From Watersipora subatra (taxonomy: Eukaryota > Bryozoa > Gymnolaemata > Cheilostomatida > Watersiporidae), in contig NC_088708.1 in NCBI RefSeq assembly GCF_963576615.1, positions 56,407,196 through 56,471,195 on the forward strand: a stretch of 64,000 nt of DNA, read 5' to 3'. The number at the start of each line of letters is the position of its first letter. Position 1 is the first letter of the stretch. A program made the position numbers and the translations under genes. Below the pieces are notes generated by a model. The model did not search any database. It was given only the letters and a program-made list of their open reading frames with translations, and was not told the DNA's origin. Below are positions 1-64,000 of the stretch, piece after piece.

Positions 1-3000
1 GAGGCAAATCGATTTAGAGAATAAGTTGGTCTTCTTGTAATTAAGAGCAAAGATTAAAGTTTAGAATCACTAACACAAATGAGTCTTCTAAGAGAGGTCA
101 CTTGATGGGTAAGTTGATGACAGGATGCATTAGCGACAGTAAGATGGAGCTAACAAAAGAAGCCTCTTTTACAATTACTATATGTGTTTGACTGCATTGT
201 ACTTGACTGAACTTCTTGTGGTTAATTAGGAACAGCTAGATCAAAATCAGGGCAAGCATACAAAGAAACACAAGGCTGAGATCAGCAATGGCAGCGATTG
301 CAGCAATAGCCATTCATGTTTGTGTTTCATTCTTCCATCATCCGCACCCAATTATGGAATTTCCAGACACCACCTCTGCCTGCTAGTGAATAGAGCTTGT
401 TACAATGCTTTTTACTGGCCCCACTTTAAGCTCGCGCTGCCAAAAAGGAAGCTCACTACAAGCTTGCTTCACTCTGCATCTTTCCTCAATCCTTTTGCTG
501 CCAAAGGGTCCTCCTGCTGCCATCAAACCTTTAGGAAAACTGCCATTGGACATTCAGCTTTAGGATGCATTGGTTAGTTTTATTGAATAGCATACAAATG
601 ACTGCTTCAAACTACGTTAAAATTGATGTGCAACTTAATACCATATTTAAAAATTCTATAAAATTATAATTAATTATAAGGGAAGTTGAATAGCACATCA
701 AACATCTGTTTAACAAATTAATTTCACCTTTGCAAGCATTCTATAACTAGAAATTCCACTGTCATACAGCCCACGACCAAAGTGATAATGGAAAAAAGAA
801 AGGGTACTGTTGGCTGTTGAAAAAGTAGTTCTCAGCAGGAATTGACAGAGTATAGTGTAAATGAAACTTGTTTGAAATAGAGATGTTCTAGAAATAGCTT
901 GAAAAGCTTGGTTTAATACAATAATAAATCACACACAAAATCACACCTAATCTACTACTATCTCAAACCTGTTTTACAGCGATAAAAAAATATTAATTTA
1001 AGCTGTAGGCCTAATTTACTGTAATGTATGTAATTGAACAACAATAAGGAAATATGTTTATTATAACTCTGAAATGCAAAATTAGAAGTAAAATGGCAAG
1101 CTACTGTGTACTATACACAGTTTGAATGTTGGTTGCGTTGAATGTAGAATGGTTTTGATAGCGATCTTTAACAGAAAGCAAGTATGAGCATTCACGCGTC
1201 TGAAAGTTTTCTGCAAACTGCAGCAAAATAAAAAATGTTCTCGTCATAAAGGGGCGTTGTAGTTCGGCCCCAGCTTGTACATAAGTTGTAAGGAATTTCG
1301 GCTAACGTTTTAAATAATGAAACCTTCGGTGATTGGACAAAAAAACATAGGCTGATAAACTGTGTACCACAATTTCGTACCTGTAATTCGGTCTACGCTT
1401 CAAACGGTCTACGTTTATTATAGAAACCTTTGAATAAATTCGATTACAAATAAACAATGCCATAGACTGGTGAAATGAACACGGTTTTCTCGTGAAATGC
1501 ACCCTGCTAAATAGTTCTACCATCTGTCGCACGGCTTTATTGGCGTATCGTAGGCCGGTCTTAACTTTTATTAAACCAAGCTTTCCAAGCGTTTTGTGGC
1601 TATTTTCGTCCAAATTAATCTGTCTATTTGTGTATAATCCAATCAGATGGGTAAGTTTTAAGATAATGCTGATGGTTTACAAAGACTTGGTAATATATTT
1701 AAATAGGCTTAAATGTGTTTTGTATCGTTATTATACTTTAACGACTCTACAAAACGATGGTTAAATTTGTTGATGAGATTTCAAAACAAGGGTTCGTCTC
1801 ATTGTTGATGAATAATTTTCGTAAGTTGTGTGCACATGCATTTATCATAAAAACTCTCAAACTTCGTATCCGCTCGTTTGGTCGTGGGAAAACAGATGCT
1901 TCTTTTTCATTTCACAAAAACACTTTTTACTTCTAAAAATTACAAAAAACTTTTGTTCAAAATTTTATTTTGAACAATTTGTCAACTGATTAAAAAACTT
2001 CATTGCCTTTACAGCTGCTATGACTTATCTAATGCTTTAAAAGTTTAAAGCGATTTTAATAAGCTTCTAGTCAACTACTTTGTATTCTCTCAGATACTGG
2101 TATTTATTAGTATTCTGATTGCTGAACTGAGTGCACTCTAAAATAATAAAAATGTATCCCACTTATATAATCAAAGATTTGATTGCAATTTGGCTTTAAT
2201 AGCAAAAAAAGCATCAGTTCCTTAAAAGCATGTTAAAAAGCTCTATAGCCAACTTACAATTAAAATAATGCTTAGTTATTTGTGTAGTACATTGTAATTA
2301 TCTAACAAAGTCTTTTTTCGCATTATTACCAAAGGCCATCATACAGAGCGCCTCTAGCCCAATAATTATATCTTGTACTGACTTATACGATAGAGGACAC
2401 AACTCTCAAATTTCATGAAACTTTCGATGCTCCTAGTTTACTATTGACCATTTGTAGTAAACCCTTTATGAAATACTGTTAGAACGGCCTGCTAACAGGG
2501 CACAAATGCTCTAAAACGAACTATTTAGATGTTTATGAACAGTTATCAAAGGTTTTATCAACTTTTCAAGCATCATGGTTAAAATTAAGTTAGAAAGTTG
2601 GCAGATTTCATTTGACATCCTGACTTTCGACAAAAACAGCATTAGTTCATGGCCTTGGATTTTGGCAACAAGAGGATTCAATGCAAATATTTTGGACAGA
2701 AGTCTGACCAAAAGAACGAAGTACTTAAGTTGTTGAAGAAACAGACATTTGTGAAAGATTAGACTTAAATTAGATTAGATTAAATCTAATAACACATTTT
2801 TAGCATTCAATGAGCACTTTTGTTATAAATCCAGCGTTTGGTTATCGTAGCCTACAAACATTAAGATAGTTATAAAATACTCAATCCCTGGCTTGTGCTG
2901 ATGCTTAGCCATGCATGTGCTTGCTTGTCTGCCATCAACAAATGTACCCAACTAGATTATTGTGTACTATAATGTACTCTAATGAAGGCAATAACTAACA

Positions 3001-3017
3001 ATGACAATGTATTCTAA
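1..3017 (-). other. Laminin intron (left part), no gene seen
   Basis: This is AT-rich DNA downstream of laminin exon 5 in the direction of transcription, with no further LE exon, no other convincing exon and no long repeat. Short open frames (for example 320-577, 1302-1764) have no recognisable motif and no supporting splice sites. Confidence 0.6.
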
Positions 3018-3340
3018 ACTAGCGGTAAGCCCCACAACGCTTGGGATTTCTCATTTTCAATCTGATGGCATGAGGCTAGTTCTCAAGAACCAGAGAATGT
3101 TTTGAAAACAAACCTTTTTGCCAACCTGGTGGAAGGTAGGAGCAGATACATGTGAAGTTTGGACAAAATTGACCAGAAAATGTGGAAACGCTTAGCATTT
3201 ACCCAGGCTAACACACGTGCGCACACTTATGCACACACTCGCACACTTATGCACACACACGCACGCATAATGTACATGCACATACATGTCGGCACACCCA
3301 CGCGCATACACACTCAAGTGGACACGCACACATGCTTTCA
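3018..3340 (-). mobile_element. Non-autonomous Helitron-like element with a CA-rich tail (copy 1)
   Basis: On the minus strand the element ends CTAGT (3022-3018), followed by host T. A short CCC...GGG hairpin remnant (3031-3045) lies about ten bases inside, the usual 3' end layout of Helitrons. From 3018 to about 3230 it is recognisably similar to 22156-22370: both start actagc.gtaag and share a block around 'aagtttgga..aaattgacca'. A CA-rich microsatellite follows at about 3205-3330. The other end was not located. It could instead be an unclassified dispersed repeat. Confidence 0.45.
3205..3330. repeat. CA-rich microsatellite
   Basis: Imperfect cacacac / gcacac runs interrupted by ttatg, directly after the Helitron-like repeat. 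It creates a spurious short frame rich in His and Thr. Confidence 0.8.
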
Positions 3341-3402
3341 TTAGTGCTAAACCATGGAAACACTAGATATTTAATAACAGTTTTAAATCAAGATGAGCTT
3401 AC

Positions 3403-3612
3403 TCTGGCAGACATCTTTATCATAGAGACTTTTGCCGAGAGGTCGAAAGAAGCCATGCACGCACTGGTCGCAGTTGATTCCTTCAGTATTATCTGTGCAG
3501 TTTTGGCAGACTCCGCCACCTTCATAGTTACCATAAATGTCTACGGAGCGGCCTTGGTCATCCACTTGTTGACTGTATACGCAGTCGGTTGCGTGTCCAA
3601 AGCACTGGCAGG
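3403..3612 (-). CDS. LAMA5: Laminin alpha exon 5: second LE repeat
   Basis: The exon is 210 nt, phase 1 to phase 1; acceptor TTACAG|CC, donor CAGA|GTAAGC. It encodes [18 protein letters not shown], then [19 protein letters not shown] and [12 protein letters not shown]. The GHATDC and GGGVC...NT.G.NC motifs are characteristic of LE repeat 2. Confidence 0.92.
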
Positions 3613-6600
3613 CTGTAATGTGAATGTTTATCAAATAACAATTTGGATTAATGGGTGCAGATTATATCTGTGGTCACTAGATACCTTTATGCACAAAGGA
3701 TAGACAGCTCCCCGCTATCCAGTTACCTAGTTTGGAGTGCAATGGATAATTTGCCAACTTTGAACAGAGCCAAGTTTCCAAAGGGAAATTATCAACAATA
3801 TAGCTTCTATAAAGCTTTGTCATATAAAGCTTAGTCATATAAAGCCCTGCCAGTTTTCAAGTTTTCATGACTTAATTTTATGACCATGCATGAGATATGG
3901 TTTTGTAAACAAGGGCCAATTATGTTTGTTAGTAGGAAGTTATCTCACCTTTTTGCCATACTGCTATTAATTAAGGTGAGTATCTAACACCCAATGCTCT
4001 CACAGAGACTAGCAATAACAAAAACAATATGAAGATAGCATTTAATTTATAAGAAATTGTAGTGTTGCCATTGAGCAATTATAAACAGCTATTTACATAA
4101 CACAGTGCATGGTCATTTGGCAGAAAATGCCAAATCGTGTATCAATCAGAAGACATGGCAGATAGATATTTCCAGACTTGCAACTCGCATAAATGACAGA
4201 GAGATACAGGTGGTACATGAACTTTGAGCTGCTCATAGAGTACATCAACTTCATTACTGACACTTTTATTTAAGCAAAATCAGTGTTCTAGAAATAGCTA
4301 TCTACTCACGTTCACACTCATTTGAGCTGTCTATGGATGCTGGTCTCCACTTCTTCTGCACATAAGGCTCACAGCACCTATCACAGTTATTGCCACAAGT
4401 GTTGTGTTTGCACTCGCATGCCCGCTTGAATTCATTGTTCTTGTCACAAGCATCAGCGTGACCATTGCAAACGCAGCGGCCGCCTATGGAGATGTCCTTG
4501 ACAGAGTAGAAGTACTACAAACAGAAATCAAGAAAGCCAAAAATAACTCTTTAGTAGGTATAGAAAATATTATATGTATTTATTGTAACCACGCAATGAC
4601 CAAAGACACGGCCTTTGTGTCAAGAAATTAATTTTTTTCACTGCCGAACTTTTGCACGGCATCACCAAACTAACACGAATACGTTGAGAAAGCTTGCAGC
4701 TGTCAAAGTTTCCCGATATTTCGTCGAGTGTCGACAACCGCCTGTACACTGTGAACCATTTTGACGATAGTAATTCCCGATCACTGATAGCATGATTTAC
4801 TTATTTCCGTTTATGACAATCGCTGCGAGCCTAGTATTTGATTCAAGCATGCAAAAACAAAGAGGTTTCTTCATGAAAAATTAAAAAGTAAAATGAGAAT
4901 ACTACGTCATGAAGTATTTGCTGATTCAAACGCGAATGAATTTGGGATAGTGTGAACATTCGTTATCATCGACTATCACCGTATTGTGGCATCAACGCCG
5001 AGATACATGACGTAGTGTAAAACCAGCCATAACTCTTTCGCTACCGTAAGCCGATGTATTGGCTATCGCGGTTATAGAAGTACAGACCGTAAGCCGATGT
5101 TCTGGATTATCAATATGGTTTCACTTTTCTTTTCATTATGAAGCCTACACATTAGCTAAACCGATCAAATTTTGTCTCCAACGAAACAGCCTTGTTGACA
5201 ATCACGTGCAATCAATCGAAAATCTTTTTGCTAAGCAATTCAATTTCTTGTTATTTTTCAAAACGGGAAAACCAGATCGCAGTCGTCATGGCAATAAGAA
5301 ATTCACCGCATTCGTTCAGTGCAAAGGAAGTTTCAGAGATTTTGCGACAGTGAGATTCGCTAAACCATTTTATAATTATCTTGTAGCGAACTTTGTTCTG
5401 AACAAGATGCATTTTACAGTAAAACAATATCTGCATTGATTCTCGAGATATTGCATAAATACTAGCGGCATATCGATTTTTTGAAAATCTGTTCGACTTA
5501 ACTTGGTCAGAATAGTTTTAGCGCAGCAGTGAAAGAGTTAAGAGTCTAGCGAGAACAGAAACAAGCCTAGTAGTTTCCATCTATGATTACATAGTCCAGA
5601 GATAACATCCATACAACAACAAACCAGTTATTGTTTCTCTAGTAATAATTACATCTCAGTAACAATAACACACAATCCTTCAACCACCACAAGATCAAAC
5701 TAGTGATTACCATTTTATTAAGCAACACCTGACACTATTAGAAGCCAGCAAGTTGACCCAGAAACAAGCCATTGTGCGAAATTCCTAAAGTAACAGATAT
5801 TTCCCGACTGTGTGTGAGTAAAGAAGATATTGCGGGTAGGCAGGTAGAATGTCACTTCGTATCATAACTAGTCGCACATTGCACACCTGTGCGTATCTAA
5901 CTAGATAGTTTACACAAGCTCTCAAATTTCGCATAGCAGTGTCCAGTGATGAGGGTCCAGTGATGAGCTAGCTTTTCTACCAGCTGTTTATAACTCAAGC
6001 CTCACCCTAATTACATGCATATAAATGCCATAAAATAAAAGATCGTTAGCTGCGTTAGCTGCACTAATCAAAGTCACTAGAGCCGCCTTCCTGTAACTAG
6101 TTTCAACATAAAGTACACAACTATGTAGTAATTTTGGTTGAAATCCATCAAGACCACTGCTGATTATTCATCATAATAATTATCTTGTTTTTCTTTAGAT
6201 GAATATTATATCAAGACAATTTGTCTGGCTCAACCTTTGCTATTATTGGCAGGTTGGGATGCCAAAGTAAAATGTTTACATTTATTATTCCAGAAATGAT
6301 GGATGTTTGACTCATCAATCAGAGTTAATTTAAAAGAATGACTTTAAAATGCCAAAAAACAACAAATAAAATGTTGATTAAACTTGGATTATTTAAATAT
6401 AATCAGCTTAAAGCTTAATCCCAAACTTGCTTATTTCTGTATTTGTGTTGCTGGTTATAAAACCTTGCGCAAACTACACCCAGAATATTTGTATTTATCC
6501 TTGCACACATATGCCAAACGTCGTTTTCTACTCCGTGACACCAACATACAACATCTACCATCGTATGTTTCAGTTTATGAACTTTTTGTTATTACAGCCT

Positions 6601-9600
6601 ACATTTCACTATTTCAATTCCTCTGTAGTAGTATTAGATTACCAGCTTTTAAAAACTTTTGTTCAACTTACTCAATAATTCCTGATTTTTGTCTTTTCGT
6701 TCAGTTTGGCATGTACCGAAAAACATCCCTTTGTTGATGGTTACGAATACCAATAAAGAGTTACACATAAATATATTAAAGACTTGGCTGTATTAAATGA
6801 GAAACTAAAACTTAAGGATTTCTGAAAGACCAGCGCCAGTGTCTCTAGTTATGGCAATCAATCAGGTCTTCAACTACTAATACAACATGAAAACGGCGAC
6901 ATGATATAGAAAACGGCGACAGATGTATTGAAAGAATTTCGATACATCTGCTATTTCTAATCTTGAGCTTGAAAAAGTAACGGAAACCCATGGCGAACAA
7001 CCTGCTGCTCTGCAGCCTCATCTGATATTTGACCTTACCCTTCTCGTTACGGTTGGGTCTTGAGCCTGCAGCTGCATCAGATGGCCTTGTAGAGTCTTAG
7101 TGCGCAGTAGTCTCAGTCTCACACTCGTTGCCTTAGTAAACTCTTGCAGCACTGGGGAGTTCCAGAAGTCTGTGGCACCCGGTCTATCTTGAACTAGTGA
7201 GACAATGATCTGTAACAAAAAGAGGAGTGTTCTAGTGCACAATGTTTATAACTGTCAACCCTCAACAGGTATCTCTTTCTTTTTTAGAAGTAAAAAACTT
7301 TTAAACACCTCTGGAGTCATGCGAGTGGCATCGGAAATTAGCTTTCAGTTTTACTTTTATCCGCTGTAGGTGTGAACACAACTTTGAAGCTAGGTATGTA
7401 TAACTGTTAATTTTTTGTCTTAATTGTCAAACAAAGAAATTTTACAATCAATTTTATTACGGTGCCAAGAGGTAGAATTAGACTGAAAAGATTGGATTAC
7501 ATTCTAACAATAATTTTAGACGTCGTACCAGCAATGGTTACGAGTTATAAACTTTCAGCCAAATTACTGTGATTCAAATCATTTGAATGACATCGACTCA
7601 CTTGAAAGTCTCTAGCCTGCCTGTTAATAACAGGGCAAACCAGTACAGATGCTATTACCAGAGAATTAGTTTTCCCAAAGAGTAATTATTGACACCAGTA
7701 AGTGGATGGTTTTATCTCATGAGCAGACAACCAAGTATTAAATATGACACAAAGTGGATCCTGAGGCTTTGGTATGAATCAATTGAATAGAAAATAATCA
7801 CTGCCCTATTTTTAACAATAAAACTTACGAAACAACACAATCTTAAGACAAATTTTTGGTTCTATATTTTCATACAAATTGTATGGTTTGTAGAATGATA
7901 AACTCAAGACTCATTAGCGATCTAATTAAACCATTGTCATACAACATACTATGAAGCTCTGCTAAGCAATATATTGTAGACATATTTTTTACTATACTAC
8001 ATTAGTAATCTATTTGATTTCAAGTCAACATGTCAAATGACTCAAACAGATCCCTAACAGCGTCAGAGCCAGCTAATCTGACACCAGATGGAGGGCTGAG
8101 ATACCAGACTTGACTTGAAACTCAATGATTTGAATGACTCTGACAACCATGTCAGAATTATTTGAACATAATTACAACCCAACTGTTCACCATGAAATAG
8201 CTGCTTAGCATCTGTAACAATTACAAATCGCACGCGTGAATATGAAAAAATATTGAGAATTTTGCTGACTGTACCTCTCCTCCTTCAAGCGGAACAATCT
8301 TTGAAAACTCAGTAGTACAGATGACTTCATCATCAGTGGTTGGTTTCTTAGAAGCTGGTTGCTGAAAGAAGAGCTGACAATCAGCTCTTGAGTCGGCGAA
8401 GTATTGCCAAGGCGACCAGGTTTTACCGTTGTCTGTTGATCTCTCGAGTGCCCAGACACCCGGTCGAGGTGAGTTGCCCATTTGGATGAAGACATACGCA
8501 ACGTGGAATTCCTGCAACAAAAAGCACGAGATATGAGAAAGTTGTATAACCATATATACGGACGAAATACTGGTAAAGGGTTTGGTCTCTTGTAAATACT
8601 GCTCGCGAAGTTGGGTTGAGATATGCGCACATAGGTAGCTCATGTTCAACAGCTGTGAATCCAGTACATGTACATGCACTTTACTAACTCCTGACACCAT
8701 GCTGACAACTGTACTGACACTGTGCAGACGATCTTTTTGATGCTATGCAGATAACTTAAGTGACACTGTGCAGGCGGGTTTTATGCATGATGTATGCAAA
8801 CACTTGTTAGCTGCCTGTCTGCTGAATTAGTGGCTAATAAAGAAAGAGAAACACTATGTTTCCATAGTTTTCCATATAGATTCGGAATTGTGCCCACTTT
8901 GAAGTACATATACTTTTCGATAAGTGTTTCAATGTACATTCACATATTGCAGACTAAGCTGTGCACTTTGTTAAAATTATAGGTAATTCTACACCAGAAG
9001 TCATAGCGACGCACTTCTGTCTCGCTTTCGTAGGATTTTCCTGTGCAACATTCGAAAGTGCCGTTTTCATCTTTCGCAAACATAAAACATTCAATAAAAA
9101 TTTGCGCGTAACAAGACTCTCTCGACTTGCAGGTTTTTGCCGTTTACATTTTGCGGATGACGTGAATTTATGGATTAACCCCATCATGGAGACATAGAGA
9201 TAAACAAAGTAGCGGTGATCTACAAGTAGGCTTCACTTAACATAGAGTAGTTGAACCCTCTTTGAAATCTCAGGCTAGCGAAATGATGATTTGTTCCTTC
9301 CTACCTACTTCCAACTCCCTATTTTTGTATGATTGTAATATTGGGAAACCTGAAAGAACTGTCCATTCGGTCATTAATCATATGTTTATGTAAAAGTAAT
9401 TTTGCAAAATTTTTAAGGATCATTAGAAAGTTTAGTTGAAACGAGTGCTTTATACAAAGCCAATTACTAAAAACATTCAAATTGGGCCCAGAAATACTAA
9501 TTTTTGTGTAATGATAAAACCTTTTAAGTTTTAATAAAATCTCTCACAGTAGAAAAGTGTTGCTGACACAAACACTCACAACAGCTTGTTCAAGTGCTGC

Positions 9601-11438
9601 CTATCACCACAGGTGAATATATTAGAGGTCAGAAAGAGTTATTGAGGTGGGGGACCATGATTAATTAACCACCACAGTAATTATAGAACTAAACAGGCTG
9701 CCATCTACAAAGGGTCCCTGTATGCTGTACCCTGACCGGAATTTCCTTCAGGTACCCTACGTATATGAACACAGACGCTCCTTTCACTATCAATTCATTG
9801 TGCTAGCCTTCTGCAGACATGCGTCTGTCAAATATTATGACCAATAAAACAGTAGGGTAGTGTTTAGCCTATGCCAAAAGTATTTCCTCTGGATATGATC
9901 AGCCCACCTAGTGACCTCAGCTATCTCATGTCTCACTTCAGCATCAATGTCCTCTTTATATTGTTTGCGTTACTAAATTAATTTCTTAGCACTACGGATA
10001 CAAAACAGAGTGGGTTCTCATTGAAACTTGCAAAGTTGCTTACATGACCAGCAATGATAGACAAACTTAATTTTACGAAATAGTTAATAGTTTTCTTAGG
10101 TTCAAAAGTCCTGTTGTATTATTATATATTAAGGTAGAATATTATATTGATTATTAATCAGTTTTAATGAAATAGGGAAGACTAGAGCAATCTAACACCT
10201 TCTTCATATAATAACTCACTGAGGTATACATTGTTTTATCTTTGGCCTTCAGAATACTCGATACATGTTAAACAAAATATGATTGTCATAAAATAGCATA
10301 AAATGACATTCTAGGAGTGTTACTAACTTTAATATAAATACATTCCTGTTATAGGGTAGAGCGGAATGTAACGTTAGTTTGACTTGGCAAGAAGTGAAAC
10401 CTATAAGGAAAGAGCCCATCCAATCAGCGGACATTCACAACCTAAGCCTCACATCTGTGCTGTTTTACATGATCATACACGACTACCACCCCTATGTTGT
10501 TTCTGGCAGCAAACATCTCTATTCATCGAAATAATAACTGATTTACGATTACTTGGATGTAGTCTGATAAAAGAATTTTGAAATGAGCGGTGACTGGAAG
10601 AAACATGTTTTTTATCTCTTCCACCAATCATACAACTTCTTACAGTATATATAGCACTTTTTTGGAGCAATAGTAAAAGGAAGATATACGTATTGAATAC
10701 ATAAATAGTAAATATTTAGTAGTTTAACCAGAATTGTTAGTCCTAAGGTGACATTTAAATTTATGCGGTTTTCTAGAAAAGAAAATACCCATTGGATGAT
10801 TATTGTCCAATCACTTTTCTTAGATGAGTATATTTGTTCATGCTGTTGTAGAACTGCATGAAAGCAACAAACAAGCGGCATCAACAATTTAAAAATCGGC
10901 ATTTTATCATGAAATAGTAAATCATTGGTATTTGCTCGTATCAACTAGTTTTAATTCTATAGTTACCAATAACTGTGTCATATGCTCAAAATGCATTAAT
11001 AATTTTACTTACTTGACCAAGATCAACAGTTAGATTAACTTCATTAAACATTGCGCCCCTGGACAAAGGAGGACTTTGCCACCATTTTTCGGATCCATCT
11101 ATGGCATATCTCGCAGGGTGTATTTGTGAAGTCTTGCTGTTGCTATCAACATCGCCTTCATCATAGCAAAAGTGACACAATTGTCCAGCAATAATGACAC
11201 TGTCACCGGTGTAGTATGATTCGTCATATGTCTCTTGTATCTCATCAGCTGAGGCGCCAGTCAATCTACAAAATATTTCTCGAGGGAATGCTATGTCAAC
11301 ACCGCATGTATCCGTTGCAGAAATAGAACTTCCTGTAGCAAGGTTGAAATATGGTGGTGTCAAAATACGCTGCTCTTGTCCTATTACGGAGGTGATGATG
11401 GCCAAGGCCAGTAATGTCTTAGGGATGATCCCCATCAT
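3403..11438 (-). CDS. LAMA5: Laminin subunit alpha (alpha-3/5 type), N-terminal five coding exons, gene partial
   Basis: Laminin alpha is the long-arm chain of the heterotrimeric laminin of basement membranes; its LN domain drives network assembly. Five minus-strand exons join in frame: 11438-11013, 8511-8275, 7209-7039, 4514-4310 and 3612-3403, with phases 0,0,0,1,1. The product starts [10 protein letters not shown] with a hydrophobic signal peptide (about residues 1-21). The LN domain follows, with [10 protein letters not shown], the [10 protein letters not shown] motif, [28 protein letters not shown] and [22 protein letters not shown] split over exons 1-3. DPTVTRR then [14 protein letters not shown] lead into cysteine-rich LE (laminin EGF) repeats. 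The [15 protein letters not shown]...DPTVTRR wording fits alpha-5/alpha-3 chains better than alpha-1/2, beta or gamma; the exact orthologue is an inference. Exon 5 ends in phase 1 in mid-LE domain, and no further LE exon is visible down to position 1, so most of the gene lies off the left edge. Confidence 0.9.
4310..4514 (-). CDS. LAMA5: Laminin alpha exon 4: LN end and first LE repeat
   Basis: The exon is 205 nt, entering in phase 0 and leaving in phase 1; acceptor TTTGTAG|TAC, donor GAAC|GTGAGT. It encodes [20 protein letters not shown] followed by the cysteine pattern [19 protein letters not shown], an LE repeat with eight-cysteine spacing. Confidence 0.92.
4515..7038 (-). other. Laminin intron 3
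   Basis: A 2.5-kb intron between laminin exons 3 and 4. Apart from the 505-bp MITE at 5033-5537, I see only AT-rich sequence with no supported exon. Confidence 0.7.
5033..5537. mobile_element. piggyBac-like MITE, about 505 bp
   Basis: The ends are inverted: ctctttcgctacc at the left and its imperfect complement (agcagtgaaagag) at the right. The right end abuts TTAA (5538-5541); the left flank reads ataa, a one-base variant. CTCTTTC-type ends at TTAA sites are typical of piggyBac-derived MITEs. Inside the left end the phrase 'accgtaagccgatgt' occurs twice, 44 bp apart (about 5043 and 5087), as subterminal repeats. The 126-codon frame inside (5059-5439) has no transposase motif. Confidence 0.55.
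7039..7209 (-). CDS. LAMA5: Laminin alpha exon 3: end of LN domain
   Basis: The exon is 171 nt (57 codons), phase 0, acceptor TTACAG|ATCATT, donor AGG|GTAAGG. It encodes [16 protein letters not shown], then [20 protein letters not shown], ending DPTVTRR. This is the conserved end of the LN domain in alpha-3/5 chains. Confidence 0.92.
7210..8274 (-). other. Laminin intron 2, nothing recognised
   Basis: About 1 kb between exons 2 and 3. No exon, RNA gene or repeat was recognised. Confidence 0.6.
8275..8511 (-). CDS. LAMA5: Laminin alpha exon 2: LN domain, middle
   Basis: The exon is 237 nt (79 codons), phase 0 at both ends, acceptor TTGCAG|GAATTC, donor GAG|GTACAG. It encodes [20 protein letters not shown] through [15 protein letters not shown]. 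Read straight after ...VDLGQ of exon 1, it gives the continuous laminin LN sequence. Confidence 0.92.
8512..11012 (-). other. Laminin intron 1, no gene seen
   Basis: A 2.5-kb intron. Overlapping open frames on both strands at 8954-9197 are 77-78 codons long, but show no family motif and no splice or start context that I trust. The rest is AT-rich. Confidence 0.6.
11013..11438 (-). CDS. LAMA5: Laminin alpha exon 1: signal peptide and first half of LN domain
   Basis: The exon is 426 nt, phase 0. Start codons ATG-ATG lie at 11438-11433. An in-frame ATG further upstream (about 11519) would put a charged stretch before the signal peptide, so the MMGIIPK start is preferred. The donor is CAA|GTAAGT. 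The exon contains [14 protein letters not shown] and [16 protein letters not shown], all landmarks of laminin domain VI. Confidence 0.88.
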
Positions 11439-12540
11439 CCTATCTCTGCAGACCACACAGCCGTAATGACACATGAACTGAAATGAAAGCTTTAGCTTGT
11501 CTGCAGGTTCAAAGGTCAAAGTGCAAATGCTAGGGGTAGTAACTAAATTATATGCTTAAATTTATACACCAAATTAATAGTATAAAAAAGTAAATTTTAA
11601 AAACTACAAAAAAAAAGTTTTGGATTTTTGTATTACAAATAAATAAATATTTTAAATTATTGTAAACAAAAATCCATTACAGATCATGAAGTTACACGAG
11701 CCACATTTAAAAGCTTCAAGCGGGAACAGTTAAATCAAGCAACGTTAAAGTAATAGCCTTGGATTCACAGACTAATAATTATACTTCTGATAATGAAAAG
11801 CAATTATTATAATTTCCTGGGTTTATGAACTAAACTATTATTAGCGATTCCTTGTTGCTACTAAACAGCATGGTCCTCTCGCTAAGTTGTCTCATTGGAA
11901 CAATTAACTCGTACTAGGTAGAATAAATTCGCTGTAAAGATACTTGATAATCTTGCAGACATTTTTCACGCTTCTGCATCATATTTGAAGACAGTGTTTA
12001 AGAATTTTACAAATATAGATACTAATATGTGCCTTTGAATGTAGCCTATACATGTGGCAATCTGGTAACATTGACAAATTGCTGCATGTTTAAAGCGATA
12101 AAATGCATATCTATTGGTTGCCCTGTAATACTTATAATGCTATGTAAAAAGAGCTACATTGATTTTTATAATTAGGTTTAGATAAAGATGCTGAGCATCG
12201 GAAAATGTGTTATATGCTTCTTGCAAACGTGCTGACTAAGATTAACTTGCTAGTTTTCCGTTAGGGTCTTAAGAAGTGTCTTGTTGTGTGCTATTTATCA
12301 ACAGTAATTCTCTGTTTTGTTAATTCTTTTGCAAACTCAATCAACTGTTTCACTAAAGAACGCAAGTTCTGGAATTCTTTGGCCTATGTCTAATGGCTAT
12401 GGACTTGCAAGTGTTTGTTAGAACGTTGGCTGGGCGCATCGTGTCGACAGCTTCTAACTTTTCGCTTTCTAAAAATTTAATAATGTTTAGTAAAATAATG
12501 GGTAATAAACAAAAAAGAGAAAAAAAACATCTGATACTGG
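11439..12540. other. 5' flank of the laminin gene
   Basis: This should contain the laminin 5' UTR and promoter. No TATA box at a sensible distance was seen, and no other gene. Confidence 0.5.
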
Positions 12541-13860
12541 TATAGAAGAGCCAATTGATAATGGGCTAGTTTCCAAAGTTGCAGAATTGGAGCCAAAAAT
12601 TGACAAGTTACAATCCACAGAAAACATTAAGGCTGAATTTTTCAACTATGCATCTTGGGCATCAAACTATTAGCTACACAACACTCATTGTTTTGATGAG
12701 CTCAAGGAACTTGAGAGTTCATATGCTGAGACAACAAAGAGAAATTTTCACATTCAACATCAACTACCAAGGAAACAACCAAACATCACCACAATATATT
12801 CAAACCCAAAAAGTGACTCATTCAACAATCTAAACATATCTTCGATTTTAAATCCTACCCTAATAGATCTTGATCAATTTATTCCAACCTCAGCTGTCAA
12901 ACAGCCAGCTCAACCAAAACAACATCAAACTGCTTTTATTTTAAGCTACAACATTGTGGTTTCAATATGACGCGACTCTTCTCTACATAGATCATTTAAC
13001 CAAGACCCCATACAAAAAGCTATTAACAAGTAATATGGGCCAAATATCATCAAACACATGTTCGATGATAGTTGGCCCATAGTTGGCCCAGATGCCTTTT
13101 ATGATTAGTACTCATACAGGATTATGATCCAGTTTTGATCACTAAATCTCATGAAAGGAGGTATGAATTGCTGTAACTCTAGTCTTTTTTATGGATCATT
13201 TTGCAAGATGCCGGTTAATCCAGATTCTCTTAAAGAGAATTTTCTCATGGTAAAGGGTTTCCCACTCAATGTGGGTGACAACAACATTAATCAGGACATC
13301 AAAAATTCTGACTCTGATGCCTTCATAAAAAGGTTCTTCAAAGACAGTAAAAGGTTAAGGTCTTTGAAGGTTAAGTTTTCCTCATCTTTCTGTTACCAAA
13401 ATGTCATCTCACATTGAATAAGTATACGATCTGTTCATTGTCTATGTCGTACTGAACCTTTTAAATGATAGACCTCTTTGAAAGCTTTGCCATTGCCCGT
13501 TTGAATATTAGAGGCTTATCTTCTAATGTTGATCAAGTCAGGTATTTGATTTTTAAGTATAAACTTGAAATTATTTGTTTTCTGAGACATTTCTTGAAGC
13601 TAAACAAGGGTGATGATTACTTTAAAATTCTGATTGCATTAAGATAAAAATGATAGGAATTAATTTGAAGCATTTAAAATTAGCAATTAATCAAATTGAT
13701 CTGAGTCTTTCCATTAAAGTCATTCCAATCATTTACATAGTGCCTTTTGTTTATAGACCTCCAAATTCACTAGTAGATTGGGTAAAAAAATTTTCAGGCT
13801 TCGTAAAAGAGTGTTACAGTAATTCGGAAGAAATTGTGGTACTGGGGGAAGTTTGTTGAG
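12540..13860 (+). mobile_element. Decayed LINE: ORF1 and the endonuclease part of ORF2
   Basis: Coding relics run in order on the plus strand, broken by stops and frameshifts. At 12560-13000 a coiled-coil-like ORF1 start can be read (SKVAELEPKIDKLQ). At 13151-13417 an ORF1 tail contains VKGFPLNVGDNN and KRFFKDSKRLRS. At 13465-13859 an AP-endonuclease domain contains LNIRGLSSNVDQVRYLIFKY, then VYRPPNS...W and EEIVVLG. Reverse transcriptase is absent, so the element is 3'-truncated. The expected GDFN of the endonuclease reads GEVC, another sign of decay. The clade is not determined (CR1/L2/Jockey-like by the look of the endonuclease). Confidence 0.65.
13035..13082. repeat. Imperfect inverted repeat within the LINE relic
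   Basis: tgggccaaatatcatcaaac and its near complement (gttcgatgatagttggccca) face each other over a short loop, and ttggccca is repeated just after. It lies between the two ORF1 relics. Confidence 0.5.
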
Positions 13861-13946
13861 TGATGGTCTACTAAGTAAGCTGTTAGTATTTGAAGATGCT
13901 TTGTTATTACTGACATCAACTCATTCCGTTATACAGGTAGCTCTAT

Positions 13947-13986
13947 TTTAATGACAGGGTTACATTTTGAAGACCCTGTCATTAAA
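13947..13986. repeat. Perfect 14-bp hairpin
   Basis: tttaatgacagggt (13947-13960) and accctgtcattaaa (13973-13986) are exact complements around a 12-nt loop, just past the truncated end of the LINE. It may be a foldback remnant; no function is claimed. Confidence 0.7.
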
Positions 13987-14454
13987 CGAACCTTCCCTTC
14001 ATGCCTTTGTTGCATACATACAGACCGGTTATTTACATTGTACTGTGCTTCTTTACCTTTTCTCTTTCTCTACTTTTTAATGGCTATTTTTAATAATACC
14101 GGTAAGTGTAAACTTTTAACAAGCACATTAAATTTTAATTTTTTTTCATTTAGCTTTTGCATGTACTCAAGCATATGAAGAAATGTTAGGCTGCTGTAAA
14201 GTACACGGCGGTAGATGTTACGTAGTTTCACCTATTCTTTACGTTCCCTTTCCCTTAGCATTCTTCTTTTTATCTAGCATTTGTATGTACCATAGGTCTT
14301 TTGTTATACTGCTTCAGCTATGGCAGATGTTAGCCTAGTGTCTGGTACCGTAAACCCTTAAAAACAATGCCATGGCCAGTATACATGCCCAATATCTATA
14401 CATTCATTCTTACTTTCATGGTTTTAAGACATACTTTTTTTTAATTGTAACTTC

Positions 14455-14540
14455 AAGCATATTTTTTACAATTTTTAACGTGCTGTCGGAACCCATAGTC
14501 GTCATTAAGTGAGCCTTTCGTTAACTAAGGACTACTTGTA
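14455..14540. mobile_element. Orphan Tigger/pogo-like terminal sequence
   Basis: Read on the minus strand from 14540, the sequence begins tacaagtagtccttagttaa and continues with a 'cacttaatgacgac' phrase and 'gggttccgacagc'. This resembles ends of pogo/Tigger-type elements (CAGTAGTCC...TTAACGA) as I remember them. No matching opposite end was found nearby. Confidence 0.3.
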
Positions 14541-14850
14541 TTTGGCTTAATAAGTTTACAGCTTTTAACCATTCATTATGTTTGTTTACTTCTGCCTTTT
14601 GGTTAGCTAAATGTTGCTGGAAATATAGGATAGTAGCTCAATTCTTTCAATAAAACTTTATTGAATGTTGGCATCGTGTATTGGCAAAAACAAACAAAAG
14701 GTTTTAATAAGGTTGTACTTACATGCATTCTTACCGACAGGTCTGATGAGAAAACTGTTATCTCATATACCATTAATGGTAGGTTGTAGATTAGTTTTTA
14801 CTATGTCAAGAAAGATTCTACGAGCGCCCATTGCGACTGAAAAAGGAGTT

Positions 14851-14975
14851 ATGTTCTCGTGTGGACCATGCAGCTCTATGAGTGTCACAAGCCCTACTGG
14901 AGTGTTACAATTAGTCGCTTGTTCAGATGGGATGCACAAGCTTCACATTTCACAGCCTTCAGTTTCTTTGTCAAG
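14851..14975 (+). CDS. MGMT: MGMT exon 1 (coding)
   Basis: Starts at ATG 14851 (start uncertain) and ends TCAAG|GTGCTC in phase 2. It encodes the first beta strands of the N-terminal domain ([20 protein letters not shown]). Confidence 0.75.
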
Positions 14976-17900
14976 GTGCTCATAGTAACAACTACGTTTG
15001 CAAGACTAGAACAAGAATTACCAAACTGAATATCTCAAAAACATGAATATCGTCAAAAACATGATAGTTACAGGGTTAATATTAGTGTAGCTTATGCGGT
15101 TATTAGCTTTAGACATTATACGCAAGAAATCTGTCTCCAGATACATGGAGTCCAGGCTATGATATTTTGTCAAGTCAACTTTTGCTATTTCTAAACATTC
15201 AAATTAGGACCTATCTGTAGGTGTTACGATTTGTATAATCACTCATAACCATAGCATCATCGGTTTTCACAGATGGTAGTGCTATTGTAACAGAGGAGCA
15301 TAATTCCAAAGTCCAGGGTATAACATTATGTTGCCAAAAAGTTTGTTGCAATCGCAAAGTTTGAATTATTATTTTTAGCATTGGGAGTTATCTACCCAGT
15401 TACATTTTGTATTGCCAATCGAAGAAATGTTGTTTTCTACTGTAAACTCAACATTCATGACTGTTTCTTAGATTTGTGCATCAAGAACTTCAAACAATAA
15501 GATTTGCTTTCACTTTGCATAATTTAGGAATGTAGCCTGTGAGCTGCTGAACGAATCGGATGAGCAGCTGAATGGACCTTTGGAAAGTTGTCTTCATTGG
15601 CTCAAAGCTTACTTTACTGGAGATGTGCAAGCCATAGATGCATGCAGACCAGCACTTTGCTCACGGATATTTCACGAAGGTGAGAAAATAACAATTTAAA
15701 ACCTTACATGTATATGTAATAGCGCGAGCTATCATCATTGCTAGCTTGTTATTCCTCCTGTTGATCACCGTAAGCTAAAAGTTGCAAAGAAACTTGACAT
15801 CATTATTCTAAACAACCTCCACCGTGACTTATTCTGGAATTATTAAACACATCTGGAATCCACAGCAGTCACAAACAATTTGTACTTTTATGTTCAAGAA
15901 CAAGATACCTTGCCTGCATTCTTGCAAAACAAGGCTTTTAGTTTACTGCCAACATGACCGGTATTGCATGACAGTGAGTAACACATTTTAAAAGAGGAGA
16001 AAAATGGGAGAATAATGCTGGCAGAAAAGTTATTAAAAGCATGGTTCACGATACATTTCAAAAACAATGACTAGACTACACAAATTGATAAGCTCGTGGA
16101 GTGGATTGCTATAACACTTTTAATTTTTCCATTAAAACAATACTAAAATCATTTTCAATGCATTTATTTTCCCTGAGTGTTTTAATTTTGTTGGCTTTCT
16201 GGTTTGGATGGCACAAAAAAACGGGTGTTTTTGTTGATGGTGTTTTTGTTGATGGTGTTTTTGTTGATGGTGTTTTTGAATGCCATTTCCTCAGCTACGC
16301 ATCGCCCACCTCTGATGTGAATTGAACTATTAGCGATCAAACGATTTGAGCCAGAAAAGGGGTCGACTTATACGGCAGGTACATATCAAAACCAGGATTT
16401 TTAAACTAAACTTTAGACCTCGATTTCTAAGCCGGATCGACTTGTACGCCAGAATTTACGGTGATAGCTCTTTTATTGAGCAATTGTAAAAAATATCAAT
16501 TGACGTACAGTTATGTGGATGTAGCTCACATAGAGCACTATTTTAGAAACTACTATGTATGAATTTCTACATGGAAATTGAAATCGAGTGAAAGATCTAA
16601 GGTTTATCTCATCCATTGTTTCTCCTAATAGTCTTCTAACTGATATTCTGTGTAGCTATAGAACTGCGATTCACAATATTTTTGCCCCTGGCTACTGAAG
16701 CACTTTCGACTATTATTCTTATTTCTTTTTTAACCTTTGTAGAAGTGAGCCAACAAATTAACTACTAAAACCATAGATATAATAAACCCATAAACTTATT
16801 TATTAACTTATAATGATAAGGGTTTATTATATCTATGACTAAAACTAACAATGTTTATCATTTAAGATTCAGGTATCTTTTCAACAAGTGGACTTGCACA
16901 TTCTCAATGCATCCATTGAAGGTAGCACAGCTGCCTCCGACCTCTGCAGGTATTTGAGTGGTATTTTAGCCATAAAATTGCCGCAAAAGAAAACGTCACT
17001 GCTAGTCATTTCTACATGCGAATTATAGTACTGCCACACTTCTATTTTCTGAGTCCTGGTTCAAACAAAATGATTAATTTATTGTTTTTTCTGGTGTAAT
17101 AATACAGGTCTTTCTTATGATTGATGAATACTCACAGAAATTTGAGCTTGAATGCTCATTGAAAGGACAAACTTGACAGATCACCAGCTAGCTCATCATC
17201 AGTGTCTTATACTGACTGATATACGTATTGCCGATCTTAAAGCATACAAATCTCTCAAAGTGCTGAGAAAACTTGCTAGCCAATTTATAAATTCAAATAG
17301 TTGTAAACATATGTTTTGGGTTGATGGTTGTGACTGGTGGAAATGAATGGTATGTGTTTGGAGTATTTGAGTTTTGTCACAGGCCAACTGTAAATTGGCC
17401 TGTGACAAAACTGACAATTGGTAGCTAATCTTTTGGCTTCAAGGTTTGTCTGAAATTGGTTAGAACTGCGAGAAAACCAACCCCAGGTTTAAAACTAGCA
17501 ATGTTATTATGAAATAATGTTGCCGTGCTTACAGGAAAAAGATCAACAGATATGGATTATAAACAAGATATGTTCCAAACCTTCATGAGTATCTTTAGTT
17601 AAGCATCGGACTCTCAGACAGCCGGACTATGAAATAGTTTAAATACTCTGTTGATTATCTCTATTTCTGTACAAGTATTCAAGTAGTATAAACCTGTTCC
17701 TATCAGAGCTTGTCTGAAATTTTTCAGAGAGTTTCCGAAGCAAGGTCTGGTGTACCTTGGAAAGACAAGTCAAGTTTGGTGAAACTGTCAGTTATGGGCA
17801 GCTTGCTGAGCTCTGTGGGAACCCGAGGGCCAGCCAGGCTGTTGGGTCAGCAATGAGAAACAACCCTGTAGCCTTAGTTGTACCTTGTCATAGAGTTATT

Positions 17901-17996
17901 CTTGCATCGGGCTTGACTGGGAACTACTCCGGCGGAAAGCTAAACAACACTAAATCATGGCTGCTTGAGCATGAGAAAGCATCGGTCTTACAGTAA
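14851..17996 (+). CDS. MGMT: Methylated-DNA--protein-cysteine methyltransferase, complete, three coding exons
   Basis: MGMT removes alkyl groups from O6-alkylguanine in nuclear DNA by irreversible transfer to its own active-site cysteine. Exons 14851-14975, 15528-15679 and 17728-17996 join in frame (phases 2 and 1) to give about 181 residues; human MGMT has 207. The N-terminal domain shows [20 protein letters not shown] and [12 protein letters not shown]. The C-terminal domain shows [20 protein letters not shown], then [10 protein letters not shown] (the DNA-binding helix region), then the active site [10 protein letters not shown] with its Cys, and NYSGG. All catalytic landmarks are intact. 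ATG 14851 gives the most natural length; in-frame ATGs at 14803 and 14665 are alternatives, and an upstream non-coding exon cannot be excluded. It lies 2 kb upstream of the eS28 gene on the same strand. Confidence 0.92.
15528..15679 (+). CDS. MGMT: MGMT exon 2
   Basis: 152 nt; acceptor AATTTAG|G, donor GAAG|GTGAGA. The split codon AG|G gives Arg. It encodes [16 protein letters not shown], then [17 protein letters not shown] and FHE, matching the linker and helix before the catalytic domain. Confidence 0.9.
16217..16276. repeat. 15-bp tandem repeat, three to four copies
   Basis: The phrase gttgatggtgttttt is repeated in tandem in the second MGMT intron, producing a [10 protein letters not shown] shadow peptide. 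Confidence 0.8.
16772..16837. mobile_element. 66-bp MITE with 8-bp target duplication (hAT-like)
   Basis: Perfect 18-bp terminal inverted repeats, catagatataataaaccc at 16772-16789 and its complement at 16820-16837, enclose 30 bp. The sequence actaaaac occurs immediately on both sides (16764-16771 and 16838-16845) as an 8-bp target-site duplication. An 8-bp duplication with ends starting CA points to the hAT superfamily. It is non-coding and lies in the second MGMT intron. Confidence 0.75.
17371..17411. repeat. Perfect 17-bp stem-loop
   Basis: gttttgtcacaggccaa (17371-17387) pairs exactly with 17395-17411 around a 7-nt loop. It is intronic in MGMT. The stem is shorter than a typical microRNA precursor. 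Confidence 0.85.
17728..17996 (+). CDS. MGMT: MGMT exon 3: catalytic domain and stop
   Basis: Acceptor TTTTCAG|AG, stop at 17994-17996. It encodes [19 protein letters not shown] through the active site PCHRV and the NYSGG loop, ending [11 protein letters not shown]. This is the most strongly conserved part of the family. Confidence 0.95.
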
Positions 17997-19950
17997 AGAG
18001 TTGCCTTTCCTCGTGTGCAAACAGTGTGCTCAGTCATTGCTCTTGTATTGACCCAGTTATTAAATAATATATTTGTGGTTGCTCGCATTATTTTTGTTTT
18101 TCCTTAACGTTTACAATATTATTTTCCACAGGTATATCTACCAGTTCTAGAGATTACTACATTATAATTTTTTATTACATATTCATATTTTACAATAAAT
18201 ACATGTTTGTTTTACCATTACATACTTTTTTTAGAATAAAAATGTTTTCACACTGCACTTGGCTCACTAGGGAACTAGCAAACGGTATCTTGTTTGTTTT
18301 TGGAGAAATACTGCTTGGCTTACTTACCCCATGAGTAATCACCTATCCATTAAAGTTGGGCTATCTTTTCATGATAGAATTTATCATTTTATGGGTGGAC
18401 AGGTTAAACAGGTGTACATGAATAATACTCATAAATAGCGTTCATTATAAAATTGCTCTACTATGTAATTCGGAATGTTATCTGGACTAAAGCTGCCCTG
18501 GAAAGTTGACAAAAACCATTTTCTGTGTTTTTATGAGCTAGATGTACATCTGACGAGGTATTTAAAATAATTTCATCACAATCAAATTTCAATAGGTATC
18601 TCGTGTGCCTGTTAGAATATCAAGGGTATTTATTCTAATAGTTACTCAGTGCTCGAAACTTACATAAATAGTATTTTTAAAGATTCTTAATTTATCAGTA
18701 CATAATTTTTACTTATGATGCTGTAGAAATGGCTTACGGTCTTCCTAAAATATTGTTGGTTATTAATTACATGTATGTAATTATATACTTTCTTATGAGC
18801 TAGTTAAACCTATAGCTTCATTGTATAATAGTTTCATTTGGCTGTAACATAAAAAAACTTGTCTACTAATTTTTTACTTAATTTACGGTTAGCAGTTTTG
18901 TGATAAAAGAGTTCAAGCAATTGCTACCAATTTACGTTATGCTCAGTTATGTATGATCAATACTACTAAAACTGTTATGTTAACATAATACGCAATTTTG
19001 GTCTCACGTGAGACATTTGACTTTATAAGCCTAAATAAATTGTTTTATTCAGTGAAAAACTTTCAAAGAATTGTAGCGCATTAGTCTTCATCGCAGCGAC
19101 TAACAGATTTAGAAAAAGACATTCTAACAAAGAATGAAGTTATTTCTGCTAGGTTCAGCAGGTTGAAGTTCGAGTAATGTGTGGTTCAAAACACTTTCTT
19201 GGCTATAGCAGAGAATAGTGAGATAATACATGTACATATATATGTACCTGTATATTATGAAGCTAAGAAAAGTGACTGTCCCCTCTTATCTCTAGACAGT
19301 TGATCACTATTATTTTGATTCTCACCACAGCTTTTTCATGTGGTTTCAATGTATTTGTATAGCTAAAATTAGCTTATGTATTGTTGTGTTTTTATGCAAG
19401 ATACTGCAGAAAGTAATAATAACCTAAGCACGCAAAGGCAGTTTAGGATATTGAATTTATCCTTTACATATAGTTATACCCCAGCTACAAAAAAGCATTG
19501 AGTACGTGTCATTGTACTCACATTTAATTCAAATTTACAAACATTGTTTGTTTAGATTAAAGAGATAGTGCTTACTTTAGTTCTATATGCCTATAAACTA
19601 GAAATATAAAGAATATAAAGAATAAAGAAGAAATATAACACTATTCAGCTGTCAAACATCAACTCAACGATTATGCAAACAATTATGCAACACGGTTAAT
19701 GTACTATTCAACAAACACATTTTGTGATTTGTGCAAACAATGTTAGTGTTACACCACTGTTCATATAGAAATATTATTCATTAGACTGGTTGTTATCAGT
19801 GTAACAAACTGATTGAAGTATCGTCATGAAGTTACCTTCTCTATAAGTTTCCTGAGGCAGAAAACTCCAAATTGCTAAAAGCCACCGCAATAGTCTTAGC
19901 CTTATTTCCTAAGTAGTTGTACATGTAAATACAGATTATTTCGCCGAATA
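17997..19950. other. Intergenic region MGMT-eS28
   Basis: About 2 kb of AT-rich sequence. It contains the MGMT poly(A) signal but no exon or recognisable repeat. Confidence 0.6.
18194..18199 (+). terminator. MGMT: Poly(A) signal AATAAA, probably for MGMT
   Basis: The first clear AATAAA downstream of the MGMT stop codon, about 200 nt into the 3' flank. Confidence 0.5.
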
Positions 19951-19959
19951 GTCTCAATT

Positions 19960-19988
19960 CTTCCTCGCGCACCTCTGTATATCCTTTT
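19960..19988 (+). promoter_or_regulatory. RPS28: Possible 5' TOP region of the eS28 mRNA
   Basis: Ribosomal protein mRNAs usually start with C followed by a pyrimidine run. Two candidates lie upstream of the ATG: cttcctc at 19960-19966 and ccttttg at 19983, the latter just after a TATA-like tgtatat. The true start is not determined. Confidence 0.3.
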
Positions 19989-20018
19989 GAAGTTGAGCGT
20001 ATTTCAACTCTGTCCAAA

Positions 20019-20060
20019 ATGGATAAAACTGCTGGTGCTCAAGGCGTAAAAATGGCTAAG
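20019..20060 (+). CDS. RPS28: RPS28 exon 1
   Basis: 42 nt, [14 protein letters not shown], donor AAG|GTACTG, phase 0. Confidence 0.93.
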
Positions 20061-22940
20061 GTACTGCTCAAAACCAATTATATAACATAATTTATGCTTT
20101 AAAATTTTTTGACAATGACGTAACTAGCTTTTACGAGCTCTTCAATTAATGGATAGCTGCAATATCTTGTTTTTTTTATGTAGTCTGATGTACTACATAT
20201 CTACTAGTTATTTTTTCAAATCTTGTCTGATCCACTACTTACCTACTAGTTGTATCTTGAGCATATCTTTAACATTTAAGGTCGTGCACAGTATTTTCTG
20301 TGATATGGTGGAATACGTGATTTGTTGCTGTGTGGTTAATGGAATTTTGTGTCTAAGCGTCATTTTTTAATTCTAGGTAATCAAAGTTCTTGGACGAACA
20401 GGCTCACAAGGACAGTGTACACAGGTAAATATAGGACCTTATTTTCGTTAACTACTCTATTTTTCGCTTAGTATTGACCAGAGTTATGGCCACAACTTGG
20501 TTTAGGATTGCATGGTCATTATCGTATCGACAGTATTAATAGGCTTGTGAAAAAACTATTCAAGGTGCATTTCTCATCGTGCTGCGAATCCCAAATATTT
20601 ATTCCGATGTACTTACGTCTAGAAGAAAATGTAGCTGGTGTGATAGTAATATTTAGTCAATATCATATAAATGTATGCTTTCACCTCTTGCAAAGCTATA
20701 GGCCAGTTTTTGCCGGTGGCCTATTCATGGTTAAGCAAAGTTTTGGTAATAATCATCGCAAGCAAGTACGGTGAAAGGTTAGGCAGAACATGTTGGAATT
20801 GAATACGGCAATACGGGCTGCAATATTAAAATGTAAACTCACAAAAGACATGCTTGGCTAATATTTTGTACGCAGTGTGAAAACCTGTGTCCAGAAGTGT
20901 TGTTTCAATCATTGGCCATGTCATATGTCGAAAAATAAAACAATTCGCGTATTCAGCACTAGAGACATGTTAGAAATGGGTTTTACATAAATAATCTATG
21001 ATATGTAGCAAATATGTTAAATGTGAAAGAACAGATTTTCCTCTAGCTATAAAAATAACCATCGCTGGGGATCAAACAAATTTGAGTGTCTTCAAGCAAG
21101 ATCTGTTGCACAAAAATGAGATTTTGTGCTACACCAAGATAACTACAATAGACACTCCTATAACACATACATCTTTTAACATAAATAACTTATGTGAAGC
21201 TTTTGCTTCTTATTAAGTTAAAACATTCCATATAACAAATTTTCAAGTCAGTGCAAGTTCTCAAATTCCATTAGAATGATGAGAATCTCTTGGTTAGCCT
21301 TACAAATATAGTTTTTTGCTTTTGTTGCACTTGGGAGAGAACATGGCATATAGTGGTATATCTATTATATACTAGTGTGCCATGAGACATTGTCCGGTGT
21401 TAATAAGTAGTTGCACAATTATTCCGACGTACCAAGGAGCAGTCGATGGTTGCAGGTGTTAGAGTGTCGGTATACTGTACCAAGCTAAATGTCACGAAGT
21501 GGCGTCTCATTGAAAGCTACGTTTTATCCTAACGTTTAACTCTGGCTTCAGTCAGATGGGCAGACAGACACTGCTCTCATTATAATAAAGATACATTTTT
21601 GTTTTACTTTATTTTAGTCATACCTTTTTTTGCGGTATAAACCTTCCTGTGTGGGAAAATCGATTTAAAACAACCTTGAATCTGTGCGCTCTCGTTAACG
21701 TAAAATTTCCGTAATGATTGACCTTAAACCAAGTGAAAGAGATAAAAAAGAGAAAGGTTGTTGATACAAACCAGCAATACTGCAGTTACTCTGCTGTCAT
21801 AAAATTGAAAAATCAAGTTTAAGTTTAGTTTTTCCTTTTTGAACGGCTGAAGAGGTGAGTTTCGGAAGATTTTGGAACGGATTAGACAATTTAATTGTGT
21901 TATACTGTTCGTATAATGTAAAATCACGTTGACATTTTCAGAGCGGTTTATGTTCTAGGAACGTCTACTGTATTCATACTTTTCTATTTACTATTCATAT
22001 TTATACTGTATTCTACTTTTGAGTTACCTTATATGTATTAATAGTATTGGAAGCGTAAACTTTTTATGTACAATGAGATGTGCTTTCTTTATCTTCAACC
22101 TTACCATTATGTCTATTAAAACTAATCTAAATACTATCCCTTTAGTTATTATACACTAGCAGTAAGTCCAGGATTTCTTTCATGTTCAATCAGATATCCT
22201 GCAGGTGAGTGTTTAAGGGGCTGGTTCTCAGGAACTAGATAAAGTTTTAAGACATTATTTTTAGCGACCTGACAGAAGGCACAGAGTGTATGTGTTAAAG
22301 TTTGGATGAAATTGACCAAAAATTGTGGCAACGCATAGTGTTTACACGAAGAAGTAGACACACAGACAGTGTGGGAATTTTGAATATAGGTTTTTAATTT
22401 CTGCACACGTTTTAGGCTAACCATATACCATGGAACCTCAGTAACTAGAATTATTCCGAACAAGACATTCCAGAATATTTAACCACATAATTTGTACATA
22501 TATTTGTAATTCGAGCGGCCAATCGTGCGTCGATTCAGCAGCACCAGCACCACTTTGAGTCAGTCCGTAAATGAGGATAGACTGACGCTTTGCGCATTGT
22601 GCAAAATCTTTCATGTTTTTGTGATGGATTTTCATTAATTATTCCCCCAAAAAATCATAGTTTGAAGGTGCGTGCAGTAAATATCTAAACTACACATTGG
22701 TTATGCTTTTCATTGGTGTGTCTAGTCAATCTTAAGTCAGTTTGCTACACAATAATGAAGGTGATCCTTAGCAAGTTGTGTGAATTAGACACATTAGTAC
22801 TAACATATTTATTGTAGGTTCGAGTTGAGTTTTTAGATGAGAGTAACAGATCCATTATCAGAAACGTTAAAGGACCTGTTCGAGAAGGTGATATTCTTAC
22901 ATTATTGGAAACTGAGAGAGAAGCCAGGAGGTTACGATAG
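20019..22940 (+). CDS. RPS28: Small ribosomal subunit protein eS28, complete, three coding exons
   Basis: eS28 is a component of the 40S ribosomal subunit head near the mRNA exit. Exons 20019-20060, 20377-20424 and 22818-22940 are all phase 0 and give a 70-residue protein; human eS28 has 69. The sequence starts [14 protein letters not shown], continues [16 protein letters not shown] and [20 protein letters not shown], and ends EREARRLR-stop, near identical to other animal eS28 proteins. Intron 2 is 2.4 kb and contains the second Helitron-like copy. There is no AATAAA near the stop; a GTTAGT donor 15 nt after it and a 3' exon at 28360 suggest a large 3' UTR intron. Confidence 0.96.
20377..20424 (+). 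CDS. RPS28: RPS28 exon 2
   Basis: 48 nt, [16 protein letters not shown], acceptor TTCTAG|GTA, donor CAG|GTAAAT, phase 0. Confidence 0.96.
21860..21962. mobile_element. Orphan TIR end, Tigger/MITE-like
   Basis: Read on the minus strand from 21962, the sequence begins ta-cagtagacgttcctag, the CAG start and TA flank typical of pogo/Tigger-derived elements. No left partner was found, so it is a solo or strongly decayed end. Confidence 0.3.
22156..22390 (-). mobile_element. Helitron-like element (copy 2)
   Basis: Begins actagcagtaagtcc and matches the copy at 3018-3230 through the 'ctggttctcaggaac', 'aagtttggatgaaattgacc' and 'gtggcaacgcatag' segments, ending in a short cacacaga stretch. It has the same orientation as copy 1. 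Confidence 0.4.
22818..22940 (+). CDS. RPS28: RPS28 exon 3 with stop
   Basis: 123 nt including TAG at 22938-22940, acceptor TTGTAG|GTT. It encodes [25 protein letters not shown] and [15 protein letters not shown]. Confidence 0.96.
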
Positions 22941-23020
22941 AAAGGCCATTGTTTGGTTAGTATTTTTTACCCTTTTAATGAAACTGAAATTGTCATAACA
23001 CTACTGTTTCAATTTAAATA

Positions 23021-24952
23021 CAGTGCACCCTCGAGATACGATGTTGATCCATTCCAAGGCTGGCATCGTATGGCGAAAAAATTGTATGTCTGGGTATGGA
23101 AACCATTGTAATTATACAATGAAAAAAAATGGTGAAAATCGTCAAAATTTTATAAAAATGCTGTACATATTGAAAATTTGTAACAGAATAGTATGTTAAC
23201 TTTAGTAACTATGTTACCTACAGTAGCTGCATTGTATTAAGTGCACTTAGTGAATATAATCTGCAATACTGTAAAATTGTAATCTGTGTACCAAATGCAG
23301 ATCGTACGGTAAAAAGTTCTTACCTTCAAAAGGTACGCATAACATAAACTTTGAATTCACTTCAAATAAGTTTAGCTTGCCAAACTCACCCTTAAAACTA
23401 AGTTTTAGTATGTATTTTGAACAATTTTAATGAATTTCAACTTTTTATCACGAAATTTTATCCTTCATAAGTTTATGTCTTCTTTTTCATTATAAGATTT
23501 AGCGTGTCTGGTTGAAACCTTTCTCAACCAGAATTCAATAAGAATGGCCGAGCGATGCAGTTATCGAAAACGGCCTCTCACACACCTGACCATTTAATGG
23601 CTACCGAAAACTAAATTAAATTTTATTTACTATACAGGACGTACATACCTTTGGGGTAACGTGACTTTAGCTGGTATATTGTAGCGAATAAAGCAGAGAG
23701 GAGGCAGAAACGTATCAATGTTAATTATGTTGCTGTACACTTGAAGATTAATTTAATACGTAATAAAATGGAATTTTTAGCAGGTTAAAGAAAGTTGTCT
23801 AGTCCTGTCCAATTTTTCTTTTGGTTTAAAAGAAAAAAATGCTGGTGCAATGCAGAAAACTGCTAGCTTGCTAAAGCTTGTAGAAGAATTCAGAGAAGGT
23901 GCTGCAGTAGTTTTTCTTGTATGAAATGTGCACAAGAATCAATGTAACCATACGCACAAAGTTTGTACTTATTTATGCCCTATAGGACGGCTTTAAGAAG
24001 TTTCAAAAAGTAATGTAAATGTGTCAACTATCTTGAGTAGCTAGTTATATGATTTACATACATTCGATGAATTGTATTCACGTAGGAGATAACAAGCCCA
24101 TCTGCAAAGACAGTTAAACAAGAAAATAAAACATAAAATCAAAAGGAAACAAATAAAATTTGAAAAACATGCCACACAAGAGATGAATAATATATATTAT
24201 ACATGCATTGTTTTAATGTACCAGTCCATATCACTAAATTAAATGCTTGAAATATTTCTGCCAATGTGGGGTTTTCTGTATCTTCTACTTCCTCGCCTTT
24301 ACTAAATGGTTGCTCCTTTTGAATGCTGATCGCGTGCATGACCTAACTGCTTCAAATCTTCAGTCGTAATCTCTTTCTTGTGCTTGCTTTAATGGAGTTC
24401 TTGTTTTAATAATAATTGCAAATGCTGATTGGTTGCGATCATATTCCTTGACAATGTTAATAATACGGGTGCCTTCTTCTTATTGACGACATTCAACTTT
24501 GTTGACATAGAAATCGTTTTTCCTTCGTTTTGTAACGTTTGTATTGGTCTCAGATTCCATAACTAACGAATTAAATGTAGATACTTGTAGTTATATACAT
24601 ATGCTGACTTAAGTTTATAGTAAAATATATTATAACGCTACAAATGAATATTGGCTCTCGCTTGTGTATTTTACACGAATTTTTTCACACGGAATGCTGA
24701 CATGATATAAGTCGATCATCGAGTTTCTTCTAAACATTCTGAAAATGTTTTCGGCAAACTATATTTCGGTCTTTTTTTATTTTGACGTGCGTTATGAGCA
24801 CACCGACCGCCAAATTTTAACTCAGGCGAAACTTTTCTCAAAATCGTATGGTGAAATAAAATTCGTGTAGCAAGGTGAAGATCTCACAATGTTCCACTTC
24901 GTAAGGTGAAAAAAATCATATATCAGGGTAATCATATCTCGAGGGTGCACTG
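23021..24952 (-). mobile_element. Internally deleted Tigger/pogo-like DNA transposon, 1.93 kb
   Basis: Terminal inverted repeats start cagtgcaccctcgagata at 23021 and end with the complement at 24952 (22 bp, one mismatch). TA flanks both sides (23019-23020 and 24953-24954), the duplication expected of Tc1/mariner/pogo elements. On the minus strand two transposase remnants survive. From ATG 24560 downward there is a helix-turn-helix-like start (TKRRKNDFYVNK...INIVKEYDRNQSAFAIIIK). Near 24390-24145 there is a C-terminal tail (EITTEDLKQLG, then EEVEDTENPTLAEIFQAFN). The catalytic DDE core between them is missing. The family assignment is from memory of Tigger transposase layout. Confidence 0.6.
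24145..24560 (-). pseudogene. Remnant of a Tigger/pogo-type transposase (both ends, no core)
   Basis: Within the 1.93-kb element, minus strand. The N-terminal part (24560 to about 24390) has an in-frame stop after VECRQ. The C-terminal part is in other frames and shows an acidic, EDL- and LAEIF.AF-containing tail like that of Tigger proteins. The whole DDE nuclease domain is deleted, so it cannot encode an active enzyme. Confidence 0.5.
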
Positions 24953-25093
24953 TATGGTTAAGTATTTATTGCCTGGAATGCTACACTGCTTCATCTATTG
25001 TCATATTCTATGGTGATTCACTTTCGCAAAAAAAACACGATTATTTAGCTGGTTGCAAACCCATTTTGCAGGTTGGTGAGTTATTCATAATTG

Positions 25094-25822
25094 CAGTGCA
25101 CTCTTAGGTTACGGCGTCCCTGTTTTATGCTTTTTTCGTCTTAGGATGTTTTTCCGTCCCCTTCATACAGCATTTTTTTCCACCATATGGCATCAAAAAA
25201 AATGTCTTACAAAATTCAATTTTGGTGATCAGTGTGCTGAATACATCAGAATAACGAAGATGCCGATATGCTATTTGCTGAAATCTCTTGTATTACGAAG
25301 ACGCCGATATGCTTTCCACTGAAGGTCCTCCCGCAAAGCCTGAAAGAGATGCAATGCTCTCTCTCTCTCTGCTCTCTCTCTCAGTTTTGCATTTTTCGAA
25401 ACCAGAAACAGGTAATAAAGATAAATACAATGAAAAAATTAGAGTTTAGTAAAATATGTACGAAAACTGAGCTTTAGGTGTGTGTGTTGGTAAGTTAAAT
25501 TCAAAGTTTGTTATTCGTCTTTCTCGAAGGTAAGAGCTCGATACAGTACATACTGTACGTAGTAAAGTTACATTTTATTGCTTATTGTAACCGCTAAATA
25601 CGCTATAGTTACTGTATGTAACTATAGTTATTAAGGTTAATATACTATTTTGTTATCAATTTTTAATATGTGCAGTACGTATATAAAGTATTGATGAATT
25701 TTTATCAAGGAGTGTTTGCCTTAGATAATGATGATAGATTTCCATACACTTTTATATGACATTTTCGTCTTACGATGCCATCACTGAAACGAATTAATGT
25801 CATAAGGAGGTGAGGTGCACTG
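25094..25822. mobile_element. 730-bp MITE, copy A
   Basis: Left end cagtgcactcttagg at 25094; right end is its imperfect complement (gaggtgaggtgcactg), followed by TA at 25823. The left flank reads tg instead of ta. It shares most of its length with 27407-28137, for example 'aagatgccgatatgctattt' and 'gtgtttgc.ttagataatga'. It is non-coding, and its start CAGTGCA is shared with the 1.93-kb element next to it. Confidence 0.6.
25352..25383. repeat. CT dinucleotide run
   Basis: A ctctctctctct run with one interruption, inside MITE copy A. Confidence 0.8.
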
Positions 25823-27406
25823 TACTTTGCAAACAGTCTGTTAAATATGATTGGTGACATGTGAATTGTAAAAATTGTTTCCTCTTGTGCCACTCAACGT
25901 AATGAAGGGTAGACAACTTTTGTATTGTAGCCTTATGTTGTCACTATTAGCCTAACTTTTTGTGAATGCTTCTCCAGACCAATGTTTTGAAACTGCTCAG
26001 CTATTGTTGAGTCACTCGTTTTCCGGCTGTCAATTGTTACGTTCCTCTGGGTTAGTGTGTACATATGAGTGTATGTTATTGCTCTGTTATTGGACGGTCA
26101 CTCAAGACAAATATTTATATTTACTCTACATATTCTTCTCATGTTTGGCTAACCAATTTGCCCCTCAAACTGTTTAGCTCAGAAACATCTCTTTGTATGT
26201 ATTGTATATGGAATTACAGGATTTTATAAATAAGGTTTGCCCTTGTGATACCCATCATAATAACGGTTTATGCCAAAGCACTAAATCAACAAGCTATTGA
26301 GCACAGATGTGCAGTCAAACCCTTGACATGCTAAGTCAATTCTTTCAAATCTTCGCTTCGTATTTTTAAACCATATCAGTTGATGCCTATATTTTTATAA
26401 GAACACATTGTTTCTATATTTTTGTTCTATGTCAAAAACTTCATAAAAATATACCTGATGGCGCAAAATATTATTGTATTAACCGTAGTAGATAGATAAC
26501 ATTACAGATTGGGGTATGAATAATATTTTTGGGGAACTTCGACTAAATACCAAGTTTTATCAGCATTTTAGATTTATGAAAATGTAGAGAAAAATATGTG
26601 ATGTTCGCAAAATATCATCCGAAAATAGCCATGACATTAAATAGTATATTAAAATTGCTAATTTTGATAACAAGATGATCTAAAATTTGTTCTATCAAAT
26701 TCCTTATTCATAAAAAACAGCATGTTTTGAAGATGGTTTCTGAAAATTGCTAATTTTTACAAACAACTTATAAGTTTTCAATTAGTGTCAAGAAATAATT
26801 TTTTGCTAGCGCACTCTACGAGATAGAGTGCTAGCTGATTGATGGAATCTTCTAAATTGTTATGGCACAGACTTGTTTCTGTATTCATGGAGTCTGTTTG
26901 ACCTTGCATTATAACTGCCTGCCACGCTGGTTGACCAAAATGAGTATGTAACATTGCGACTAAATGAAAAAATGTGTTAGAATGGTGGCAAACAGAACTG
27001 CTTGTCTCACGTTTATGCATTGGCTAATAGTTGCCGTTGGCAACCTATAACATACGTCTATGTTTTGTTGAACAAATGACCTCCCTGCACCACAGGCTTG
27101 GAACTTGCATCGCAAGTGTCTTTTGCCACAAATTGGTTTCTTGTTCCTCTATCATCAAAATCATTGCTGAAAAATGAAATGTCATGATTATATTGTTATG
27201 AATAGATGTAAATTTAAAATATTGTCAGATAACCTTGAGGCTATTATATGCAAGCACAGTAGCAGTATAGCAAAAGCATAGTATAATACTATTGAACAGC
27301 TAAATTATATCTAAGAAATGAATAAGGTAACGTATTAATAAGGTTTCCTATTGTTGTGTTTACATTGGAGACAAGGTAATTGTGGTATAGAGAAATTAAA
27401 AAGGTA
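25823..27406. other. Region between the two MITE copies
   Basis: AT-rich, no exon recognised. It contains a small imperfect hairpin around 26802-26835 (gctagcgcactcta facing tagagtgctagc). Confidence 0.5.
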
Positions 27407-28137
27407 CGATGCACTCCGGTTTAAGATGTCCCTGTTTTTCGTCTTACGATATCACACACAATGTCTTTTAGTCCTCGCCTTACAATATCAACAAAAAATG
27501 ATTCTCTAAATTTAAATTTGGCAGGTGGTGTGCTGAATACTGCGAAATAATGAAGATGCCGATATGCTATTTGCCAAAATCCCTCTCATAATGCCTATCG
27601 AAGATACGATACTCACTCTCTCCCAGTTTAGCATTATTTATTATGAGTTATAGTACAAACGAAATGGGAACCAAATTAATGATAAAATTTGAGCCGATGG
27701 CAAAGTTGAAGTTTAGCAAAATACATCTTAAAATTTAGCTTTAAGTAAGGGTCTAGTAAGCTAAATTCATTCGATTTAAATTCAATGTTTATGTTATACG
27801 CCTATCTCGAAGGTAAAAACTCCCTATGGTATGTACTGCACATAGTGCTTTGTAATGGTACATTTTATTGCAGATTACAACACTAAATACAGTAAAGTTA
27901 CTGTGGGTAACTATAGTTGTGATGGTTAATATATTATTTCATTAATAATTTTTAATATGTACACTACAATACATATAGAAAATTTTGATGGTTTTTATCA
28001 AAGGGTGTTTGCATTAGATAATGACTATAGATTTGTATACCCCTCTATACAACATTTTCGTCTTACAATGCCAACACCTCCTTACAATGCCAAACGAATT
28101 AATGGAACGAATTAATGTCATATGGTGGGATACATTG
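27407..28137. mobile_element. 730-bp MITE, copy B
   Basis: Same family as 25094-25822, more decayed at its ends (cgatgcactccgg at the left; complement of caatgtatccca at the right), with intact TA on both sides (27405-27406 and 28138-28139). It lies in the putative eS28 3' UTR intron. Confidence 0.6.
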
Positions 28138-28359
28138 TAATTGATGTGGTTTGTAGCTTTTGTAGCACACCCTAGCCATTTAATCACTATTTGTCATAGC
28201 TGAATGGTTAATTCTGTTGATGTACTGTTCATAAGCATTAAGATGCTACATCATGACTTGAAAATTTTAAAAGCTGTAATATGTGTGGTGTCTGTCTAGG
28301 GAGATTTTAGAGCTTATTCCTAACCAATGAATTAACTCCTATAGTGTATTTTTTTCTAG

Positions 28360-28465
28360 ATGCTGAAATGACGCAAGAATTCTGCTGGAAAGACCATCAG
28401 TGCAGTCGTTACAATTTATGATCTATTATTAATTTTGGATAATAAATTGGTTACAACACATGCTG
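28360..28465 (+). other. RPS28: Putative 3' UTR exon and poly(A) site of RPS28
   Basis: A strong acceptor (polypyrimidine run then CTAG at 28356-28359) is followed 80 nt later by AATAAA at 28441-28446. The exon has no coding potential. With the GTTAGT donor at 22956 it would give the eS28 mRNA a 3' UTR split by a 5.4-kb intron. This is inferred from splice signals only. Confidence 0.4.
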
Positions 28466-31020
28466 TATCTGCTTATGTACATGTCAGCACAAGCTCTTTG
28501 AAGCTTAGAATATCTAGACCATTTATGAACTATGAAATTTTGTATAAACCATGTACATTGTATTTATAAATAATGCAAGTACATGTATACGTCATCTCCA
28601 ATAAAGCCTATCTATTTTATCAGGCAAAATTTGAGATGGAAATGATATAGCAATCAGCAAATACTTGAACAAATTATATTGATAAAACAAAGAATAGGTT
28701 TTGCAAGTATCATTTAGGTTTAAAAATATTATATCAATATGCTATTGGTCACATGGATTTTGCATTATGTACAAAGGCATGAGTGCAAAATTTAAAATTC
28801 CTGAATATCAACATTGCTTCAGCTGGTAAGCAGAACAGGTGAACCAAGAGAAGCCTCTGCATATTGGAAATAAGGTTGCAGCAGCTTGGTAGCAAGGATA
28901 TTACTGTATGCAAAACGATTATTGTCACAAACAAGACAATTCTCTGATGCAACACTAATTGCATGTGGTTAAGACTATACATGGATCAATCGGGATGTCG
29001 TACATATGCTTACTGAAAATGTGTTTTTGCGAAACATTTTGCTCGCCTAATACGGTAATTATGGGAGTTGTGTGCTCTAGTGCTTCCTGAGAAGACAATT
29101 TTTACATTCAATTCCTTAATGTCAAAGCTTTCACATGCCATAATTGACAGCACCAAAATATGGTTTTATAGTGTTAAAATATGAATAGTTTACTGGTTTG
29201 TTTCCACATTTGCTCTTAACGAATACACTATTAGCAGATATGACAAAAATATAAATGGTAACTTTTCTTAGTTAATAGTTGATATAGGACAAACTGGCTT
29301 TCTGTACTGTCGGATCGTAATAAATATGTAAACAAAGATTATCATCGAAACGAATAATAATGGAGCAGAAAACTAAGAGCCACATAGTATACTATCATTA
29401 CTGCAACAATGTTGATTGAAACCTGCCATCTTTAGTCAACATTTCTGAACCATCTTTGACAATAGTAGTCTAACCTATGAAAACTTTAAATATGCAAAGA
29501 CAACCCTAATTTGAGAGACATGATGTTGCTTGTTTATGTTATTACAAATTTTAATGCAAATGTGTATTAAATAAATTTTTGGGAACTCTAAAAAGTTTAT
29601 TTTAAAGTCTAAAATTGGAGAAAGTACAATCTGCATAGATAATCAAACAAGAACAAATATTATATTTATTTAAATAATATATTTAACCGCTAGGAAAATT
29701 TAAAATGAAGACCTGTTATGGTTTCCTATGACTTTTGTGTCATATAGCCCTGTATAATAGGAGGATATGCTTATCAAACAAGTTCCTCTAGTTCATATCA
29801 GGAACTACAATTCAACAAGATGGAAAATAGCGTCTTGTAAACAGGAGTTAAACTTTTGAACATCTTTCAATGTATGTTGGCAAAATATTTACTTAGTGTT
29901 CCATTTAGCTAGCCTGTTAATTCGCTGAGCAAATGATTGGTGCAAAGGACAGGGACTAGACAACAAATGCATCTAGTTCTATTCAGTATGGGTAAGTACA
30001 TTTTTGTATGTTTCTAGTTATATGCATTCACATAGTTGCATGTAGGTACATTTGCCTATAGACAGAAATAACATTTTAACTTCATACTACCAATTCATAG
30101 AGTGTTTTCATTATTTGCAAGTAAACACTTCATTTATCAATTTTTTACTAAAAATTAATCAAAAGTCAAACTTATGAATAACCTTTGAACCCATTAAGGT
30201 GTTATATAGCTGGATATGTTACATACAAACTTGGACGTAGTTGTCTGTTGCGCTAACACAGCTCTTAATTGATGCAAGTCGCAGGTGACTTTTTCGATTA
30301 AAACTGGTTGCTAAGCAAGTTCAGTAAAACTACTCCCATGGTGATAATTAAATATCACATCTGTTTGCTTAGCAGTTTCAAGTAATTTAGAGTTCTCGCC
30401 TGTTTTTCGAAGGTAGAACGAAGGTCTATCAAGTTTGCAGACTTCCTACATACAGTACAGACAGATCTCAGTTGATTTATGCGTTTGGCATAATCTTCAC
30501 TTATGATTTATATGAAATAATAAATTGTGTTAAGTGAGCGCTTTGAAAGAAGTGCAGTCATAGGTGAAAAGATCCTGGCCAAATGCTGTTCAGATTATAA
30601 AAGCACCTTTTTGAAAGCTTTATTGATCAAGCTTTGTAAACCGTAGATAGGAAATATATTGAAATACGCATTGTTACACAAGTCTAGTTTAGCTGTCTGC
30701 CAACAAGTAACCGTAATGAAATGTTGAAATAAATGAAATCTAATATAGTAGATATTCTTATTTACGTTTGATACGCCATTCTTATTTTTCAAGCATATTT
30801 AGATTATTCAAAAGACCTTCCAACACGTTCAAATTTACATGTAAATATTCAGCGATGTATATTTCAAGCTCTTATACTTGCGAATCAGCTTCCAACAAAA
30901 AGTGATGATAGGTGTTTATGCAGCAGTCTGCTATCTAGCCTGTTGACTCCTAATTCCCGAGTGTTTTCTTGAGAAACAAAAGGAAAACCCACTCGATGTT
31001 ATCAGAAACTCCGAAGACAT
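28466..31020. other. Intergenic, mostly featureless
   Basis: 2.5 kb without a supported gene. The one notable item is a short copy of the kinesin exon 3/intron 3 boundary at 30050-30117. The short frame 28749-28982 has no motif. Confidence 0.55.
30050..30117 (+). pseudogene. Fragment copied from the kinesin exon 3-intron 3 boundary
   Basis: The stretch from atttgcctatagacaga to gagtgttttcattatttg matches 37253-37332 with few mismatches. The main difference is a missing 12-bp block that includes the splice donor (cggtatgtcaga). The parent encodes FAYGQT plus the intron start, so this is a DNA-level duplicate, not a retrocopy. Upstream sequence does not match exon 3. Confidence 0.55.
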
Positions 31021-31024
31021 TTAT

Positions 31025-31354
31025 AATAAATAATAATGTCTTTATTGCAACATCAATCATAGCACAATGCATATAGACAATAGCACCTTTAAGAAAACAT
31101 GTAAAAAACTCAGCACATAAATAAATAAATTATAAATAAATTAAAGTTGCTACTCTTTGACAATATATATTCTTAAAGGTTTTACCAGTATAGAAATTGC
31201 TCAATGCGTGCAAGAGAGAGCTGAAAGTACATGAACAGATCGCAACAAATATATCACTAATCAAGCTTCTTTGTTGTCTGAAGTTTATCAGAACTGTCGC
31301 TAGCTGATTCGAGAGATTTTTTGGACGGAGTGTAATGGCACGTATCACAGATAT
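31025..31354 (-). other. Putative 3' UTR exon of the peptide precursor gene
   Basis: Acceptor CTTTGTAG|ATATC at 31354 and AATAAA at 31046-31041 on the minus strand. A 72-codon frame in it (31348-31130) has no motif and no frame link to the upstream exons. Confidence 0.5.
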
Positions 31355-31684
31355 CTACAAAGATAGATTATAGTATAAACAGAAAGTTGAAAACTAGAAT
31401 TTACAAGACAAATGGCAGTTTGCTAGTGAATAGGTGAAAAGAGTACAGCAGTCTGGTTAAGTCAATTTATTGTAGAATTTCTGCTAAAGAGAAACTTTCT
31501 GAATCTAAGAAAAAGCTTAGCAAGTTCAAGTAATCTTAACAGCATCTTGTAATTCCCAAGGCAGTTACTGATCGAGTTTTTATAAAAGCAGTGACTGTAA
31601 GGGTTGTGTGACCTTTTACTTATACAACAAATATATGTGTTCACTACTCCACCATTTTGTCCAAAAATGTAGATTTTTACTTAC

Positions 31685-31956
31685 TTCTGAATGGAGGGAG
31701 GTAGACATGTTCTTTAGAAGAATGACCAGTTAAATGTTTTCCAAATCGTTTTGAATAGCTAGCATCATGGCCGAGAGGTCCTTGTGTTGCTGAGGCTGGC
31801 GTGATCTAGATCGAGGTCTAACAGTGTTTCTGTGTTGCAGGGGTGGAGTAGTCGTTTGAGGTTTGCTTCGAACACGACTTTTTGGATAAGACCATATCTT
31901 TTTTAACTTTTCCAGAGTTGAAGTAGCTTCCTGTACATTGTCGATACCCATGATAG
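31685..31956 (-). CDS. Peptide precursor, second coding exon with stop
   Basis: Acceptor ATTGCAG|CT completes a Ser codon; stop TAA at 31732-31730. A good donor (CAGAA|GTAAGT) sits 45 nt beyond the stop, so the 3' UTR is probably spliced. Confidence 0.6.
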
Positions 31957-32628
31957 CTGCAATGAACAGAGAGACTTAGTTTCTCACATCTTAATATAAT
32001 CAGAAACAGTGACCTTTGTCCACGAGGGCAATAAACTGGTCTTATCAAGTTTGTTTTATGCTTTTGACAGCCATTTATAGTCTTGGTCATCTTCTGCCAT
32101 GTCCTACGCCACAAGTGCTATGTTATATATAATGCCTGCCGTCTAACATACGTGTGAACAGACAAGGGAGATAAGAGCCCTTACTATTTACTTAAACCTA
32201 AATCAGCTGATTATAAAAGGTCTGTTTTATCTCCAAGTTTGACAGCGAAGTAAGTCACCCTTTTGCATGCAAGTATCTTGCATGACAAAACTAGCTATGA
32301 ATGAGTAGAAAATATGGGATATCAAAATATTATCTTGCATCATCTACTTACATTTATATTTTCTTTTAGGCTGAGGTGCGTCTATGACAGATTTGGCTAT
32401 AACTTCCGCCCATAAAAGTTCCTCCAGCTGTTTTCCTATATCTAAATTCATCGACACTTTTTGAGTGTCACCGTATTGTCCGATGCGATTGTTTATCTGT
32501 GAGTTAACGTCAAGCTGTTGTGTGTTGATCCGTGGCACTGCTAGCGCAACGATTCCATTTTGTGTAAGTCTAATCCATACCAGTATTAAAGTCCACATCA
32601 TGTGTGTCGAGAGAGTAATATTATCCAT
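31730..32628 (-). CDS. Secreted basic peptide/neuropeptide-like precursor, two coding exons
   Basis: The product is 167 residues, from exons 32628-32352 (92 codons plus 1 nt) and 31956-31730. It begins with a probable signal peptide (hydrophobic WTLILVWIRL..., likely cleaved after VALA). A helical stretch follows, VSMNLDIGKQLEELLWAEVI, then a basic cluster PQPKRKYK that could be a convertase site. The second exon gives a helical NVQEATSTLEKLKKIW and a tail rich in Arg, Ser, Pro and Gln (RPRSRSRQPQQHK). There is no cysteine in the mature part. The helix resembles in spacing the start of ELH/CRF-like peptides (SIN.DL....) and also PTH (LGK.L....), but neither match is strong enough to assign. 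Function is unknown; secretion is inferred. Confidence 0.6.
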
Positions 32629-32637
32629 CTTCGTATC
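32352..32637 (-). CDS. Peptide precursor, first coding exon
   Basis: Acceptor TTACAG|GATACG; ATG at 32628-32626, nine bases into the exon; donor AAAT|GTAAGT in phase 1. It carries the signal peptide and the helical segment ending KRKYK. Confidence 0.65.
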
Positions 32638-32886
32638 CTGTAATGAAATATTTAAAACTCATGCATCAACACTGAACATAAGCTAGTTAAAGTTTGCTCG
32701 TACCAAACACACAGCCGTAAATATTTGTTGCACAAAACAAACAGACATGAACGACCAGCAATACTCACGAGTGATTAACTAGTTGCTAGGAAAGATAGTT
32801 GAGATAAAGTATGGGTGAGTGGAGTAATCGTGGTGTGAACGCTTTGAGTTGCTAGGCACAAATGATAACTATAACACAAGAGATTC

Positions 32887-32893
32887 TTTTATA
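32887..32893 (-). promoter_or_regulatory. TATA box (GTATAAAAGA) of the peptide precursor gene
   Basis: A canonical TATAAAA on the minus strand, 118 nt upstream of the 5' UTR donor at 32769. Such boxes are typical of tissue-restricted genes. Confidence 0.6.
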
Positions 32894-33264
32894 CTCGTGC
32901 TTGAATAGCTTAATCTGAGTCAGCTCACAAAACAACCAATAATATCGCGGTTTGAGTGACCAATGACACCGAAGGCTCTCATCACTCATTCATCTTCGTT
33001 ACTTCCATGGCATTCATTTAACGTCAGTGAGAGTGTGGTATTAAGGAAAATTAGAGCAGTGAACATTGCTAATCACTTTAGGTCTGAGTCACCTTAGAAT
33101 CATTAATAAATTTACACAGCAAAAAAATCAAGTTAATGTCAATCCGTAAATTATGAAACTGTTCATTTTATTTTTTAATATCTTTTAAGCAGTTATTGTA
33201 TTCTTTTTGAGATCTCATCATTGATTATTGCTGCATACCAATATGAATAACAAATTTGATGTTT

Positions 33265-33300
33265 TTTCATTTCAAAAACATTTCTATTTTTGAAATGAAA
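33265..33300. repeat. Perfect 14-bp stem-loop
   Basis: tttcatttcaaaaa (33265-33278) pairs exactly with 33287-33300 around an 8-nt loop. Intergenic, no assigned role. Confidence 0.75.
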
Positions 33301-34513
33301 TTATTGCCAATAAAGTACTAAATATATGTTCCCCAATACAATAATGGCATTATAATTTTTTAAACAATGTAACTTAATTTATCAATTGGTATGATAAATT
33401 CACAATTCTACCAATTATCTACATTCAGAACCAACAAGATTTTCTTGGTTATTAAATGTTTATTATAGTAAAGTGATACTCTGAATTACAAAGGTCTAAA
33501 ATATATGTAGGTTAAAAAAAAACCTTTCGACTAACGAAGAAATTTTCCAAGGAGTAGGTTAATGGTTTTATAAACTCGCTCTTTCCTTCATAAAGACTAG
33601 TAAAGTTTAAGATTTAGTCATCAAATAGAGCGATGAGAAGTAACAATGTCTATAAGATGGGGGAAGGAGGAGAGATTGAGAACATCTTGCTTTGAGAACA
33701 AATGGATTTACTGCTTAATTTTAATTCATAAACCTGCTGTAAGGTACCAGAATAACATAAAATGTTAATGTATTTTATACCGTTTCTTAAAATACAGGAC
33801 AGATATTTTACAGTCATTGATATGCAAGATTAGAGAAAAAATGGTTAATCCAAGAGCTCTGGCAATAGTAATACAAACATTTGACTAATCTGTAACTTTT
33901 TATCTTACAATTTCGCATATATTGTAGTGCAATAGCTGCAACTCTCTGTTTTGCTTACCTATTTTCATAACTGGCATACTTGTTGTTTTAGTCTAATAAT
34001 AGGCAAAGGCTTGTTACTTTGCTCTGTTGCATTGTTTTATAAGCATGCGACTCCAAATAGCCAGTGTTTTAATAACCCTGAAGAAATAATGACTGTGTGA
34101 TGTTGTTGCATAGCTCTGTTAAACCTTGAGGTAGTCTACAAAATATGCTTTTTTTGCTGCGTAGTCACAGCTGACCGAAGCCAAAAACTTTGCAGAGCAA
34201 ATTTTACAAGTGTACAAAATCAAATAAGAATAAAACTACAACATATTTAATTACAAATTTAAATAAAAAAACAACTAAACAAAATGCAGAGAGTGTACAG
34301 CATCGTAACAACAATTAGCAGAACTATAAAACAATTCTGATAAGCAAAATACAACATCGTTAACTTCTATCTAAACTGGTTTGTATTGCATCATTCATTG
34401 GATCCTTACATAAGGCTATGGTATCCACTCGTAGCTAGATGAAAAAATATCACAATTTGATTAAACATTTTTGTTGCATATAATAATACGCTGGTGTTTG
34501 TAAAGGAACTCGC

Positions 34514-35216
34514 TTAATTCTTCCAAAACGTCTGTTTAGTGTTGGGCGTCACATTGGTTGCTTGAGCCTTTTCCAGATTGCCTGATGACTGTTCGTTTGT
34601 ATCTACACAAAGAAGTACGTATTTTATATTAAGAGTTGTGCCATCTTGTTAGACAATTTTTATCATAGCAGGTAATGTTTTGTTTGTACTACGATAAAAA
34701 AGTTACGATTTCTGAAAAGTAGCGTTGCAAAGCTCATAACTCAGACTATTTAGCGATACCACTACTACACTTTCTCACCCAAACGCTTCAAATTTTGTTT
34801 AGCTTGCCAACGGAGTATAATTTAGCTTTTGAAATATTCTACTAGGCTCTTACTATTATGCATTACGTAAGCAATAGTGGCATTTAAAGAACTCCAATTT
34901 TTGTTAGCAATTTGCAATAGACTCTCTCTGCAATGTCTTATAAACAGATGAAGCCATCATTATTTAAACTAATGAAAATATTCATGTGTCAACCCAAACA
35001 TTGCATATTTAAGCTGGTTTCACTTAATTGAATATTGAGTTAAAGTTAATTTATTGTTGCTAAAAATTTATTTTACAAGAATATGTGGATTTATAAAACG
35101 CTACTCAGTGCTAACTGAAAACAGCTTACTATTCTAACTACAGGTTATTCGATCAAAAATTTTGCTGTTTGCATCATTTTGTATTAACGTGGTTTGTTAC
35201 AGCTATACGCTGCCAT
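34514..35216 (-). CDS. Speculative small protein divergent from the kinesin gene
   Basis: ATG at 35216-35214 in a good context (aaaaATGGCAG), a 16-nt exon with donor AGCT|GTAACA, then a terminal exon 34602-34514 behind TTGTGTAG. Together they give 34 residues (MAAYSYTNEQ..., ending TKQTFWKN) with matching phase, and ATTAAA about 270 nt downstream. The ATG is only 88 bp from the kinesin ATG on the other strand, as at a bidirectional promoter. There is no known family, and the first exon is so short that this may be chance. Confidence 0.2.
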
Positions 35217-35304
35217 TTTTAGCTGAAACGTTTAGTGATGTGACTTATTAATTAAAGACGAGTTAGATTATTACATTCATCGTAGAAAAAGCAAATAGAG
35301 GATA

Positions 35305-35337
35305 ATGATTGATGACAACGTCAAAGTTGCTGTTCGG
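35305..35337 (+). CDS. KIF27: Kinesin exon 1 (start codon)
   Basis: 33 nt, [11 protein letters not shown], donor CGG|GTATGT, phase 0; joins to VRPLLAKE of exon 2. This is the usual VKVAVRVRPL start of a kinesin motor. Confidence 0.9.
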
Positions 35338-38300
35338 GTATGTATTACACTCACATTAGTATTTGAAGATCTAGCTTTGAATGTTAGGTCTTGCTCGCGG
35401 AAATTATTTGAGTGCATGCTTTTGTGCATAGAAACTGTTTAGATGTAATGGTCACCATCTACTTGCAATTCAGCTCATGCCTTGAATCTCTGTAGGTCTT
35501 GATGCTGTATTACCTTTACACAATAGTTGTCAAGTCTGCTAAATGCTTGGTAGAGTTTTTTGTTTTATTAAATACACGTGCTCATTCGAGAATTGGTTGT
35601 AATACAACCGACACAAATGTGCATGTATAGGCTGGAATATATTTGGTTTAAGTTTTAAAAAGTGAAATCTCAGTAACAGTCTGACAATCAGTCTTTAAAG
35701 CTAGTAACTGCTTTTTGTGCCCAAGATAATAAATGTGGATTGACAACCAAGTCAACTTTTACAATGTATTATCTTATCAAAAAGGTCCTTCCGCTAAAAC
35801 ACTCTCAAATAATGAGCGAGTGGTGAAAAGTACTTTTAAGTTTAAGTTTATTGAGGTACTTTGAGAATTTTAGACAGCCCAAAATAGTAGGCATGAGGGC
35901 ACTAAATTCATGATTGTTCTACACAATACGTCAATGCTCTTTTGAATCTTTAAAAACATTTTAAAATTTACATTTTACAAAATCAAGCTGATCGTTTTGC
36001 TCTATAATTCTAATGTTTTTGTGTTGATTTTATCAACCTAATTGTATTGTAAGCTTAAGAGTGGGTACCAGACTGCTAGGGCTGTTAGAGTATTTCTTCT
36101 GTATTAGTAGTCACGTAAAGTAACGCTTTGCTTACTGTATTCGGTGAGAAAGTAGGCCTAATAGTCAATTTGTGATTAATTTTTAGTTCTTTCCACTTTT
36201 GAGCTCATTTAAGGATTGAAAATTACTAAAATCAAGTTTAAAGCTTTTTTATATTTGATGCTTTAAATCTGTGAACATCTAACCGCAATTGCTCCTGTGC
36301 TAAATCTCATGAACAAGTGCTCAAAAAAAATTCTATACTAGGAGGAAGACAATTTGTGGTGGCAAACAAATCGAAGAAACAGGAGAAATCTGCAAACAGA
36401 TTTTTGATACAACTTTTTAGAGAATCTTCAAGATATTTCATTTGCTATTTGAAACAGCGCCAAAACTATTAATGTTTTATTTGCATTAACAATGCTATAT
36501 TTTAGGTTTGTTTTATACAATCAAACCTTTAGGGTATGTCATCAGTTGGAGTCGTGTTTTTCTATGAGGTTGTTGCTTAGTCATTGTAACTCAGCTAGCA
36601 TGAATTGTACCAAACAGAGCTGAAAGATCAATACGATAAACAATGCTTAATTAACCGTGTTACAAATCTAGCATTTTTTTTTATATCGACAAGTTTCAAC
36701 TATTTATCTTTGCTTCCTCCAACACCGTATTTCTCATCACTACTTTGGCAACCAGCAAGCATGCTCTGTAAGAAGATGGTGCAGTTACACTCAGGTGTCA
36801 TTCGTGAACCTGCCGTGATGTACGTATTATGATGCAGGTCAGACCCCTGTTGGCTAAAGAGACGGTTTCAGGGGAACAAAAATGTGTTAAAGTACTAAAG
36901 GACTCTAAGCAAGTTCTTGTGGGAAAGGACAGGCTCTTCACATTCGATCACATCATTTCTCCTTTGGAGAAGCAGGTGAGACTGCAGACGAGACTGCAGA
37001 CGATATTCACTACTTTTCCCGAGGGCCCTCAAAGACCAGACTACACTTCTGGTTGCTAGCTTTTATCATCAATAGACTCCTTAGTTTCTTTATACCTTTC
37101 ACATTAATCGCTTATAATCCTCTTAAATCTAATTACGAGAGTTATTGTGCGTGACTATTCATCTCGATAAATCTATCTTCTGCAGGATACACTATACGAG
37201 AGGTGCATAGACAGCCTAGTGACAAGCTGCCTTGAAGGTTTTAATGCCACAGTATTTGCCTATGGACAGACGGTATGTCAGAAATAGCATTTTAATTTCA
37301 TACTATGGACTCGTAGAGTGTTTTCATCATTTCTGAATCTCAAAACTGAATGACCTCTAGAGGTCATGTCGATAATGAACATGCTTTAATGTTTGCAATT
37401 GGATGACAAATACATGAACTGGAACAACCAGTGTTTTAGAATACTCCATTATTGTAAGAGACAGATCTTTATTAACACTTATGCACAATACTGTTGTATA
37501 ACTGATATAGTGAAACTCAAGATGATGGACAAGTTAAAACATATGAGGAAGAATGATGCGTGTGAAATTGCCTTTTCTCAGCAATATCTTGGCAATAGGG
37601 TACCTAATGCCTCAGCTGGTAATTGATTGGCCAAGTGACATTGATTAACTGCTTCTAAAAATACTGATGAGGGCCTTGTGGGGGCATGAGACCATCGTTT
37701 ATTCACCTATTGACTCAAATACCAAATATTTTATGTTCTGTCAATCAGTCTTCAATATTTCCAAATATTGCCAAAAGTAACAATTTTATTGCGCTTTTAT
37801 GTCTATGCTAAAGTAGTGTACATGTACTTGTAATTGAATAATTCAATTGAAGTTGAAGATATATGCGCAGACATGGACTAAAACCTTATCATCATTCTTG
37901 ATCTTTGCTTCTAAATGATGGCGTCAGCATCGAGTTTTGAATGACAGATTATAAATGGCGTTTATTCTACCGTCAATCTTACAAATTGTAACGTAAAATT
38001 TAGTAAAATGAAATTTGTTAGGTTCAAGAATCCTGCTATATGTATACATATCCATTGTTTGCCTAGTGTGATCTTGGTTGATTAATAGTATTTTGTTAGA
38101 CTAATGTAACTGTTACCTGTTCATTTTGTATAACCTGCAGTTGCTCATACTGGCCTATATACTAATAACAGTGTCTTTGAGATTTCAATGACTATTAATG
38201 TTTTGCTGATCACTTTTTACCTCTTCCGGTACACCCTTATTTTGGATACACAGCGGGTAGACTGTTTGTCTGCCAGTGCTGCAGGATACCGGAAACTTTG

Positions 38301-41300
38301 ATTTTTTAATCAATTTGAAGATATAAATTTTTTCAGGGTTCTGGAAAGACGTATACCATCGGTGGGACTAGTGCTGCCACCCACACTGATGAAGAACTCG
38401 GTGTAATACCACGGGCTTTACAAAGACTATTTCTGTTAATTGAGGTGAGCTTTCTCAGGAAGTTGTCTGAGCAGCTTATCAATTATTAAGAGAGATAAGC
38501 TGATGCCGCGTTCCTGTTGACGTAGAGTATAATCTCTTGTTGAGATGATGCTTTCTCCTTCGTAATACATACTTCAACCCTCCTTGACGATTCTATGTTT
38601 ATCACTTTTATTCTACGTGACGAGATGAAGATTCGCAATTTGAGATGAGTTGGTCACTCTATTTGCATAGGCGCATTCTAATAATATTTGCTTAGAAAAA
38701 TTGTGCTCATCCCCTCCTACCATTCGACACAAATACATATGAAACCATGGCGTGACGTATTGCGTTATTCCGGAACGGATACCTTTGAGTGAAGGACAAC
38801 ATTAGCACCAGCTGTGTTTGTCTTTAACACTCGGTGTCTTTTTCCTACTGAATTTTTCTTTTCTTATAAAGGAAATATGATGCGTTTTGCCTCATCAAGC
38901 CATCACAATAGAACGGCTTACATATACTGTTTGCACTAGATTGTACTAGCTTTGGAACATATTTTAGGAGGCGTTGTTATGAGTTGCGTAATAAGTCTTA
39001 TGTGAATGATGAAAAAATAACTGCTTTTAAAATGTTGAGATTACGCAATAATTAGTTTTCAACTTGGGCGTTTCATCATTTTCATAGTTAAAAAAGAAAA
39101 TTACTCTATTGCGGGATTCACATATTATAGCTTTTTCTTGCAAATTTACAAACCAGAACAAATGTGAACTCTGGGGTATCTTGAATGTGAAATTTCAAAC
39201 ATGTGATATTTGCTTAAAATGACAGGTGTATTAAAAATGAAGCAAGACTCAAATAGATCATTTATCGCTTATTTTCATAGCTAACATTACTACACTATCG
39301 GTAATGCTAGTATCATCAGACTATCTGTATAGTTAGTATCATCAGACCATCTGAATAGCTAGTATCATCAGACTATCTGTATAGCTAGTATCATCAGATT
39401 ATCTGTATAACTAGCATCATCAGACTATCTGTATAGCTAGTATCATCAGACTATCTGTATAGCTAGTATCATCAGACTATTTGTATAGCTAGTATCATCA
39501 GACTATCTGTATAGCTAGTATCATCAGACTATCTGTATAGCTAGTATCATCAGACTATCTGTATAGCTAGTATCATCAGACTATCTGTATAACTAGTATC
39601 ATCAGACTATCCGTATAGCTAGTATTATCAGACTATCGGTATAACTAGTATCATCAGACTATATGTATAGCTAGTATCATCAGACTATCTGTATAGCTAG
39701 TATCATCAGACTATCTGTATAGCTAGTATCATCAGACTATCTGTATAGCTAGTATCATCAGACTATCTGTATAGCTAGTATCATCAGACTATCTGTATAG
39801 CTAGTATCATCAGACTATCTGTATAGCTAGTATCATCAGACTATCTGTATAGCTAGTATCATCAGACTATTTGTACAGCTAGTATCATCAGACTATCTGT
39901 ATAGCTAGTATCTTCAGACTATTTGTATAGCTAGTATCATCAGACTATCTGTATAATTTATTGGTGAAATGAATCACAAATAGATTAGGCATAAACAAAA
40001 ATTGCCGTTGTGATATGCAAGGTTTGTTTACAACACATATTAGGCCAGCGATTGGGTATTTTTTTATTTCCTATATTTTCATCTCGTATTCTTCAGTTTA
40101 AAAAACCCACGCTTTAATGTGTTCTTTATGATGTATGCGTTGCTATTTTGGCATTACACATGACAAATCTGTACACAAATAACAAAAAAATATAAACTAT
40201 AAACTTGTTTTTCTTTGAAAAATACCTAACAATATATGCATATTAGCTATCACCTTGTTTTTGACTTCAAAAAGTTTGAGAAAGCAGCTTTATCTTGCAG
40301 CGAAATTTGAGGATTTTTGATCTTGAAAAATTGTTATAGAATTGTTAAAATTTAAACAAAGATTGTAATCAGCAGGCAGTTCAGCTGAGACAAGTCAGTT
40401 TAACTTTCATAACAAAAGATTTTGTAGAACCAAGGCTAAATTATGCTTTAGTAGTATTTTCTTCTACCAGTCCAATTTATTGTGACTTCATAGTTTACAA
40501 TTTTTTGTCAAAGTCGATTTTGCTGTTCAATAGAAAAATTTGCCATAATTGTATATTAGTTAACTCTATAGCTGAGGTTTTCGGAGTGTGAAGGAGACCG
40601 GATTAGTTTAGTCTGTCAAACTTGTTTAAAGTTAGTTTTGGTTCCTTGCTAGCGGCAGCTCATTTCAGTGGCTGCCTATTGATTTACATGACTAAATATA
40701 CTTACCCAAGGGTCTCTGTTGTTGCCATGTATTACAGGAAGGAAGAAGTGAAGGCATAGAGTTTCAGGTGTCCACCTCTTATCTTGAGCTATATCTAGAG
40801 GACCTTCGGGATTTGCTTGATGTGAGCACGAGCAGTAAAGACATCACTATTCGTGAGGATGATCAGGGCAACACCGGTATGTGTCAGCTAGCATCTACGC
40901 TGTTGCAACATTTCCTGTCAGCATGTTTCCTGTCAGCATGGTTTCAGAGGCCTACTTAATAATTGAGGGTAAAGTGGACTCTTTTCTTTTGTATGCGGTA
41001 TAAATTTGAGGATTCTGGGACTTGGGTGAACTTAAAGGTGTTGACAGGTTTTCTGGAATGGAAAATATGGTAGTAGCATTGCCAAACGCTACCTTTTTGA
41101 ACAATTGCACAATGAAGAAATTGGCCAACTCACGAGTCTATTGCGAGCATAAAGAGTTCAATTTTTATTTGAAATAAATCTTTATTTAGTATTAAAACGG
41201 AAATGCATGACATATATTTTGATACAAAAGTATCTTATGATAATCACAAGCTGATTTTATGACCATCTGTAACCCAGGCGTTAGAGCACGCAGTTTAGTT

Positions 41301-44300
41301 GGTGTTTGAGTCTCACAAAAAGTTGCTGATATCATGACAGTCGTTTAATTTTAATGCTTCTCCGCTCCTTTAATAACCTTTAAATGTCCTTTTTCAAATT
41401 CACTTTTATACCAGAGGTTAACAGAAGAACTCACAAGTAGTTAGCATTGCTATCGAAAAAACTATTTTTGTTAGATTATTATTAAACCATTAAATTATAA
41501 TTGAATAATTAAATCAGATTTTTCATGTTATTGTGAGGTAATAATTTGTTGCTGTACATAGCTTGCTGCAACAACACTCGGGGGTTGGAGGACCTGACAA
41601 AATTTGTGGACGTTTTCTCTTTCCATTTTCCTGATTTGAGCGGATATCTGGACCCTGTACTCAGGCACTTGTGGTTTTATTGTATGTTGGTTAGGACATG
41701 AAGTATCATAGTTAATGTACTGTTATTAACAACTTCTGTCATTTCTCAAACTCGTTTCCAATCTTTAACTGCCCAGACAAATGATTGATCAGGCAGCAAA
41801 TATTCGATCAGTGTTTCACACTGTGCTCAAGAAAAACTACATTGCACTCAACTCGACCATTTTTTTGTGGTTCATATTTTTCTGTTTCATTTTGTGCCAA
41901 CAGATACACAGATATGCATAATATTGAAGCTGTTCTTTTACTCGACTTCTCATAACGTTTGAAGATAAGACTATTGTTTTCCGTGCCATTAACCTTAAAA
42001 TAAACTACTTGTAGACTTCATACTGTTGACTGCGTGGGCGCAAATAGTTTGAGTCCATATTTTAAAGCTTAAAAAACTTTCAATGAAGCGCAATCAGGTG
42101 ACAGAATGTTTGAGGATCTGCGCAGGAAACTTTGCTCTTGAAGTTGGCGTCACGGAGATAAGCTTATGCACGTAGAAATATTTAGTCATGTGGAGCCAAA
42201 ACTGATGAAAATGCTTTTGATCTTTAGTTTGTTTATCTGATAGTTTGAAAATACATTTATTTATTCTTGTTTCTAACGAGTCCATACTTTACACCATTTC
42301 TGAATTATGCTCCTCACTTCTCTATGTACTTTTATTTCTAACGCTAGTTAAGCTATTAAAATTTCACTCAGGGTAGTAGAAGATCTGCTACTAGCGGCAT
42401 TCATATTTGACATTTGACCTTTTAATTGCTTATCACACATTAAAATTATCCTCTATATAAATGCACAATGTTTGCGTTTATTCATTTATTGTTGCAAAAT
42501 CTATTTGTATGCACAAACTATATGTTAACAAATTTTACTACATTATGTTTTTATTAAAGTGGTGTCGGGGATGCGGGCAGTACCTTGTAAGTCCGTGGAC
42601 GAAGTGCTCTACTGCCTCCAACATGGATCAGCAGCCAGGCAGACTGGTTCTACTCAAATGAATGAGCATTCCAGCAGATCACACTCTGTGTTTACTGTCA
42701 CACTAGGTAAGTGTTCCAGCAGGTCACACTCTGTGTTTACTGTCACTTTAGGTAAGTGTTCCAGCAGATCATACTCCATGTTTACTGTTACTTTAGGTAA
42801 GTGCTCCAGCAGGTCACACTCTGTGTTTACTGTCACTTTAGGTAAGTGTTCCAGTAGGTCACACTCTGTATTTACTGTTACTCTAGGCAAGTGTTCCAGC
42901 AGGTCACACTCCGTGTTTTCTGTCACTCTAGATAAGCGTTCTAGCAGGTCACACTCTGTATTTATTGTCACTTTAGGTAAGTGTTCCAGCAGGTCACACT
43001 CTGTGTTTACTGTCACTCTAGGTAAGTGTTCCAGCAGATCACACTCTGTGTTTACTGTCACTCTAGATAAGTGTTCCAGCAGGTCACACTTTGTGTTTAC
43101 TGTCACTCTAGGTAACTGTTCCAGCAGATCACACTCTGTGTTTACTGTTACTTTAGGTAAGTGCTCCAGCAGGTCACACTCTGTGTTTACTGTCACTTTA
43201 GGTAAGTGTTCCAGTAGGTCACACTCTGTATTTACTGTTACTCTAGGCAAGTGTTCCAGCAGGTCACACTCTGTGTTTACTGTCACTCTAGGTAAGTGTT
43301 CCAGCAGGTCACACTCTGTGTTTACTGTCACTCTAGATAAGTGTTCCAGCAGGTCACACTTTGTGTTTACTGTCACTCTAGGTAACTGTTCCAGCAGATC
43401 ACACTCTGTGTTTACTGTCACTTTAGGTAAGTGTTCCAGCAGGTCACACTCTGTGTTTGCTGTCACTTTAGGTAAGTGTTTCAGCAGGTCACACTCTGTG
43501 TTTACTGTCACTCTAGGTAAGTGTTCCAGCAGATCGCACTCTGTGTTTACTGTCATTTTAGGTAAGTGTTCCAGCAGGTCACACTCTGTGTTTACTGTCA
43601 CTTTAGGTAAGTGTTCCAGCAGGGCACACTCTGTGTTTACTGTCACTCTAGGTAAGTGTTCCAGCAGGTCACACTCTGTGTTTACTGTCACTCTAGGTAA
43701 GTGTTCCAGCAGGTCACACTCTGTGTTTACTGTCACTCTAGGTAAGTGTTCCAGCAGGTCACACTCTGTGTTTATTGTCACTCTATGTAAGTGTTGACAA
43801 TCTATTCTTGAAGTAGGACAAGTTGTCAATTAAAAATGACAGAAATTGAATACAATTATCTGGTAGTATAAATTATATCTCTCTGATAATCTCTGACTCA
43901 GTTCCACCATCACCAATATACTTGTGATGGTTGTGTGAAATGTATTTATAATTTTTAAAGGTTTGGTGTCTAAATAAAAATTGAATAGTTCTGTTATTGG
44001 GCCCCTCAATGTTATTATTAATATTGTATATCTTGAAGATAAACATAGGTGATTAAATAAACATCTAAAAAGGAATAGAAGTGTATAGAAGCATAATTGA
44101 AATTGGATGGTTAAAGTTGTGCCTCTTTTGAACATCATATTCTCTAGCTACAGATCTTTAACCAAGTTCGTCTGTTCAATGAGTTTTTTGCCATGTGTTT
44201 TTGTCACGAATCCTCAAGTTTAAAAATAACACATAAAGCATCACTAGCTGGCCATCTGGACATTGAATTGTTGCTATGCTTTTAGATCTAATAATATGTT

Positions 44301-47300
44301 ACTAATGTGTGAAATGAGTGATAACATTTAATGTACTGCAACAACTTACTCCGGTCAAAAATAATCAAACCGACAAGGTTAAAAAAGCATGCCAAAGTTG
44401 GAAGGGGTTGATGATATCAACAGGATGTATCTGAGCTGGTAACAAATATTTATCAGAGAGATTAAGTTTAAGATTTTTATTGGCAGTTCTGGTCAGTTTA
44501 GCACCAGAAAGTGATCCTACCTCCTAATAAACAAACAAAACTTTTAAGTTATATGTTGAAAAACCAGTTTTAAATGCTATATCATAGCCAACCAGTAAAT
44601 ATTCGTTTAATTGAAATGTCGTATCCGCTTCACAGTGTATTAGAATCTGCAGTTTTTTCACTAGCAAGTGCCAGTTACTCAAGCTATTAAGATTTACTAG
44701 AATCAATAAAAACTTTTTATTTATAAGTTGTCAGAACTCAAATTTTCAAAAAATCTGTAATGGACCTGAGAGCCTTGGTGATGATCATGCACAAGGCGGT
44801 CAATTGAGTCACAAGTGAGGAACTCAAAAGGTGACTGGGCTGCACATTTCTATAGAGCTGTCATCTGCTACACTGATAACAATGCTTAGATCTATAGATC
44901 TGGCATCTGATTCTACCTTTGAGGCCAAAGATTTTCTATTTTTAATTTTCACTAAATTACGCTGAAGTATGTTCTATTGGCAGAGAATGTCTCATTGTGA
45001 CCTTATCTATAGTCGGAAAGACGCTGAGATTAGCCCCGAAGCTGCTTTGCATTCCCAGTACATCACTCACCTCTTCAGCTGCTCTACGGATAAGAATGGG
45101 AGACAGCGTTACGTTGTCTCAAGAGTATTAATGTAGGAAAGTCAGTCGTAGGATAGGCGTTATTACGTAAGATATGTCTTTGAGACGGTGTTTCGTCACG
45201 ATGCTTCCTGGAGACCACAGGTCAATCGGCTTTGTCTCTGTGACAAATGCGTGAAAATTCCAAAGTGGTTTAAAAACGGCATAGTTTAGTGATGATATTC
45301 ATGCCTCTTATCGTTATTGCTAAGAGACAGTAAGATAATTTAGCTTTTGTTCGGTGTTTATGGGTTATTTTAATGACTATTATTTTAGAGCAACAATGGA
45401 GGGCAGAAGAAACTAGCCAGAATATAACAAATGATAGCCTGCCGGGTATGTATGGATTCCCTGGCATTACTACTGTCATTAAGCTTAGTTAACAATTGAT
45501 AGGCCAATAGTGTTAGGCCAATTAAAATTGAGTTTATTTTGTAAAAAATTAGAAATTTTAAGAGTTTGTGTTATTGATTGAAACCATATGAATGTTTGGC
45601 ATGACCTTCAAAAGCCAATAATTCAATAATAGGTAAACAAAATTACGGTTCCTCTGAACTATCTCCTCCATTTAATCAAGAAGCTTGTGAAAGATATAGT
45701 TCTAAAACTTGACTCTTTTCGACCTAGGTAGCTTGCTGATGACTACTGCTGCTATCATCCTGTTGATAGAGCACTTAGCCTGGTCATCAAGGGCTCTAGA
45801 TATGAGGAGAATCTTATGTCAGACAATCAATTTCTAGATATACTTGTGATTCAGCTGTAAGATGACTTTGTTCTCTAGCGTATGAACCATGCAAGTCTTG
45901 GTGTTTCAAGTGTCTCCGCTGTTGACACACGAACATCTATTTAGTGCTTCCGGTTTTTTATTGGCCAGCTTGTTACATCAGGCAGGTGATGTCACCCTGA
46001 ATTTGCGAAGGGATGTATCTTCTATCCCTTCTCGTATTTTCCTTGTGGAGCAATAAAACTGTCGGGGCTCAAAGTTTCACTTTTCCTTTTAGCAATACAA
46101 CTATGTCTTGTCGGTATTTCACTTTCACTTTGTTTTCTGGAGCAATACAACTGTGTCTGCTCCAAGTTTCACTTTCACTTATCCTTTTAGGGCAATACAA
46201 CTATGTCTGCTCCAAGTTTCACTTTCACTTATCCTTTTAGGGCAATACAACTATGTCTGCTCCAAGTTTCACTTTCACTTATCCTTTTAGGGCACTACAA
46301 CTATGTCTGCTCCAAGTTTCACTTTCACTTATCCTTTTAGGGCACTACAACTATGTCTGCTCCAAGTTTCACTTTTACTTTTCCTTTTAGGGCACTACAA
46401 CTATGTCTGCTCCAAGTTTCACTTTCACTTATCCTTTTAGGGCAATACAACTATGTCTGCTCCAAGTTTCACTTTCACTTATCCTTTTAGGGCGCTAGAA
46501 CTATGTCTGCTCCAAGTTTCACTTTCACTTTTCCTTTTAGAGCAATACAACTATGTCTGCTCCAAGTTTCACTTTGTTGACCTCGCCGGTTCTGAGAGAG
46601 CCCATAGGACTGGCAATGTTGGTGACAGGTTCAAAGGTCAGTCTTACTTCTTTTCACACGTTCTGTGCACTAGTGTTAGTACAACATTGATTGCGTGTGA
46701 AAATAAAAAATGAGTGATGAACCAAAGAATACTTATGAATAAATAATGCATTTGATGTGGCCTTCAGCTTTGGCTACACCGTGATATGTTCATATCATAG
46801 CTAAAAGCACTATTTAAAAGGCTACAGTTGAATGCTGGAATGTGGTAATCGCTTTTCTATTGTTTCATGATTTTGATTTGTACGAATGTGAGCTGAATGC
46901 CGGCCAATATGAGGTCGTAGCAAGGTTATTGGATATATAAAATATGCAGAATATACAATGACAATATTGATAATGAAGTTCTTGATTTAAAGCACTGCTC
47001 TGTAAGAGTATATAGTCGGCTTTAAGTATTCCTAATAATGTTTTTATTGTAAAACAAACATTTTTTGACGATAACGGCATAATTTTCATTTCATTGAAAA
47101 AAGTGTTTAGTGTGCTCGGTTTGATGAAAATTAGCCAATGAGAAGCTAATTATACTAGAATATTCTGCACAAACACAAATGGCATCGGAAGTGCGCTCTA
47201 AGTATAGAGTCATTCTTGCATTATTGATGCACGCGATCTGCTTTAGTGGACGCAGTGATTTAGTTCGCATTGTGAGGGTTTTGAGAAGGCTGCGCATCTA

Positions 47301-50300
47301 TAACATCGCGTTTGTGTCGCATCTTCAAAAATGTTCATTTGATTTTTAGGAGATGTTGATCAGAAGTGCACTATTTTAAAGTTTTCATTTTCAAAAGCCT
47401 TTGTGAGCAAATGCGTATAAGTCATAGACCTGTTTGTAAGTGCTGACCTATCTATTAAAGATTATAGTGCTGCTTTTCTCTTGGTTTTTTATATTAAAAT
47501 ATGTTATTATGTTCATCATTTTATTACTCATTAGTCATGAGTGCTCAGCATTAATTAATGAGTGTCAACACCTGAGGGGACTCTTTTGTATATGCCAGCT
47601 TGTTTTACTTACAAAATATTGGATTAGAGTTGGTATGGCAGTTGGACCCAAACATTGTTCAATCTATTTTCATCTGACAAGAAGATAATTTTTGTTAAAG
47701 TACACAAACTTGTGTTCAATAAGCACCTGGTAATAGTAAATATGCATGATAAAATAGGGGATTGATAAATCATTGCGCTGGCAATCACCTGTTCACCTTG
47801 TCTATACTATTCAACGGAGCCATCCATGTATATAACTACCACTCAATGCTCACACCTGTCAACCATACGCTACCAGGCTGACGATTAACAGGGTTCAGTA
47901 CATTTTAATGATGCTGTTGAGAGGCCCTTTCGGGCCCATGGGCTTTCTCCTCCACTCATATCTGCCCTTTCGCTGCCTGCAAAACATCCTGTTTTTTAAT
48001 AGTTTTAATTAATGAAATTTTGCTAGCATTTACTAGACTGTTCAACTCAATTGTCATATCAATGTGGAGAAGCGTGTCCTTTCCGCGCCCGGTAATGAGG
48101 ACGCCAGCTGACTCATTCCAATGGATGCTGATTAATAGACATAACTGAGGATATTCTCACCAAGCCATGCTGGCACAGTCTCTCGCAGGTCGTTAGATGT
48201 TCACCTTGAATCAATTTTATTTCACATCCGCATGCTAATATTTTATTAGCTGACAAATTATATTTCTCACAAATTTCAGAATTGCTGAATGAATGAAATA
48301 TGAATACAGATTATATAAGGTTACGCGCAGTTCACAGCTGCATAGTAGTGGGAAACGTGCATCACAATTTCATATCAATGGCTTTACTCCAATCAACCTG
48401 TTTGAAGTAATATTTAGCATTAAATTAAATTTTTACGGAGGTGGATTATAGAGCATCTGAACACGTGAAGCAGTGATAGAGTGAAGGTGGAGCATTGCGA
48501 GTCCCAAGGTGTTAAACCGATGCACTTCATAGGCGTCTATAAATAGCCGAGATGTTAACAGTTTGAGGGCTTCTAGGAAACGACAACTGTTGATATAATG
48601 CGATGCATTCACGAGCCGCAGTCCTCTCATATATCAATTGTAAGAACAAGCGAGTCCGGTCGCTCCCAACGCCTCCCTCCCCTGATAACATCACAAAAAG
48701 CGATAGATTTTTGGACCCCCTACACTCATACCTTTAGCTTTGATGAAGAGTCTACACGTGACACTATCTTTACCTCAAACTGAACCGTATACGTGCGCCT
48801 GTGTAACAAATGTTTAGGAATATTTCGGTATGCTGAAAACTCAAAGCTACAATGAATATGCTACAATGTATTTACTTGAATTCTGTAGTATAGTGTGTAT
48901 ATAGTGCTGACATCTAAACTGTAATTACTTGATTGCTAGATAGCAACAGATTTGCCATCACTCACTTGATAGGTAGTCGTGTTATCATGATAATACTGCA
49001 GAGGAGCAGGTCTGGTTTGACATGAATTTAACAAATGGGTCTGCAGTGCATAGCATTGCAAATATGCTAAATATCGCTTTTATATGATAAGTACTGAAAA
49101 TTAGGTAACCATGGTACTGTAAGCTCTCAGTAGAGTGATAGCCATGGCATTGTAAGTATTCAGCAGAGGGATAGCCATGGTACTGTAAGTACTCAGCAGA
49201 GTGATAGCCATGTTACTGTAAGCTCTCAGTAGAGTGATAGCCATGGTACTGTAAGTACTCAGCAGAGTGATAGCCATGGTATAGTAAGTACTCAGTAGAG
49301 TGATAGCCATGGTACTGTAAGTACTCAGCATAGTAACAGCCATGATACTGTAAGTACTCAGCAGACTGATAGCCATGGTACTGTAAGTACTCAGCAGACT
49401 GATAACCATGGTATTGTAAGTACTCAGCAGACTGATAGCCATGGTACTGTAAGTACTCAGCAGTGTGATAGCCATGTTACTGTAAGCTCTCAATAGAGTG
49501 ATAGCCATGGTATTGTAAGTACTCAGCAGAGTGATGGCCATGGTACTGTAAGCTCTCGGCGAGTGATAGCCATGGTACTGTAAGCTCTCAGCGAGTGATA
49601 GCCAGAGTACTGTAAGTACTCAGAGGAGTGATAGCCATGTTACTGCATGTACTCAGCAGACTGATAGCCATGGTATTGTAAGTACTCAGCAGAGTGATAG
49701 CCATGTTACTGCATGCACTCAGCAGAGTGGTAGCCATGGTATTGTGTGGGAGCCCCGATTAGCTCCTCTGTTTATGGCTTAGCCATGTATCACTCATCAT
49801 CATGTACATAGATGTAGCGCTTGCAGTCTTCTATGTTATATAGCTGATAAAGAATAGCGCTCAGGAAATAAGCGTTAACGCAAGGAAACATATCTGGCTA
49901 GACAGACTTGACACCCAAGAAATCGTACCATACTTGATGAGTTGTGATTTGCTTTGTAGAATCTATCACAATAAATACCGGGTTATTGGCCTTAGGCAAT
50001 GTTATCAGCGCTCTTGGGGACCCTAAGAAGAAATCATCTCACGTTCCCTATCGAGATTCGAAGATAACGAGGCTTTTGAAAGATTCTCTGGGAGGCAACT
50101 CCAAGACATTAATGATCTGCTGCATCAGCCCTGCTTCAAGCGACTTCGACGAGACGCTTAATGCACTCAAATATGCAAACAGGGTTCGTCAATCGAAATC
50201 ACTTTATAAATATGTGAAAGTTAATTAAGCGTTGATGGTTGAAAGATCAGTGGGGCAAATGAGATGGGAGATGTTACGAGGCCATGGTAGAACGCGTGTG

Positions 50301-53300
50301 TGTTTATTTGTGGCTCAGAGAAAGTAATTTCCTTTATGATTAAAGACGGTGTGAGTATTCTTATATGACCTGTTCACCATCCCACTCATTCAACTTTCTC
50401 ACTCGCATGGCTGCCAAGAATTGCTAAGCTTCGTGGCTTTTCTCATGAATAAACTTGGCTGAGTAGCCATTGTTTGTTGGCTAAATGCTAAATACATATC
50501 TGGTCGTGGTCACGCAAGCATATTTCATATTTTTATTGTTATACATTATTGTAGGCGAGAAACATAAAGAATAAGCCAGTGGTAAATCGAGATGTGCAGT
50601 CCATTGGAATGGAAGAAATGCAAAATGAGATTCAGGTAACCCAGATACCATGCATGTGTTTATGCTTGTGTTTGTGAGTATCTATGTGTGCGTGCGCACG
50701 TGCGTGTGTCTATGGGTATCCGTGTGTATGCGTGTGTCTATGGGTATCTAAATGTATGCATATGTCTATGGGTATCTAAGTATGAGTGCCTCTTTGGGTA
50801 TTATGTGTATGCGTGTGTCTATGGGTATCTGAGTGAGTCTGTTACAATTCGTACTAAGAATGCTTGATTGATACTAAGAATGCTAATTGAGAGAATTAAA
50901 ACAGAGCTAATTAAAAACTCTTATATGGCACGCAGTGCTATTAAGTTTAAAGTGAGCTGTGTGTGACAGGGTTAATCTTATCATAAAGGCTAGGCATTGC
51001 GGGTGGATGCACCTTAACTTGTGTTCTATTCCATAAAAGCTAGGCATTGCGGGTGGATGCACCTTAACTTGTGTTCTATTCCATAAAGGATAGGCATTGC
51101 GGACGTATGCACCTTAGCTTGTTTTCTATTCCATAAAGGCTAGGTATTGCGGGTGGATGCACTTTAACTTGTGTGCTATTCCATAAAGGCTAGGCATTGC
51201 GGGTGGATGCACCTTAATTTATTTACTATTCTTATGAAATTATGAAATTCATAAAATTCAGTTTTTCAATTCTGATTACAAATGACAATGGCGCTCGATC
51301 ATCTGTAAAACTGCTTTATACACTGAAGGGCGATGGCATCCGCCATGTTTCTTTATTGCATTAAATGATCTATTAGTGTTACTCCTGTTTAGGCAAGAAC
51401 CAGATGTCTGGCTTACTGCAGGAGTGTTCCTGATAAAGGCCTCTCGCATAGCACCATTAGTTACTCATTACAATTCAGCTCGCCTTGCGGAAGGCTATGT
51501 AGCGACTTGCTATGTAGCGACGTTAATTATGACAATATGTTAGATAATTTTAGAATAAATTGTGCATTTTTCAGATCACTCAAAACAAAGTTTACAAGTA
51601 AACAGCAAGTCGTGTGCCACACTACTATATAATCAGTCAGACTCTATCTTGCTGCTGTCCATTGGCCAATAGCTAAGCATCTTGCTGCAGTCAACTGACC
51701 AATAGCTAAGCAATTTTTATTTTTTTCGCAGTTATTTTGTAAGCTTACCTTGAAAACATTTACAAAAAGAAACAGATATGCTGAGTTTTAAATCATGTTT
51801 GTCCCTAACTGTTCAATAATTGATTCCGCTTGGCAGCACCAAAATTAAATGTTAGAAATGGCTGGTGTAAATCAGGTGATTGCGTGTCAGAGTTTACATC
51901 AATTTTCTCAGAATGTTTGGCTACACAAGTGCATGTCACAATCGTCTAATACGAAAGTAAGGCACTCGCGAGCTGATTTAACGATGCAACTTTTGTAGTA
52001 ATTTTTGACATATTCCAACAAGAGCTGGTATTTGAGCAATTCATAACATGCGCTCCACATAATTATTGAAACTGGAAAAGAGAGTTAGAGGGCCTGATGA
52101 TAGGGCCTGAGCCACAGCTGAGCTGAAATACTTGAAAAACGTAAAAAACCTGGACTGTATGCTGATGTGTACTCGATTTGGCTGCGGTAATGCATTTTAG
52201 AGTTAAACATTGAAAGCCAATGCCACTCTTGAGTTACTGTTTATACATGATAGTTTATACACAGCAATTTCATGTTGTGAAACCTCTTACAAATTTGTCT
52301 CCTGTAAATCAAGTTTATACACAGCAATTTCATGTTGTGAAACCTCTTACAAATTTGTCTCCTGTAAATCACTGCTTATTCAGTTAAACCAATACTAGGT
52401 CAAGGCTAATATTTCTGCTTAGTGTTTATATCTAATTGAACAATGGTACTAGAACGACGCCATTGCTGAGTGTTTTTCACATTACCAACGATTGTTTAAC
52501 TTTGAACTTCACAAAAACTAAGCAAAAGATTAGATAAAATAATTTTGTAAAAAATTTTTTGATTATTAATGTTTTTTAAGCTTACAAGAATCGATAGCTC
52601 TTACAGCACAAATTTCCTGATCTCCATTTTCATTTGCCAGATCATAAATGCAACATTATAGTCAAGGGACACAACTTCTATTTTTACATTTTTCCTCCTT
52701 TAACATGTGCTTTTGCAAGCTATCATCTGCAATTATTATATTATTAAATAATTTATATAGGTAAAATCACTCTAGACAACATGTGTGCACAATGTAGCAG
52801 AGACTGTTTGCGACAAAATATAGGTGGTGGTACCATATATGGTAGTACCAGAAATATCCAGACAAAGTTTTTTAATAGGTATCAAACCCTCTTCAGCAGT
52901 ACTGAATTAGTTTATATAAAAATACTTTCAACTATTTACTATTTTGTGGAGGTGTGAGGACAATTAGCAAATTCTAGATCCAAAGCTAAAGTTAGACTCT
53001 GCGTCAAAAAGAGCTATGTCACTAAACATACGACAGCTGTATCTGGTTGGTGACTCATGTCTCTATAGGGTAACTGTAGAGTTCCTGGAGTGGGTGGTAG
53101 TGCTGTTCCCTAGGTCATTGGTATTACTATTAGCTATTCCTTTACCTCACAATTGCCATGGAAGTTGAATCACTCCGTTTCCCTGATTAATCACTCTGTT
53201 GTTTCCAAGATTTGTCTCATCATATTCTTAGTGATTCACTTAGAATGATACGAAAATCTCCTTTTTCTATGTAAGAGTATTGGAGATGTGTTTTGTGAGC

Positions 53301-56300
53301 ATGAAAATATGGCCTGTCGAGACAATGGAACGTGTAGGCTCGTCATAGAGTGAGTGGTGGAAATATTCGACGTTATTCACTTACTTACTACATATGCCTA
53401 GTTTGATTTTTTGTAGTTTGTGCATTTAGTACGATTTACTGATTTATATGGTTTGTTTTGAATATTAACCAGTAGTGCGATAAAACCCCATTAAGTTGCA
53501 GTATACTATCTTGCTGCGATTTAGTAGTTCTATACACACACTAAAATCAGTACCCTCTGTATTCCTTGAGATGAATCTGCCTACAGTTTTTATCTGTATT
53601 GTGGATTTGAGGGAATGGTTGTATTTATTCTCTAGTGGGTTGTCTGGCTCATCTGACGCAGTGTAACGTCGAGCAAAGCAATGATATTGAGCAATAGAAT
53701 TGGTTGGTTAGGCATATTTAGGCTTGGCGACAGACTCCCCAGGCTCCTCTCTAGACTCCCGCTATTAACTATTCTGTCAGTCGCTGACCCCTCAGTTTAT
53801 CCTTGAGTCTCCTAAAGACAACGACAGCCAGTTCTAATAGCTATGCCACACGTGACTTATATGACAAAAATCACTTCTTCCATTTATTGATGCAAGATTG
53901 GTTGCTGCTTATAATTGCAGTTAACATTATTGTCAAAAATTATTTAGTTATAGCCAGTCTCTTCTATAAAGATTCTTGCATTTACGTGAAGAGTTATCAC
54001 CACATAGTCTGAGGACTATATTGCGCAGGTAATAAACTCGAATGAGAAACAGAAATCTACTGAAGTCACAGCTAGGGCTTCTCTAACTTTCACATAGCTA
54101 GTTGACTCTGGTTCAGGTCTTCTCTGGTCTGCTGAGCTATTGTAAACTTTAGTAGTTATAAGCATGTATAGTACAACATTATTACAACTTTTTATGGTAA
54201 ACATTACTAGATTTACCTGTACAACTTATTTTTTTATTAATACAAGAAACAATTCCATGAATTTTAATATAATTCAGTGAAAACCGACTTAAGAACTGTA
54301 ATGGAGGGTAATTACATGGGCATTGTACATTCGAAACCTAGATTCTGGTTTGCTTCATAAGTGTATCCGATACTCTTAATAAATAAATAAACTTCTAGTA
54401 GAGTATTTTACTGGCTAGACTGTAACTCTGTACTATACTCTGCTAGTTGTAGACACATGGTCAACCAATTGTCTGTAAATATCAATGGCCAGATGCATTG
54501 CACGAAAAACAGATTTTAATAACTCCGTGTTGGGAATTCAATGATGAGAAGCCTTTAAACATTGACTCTAATTGTTACAATTATTTATGATATTATTATC
54601 ATACATATTAATAATATTATGGACACAACTGACGAGCTCAAAAACAATTATAGTCATTGCTTTGTTGCTCATATAAAGAATAGCTGGTTATAATAACAGG
54701 TTATAACAACCGCCTGGTGAACATAGGAATCTTCAAAGATGTAATGAAAAACTATTTAAACTTTGCGTTATTAAGTAAAACTGCTTTTCCTTGTTAAAAT
54801 GTAACCATGAGAAGCAGACGGAATCTGACTCATGTGTATTCCTCATCGGCTTACCTTTGCCACTTCCTGTTTCACCTCATTGGTCATTGGGCTATCTGTA
54901 ATTTGTGGCAACGAGGTGGACATCCTCCGCTGCAGCAATTTTACAAAATTTTTGTTTTATGTATATTAGCCAACTTTAGACTGCTTCCAGAACAAAAAAT
55001 AGTTTTATACTAATAAATATATAGAATATATAATATATATTCTATATATGATATATGATATAATATAATAATAAATATAATAATAGATAGTTATAACAAA
55101 TGTAATATACAGTCAAACATGGATAACTCGCCCACGGATAGCTCGAACACATGGTTAATTCGAACGGTTTCTTTGGTCCGTTCCCACGTAATGATAAATT
55201 GCTATAGATAACTCGAACTCAACTCTGTTAACTCGAACTGTTTTTTGCCCAACGGCTACCAAAACGGTTGTTATCGCTTTAGAAAATCACTTTATTCCAA
55301 GCCATAGAGGTAAACCTCAACTTTTCGCAATTCATAAGCATCGTTATTACCACCATCGGCAAAATATTTTTGTCAACGACTTTTCTAAAGGTTTGGTGAA
55401 ATTTGATTTATACCAAACATCCGCTTAGCGATCACCCTTCGGAAGCAAGGTAAAGTGAGGTAATCTTTGCATAAACTTCAAGAAAAATCGGCAAAATTGA
55501 TCGTGGGTAAAACGCTCAAAAGAAAAAAATGTATTTTCTTTTGAGCATTTCAACAACGATCAAGTTTTTTTGCCAATGTCAATCTAAAAAACGTCCTGGC
55601 AATAACATCACCTCAAACAACAAACCAATCTCAAGTGATAGAAAAATCTCTATACTTTTTGATAAAAACGTTTTAAACTTTACATTAGAAGCATTTAATT
55701 TGAAACAAGCCATTTGTGCTTTTGATTTATATTATAGTTTGTCCATGTATCTACTAATAAATAAGTAAATACATGGACGTGTGACAGGGCTCTGATAACT
55801 TGAACGCTCTGATAATTCGAACACTTTTGCTCGGTCCCGTGAAGTTCGAGTTATCCATGTTTGACTGTATATAACATACTATAATATATAATGTTATATC
55901 ATTATAACAGCCTTTCTTCATATCATAATCTATGAAGTAACTTTGGACAAGTTTATCTATGTAAGGCATTTACTGATCACTTGCTAAATGCTCATCTTTG
56001 ACATGTGCCAACAGGTTGAAATGCTGGCATGTGCCAACAGGTTGAAATGATAGTGCATACATTAATACTATTATGAGGTGTCTGAGACCTCACACAGGGA
56101 TATGTCTCTTATTATCTAAATATTGTCGCCTGCCATGGCAATTCTCCAGGGGGCTCTGAGAGAAGACAATGTTGATGCTAGAAAGAAACTTGCTAATAAA
56201 CAACATATATTTGGTGAACTAGACGCATCAGAATTCTGTCTGCCACGGCCTTCAGTTCTCAACCTGTGTAGTAAAAGTACGGCTGTGCGTCTGTTAGTCA

Positions 56301-59300
56301 TTAAATTCAGGATAAAGTTAATGACGCAGGCGTTGCATCTGTCGACTAGCATTTTGTATTTCTTGTTGCTAGGCACTAAAAAGAGAACTGGAGATTAAGG
56401 ACTCGTTGCTAAGGGAAGAGACTAATTTGTCAGCCCGCACGGCAATTGAGTCACAAGTGGCACTCAGTCTACAGGATCGAGAGGATAAAATAATCAGGTA
56501 GTGATTGCATTTCAAGGTGTAATATTTTATTGCTCCCAGAGAAATACTGCCCGATGCTGATTATCAGTCTCACCTTCCCAAACTTTCTCTACCTAAATTT
56601 AATGTTTTTATTTTAAAGTGCTGTCATAAGCCTGTTTATAAGATTTTAGACGAGAAGCCGCAAACTTTTTAATAAGCTACACTTTATAACCAGAACACTA
56701 GTCTCGGAACTTCTTCAGGGTGTGATAATTTATTCTACCGAGAGAAAGCTCACACTACCAATATGGCCAACAGTTGTTTCTAATATTTTATGAGATCTTT
56801 TAAAAATAGCAGCTGAGGCATTTTCTAACTATTCAGATATTAATCATGATACATGAATGAAAAGAAATAGATTGTCTTATTTTATTAAGGCCTTCCATGT
56901 TTCGATGCAAAGAATACCTGATAGCATAACGCCAACACAATATTTTAGTCCATCCCTTCTATTTTTTGAGCCTCTTGGGATTCGCTGATCAAATTTTACT
57001 TGTAAATCTGCATACTAGATTTTACCTGCTATCTATAGTATCACAGTGTGTTCACATTTTACTGTACAATATAAAGAGTATGTGGAGCATATTTGAGACC
57101 ATCTCAAGTATTGTGGAGGTGCGGGTTAAATTTAACTGTGTAAAGTGATTGTTTAAAAGATAGAGATATATATCACGTTTCGTTAAATTCTCGATATACA
57201 AATTTTATATGAACATTTTAACAAAACTTCGTAAATGTAAGTTTTGAGCTAGTCAATAAAAAATTCCTATTTGGTTTATTTCGCATTGCATACAGGTTTG
57301 AGTAAAAATAATGTTCTATCATTTATTAAGCGACAAAGACACTATATAAATTATATATACCGTATAAGAAAACATTAGAATTTTTTGTGTGTTCATTATG
57401 GGTATACAGACGTTGATTGGTGATTATTTTACTTATCTCTTGCAGCCTGCAGCGGACATCCGAACTGTATGAAGCACTGCTGAGGTTGGCAGCTGACACT
57501 CTGACTCAGATTGACAGCAAGGAGTCAGTTAAATCGAGTACAAAGTCAGCCATACAGGATTGGCTGAGACAATGGCACAATGCGCAGGTATCATCTCGAG
57601 CCAGTCATGGACGGAAATAGTTTTATAGTGCTATCTTAAACCAAAGTTTTACAGAATAATTTCCTTCCTTATGATGCAGGATTTGCATTACTTGTGGTGT
57701 CTTCAGTTTTCTTGTGCGATTTCTTAAGAGCTTTGTGTTTTATTTCTCAAAAGGCGAGTCCGCTAGTTGAGGCTGCGTGCATTTTCTAACGAACTTCCAT
57801 CACAAATTAATAGCTAATTTTATACCTCCTCGAAGTGCCAAGTCATTCATGCCGACTGGCTAGCTGTTCACGCTCTGAGGAGAGTTTCCTATCCATTAGT
57901 CGTTTCTAAAGATGTTTGCAGTCGTTTCCTTTTATCGCAATAATAAATCAACTTTGTGTTATATAATTAGATCGTTGACGAGTTTACTCTGTCCCGCAGT
58001 GACTCCAGACAATTAAATGAAGCTAGAGAATGGTTGTATGACTAGAACTTCAACTTCTGGCCTTTTTCTGGTTTGCACTCTTGCTGAAACGCTACTCTGC
58101 CCTCTATCGGTTTGATATCACTTGCCTTCCAGACAGACCTAGGAATATCTCATGTTTGGAATTCTGGGTATTCTTACTGATTCGGTCACAACAGCGTCAG
58201 TTATTTTATAAACATCTGTGTTTGATATGAGGCATAAGGCATCATGTTCGCTATGTTGTTTTGGTACTATGCATTCTAAATGTATGAAAATGTATTTTAA
58301 CTCCTTTACATCACAAGCCAGGGGCTGTGAACTGGTGCTAATTTCATTGTTTATTCGATCGTTTCTCTTGGTGGACTTCAAATCTTAGTAAGTTGACATT
58401 GTGGAAAACTTTCTGACTTTCCTCAGAGAGACTGGGATAAGGTAATAACATGATAATCTGTGGCGCGGAAAAATAATGAAAAATGCAAAACTTAGTTTGT
58501 TGATCTTGGCTTGAAATTTTCAACTCAGATATCTGACAGGATAAGGCAGGCGGTAGCTAATGTGGCATGTTTTCACAAGTAGCAGGTGCATTTTGTTCCA
58601 TTGTGTTTGAGGATATGCCAGACCGATTTTGAGATGAGTTTTTCAAATAACGTATTATAGCCAACAAACTTCATCTTTGCTAGAATATGGTGACTTATAG
58701 AATTTGATTAAAATATAATTCTCAATAAGAAGATATAAACTGGCCGCTTGAAAGCGATTCGAAATATTTTCTCATCAGGTATAACTGTAAACTCTAAAGT
58801 TTGTGTTGGAATGTCCTATTAATGACTAATTTACATGTGAGCCATGACACGATGTTCGCGTCTGTCGAAAGTAACTCATAAGGAAAACATGATATCAAAC
58901 TGAGTAGCTTGGCTGCAAATTCCTGTCTTCACGCCTCATATCATCGGTTGTCTACTCACTGGATTGCAAAAGGGAAGTTGATTGAGCGTGTAACAAAATG
59001 ACTCGGATTGAGGAAAAGAAAATTATGTTGAGCTTAGGGTCGCTTTAACTATAAAAATGTTGTTTCAGTCTTCTCTGCTTTTTCATGGTGATTTTTGTTT
59101 TGTATAAAAGTTGCTAGAATGCTTTAAACCTTTTTAATTATTATTACGTAGCAAAACTGATAAACCATAAACACTTTAATATCAAATTATTTTATTATAT
59201 TGTGATATAGTTTCACATTTATTATACTTGGATACAATCTAGAAGTACTAAAATAAAATTTCGTGTTAGAATGTACTATCCTAAATAAATGAGTTTTTAA

Positions 59301-62300
59301 AATATCTATATATATTCATGGTTATTTTATTTACTTATAAAACATATCATAAATAGGAAAAATAATTTTTACAATTTTTAAAAGTTTTGAGATAGTTTAT
59401 AGGATGTAAATGAGTCATACATGCTGGAGATGAGTCACGGAAATGAGTGAGGATTTATATAGTCATTTGGTACACTATAATAAGATGCGCGGCAGCACCA
59501 AAATATAACTAACCAATGATAGCGAAAATGCAGTAGTTACTAATACTTTTAGAACATCAATTTTGAGCGAAGTATATGTTATCCATATTTTTTGGTAAAT
59601 TTTGTGGCATAGTCAAGATTGGCGTTTTATTGTTTCTCACTCACTGCATATCTGGCAATATCAGGATATTGTTAGCTAGAATATTATTAGCTACATGTAT
59701 AGGCCTACAGTGTAAAACGGGTAAACGGGTTTGATTCAAAATTTAGAAAAACTAAATGCAAGTCTATGTAACTAGAGAAGGCAGCTAGTGCAAAACTGAT
59801 AGCTGTTGTATACAGTCAAACCTCGATTTTTGATCAAGACCGCATGTAAATTTTTTGTATACAGTGTAAAACTTGACTGAATACATTTGTCTCGATATTT
59901 GAAGTAATGTCCAACATACGACCTATGAAATATTTTAAAACAACTAAAAAGGTTGGCATAAATTAAGAATAAAACATGAAAATAATAATAAATATAAACT
60001 AATTTTATTTAAACTTTATTTAGCGTAAGCTAGAGTAAATTACGTTGCAAATGTTTTTCCTTCTCACTCCACAACATGCACTTCCAAGTCTCTACAATTT
60101 TGTTACTTGTTACTCTGCACTTGTTATTTGTGTCTCTAAGGTAGAAGGTATCAATAGAAATCTCTTTACTGAATGTTACATTATTAATTTAGTTTTTGTA
60201 TATAGTTTTTGTATGATATTATATAATTCATCTGTTTTAAGGTTATCTGCAATTACCTTAAAGAGGTATCACTGCATTTTGAGCTGTAAAAAAATTAAAT
60301 AAAATATGTATTCTCATAAGGATGTCTATGCTAGGATATGATAGTTTTGACTTAAAAGACAAATAGGATAATATTTTAATGTTGAGGCTTTACTCTATTC
60401 TTTTGTTCTGCAAGAAGCATTCTAAGTTTGGCTAATATATAAAACAATAATTTGGTAAAATTGTTGTAGCTGAGGATATCCACCCCGTTGCCACCAATTA
60501 CAAATAGCGGAATGACCAATGAGGTGAAACAGGAAGTGGCAAAGGTAAGCCGATGAGGAATACACATGAGTCAGAATTCGTCTGCTTCTCATGGTTACAT
60601 TTTAACAAGGAAAAACAGTTTTACTTGGTAACGCAAAGTTTAAATAGTTTTATATTACATTTTTTAACATTCCTATGTTCACCAGGTGGTTTTTGTGCGT
60701 GTGTTGCTAAGCAACAAAAATACTTAATCCAACTGCTTGCGTCGGTGTGTTATTGTTTCGTAGATAAATTTAGATTTCAACGTTTCAGTACGAAGAAATG
60801 CTGAAGAATGATGAAGAGATATTTGCACAAAAGGCGAAAGAGATCATTGAGCTACAGAATCAAAATGCTCAGCTGGTGAGTTTGTGCTGCAGAGCTCAAT
60901 GTAGTAGTGAAAAGCATTCATCTTTAGTGATAGAGTGTAGAAACTTAGTTGTGTTATGAGCTAAAAAGTTTGTTGCCCCTTGTAAGCTTGCTTGAAGAGT
61001 TCATCTACCCGCATCAATGAACCTACAGTACTTTGTTGACAGATAGTTTTGTAACAAGAGTCCTAACATGTCTATTGCATCCTGTTGCACAAAAGCTATT
61101 GCTAAGTTCATGGTGCCAAGTGTCTGGATAAAATAGTTTTAGTTTAATAGCTCAAAGTTTATCCAATCTTCCAATGTAAAAAATGGTGTAAAACATCAAC
61201 ATGGTCAGGTCTAAAATAGTATTTAAATTTACAACTAGACTTTTAGAGAGATAATTTAAATACTTTTAGTAAAAAGCTTTTAATTTCAATCTTAAAGAGT
61301 TGCTGCCTATAAAGGTAGCAGTAACTCACCTTTAAAGGTAGCAGTAGGTCATCTTTAAAGGCAGCAGTAGTTTATCTTTAAAGGCAGCAGTAACTCACCT
61401 TTAAAGGCAGCAGTAGTTTATCTTTAAAGGCAGCAGTAACTCATCTTTAAAGGCAGCAGTAGCTCATTTTTAAAGGTGAGCTGAAGGCAGCCGGAAAAGA
61501 TTACATTGAGGAGAATTTATGCTATCGAATTTGACATCAAATCTGTTTGTCTGGTATCAGCACATCAAGTTAAAAATGAAATTTGTAAAAAATTAGAAAC
61601 TGAACAGGTTAACTTTAACTTAGAAATATTTATAGTGGACATTTTATGCCCGCTCCTGCTATTGTAGCTTACTGAACATCATACGATTGAATCCGAGTTG
61701 GAAGCCGTAAGGAAGCGTTGTGTTCAGTTGGAAGAGGTTCTCCTAGAGCAGCAGCTAGCATTAGACCAGGTTGGCCCCCATGGAGATGGTCTAGGAGAAT
61801 CTCTGGAAAATGAAAATATCCAACTGTCATCCGGAAGAAGAGCGAAATCTGTTCCGGCTCATGGAGCTCGTCTCCAGGAGCCAGCCGTAAGTTCTTATGA
61901 GTCATTTCCTTTTCTCTCGCTCTTGAGCCAAGCTGCACTTGATTCGTAAAGGAAAGTTTATAATAGAGCAGTGAAAATAATGAACAGCGAAAAACATGTG
62001 TTTACAGAGTTAAAATAAGTTGGTGCCATCAGGAGAAACAACACAACTACATGTATTCTGTTCTTAGAGTCTCTAGTACATGCTATGGTTAGTCATTGTG
62101 TTACCATAGTACTATACTGTATTATCACAGTACTATACTGTGTTACCATAGCACTATACTGTATTATCACAGTACTATACTGTGTTACCATAGCACTATA
62201 CTGTATTATCACAGTACTATACTGTGTTACCATAGCACTATACTGTATTATCACAGTACTATACCGTGTTACCATAGTACTATCTGTGGTACCATAGTAC

Positions 62301-63713
62301 TATACTGTATTACCATAGTACTATAATGTGTTACCATAGTACTATACTGTATTACCATAGTACTGTACTGTATTACCATAGTACTATACCGTATTACCGT
62401 AGTACTATACTGTGTACTATCTGTGGTACCATAATACTATACTGTATTACCATAGTACTGTATTGTATTACCATAGTACTGTATTATACTACCATAGTAC
62501 TGTACTGTATTACCATAGTACTATACCGTATTATCGTAGTACTCTACTGTGTTACCATAGTACTATCTGTGGTACCATAATACTATACTGTATTACCATA
62601 GTACTGTATTGTATTATCATAATACTATATTGTATTACCATATTACTGTATTGTATTACCATAGTACTATACTGTATTAACGTAGTACTATACTGCATTA
62701 CCATAGCACTATACTGTATTACCATAGTACTACACTGTGTTACCATAGTACTATACTGTATTACCGTAGTACTATACTGTGTTACCATAGCACTATACTG
62801 TATTACCATAGTATTATACTGCGTTACTATAGCACTATACTGTATTACCGTAGTACTATACTGTGTTACCATAGTACCATACTGTGTTACCATTGTACTA
62901 TACTGTATTACCATAGTACTATACTGTATTACCATAGTACTATACTGTATTACCATAGTACTGTATTACCATAGTACTGTACTGTATTACCATAGTACTA
63001 TACTGTATTACCGTAGTACTATACTGTGTTACCATAGTACTATCTGTGGTACCATAGTACTGTATTGTATTACCATAATACTATACTGTATTACCATAGT
63101 ACTGTATTGTATTACCATAGTACTATACTGTATTACCGTAGTACTATACTGTGTTACCATAGTACCATACTGTGTTACCATAGTACTGTACTGTATTACC
63201 ATAGTACTATACTGTATTACCATAGTACTGTACTGTATTACCATAGTACTTTACTGCGTTACCATAGTACTATACTGTGGTTACCATAGCATAATGCAGT
63301 AGATATGTGCGCCGATAATGCTCCCTTATTTCCTGTTTAGTCTTCCAGTAGTATAACAATAGCCACTGCCCAGCACTCTTTGCCTAGTGTAATAGTTTGC
63401 CAATGGTTGGTTCCTTTTTTGACGAGGAGTAACATGTAACCGCAATTTCTGCACGAAGATTGAAGTTTGTTTTTAGTTATTCGAGCTGTGTTCAAATAAT
63501 CTATGGGAATTATGATGTGGATAACTACACATTGTAGGCCCGACCAGTGCACACAAGCCCGGCACTCTTTACCATAGAGAGATATATGCAGGGTTTTAGG
63601 GCCAGGTCTCAGCTACTTGTTGAAAGGCTCGATGATGAAGATGAGGTTCTTCATCAGCCATTTCTCACGGGCAACGTTGAACTGGAGGAAAGAGACAACC
63701 TCACGGGACTCAA
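35305..63713 (+). CDS. KIF27: KIF27/KIF7/Costal-2 type kinesin, 15 exons (3' end outside the window)
   Basis: A kinesin-4-family protein of the KIF27/KIF7/Cos2 group, which acts in cilia and Hedgehog signalling. Exons join in frame to about 620 residues. The motor domain (about 1-350) has the P-loop FAYGQTGSGKT (81-91), switch I NEHSSRSH (203-210), switch II DLAGSE (250-255), and [40 protein letters not shown] and NALKYANR. A neck and coiled coils follow ([48 protein letters not shown]). The segment [20 protein letters not shown] matches the conserved VHTSP...GFR.RSQ block of vertebrate KIF27, which favours KIF27 over KIF7. Neighbouring exons all have compatible phases. The introns are unusually rich in tandem arrays, two of them built from exon-boundary sequence. 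Confidence 0.88.
35338..36837 (+). other. Kinesin intron 1, nothing recognised
   Basis: 1.5 kb AT-rich intron without repeats or exons that I could recognise. Confidence 0.6.
36838..36975 (+). CDS. KIF27: Kinesin exon 2
   Basis: 138 nt, phase 0, acceptor GATGCAG|GTC, donor CAG|GTGAGA. Encodes [20 protein letters not shown] and [15 protein letters not shown]. Confidence 0.93.
37186..37272 (+). CDS. KIF27: Kinesin exon 3 (first half of the P-loop)
   Basis: 87 nt, acceptor TCTGCAG|GAT, donor ACG|GTATGT. Encodes [20 protein letters not shown] and ATVFAYGQT. Confidence 0.95.
38337..38444 (+). CDS. KIF27: Kinesin exon 4 (GSGKT of the P-loop)
   Basis: 108 nt, acceptor TTTTCAG|GGT, donor GAG|GTGAGC. 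Encodes [10 protein letters not shown] and [16 protein letters not shown]. Confidence 0.95.
39305..39956. repeat. 26-bp minisatellite, about 25 copies (kinesin intron 4)
   Basis: The unit reads gactatctgtatagctagt plus atcatca and is highly uniform with a few substitutions. It is intronic and not a multiple of three, so it makes no long frame. The remaining sequence of intron 4 (38445-40737) shows no exon. Confidence 0.93.
40738..40876 (+). CDS. KIF27: Kinesin exon 5
   Basis: 139 nt, phase 0 to 1, acceptor ATTACAG|GAA, donor ACCG|GTATGT. Encodes [20 protein letters not shown] and [11 protein letters not shown]. Confidence 0.93.
40877..42559 (+). other. Kinesin intron 5, nothing recognised
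   Basis: 1.7 kb AT-rich. No repeat array, exon or element was recognised. Confidence 0.55.
42560..42706 (+). CDS. KIF27: Kinesin exon 6 (switch I), minimal form
   Basis: 147 nt, phase 1 to 1, acceptor ATTAAAG|TG (weak pyrimidine tract). Encodes [28 protein letters not shown] and TVTL, ending at the first CTAG|GTAAGT. The following 24 repeat copies are open in the same frame and carry equivalent donors, so longer forms of this exon are possible. Confidence 0.85.
42664..43786 (+). repeat. 45-bp array, 25 copies, built from the kinesin switch I exon end and its donor
   Basis: Copy 1 is the true end of exon 6 ([14 protein letters not shown], then CTAG|GTAAGT). Twenty-four further units of exactly 45 bp follow from 42707 to 43786, each encoding [15 protein letters not shown] or a close variant. 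The unit is 15 codons and has no stop, so the frame stays open throughout, as does an antisense frame. Of 25 boundary sites, 18 read GTAAGT, two GTAACT, two GCAAGT and three are broken (ATAAG). Shared variants (copies 3-5 like 11-13, copies 8-10 like 14-16) indicate block duplication inside the array. Confidence 0.97.
43787..45388 (+). other. Rest of kinesin intron 6
   Basis: 1.6 kb after the 45-bp array up to exon 7. No exon or element was recognised. Confidence 0.55.
45389..45445 (+). CDS. KIF27: Kinesin exon 7 (57 nt)
   Basis: Acceptor TATTTTAG|AG, donor CCGG|GTATGT, phase 1 to 1. Encodes [18 protein letters not shown], filling the variable loop between switch I and [12 protein letters not shown] where vertebrate KIF27 has a similar-length insert. 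It is supported by phase and splice signals, not by strong identity. Confidence 0.65.
46047..46540 (+). repeat. 50-bp array, about ten copies, built from the exon 8 acceptor and exon start
   Basis: Exact 50-bp spacing at 46141, 46191, 46241, 46291, 46341, 46391, 46441 and 46491, ending at the real exon 8 (46541), with two degenerate copies at about 46047 and 46092. Each unit holds a polypyrimidine tract, a TTTTAG acceptor and the exon start coding for [11 protein letters not shown]. Reading from an upstream acceptor meets TAG at the end of its unit, so only the last acceptor gives the full motor. Confidence 0.95.
46541..46636 (+). CDS. KIF27: Kinesin exon 8 (switch II)
   Basis: 96 nt, phase 1 to 1, acceptor CCTTTTAG|AG, donor AAAG|GTCAGT. 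Encodes [20 protein letters not shown] and [10 protein letters not shown]. Its first 36 nt are repeated upstream in the 50-bp array; only this last copy continues into VDLAGSE. Confidence 0.93.
46637..49100 (+). other. Kinesin intron 8, left part
   Basis: 2.5 kb. A 61-codon frame at 48598-48783 is stop-free with ordinary-looking composition, but has no family motif and is not needed for the kinesin frame. Nothing else was recognised. Confidence 0.5.
49110..49745. repeat. 33-bp array, about 19 copies (kinesin intron 8)
   Basis: The unit contains atagccatggtactgtaagt followed by actcagcagagtg. Because 33 is a multiple of three, an antisense frame of 146 codons appears ([11 protein letters not shown]...). 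Each unit contains gtaagtactcag, a good 5' splice-site core followed by CAG. It ends about 215 bp before exon 9. Confidence 0.93.
49960..50183 (+). CDS. KIF27: Kinesin exon 9
   Basis: 224 nt, phase 1 to 0, acceptor TTTGTAG|AA. Encodes [20 protein letters not shown], then [20 protein letters not shown] and NALKYANR. The donor AGG|GTTCGT is weak, but it is required for the join to ARNIKNKP. Confidence 0.92.
50555..50635 (+). CDS. KIF27: Kinesin exon 10 (end of motor, neck)
   Basis: 81 nt, phase 0, acceptor TTGTAG|GCG, donor CAG|GTAACC. Encodes [15 protein letters not shown], the conserved motor end, then EEMQNEIQ. Confidence 0.92.
50640..50840. repeat. Degenerate GT-rich minisatellite (kinesin intron 10)
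   Basis: Repeated phrase tgcgtgtgtctatgggtatc, about five to six imperfect copies of about 26 bp, starting just after the exon 10 donor. Confidence 0.8.
50982..51231. repeat. 50-bp tandem repeat, five copies (kinesin intron 10)
   Basis: Units start cataaaggctaggcattgcg at 50982, 51032, 51082, 51132 and 51182. Confidence 0.95.
52250..52371. repeat. 61-bp direct duplication
   Basis: The stretch starting agtttatacacagcaatttc occurs twice back to back with no visible differences, suggesting a recent duplication. Confidence 0.95.
52372..54705 (+). other. Kinesin intron 10, middle part
   Basis: 2.3 kb AT-rich. No exon or element was recognised. Confidence 0.5.
54706..54997 (+). repeat. 290-bp dispersed repeat, copy 1 (plus orientation)
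   Basis: Nearly the whole stretch reappears in inverted orientation at 60402-60690 (for example gaacataggaat, gccacttcctgtttcacctc and gtggcaacgaggtgga against its near complement). No terminal inverted repeat, poly(A) tail or tRNA-like box was identified, so the class is unknown. Confidence 0.85.
55020..55082. repeat. AT-rich simple repeat
   Basis: Runs of tatataat/atatat with local palindromes next to the 758-bp element; low complexity. Confidence 0.8.
55110..55867. mobile_element. 758-bp Tigger/pogo-like MITE with perfect 21-bp TIRs
   Basis: The left end starts cagtcaaacatggataac; the right end is the exact complement over 21 bp (55847-55867). TA flanks both sides (55108-55109 and 55868-55869). 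Subterminal 'aactcgaac' phrases repeat near the left end. There is no transposase frame. The perfect ends suggest relatively recent movement. It lies in kinesin intron 10. Confidence 0.85.
56008..56050. repeat. Short direct duplication
   Basis: catgtgccaacaggttgaaa occurs twice within about 45 bp. Confidence 0.85.
56373..56497 (+). CDS. KIF27: Kinesin exon 11 (coiled coil)
   Basis: 125 nt, phase 0 to 2, acceptor TTGCTAG|GCA, donor TCAG|GTAGTG. Encodes [20 protein letters not shown] and [11 protein letters not shown]; joins directly to NEIQ of exon 10 across a 5.7-kb intron. Confidence 0.85.
56498..57445 (+). other. Kinesin intron 11, nothing recognised
   Basis: About 0.95 kb AT-rich sequence without an array or a supported exon. 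Confidence 0.55.
57446..57587 (+). CDS. KIF27: Kinesin exon 12
   Basis: 142 nt, phase 2 to 0, acceptor CTTGCAG|C, donor CAG|GTATCA. Encodes [20 protein letters not shown] and [14 protein letters not shown]. Confidence 0.88.
57588..60401 (+). other. Kinesin intron 12, left part
   Basis: 2.8 kb AT-rich. An orphan Tigger-like end lies at 59816-59890; nothing else was recognised. Confidence 0.5.
59816..59890. mobile_element. Orphan Tigger/pogo-like end
   Basis: ta-cagtcaaacctcgattt resembles the start of the 758-bp element (cagtcaaac...) and the general CAGTCAAACCTC type. No partner end was found. Confidence 0.4.
60402..60690 (-). repeat. 290-bp dispersed repeat, copy 2 (inverted)
   Basis: Reverse-complement copy of 54706-54997, ending about 100 bp before kinesin exon 13. 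Together with copy 1 it flanks exons 11 and 12. Confidence 0.85.
60789..60875 (+). CDS. KIF27: Kinesin exon 13 (coiled coil)
   Basis: 87 nt, phase 0, acceptor GTTTCAG|TAC, donor CTG|GTGAGT. Encodes [20 protein letters not shown] and ELQNQNAQL, like the DE..F.QK..E..EL.N block of KIF27. Confidence 0.9.
61311..61480. repeat. 23-bp tandem repeat, about seven copies (kinesin intron 13)
   Basis: The unit reads about aaaggcagcagtagctcatc plus ttt, with minor variants. Confidence 0.92.
61668..61886 (+). CDS. KIF27: Kinesin exon 14
   Basis: 219 nt, phase 0, acceptor ATTGTAG|CTT, donor GCC|GTAAGT. Encodes [33 protein letters not shown] and [10 protein letters not shown]. The frame is fixed by the join to ARPVHTSP. 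Confidence 0.85.
62090..63292. repeat. 21-bp minisatellite, about 55 copies (kinesin intron 14)
   Basis: The unit reads about taccatagtactatactgta plus one base. The core atagtactat is its own complement, so both strands look alike. The 21-bp period makes long stop-free frames in several frames (up to 296 codons), none of them a believable protein. It occupies most of the 1.65-kb intron between exons 14 and 15. Confidence 0.95.
63538..63713 (+). CDS. KIF27: Kinesin exon 15 (3' limit uncertain)
   Basis: Acceptor ATTGTAG|GCC. Encodes [40 protein letters not shown] and an acidic VELEERDN stretch. The likely donor is CAA|GTTAGT at 63714; TTA|GTAACA at 63718 is an alternative. The frame stays open to a stop at 63787-63789, so a short terminal form cannot be ruled out. 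Confidence 0.8.
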
Positions 63714-63794
63714 GTTAGTAACAAACTATACGCTGGAGAATCTACATACGCTATACCAGCATTATCCCTTGACCCCTAGCTTGGTTTAGCTCAT

Positions 63795-64000
63795 TGCTGT
63801 TGATCAACCTGTTATTAGTGGCTGTTGCTCGTTGTTTGTTGCCAGTTGTCATTGCCAGTTGCTGTTGCTTGTTGTCTACTACCTGTTGCCAGTTAGTGTT
63901 GCTCGTTGTCTGTAGATAATTGCTGTTGCTTGTTGTTTGTTGCCAGTTGCTAGTTGCTGTTACGCCTTTTTTGTTTCTATTTGACATTGCTAGCTGCTGT
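63795..64000. repeat. Degenerate GTTGCT/TTGCCAG repeat running off the right edge
   Basis: Imperfect copies of ttgctgttgcttgttgt and gttgccagttgct with variable spacing; they continue to the end of the window. Confidence 0.85.

Follow-up and report, generated by a model that had tools for sequence, protein, structure and literature searches.

The window, i.e., the whole stretch of 64,000 nucleotides analyzed here from the Watersipora subatra contig NC_088708.1, contains on its plus strand the motor region of a kinesin gene (35305..50635), which has ten exons with GT-AG junctions and continues downstream. Exons 1 to 5 (35305-35337, 36838-36975, 37186-37272, 38337-38444, and 40738-40876) and exons 9 and 10 (49960-50183 and 50555-50635) were placed by splice signals and translation. 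Exon 6 (42560..42706), with a kinesin Pfam match of 9.7e-21, is 147 bp long, runs from phase 1 to phase 1, and includes copy 1 of the repeat described below. Its 3′ part encodes the switch I motif SSRSH and the strand FTVTL, and the exon ends in phase 1 within FTVTL-E. Exon 7 (45389..45445; 57 bp) encodes the 19 residues of the loop after the switch I strand and is in phase 1 on both sides, so that it could be skipped in frame, and exon 8 (46541..46636) carries switch II. The ten exons join into an intact motor of 370 amino acids with no stop. When this sequence was compared with PDB chains, the closest were those of KIF7 (6mlq, E 3.1e-120), and the P-loop GQTGSGKT, switch I SSRSH, and switch II DLAGSE were all intact and aligned to it. 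As judged by its nearest motor domain, the predicted product is a KIF7-like kinesin. The window also contains a neighbor gene on the minus strand (3383-11555) with laminin-type EGF and N-terminal domains, another on the plus strand (17718-17996) with a methylguanine-DNA methyltransferase domain, and two long minisatellites, at 39294-39955 (26 bp × 25.5) and 62097-63289 (21 bp × 57).

The end of exon 6 and its splice donor belong to a tandem array of 25 copies of 45 bp (42669..43795, plus strand), the unit being made of 38 bp of the exon end and GTAAGTG from the intron start. Tandem Repeats Finder reported a period of 45, 25.0 copies, 91% matches, 0% indels, and a score of 1890. The copies in register with the exon 6 end occupy 42662-43786. 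A previous sequence-only reading had described 25 in-frame repeats of the end of the kinesin exon for switch I together with its donor, and Tandem Repeats Finder, the splice signals, and the translation confirmed this description, as well as the exact 45-bp length of the 24 extra units. The boundaries are 45 bp apart, and therefore, as had been stated, they are all in phase 1. The exon 6 frame continues uninterrupted across the 25 copies and ends in CKC before a TGA at 43795-43797, forming an open frame of 422 amino acids. The boundary reads GTAAGT in 18 of the 25 copies, including copy 1, GCAAGT in two, GTAACT in two, ATAAGT in two, and ATAAGC in one; no normal donor is present at the three that begin with AT. 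The figure of 18 GTAAGT boundaries had been given for the extra units, and it is correct only when copy 1 is counted, the extra units having 17 of 24. Similarly, the 12-residue peptide assigned to each unit was found exactly in 15 of the 25 translated copies, and the others differ from it. The sequence TAG/GTAAGT is present at 17 of the 25 boundaries, copy 1 included, and, of all donors in the gene, that of exon 6 matches CAG/GTAAGT most closely (one mismatch versus two to four in the other nine exons). Since these 17 donors are identical, are the best of the gene, and include copy 1, the donor sequence itself gives copy 1 no advantage.

Compared with their own consensus, the 24 extra units differ at just 50 of 1080 positions, which excludes a chance origin of the array. 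Units 4-5 are identical to units 12-13, unit 10 is identical to unit 16, and the mean divergence reaches its minimum between units spaced 8 and 6 apart. Identical blocks of units are what block duplication would produce in a minisatellite, and they suggest turnover of the array. The left edge of the array, within the exon, is TTCCAGC and the right edge is GTAAGTG/TTGAC; both share TT, and a seed duplication with 2 bp of homology fits this arrangement. When 241 bp of exon 6 plus array were searched against the 783.7-Mb assembly, the 12 matches obtained all lay within this array. Matches of the translated array to the Pfam families PliI and DUF968 were discarded as chance hits of repetitive sequence, as no stretch passed alone. 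Tandem arrays are a usual site of assembly errors, and one could imagine that this one results from an error or a misjoined repeat. Nonetheless, the differences between units are ordered, with 50 differences and block duplications, the DNA matched only at this place, in a 79-Mb contig, and similar arrays exist at other junctions (see below), all of which make an artifact very improbable. The array, 25 × 45 bp over the exon end that encodes switch I and the adjoining donor, is thus confirmed as real, although its copy number in the assembly may be off.

A second junction array, absent from the sequence-only reading, was found in the same gene. It consists of 10 units of 50 bp (46073..46572, plus strand) over the exon 8 acceptor, each with 18 bp of the intron 7 end and 32 bp of the exon 8 start. 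Eight of the ten units have an in-register acceptor, seven being decoys and one the true acceptor at 46541. The two most upstream units are degenerate, the first of them keeping an out-of-register TTTTAG. Each of the seven in-register decoys, when joined to exon 7, led to a stop at residue 239 or 253, and the true acceptor was the only one of the eight to avoid it. These truncations indicate that the exon 8 array gives no useful isoforms and that splicing has to select the copy closest to the body of the exon. A donor array and an acceptor array therefore occur together in the KIF7-like gene. Two other repeats were observed in this gene. A 12-bp unit, GAGACTGCAGAC, is present in 2.2 copies directly 3′ of the exon 2 donor (window 36976-37003) and is perhaps a junction array at birth. 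Within intron 8, a 33-bp × 19 array (49109..49745, plus strand) includes 17 GTAAG motifs and no exon part, and forms a second sense-strand run of donor-like sites.

If different copies of the exon 6 array were used as donors, the gene would produce kinesins in which n × 15 additional residues separate the switch I strand from the next loop. The shared phase of the boundaries and the 17 TAG/GTAAGT donors are compatible with this possibility, and among the joins tried (1, 2, and 24 extra copies) those with one or two extra copies joined to exon 7 kept the frame without a stop. There is also said to be a precedent: Turri, Cuin and Porter reportedly described in 1995 a minisatellite that supplies multiple splice donor sites in an interferon-induced transcript, that of human 6-16/IFI6. 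The likeness to the KIF7-like array lies in the multiplication of a splice donor by a minisatellite. Against such use, copy 25 (43742..43786, plus strand), whose boundary is TAT/GTAAGT, creates a TAG stop when joined to exon 7. The expectation that splicing from any intact copy would keep the frame was therefore borne out for one and two extra copies and failed at the last one, and the 25-copy isoform, which had been thought formally possible, cannot be made in frame. The seven truncating decoys of exon 8 also argue against productive use of different copies, and extra strands inside the motor core would likely be harmful.

The substitutions in the array were compared with the expectation for random change. 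The 24 extra units have 23 distinct changes, 13 nonsynonymous and 10 synonymous, and random change should give 66-71% nonsynonymous and 26-33% synonymous. The synonymous changes are slightly above the expectation (10/23; one-sided P 0.06-0.20). No stop codons were found within the 24 extra units, and the probability of finding none in the absence of selection is 0.50-0.81. The SSRSH motif is altered in copies 3, 19, and 22. Neither the substitutions nor the absence of stops in the 24 extra units gave a significant sign of constraint on the array peptide, which counts against the use of different copies. A coding function was rejected as the leading reading since both are as expected without selection; it must be said that the absence of indels and stops in the array is also predicted by coding use.

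Other kinesin exons of the assembly were inspected for similar structures. The kinesin profile gave at least 131 exon hits, two of them within the window, and 87 of the other 129 were examined (78 + 9). The distance between array and hit was listed up to 80 bp in one run (53 hits) and up to 40 bp in another (78 hits), the nine later hits had flanks of at least 100 bp, and the junctions were placed by visual inspection of splice signals and kinesin sequence. Four of the 87 hits bear arrays whose unit crosses the junction into exon sequence. One of them, L057, is a donor array at a coiled-coil exon of another kinesin (...LQVELAEYKQ), located at C1:32989145-32991599 (locus 1-2455). It has at least 36.6 copies of 67 bp, which are 97% alike, and extends past the end of the locus. 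Every additional unit changes the reading frame, and in the consensus there is a TGA 3′ of the donor. The others are a donor array at L018 (32 bp × 39.2) and acceptor arrays at L052 (74 bp × 4) and L054 (52 bp × 15.1). Together with the exon 8 array, the units of the other five junction arrays are 50, 67, 32, 74, and 52 bp, none a multiple of 3. Therefore, the frame-keeping of the 45-bp unit looks accidental, and the idea that it reflects design was discarded. This observation also weakens the case for the use of different exon 6 copies, an explanation that, all points considered, we regard as unlikely.

Some arrays close to exons were left out of the count. The units of L040 include an acceptor AG and those of L083 the intronic part of a donor, and neither contains any exon bases. 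The arrays at L015, L024, L033, L041, and L049, and a 15-bp array of L018, touch exon hits and were not counted after reading their sequences. Near another kinesin exon, L025 (C10:36546661-36547806) has a 56-bp × 20.5 array, the sense unit of which contains TTTCAG, 17 bases, and GTAAGT, resembling a repeated micro-exon with both splice sites. At L044 (C4:6106334-6107499), two adjoining 46-bp arrays have units that are near reverse complements, forming a large inverted minisatellite pair. No clear junction array was found at the 20 myosin exon hits examined of the 75 found, with flanks of 59-350 bp; L078 may be a degenerate instance, and at L064, L067, and L077 the neighboring arrays are confined to the intron.

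In the 202,847 bp of kinesin surroundings that were sampled, 9.7% of the sequence consists of minisatellites (15-150 bp, at least three copies). Under random placement, 1.19 junction-spanning seed units are expected for 78 hits, and four were observed (Poisson P 0.033); with arrays of at least 2.5 copies the expectation is 1.46 (Poisson P 0.061). As evidence that the repeat process may target splice sites, this excess is weak, since the scoring of the four cases was done by eye once the search was finished and each hit was taken to have two boundaries. Donor-like GTRAG[TC] motifs in arrays, 5 sense versus 1 antisense of 49, are too few to use, and two of the five are counted junction arrays. 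Junction arrays are about as frequent as a minisatellite-rich genome should yield, perhaps a few times more, and in the kinesin sample they do not look purged.

Comparable structures have been described in other organisms. In amphioxus, mirages are minisatellite-like tandem duplications across 5′ or 3′ exon-intron boundaries, with many units carrying AG/GT signals, and they are reported in Adh3, where units measure 10-72 bp, in the globins BflGb6 and BflGb9, and in TnC and PGBD5 (PMC3087553, PMC3902484). According to the first of these papers, RT-PCR and Adh3 data suggest that splicing is undisturbed, repeat numbers differ between haplotypes, and new introns are proposed to originate perhaps from mirages (PMC3087553). 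The lancelet PGBD5 paper adds Adh, TnC, and PGBD5 and again takes splicing as undisturbed (PMC3902484). The two KIF7-like arrays resemble mirages in that they span the exon-intron boundary (38 + 7 bp and 18 + 32 bp) and have splice signals in their units (GTAAGT at 18 of 25 boundaries, an acceptor in 8 of 10 exon 8 units). They differ in that 25 donor copies are in frame and donor and acceptor arrays occur together. At the sequence level, the KIF7-like array shows the characteristics of a mirage. Another related process is intron gain via tandem duplication of AGGT segments, the Rogers 1989 model, with potato RdRp as a case. In fission yeast, several copies of a 24-bp segment lie inside exons, with introns across the copies (PMC4974935). 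In these cases, as in the KIF7-like gene, tandem duplication multiplies AG/GT signals; however, a new intron arises there, whereas here the junction of an old intron was amplified. Repeats located at exon-intron boundaries have also been described in a potato gene (PMC4974935) and in human segmental duplications (PMC2812944). The exon 8 array, the four other kinesin arrays, and the amphioxus mirages do not sustain the view that the amplification of a motif with its 5′ splice site is very unusual.

The arrangement of the exon 6 units could also be read as a run of recursive splice sites. Each unit would provide a pyrimidine-rich stretch, TAG, and then GTAAGT, and the intron would be removed stepwise, leaving the mRNA unchanged. 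The juxtaposition AG/GT is the form of a ratchet point, and AG directly abuts the donor as TAG/GTAAGT at 17 of the 25 boundaries. The pseudo-acceptor before unit 24, which has the consensus sequence and is the sole boundary measured, has 13 pyrimidines in 18 positions, and the true acceptors of the gene have 9 to 12 of 18 in eight of nine cases and 16 at exon 8. Nonetheless, AG/GT follows automatically from copying an exon end TAG before its donor, and stepwise removal seems a very unlikely explanation for this array.

On the available sequence, the exon 6 array is probably, and with good confidence, a splice-junction minisatellite, or mirage, with splicing at copy 1 and the remaining copies intronic. 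A tandem duplication across the exon-intron junction would have given birth to the minisatellite, which would then have grown to 25 units through slippage or unequal exchange in a minisatellite-rich genome. The spliceosome most likely splices at copy 1, which adjoins the exon 6 body. Copies 2-25 would then be intron DNA, and the protein would be an ordinary KIF7-like kinesin. A single rule, that the copy nearest the exon body is chosen, making the shortest exon, would yield the right product for both arrays of the gene. The suggestion of the sequence-only reading that the array may be silent intronic DNA when copy 1 is used is therefore better supported than isoform use. A broader alternative, which we consider rather unlikely, is that some transcripts are spliced at copies 2-24 and encode a motor carrying an insert of variable length, composed of repeated switch I/strand modules whose number would vary between individuals along with the repeat number, or that the AG/GTAAGT units act as a recursive splice-site run; more broadly, very many junction-spanning arrays would exist in the genome and be resolved by the shortest-exon rule.

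Read as a splice-junction minisatellite, the exon 6 array belongs to a class already described, is most likely silent, and has counterparts elsewhere in this genome. Its interest is raised by the co-occurrence of a donor array and an acceptor array in a single gene and by the sign of recurrence in the genome. Junction arrays can mislead gene annotation, as is illustrated by the 422-amino-acid frame opened by the one at exon 6. The arrays are also a natural test of how the spliceosome chooses among near-identical sites, with 17 identical donors and eight in-register acceptors. If splicing is precise, the sequence of the sites could not account for it, and exon definition would become the foremost explanation. 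With junction arrays at 4 of 87 other kinesin hits, splice choice may be testable at many genes with ordinary RNA data.
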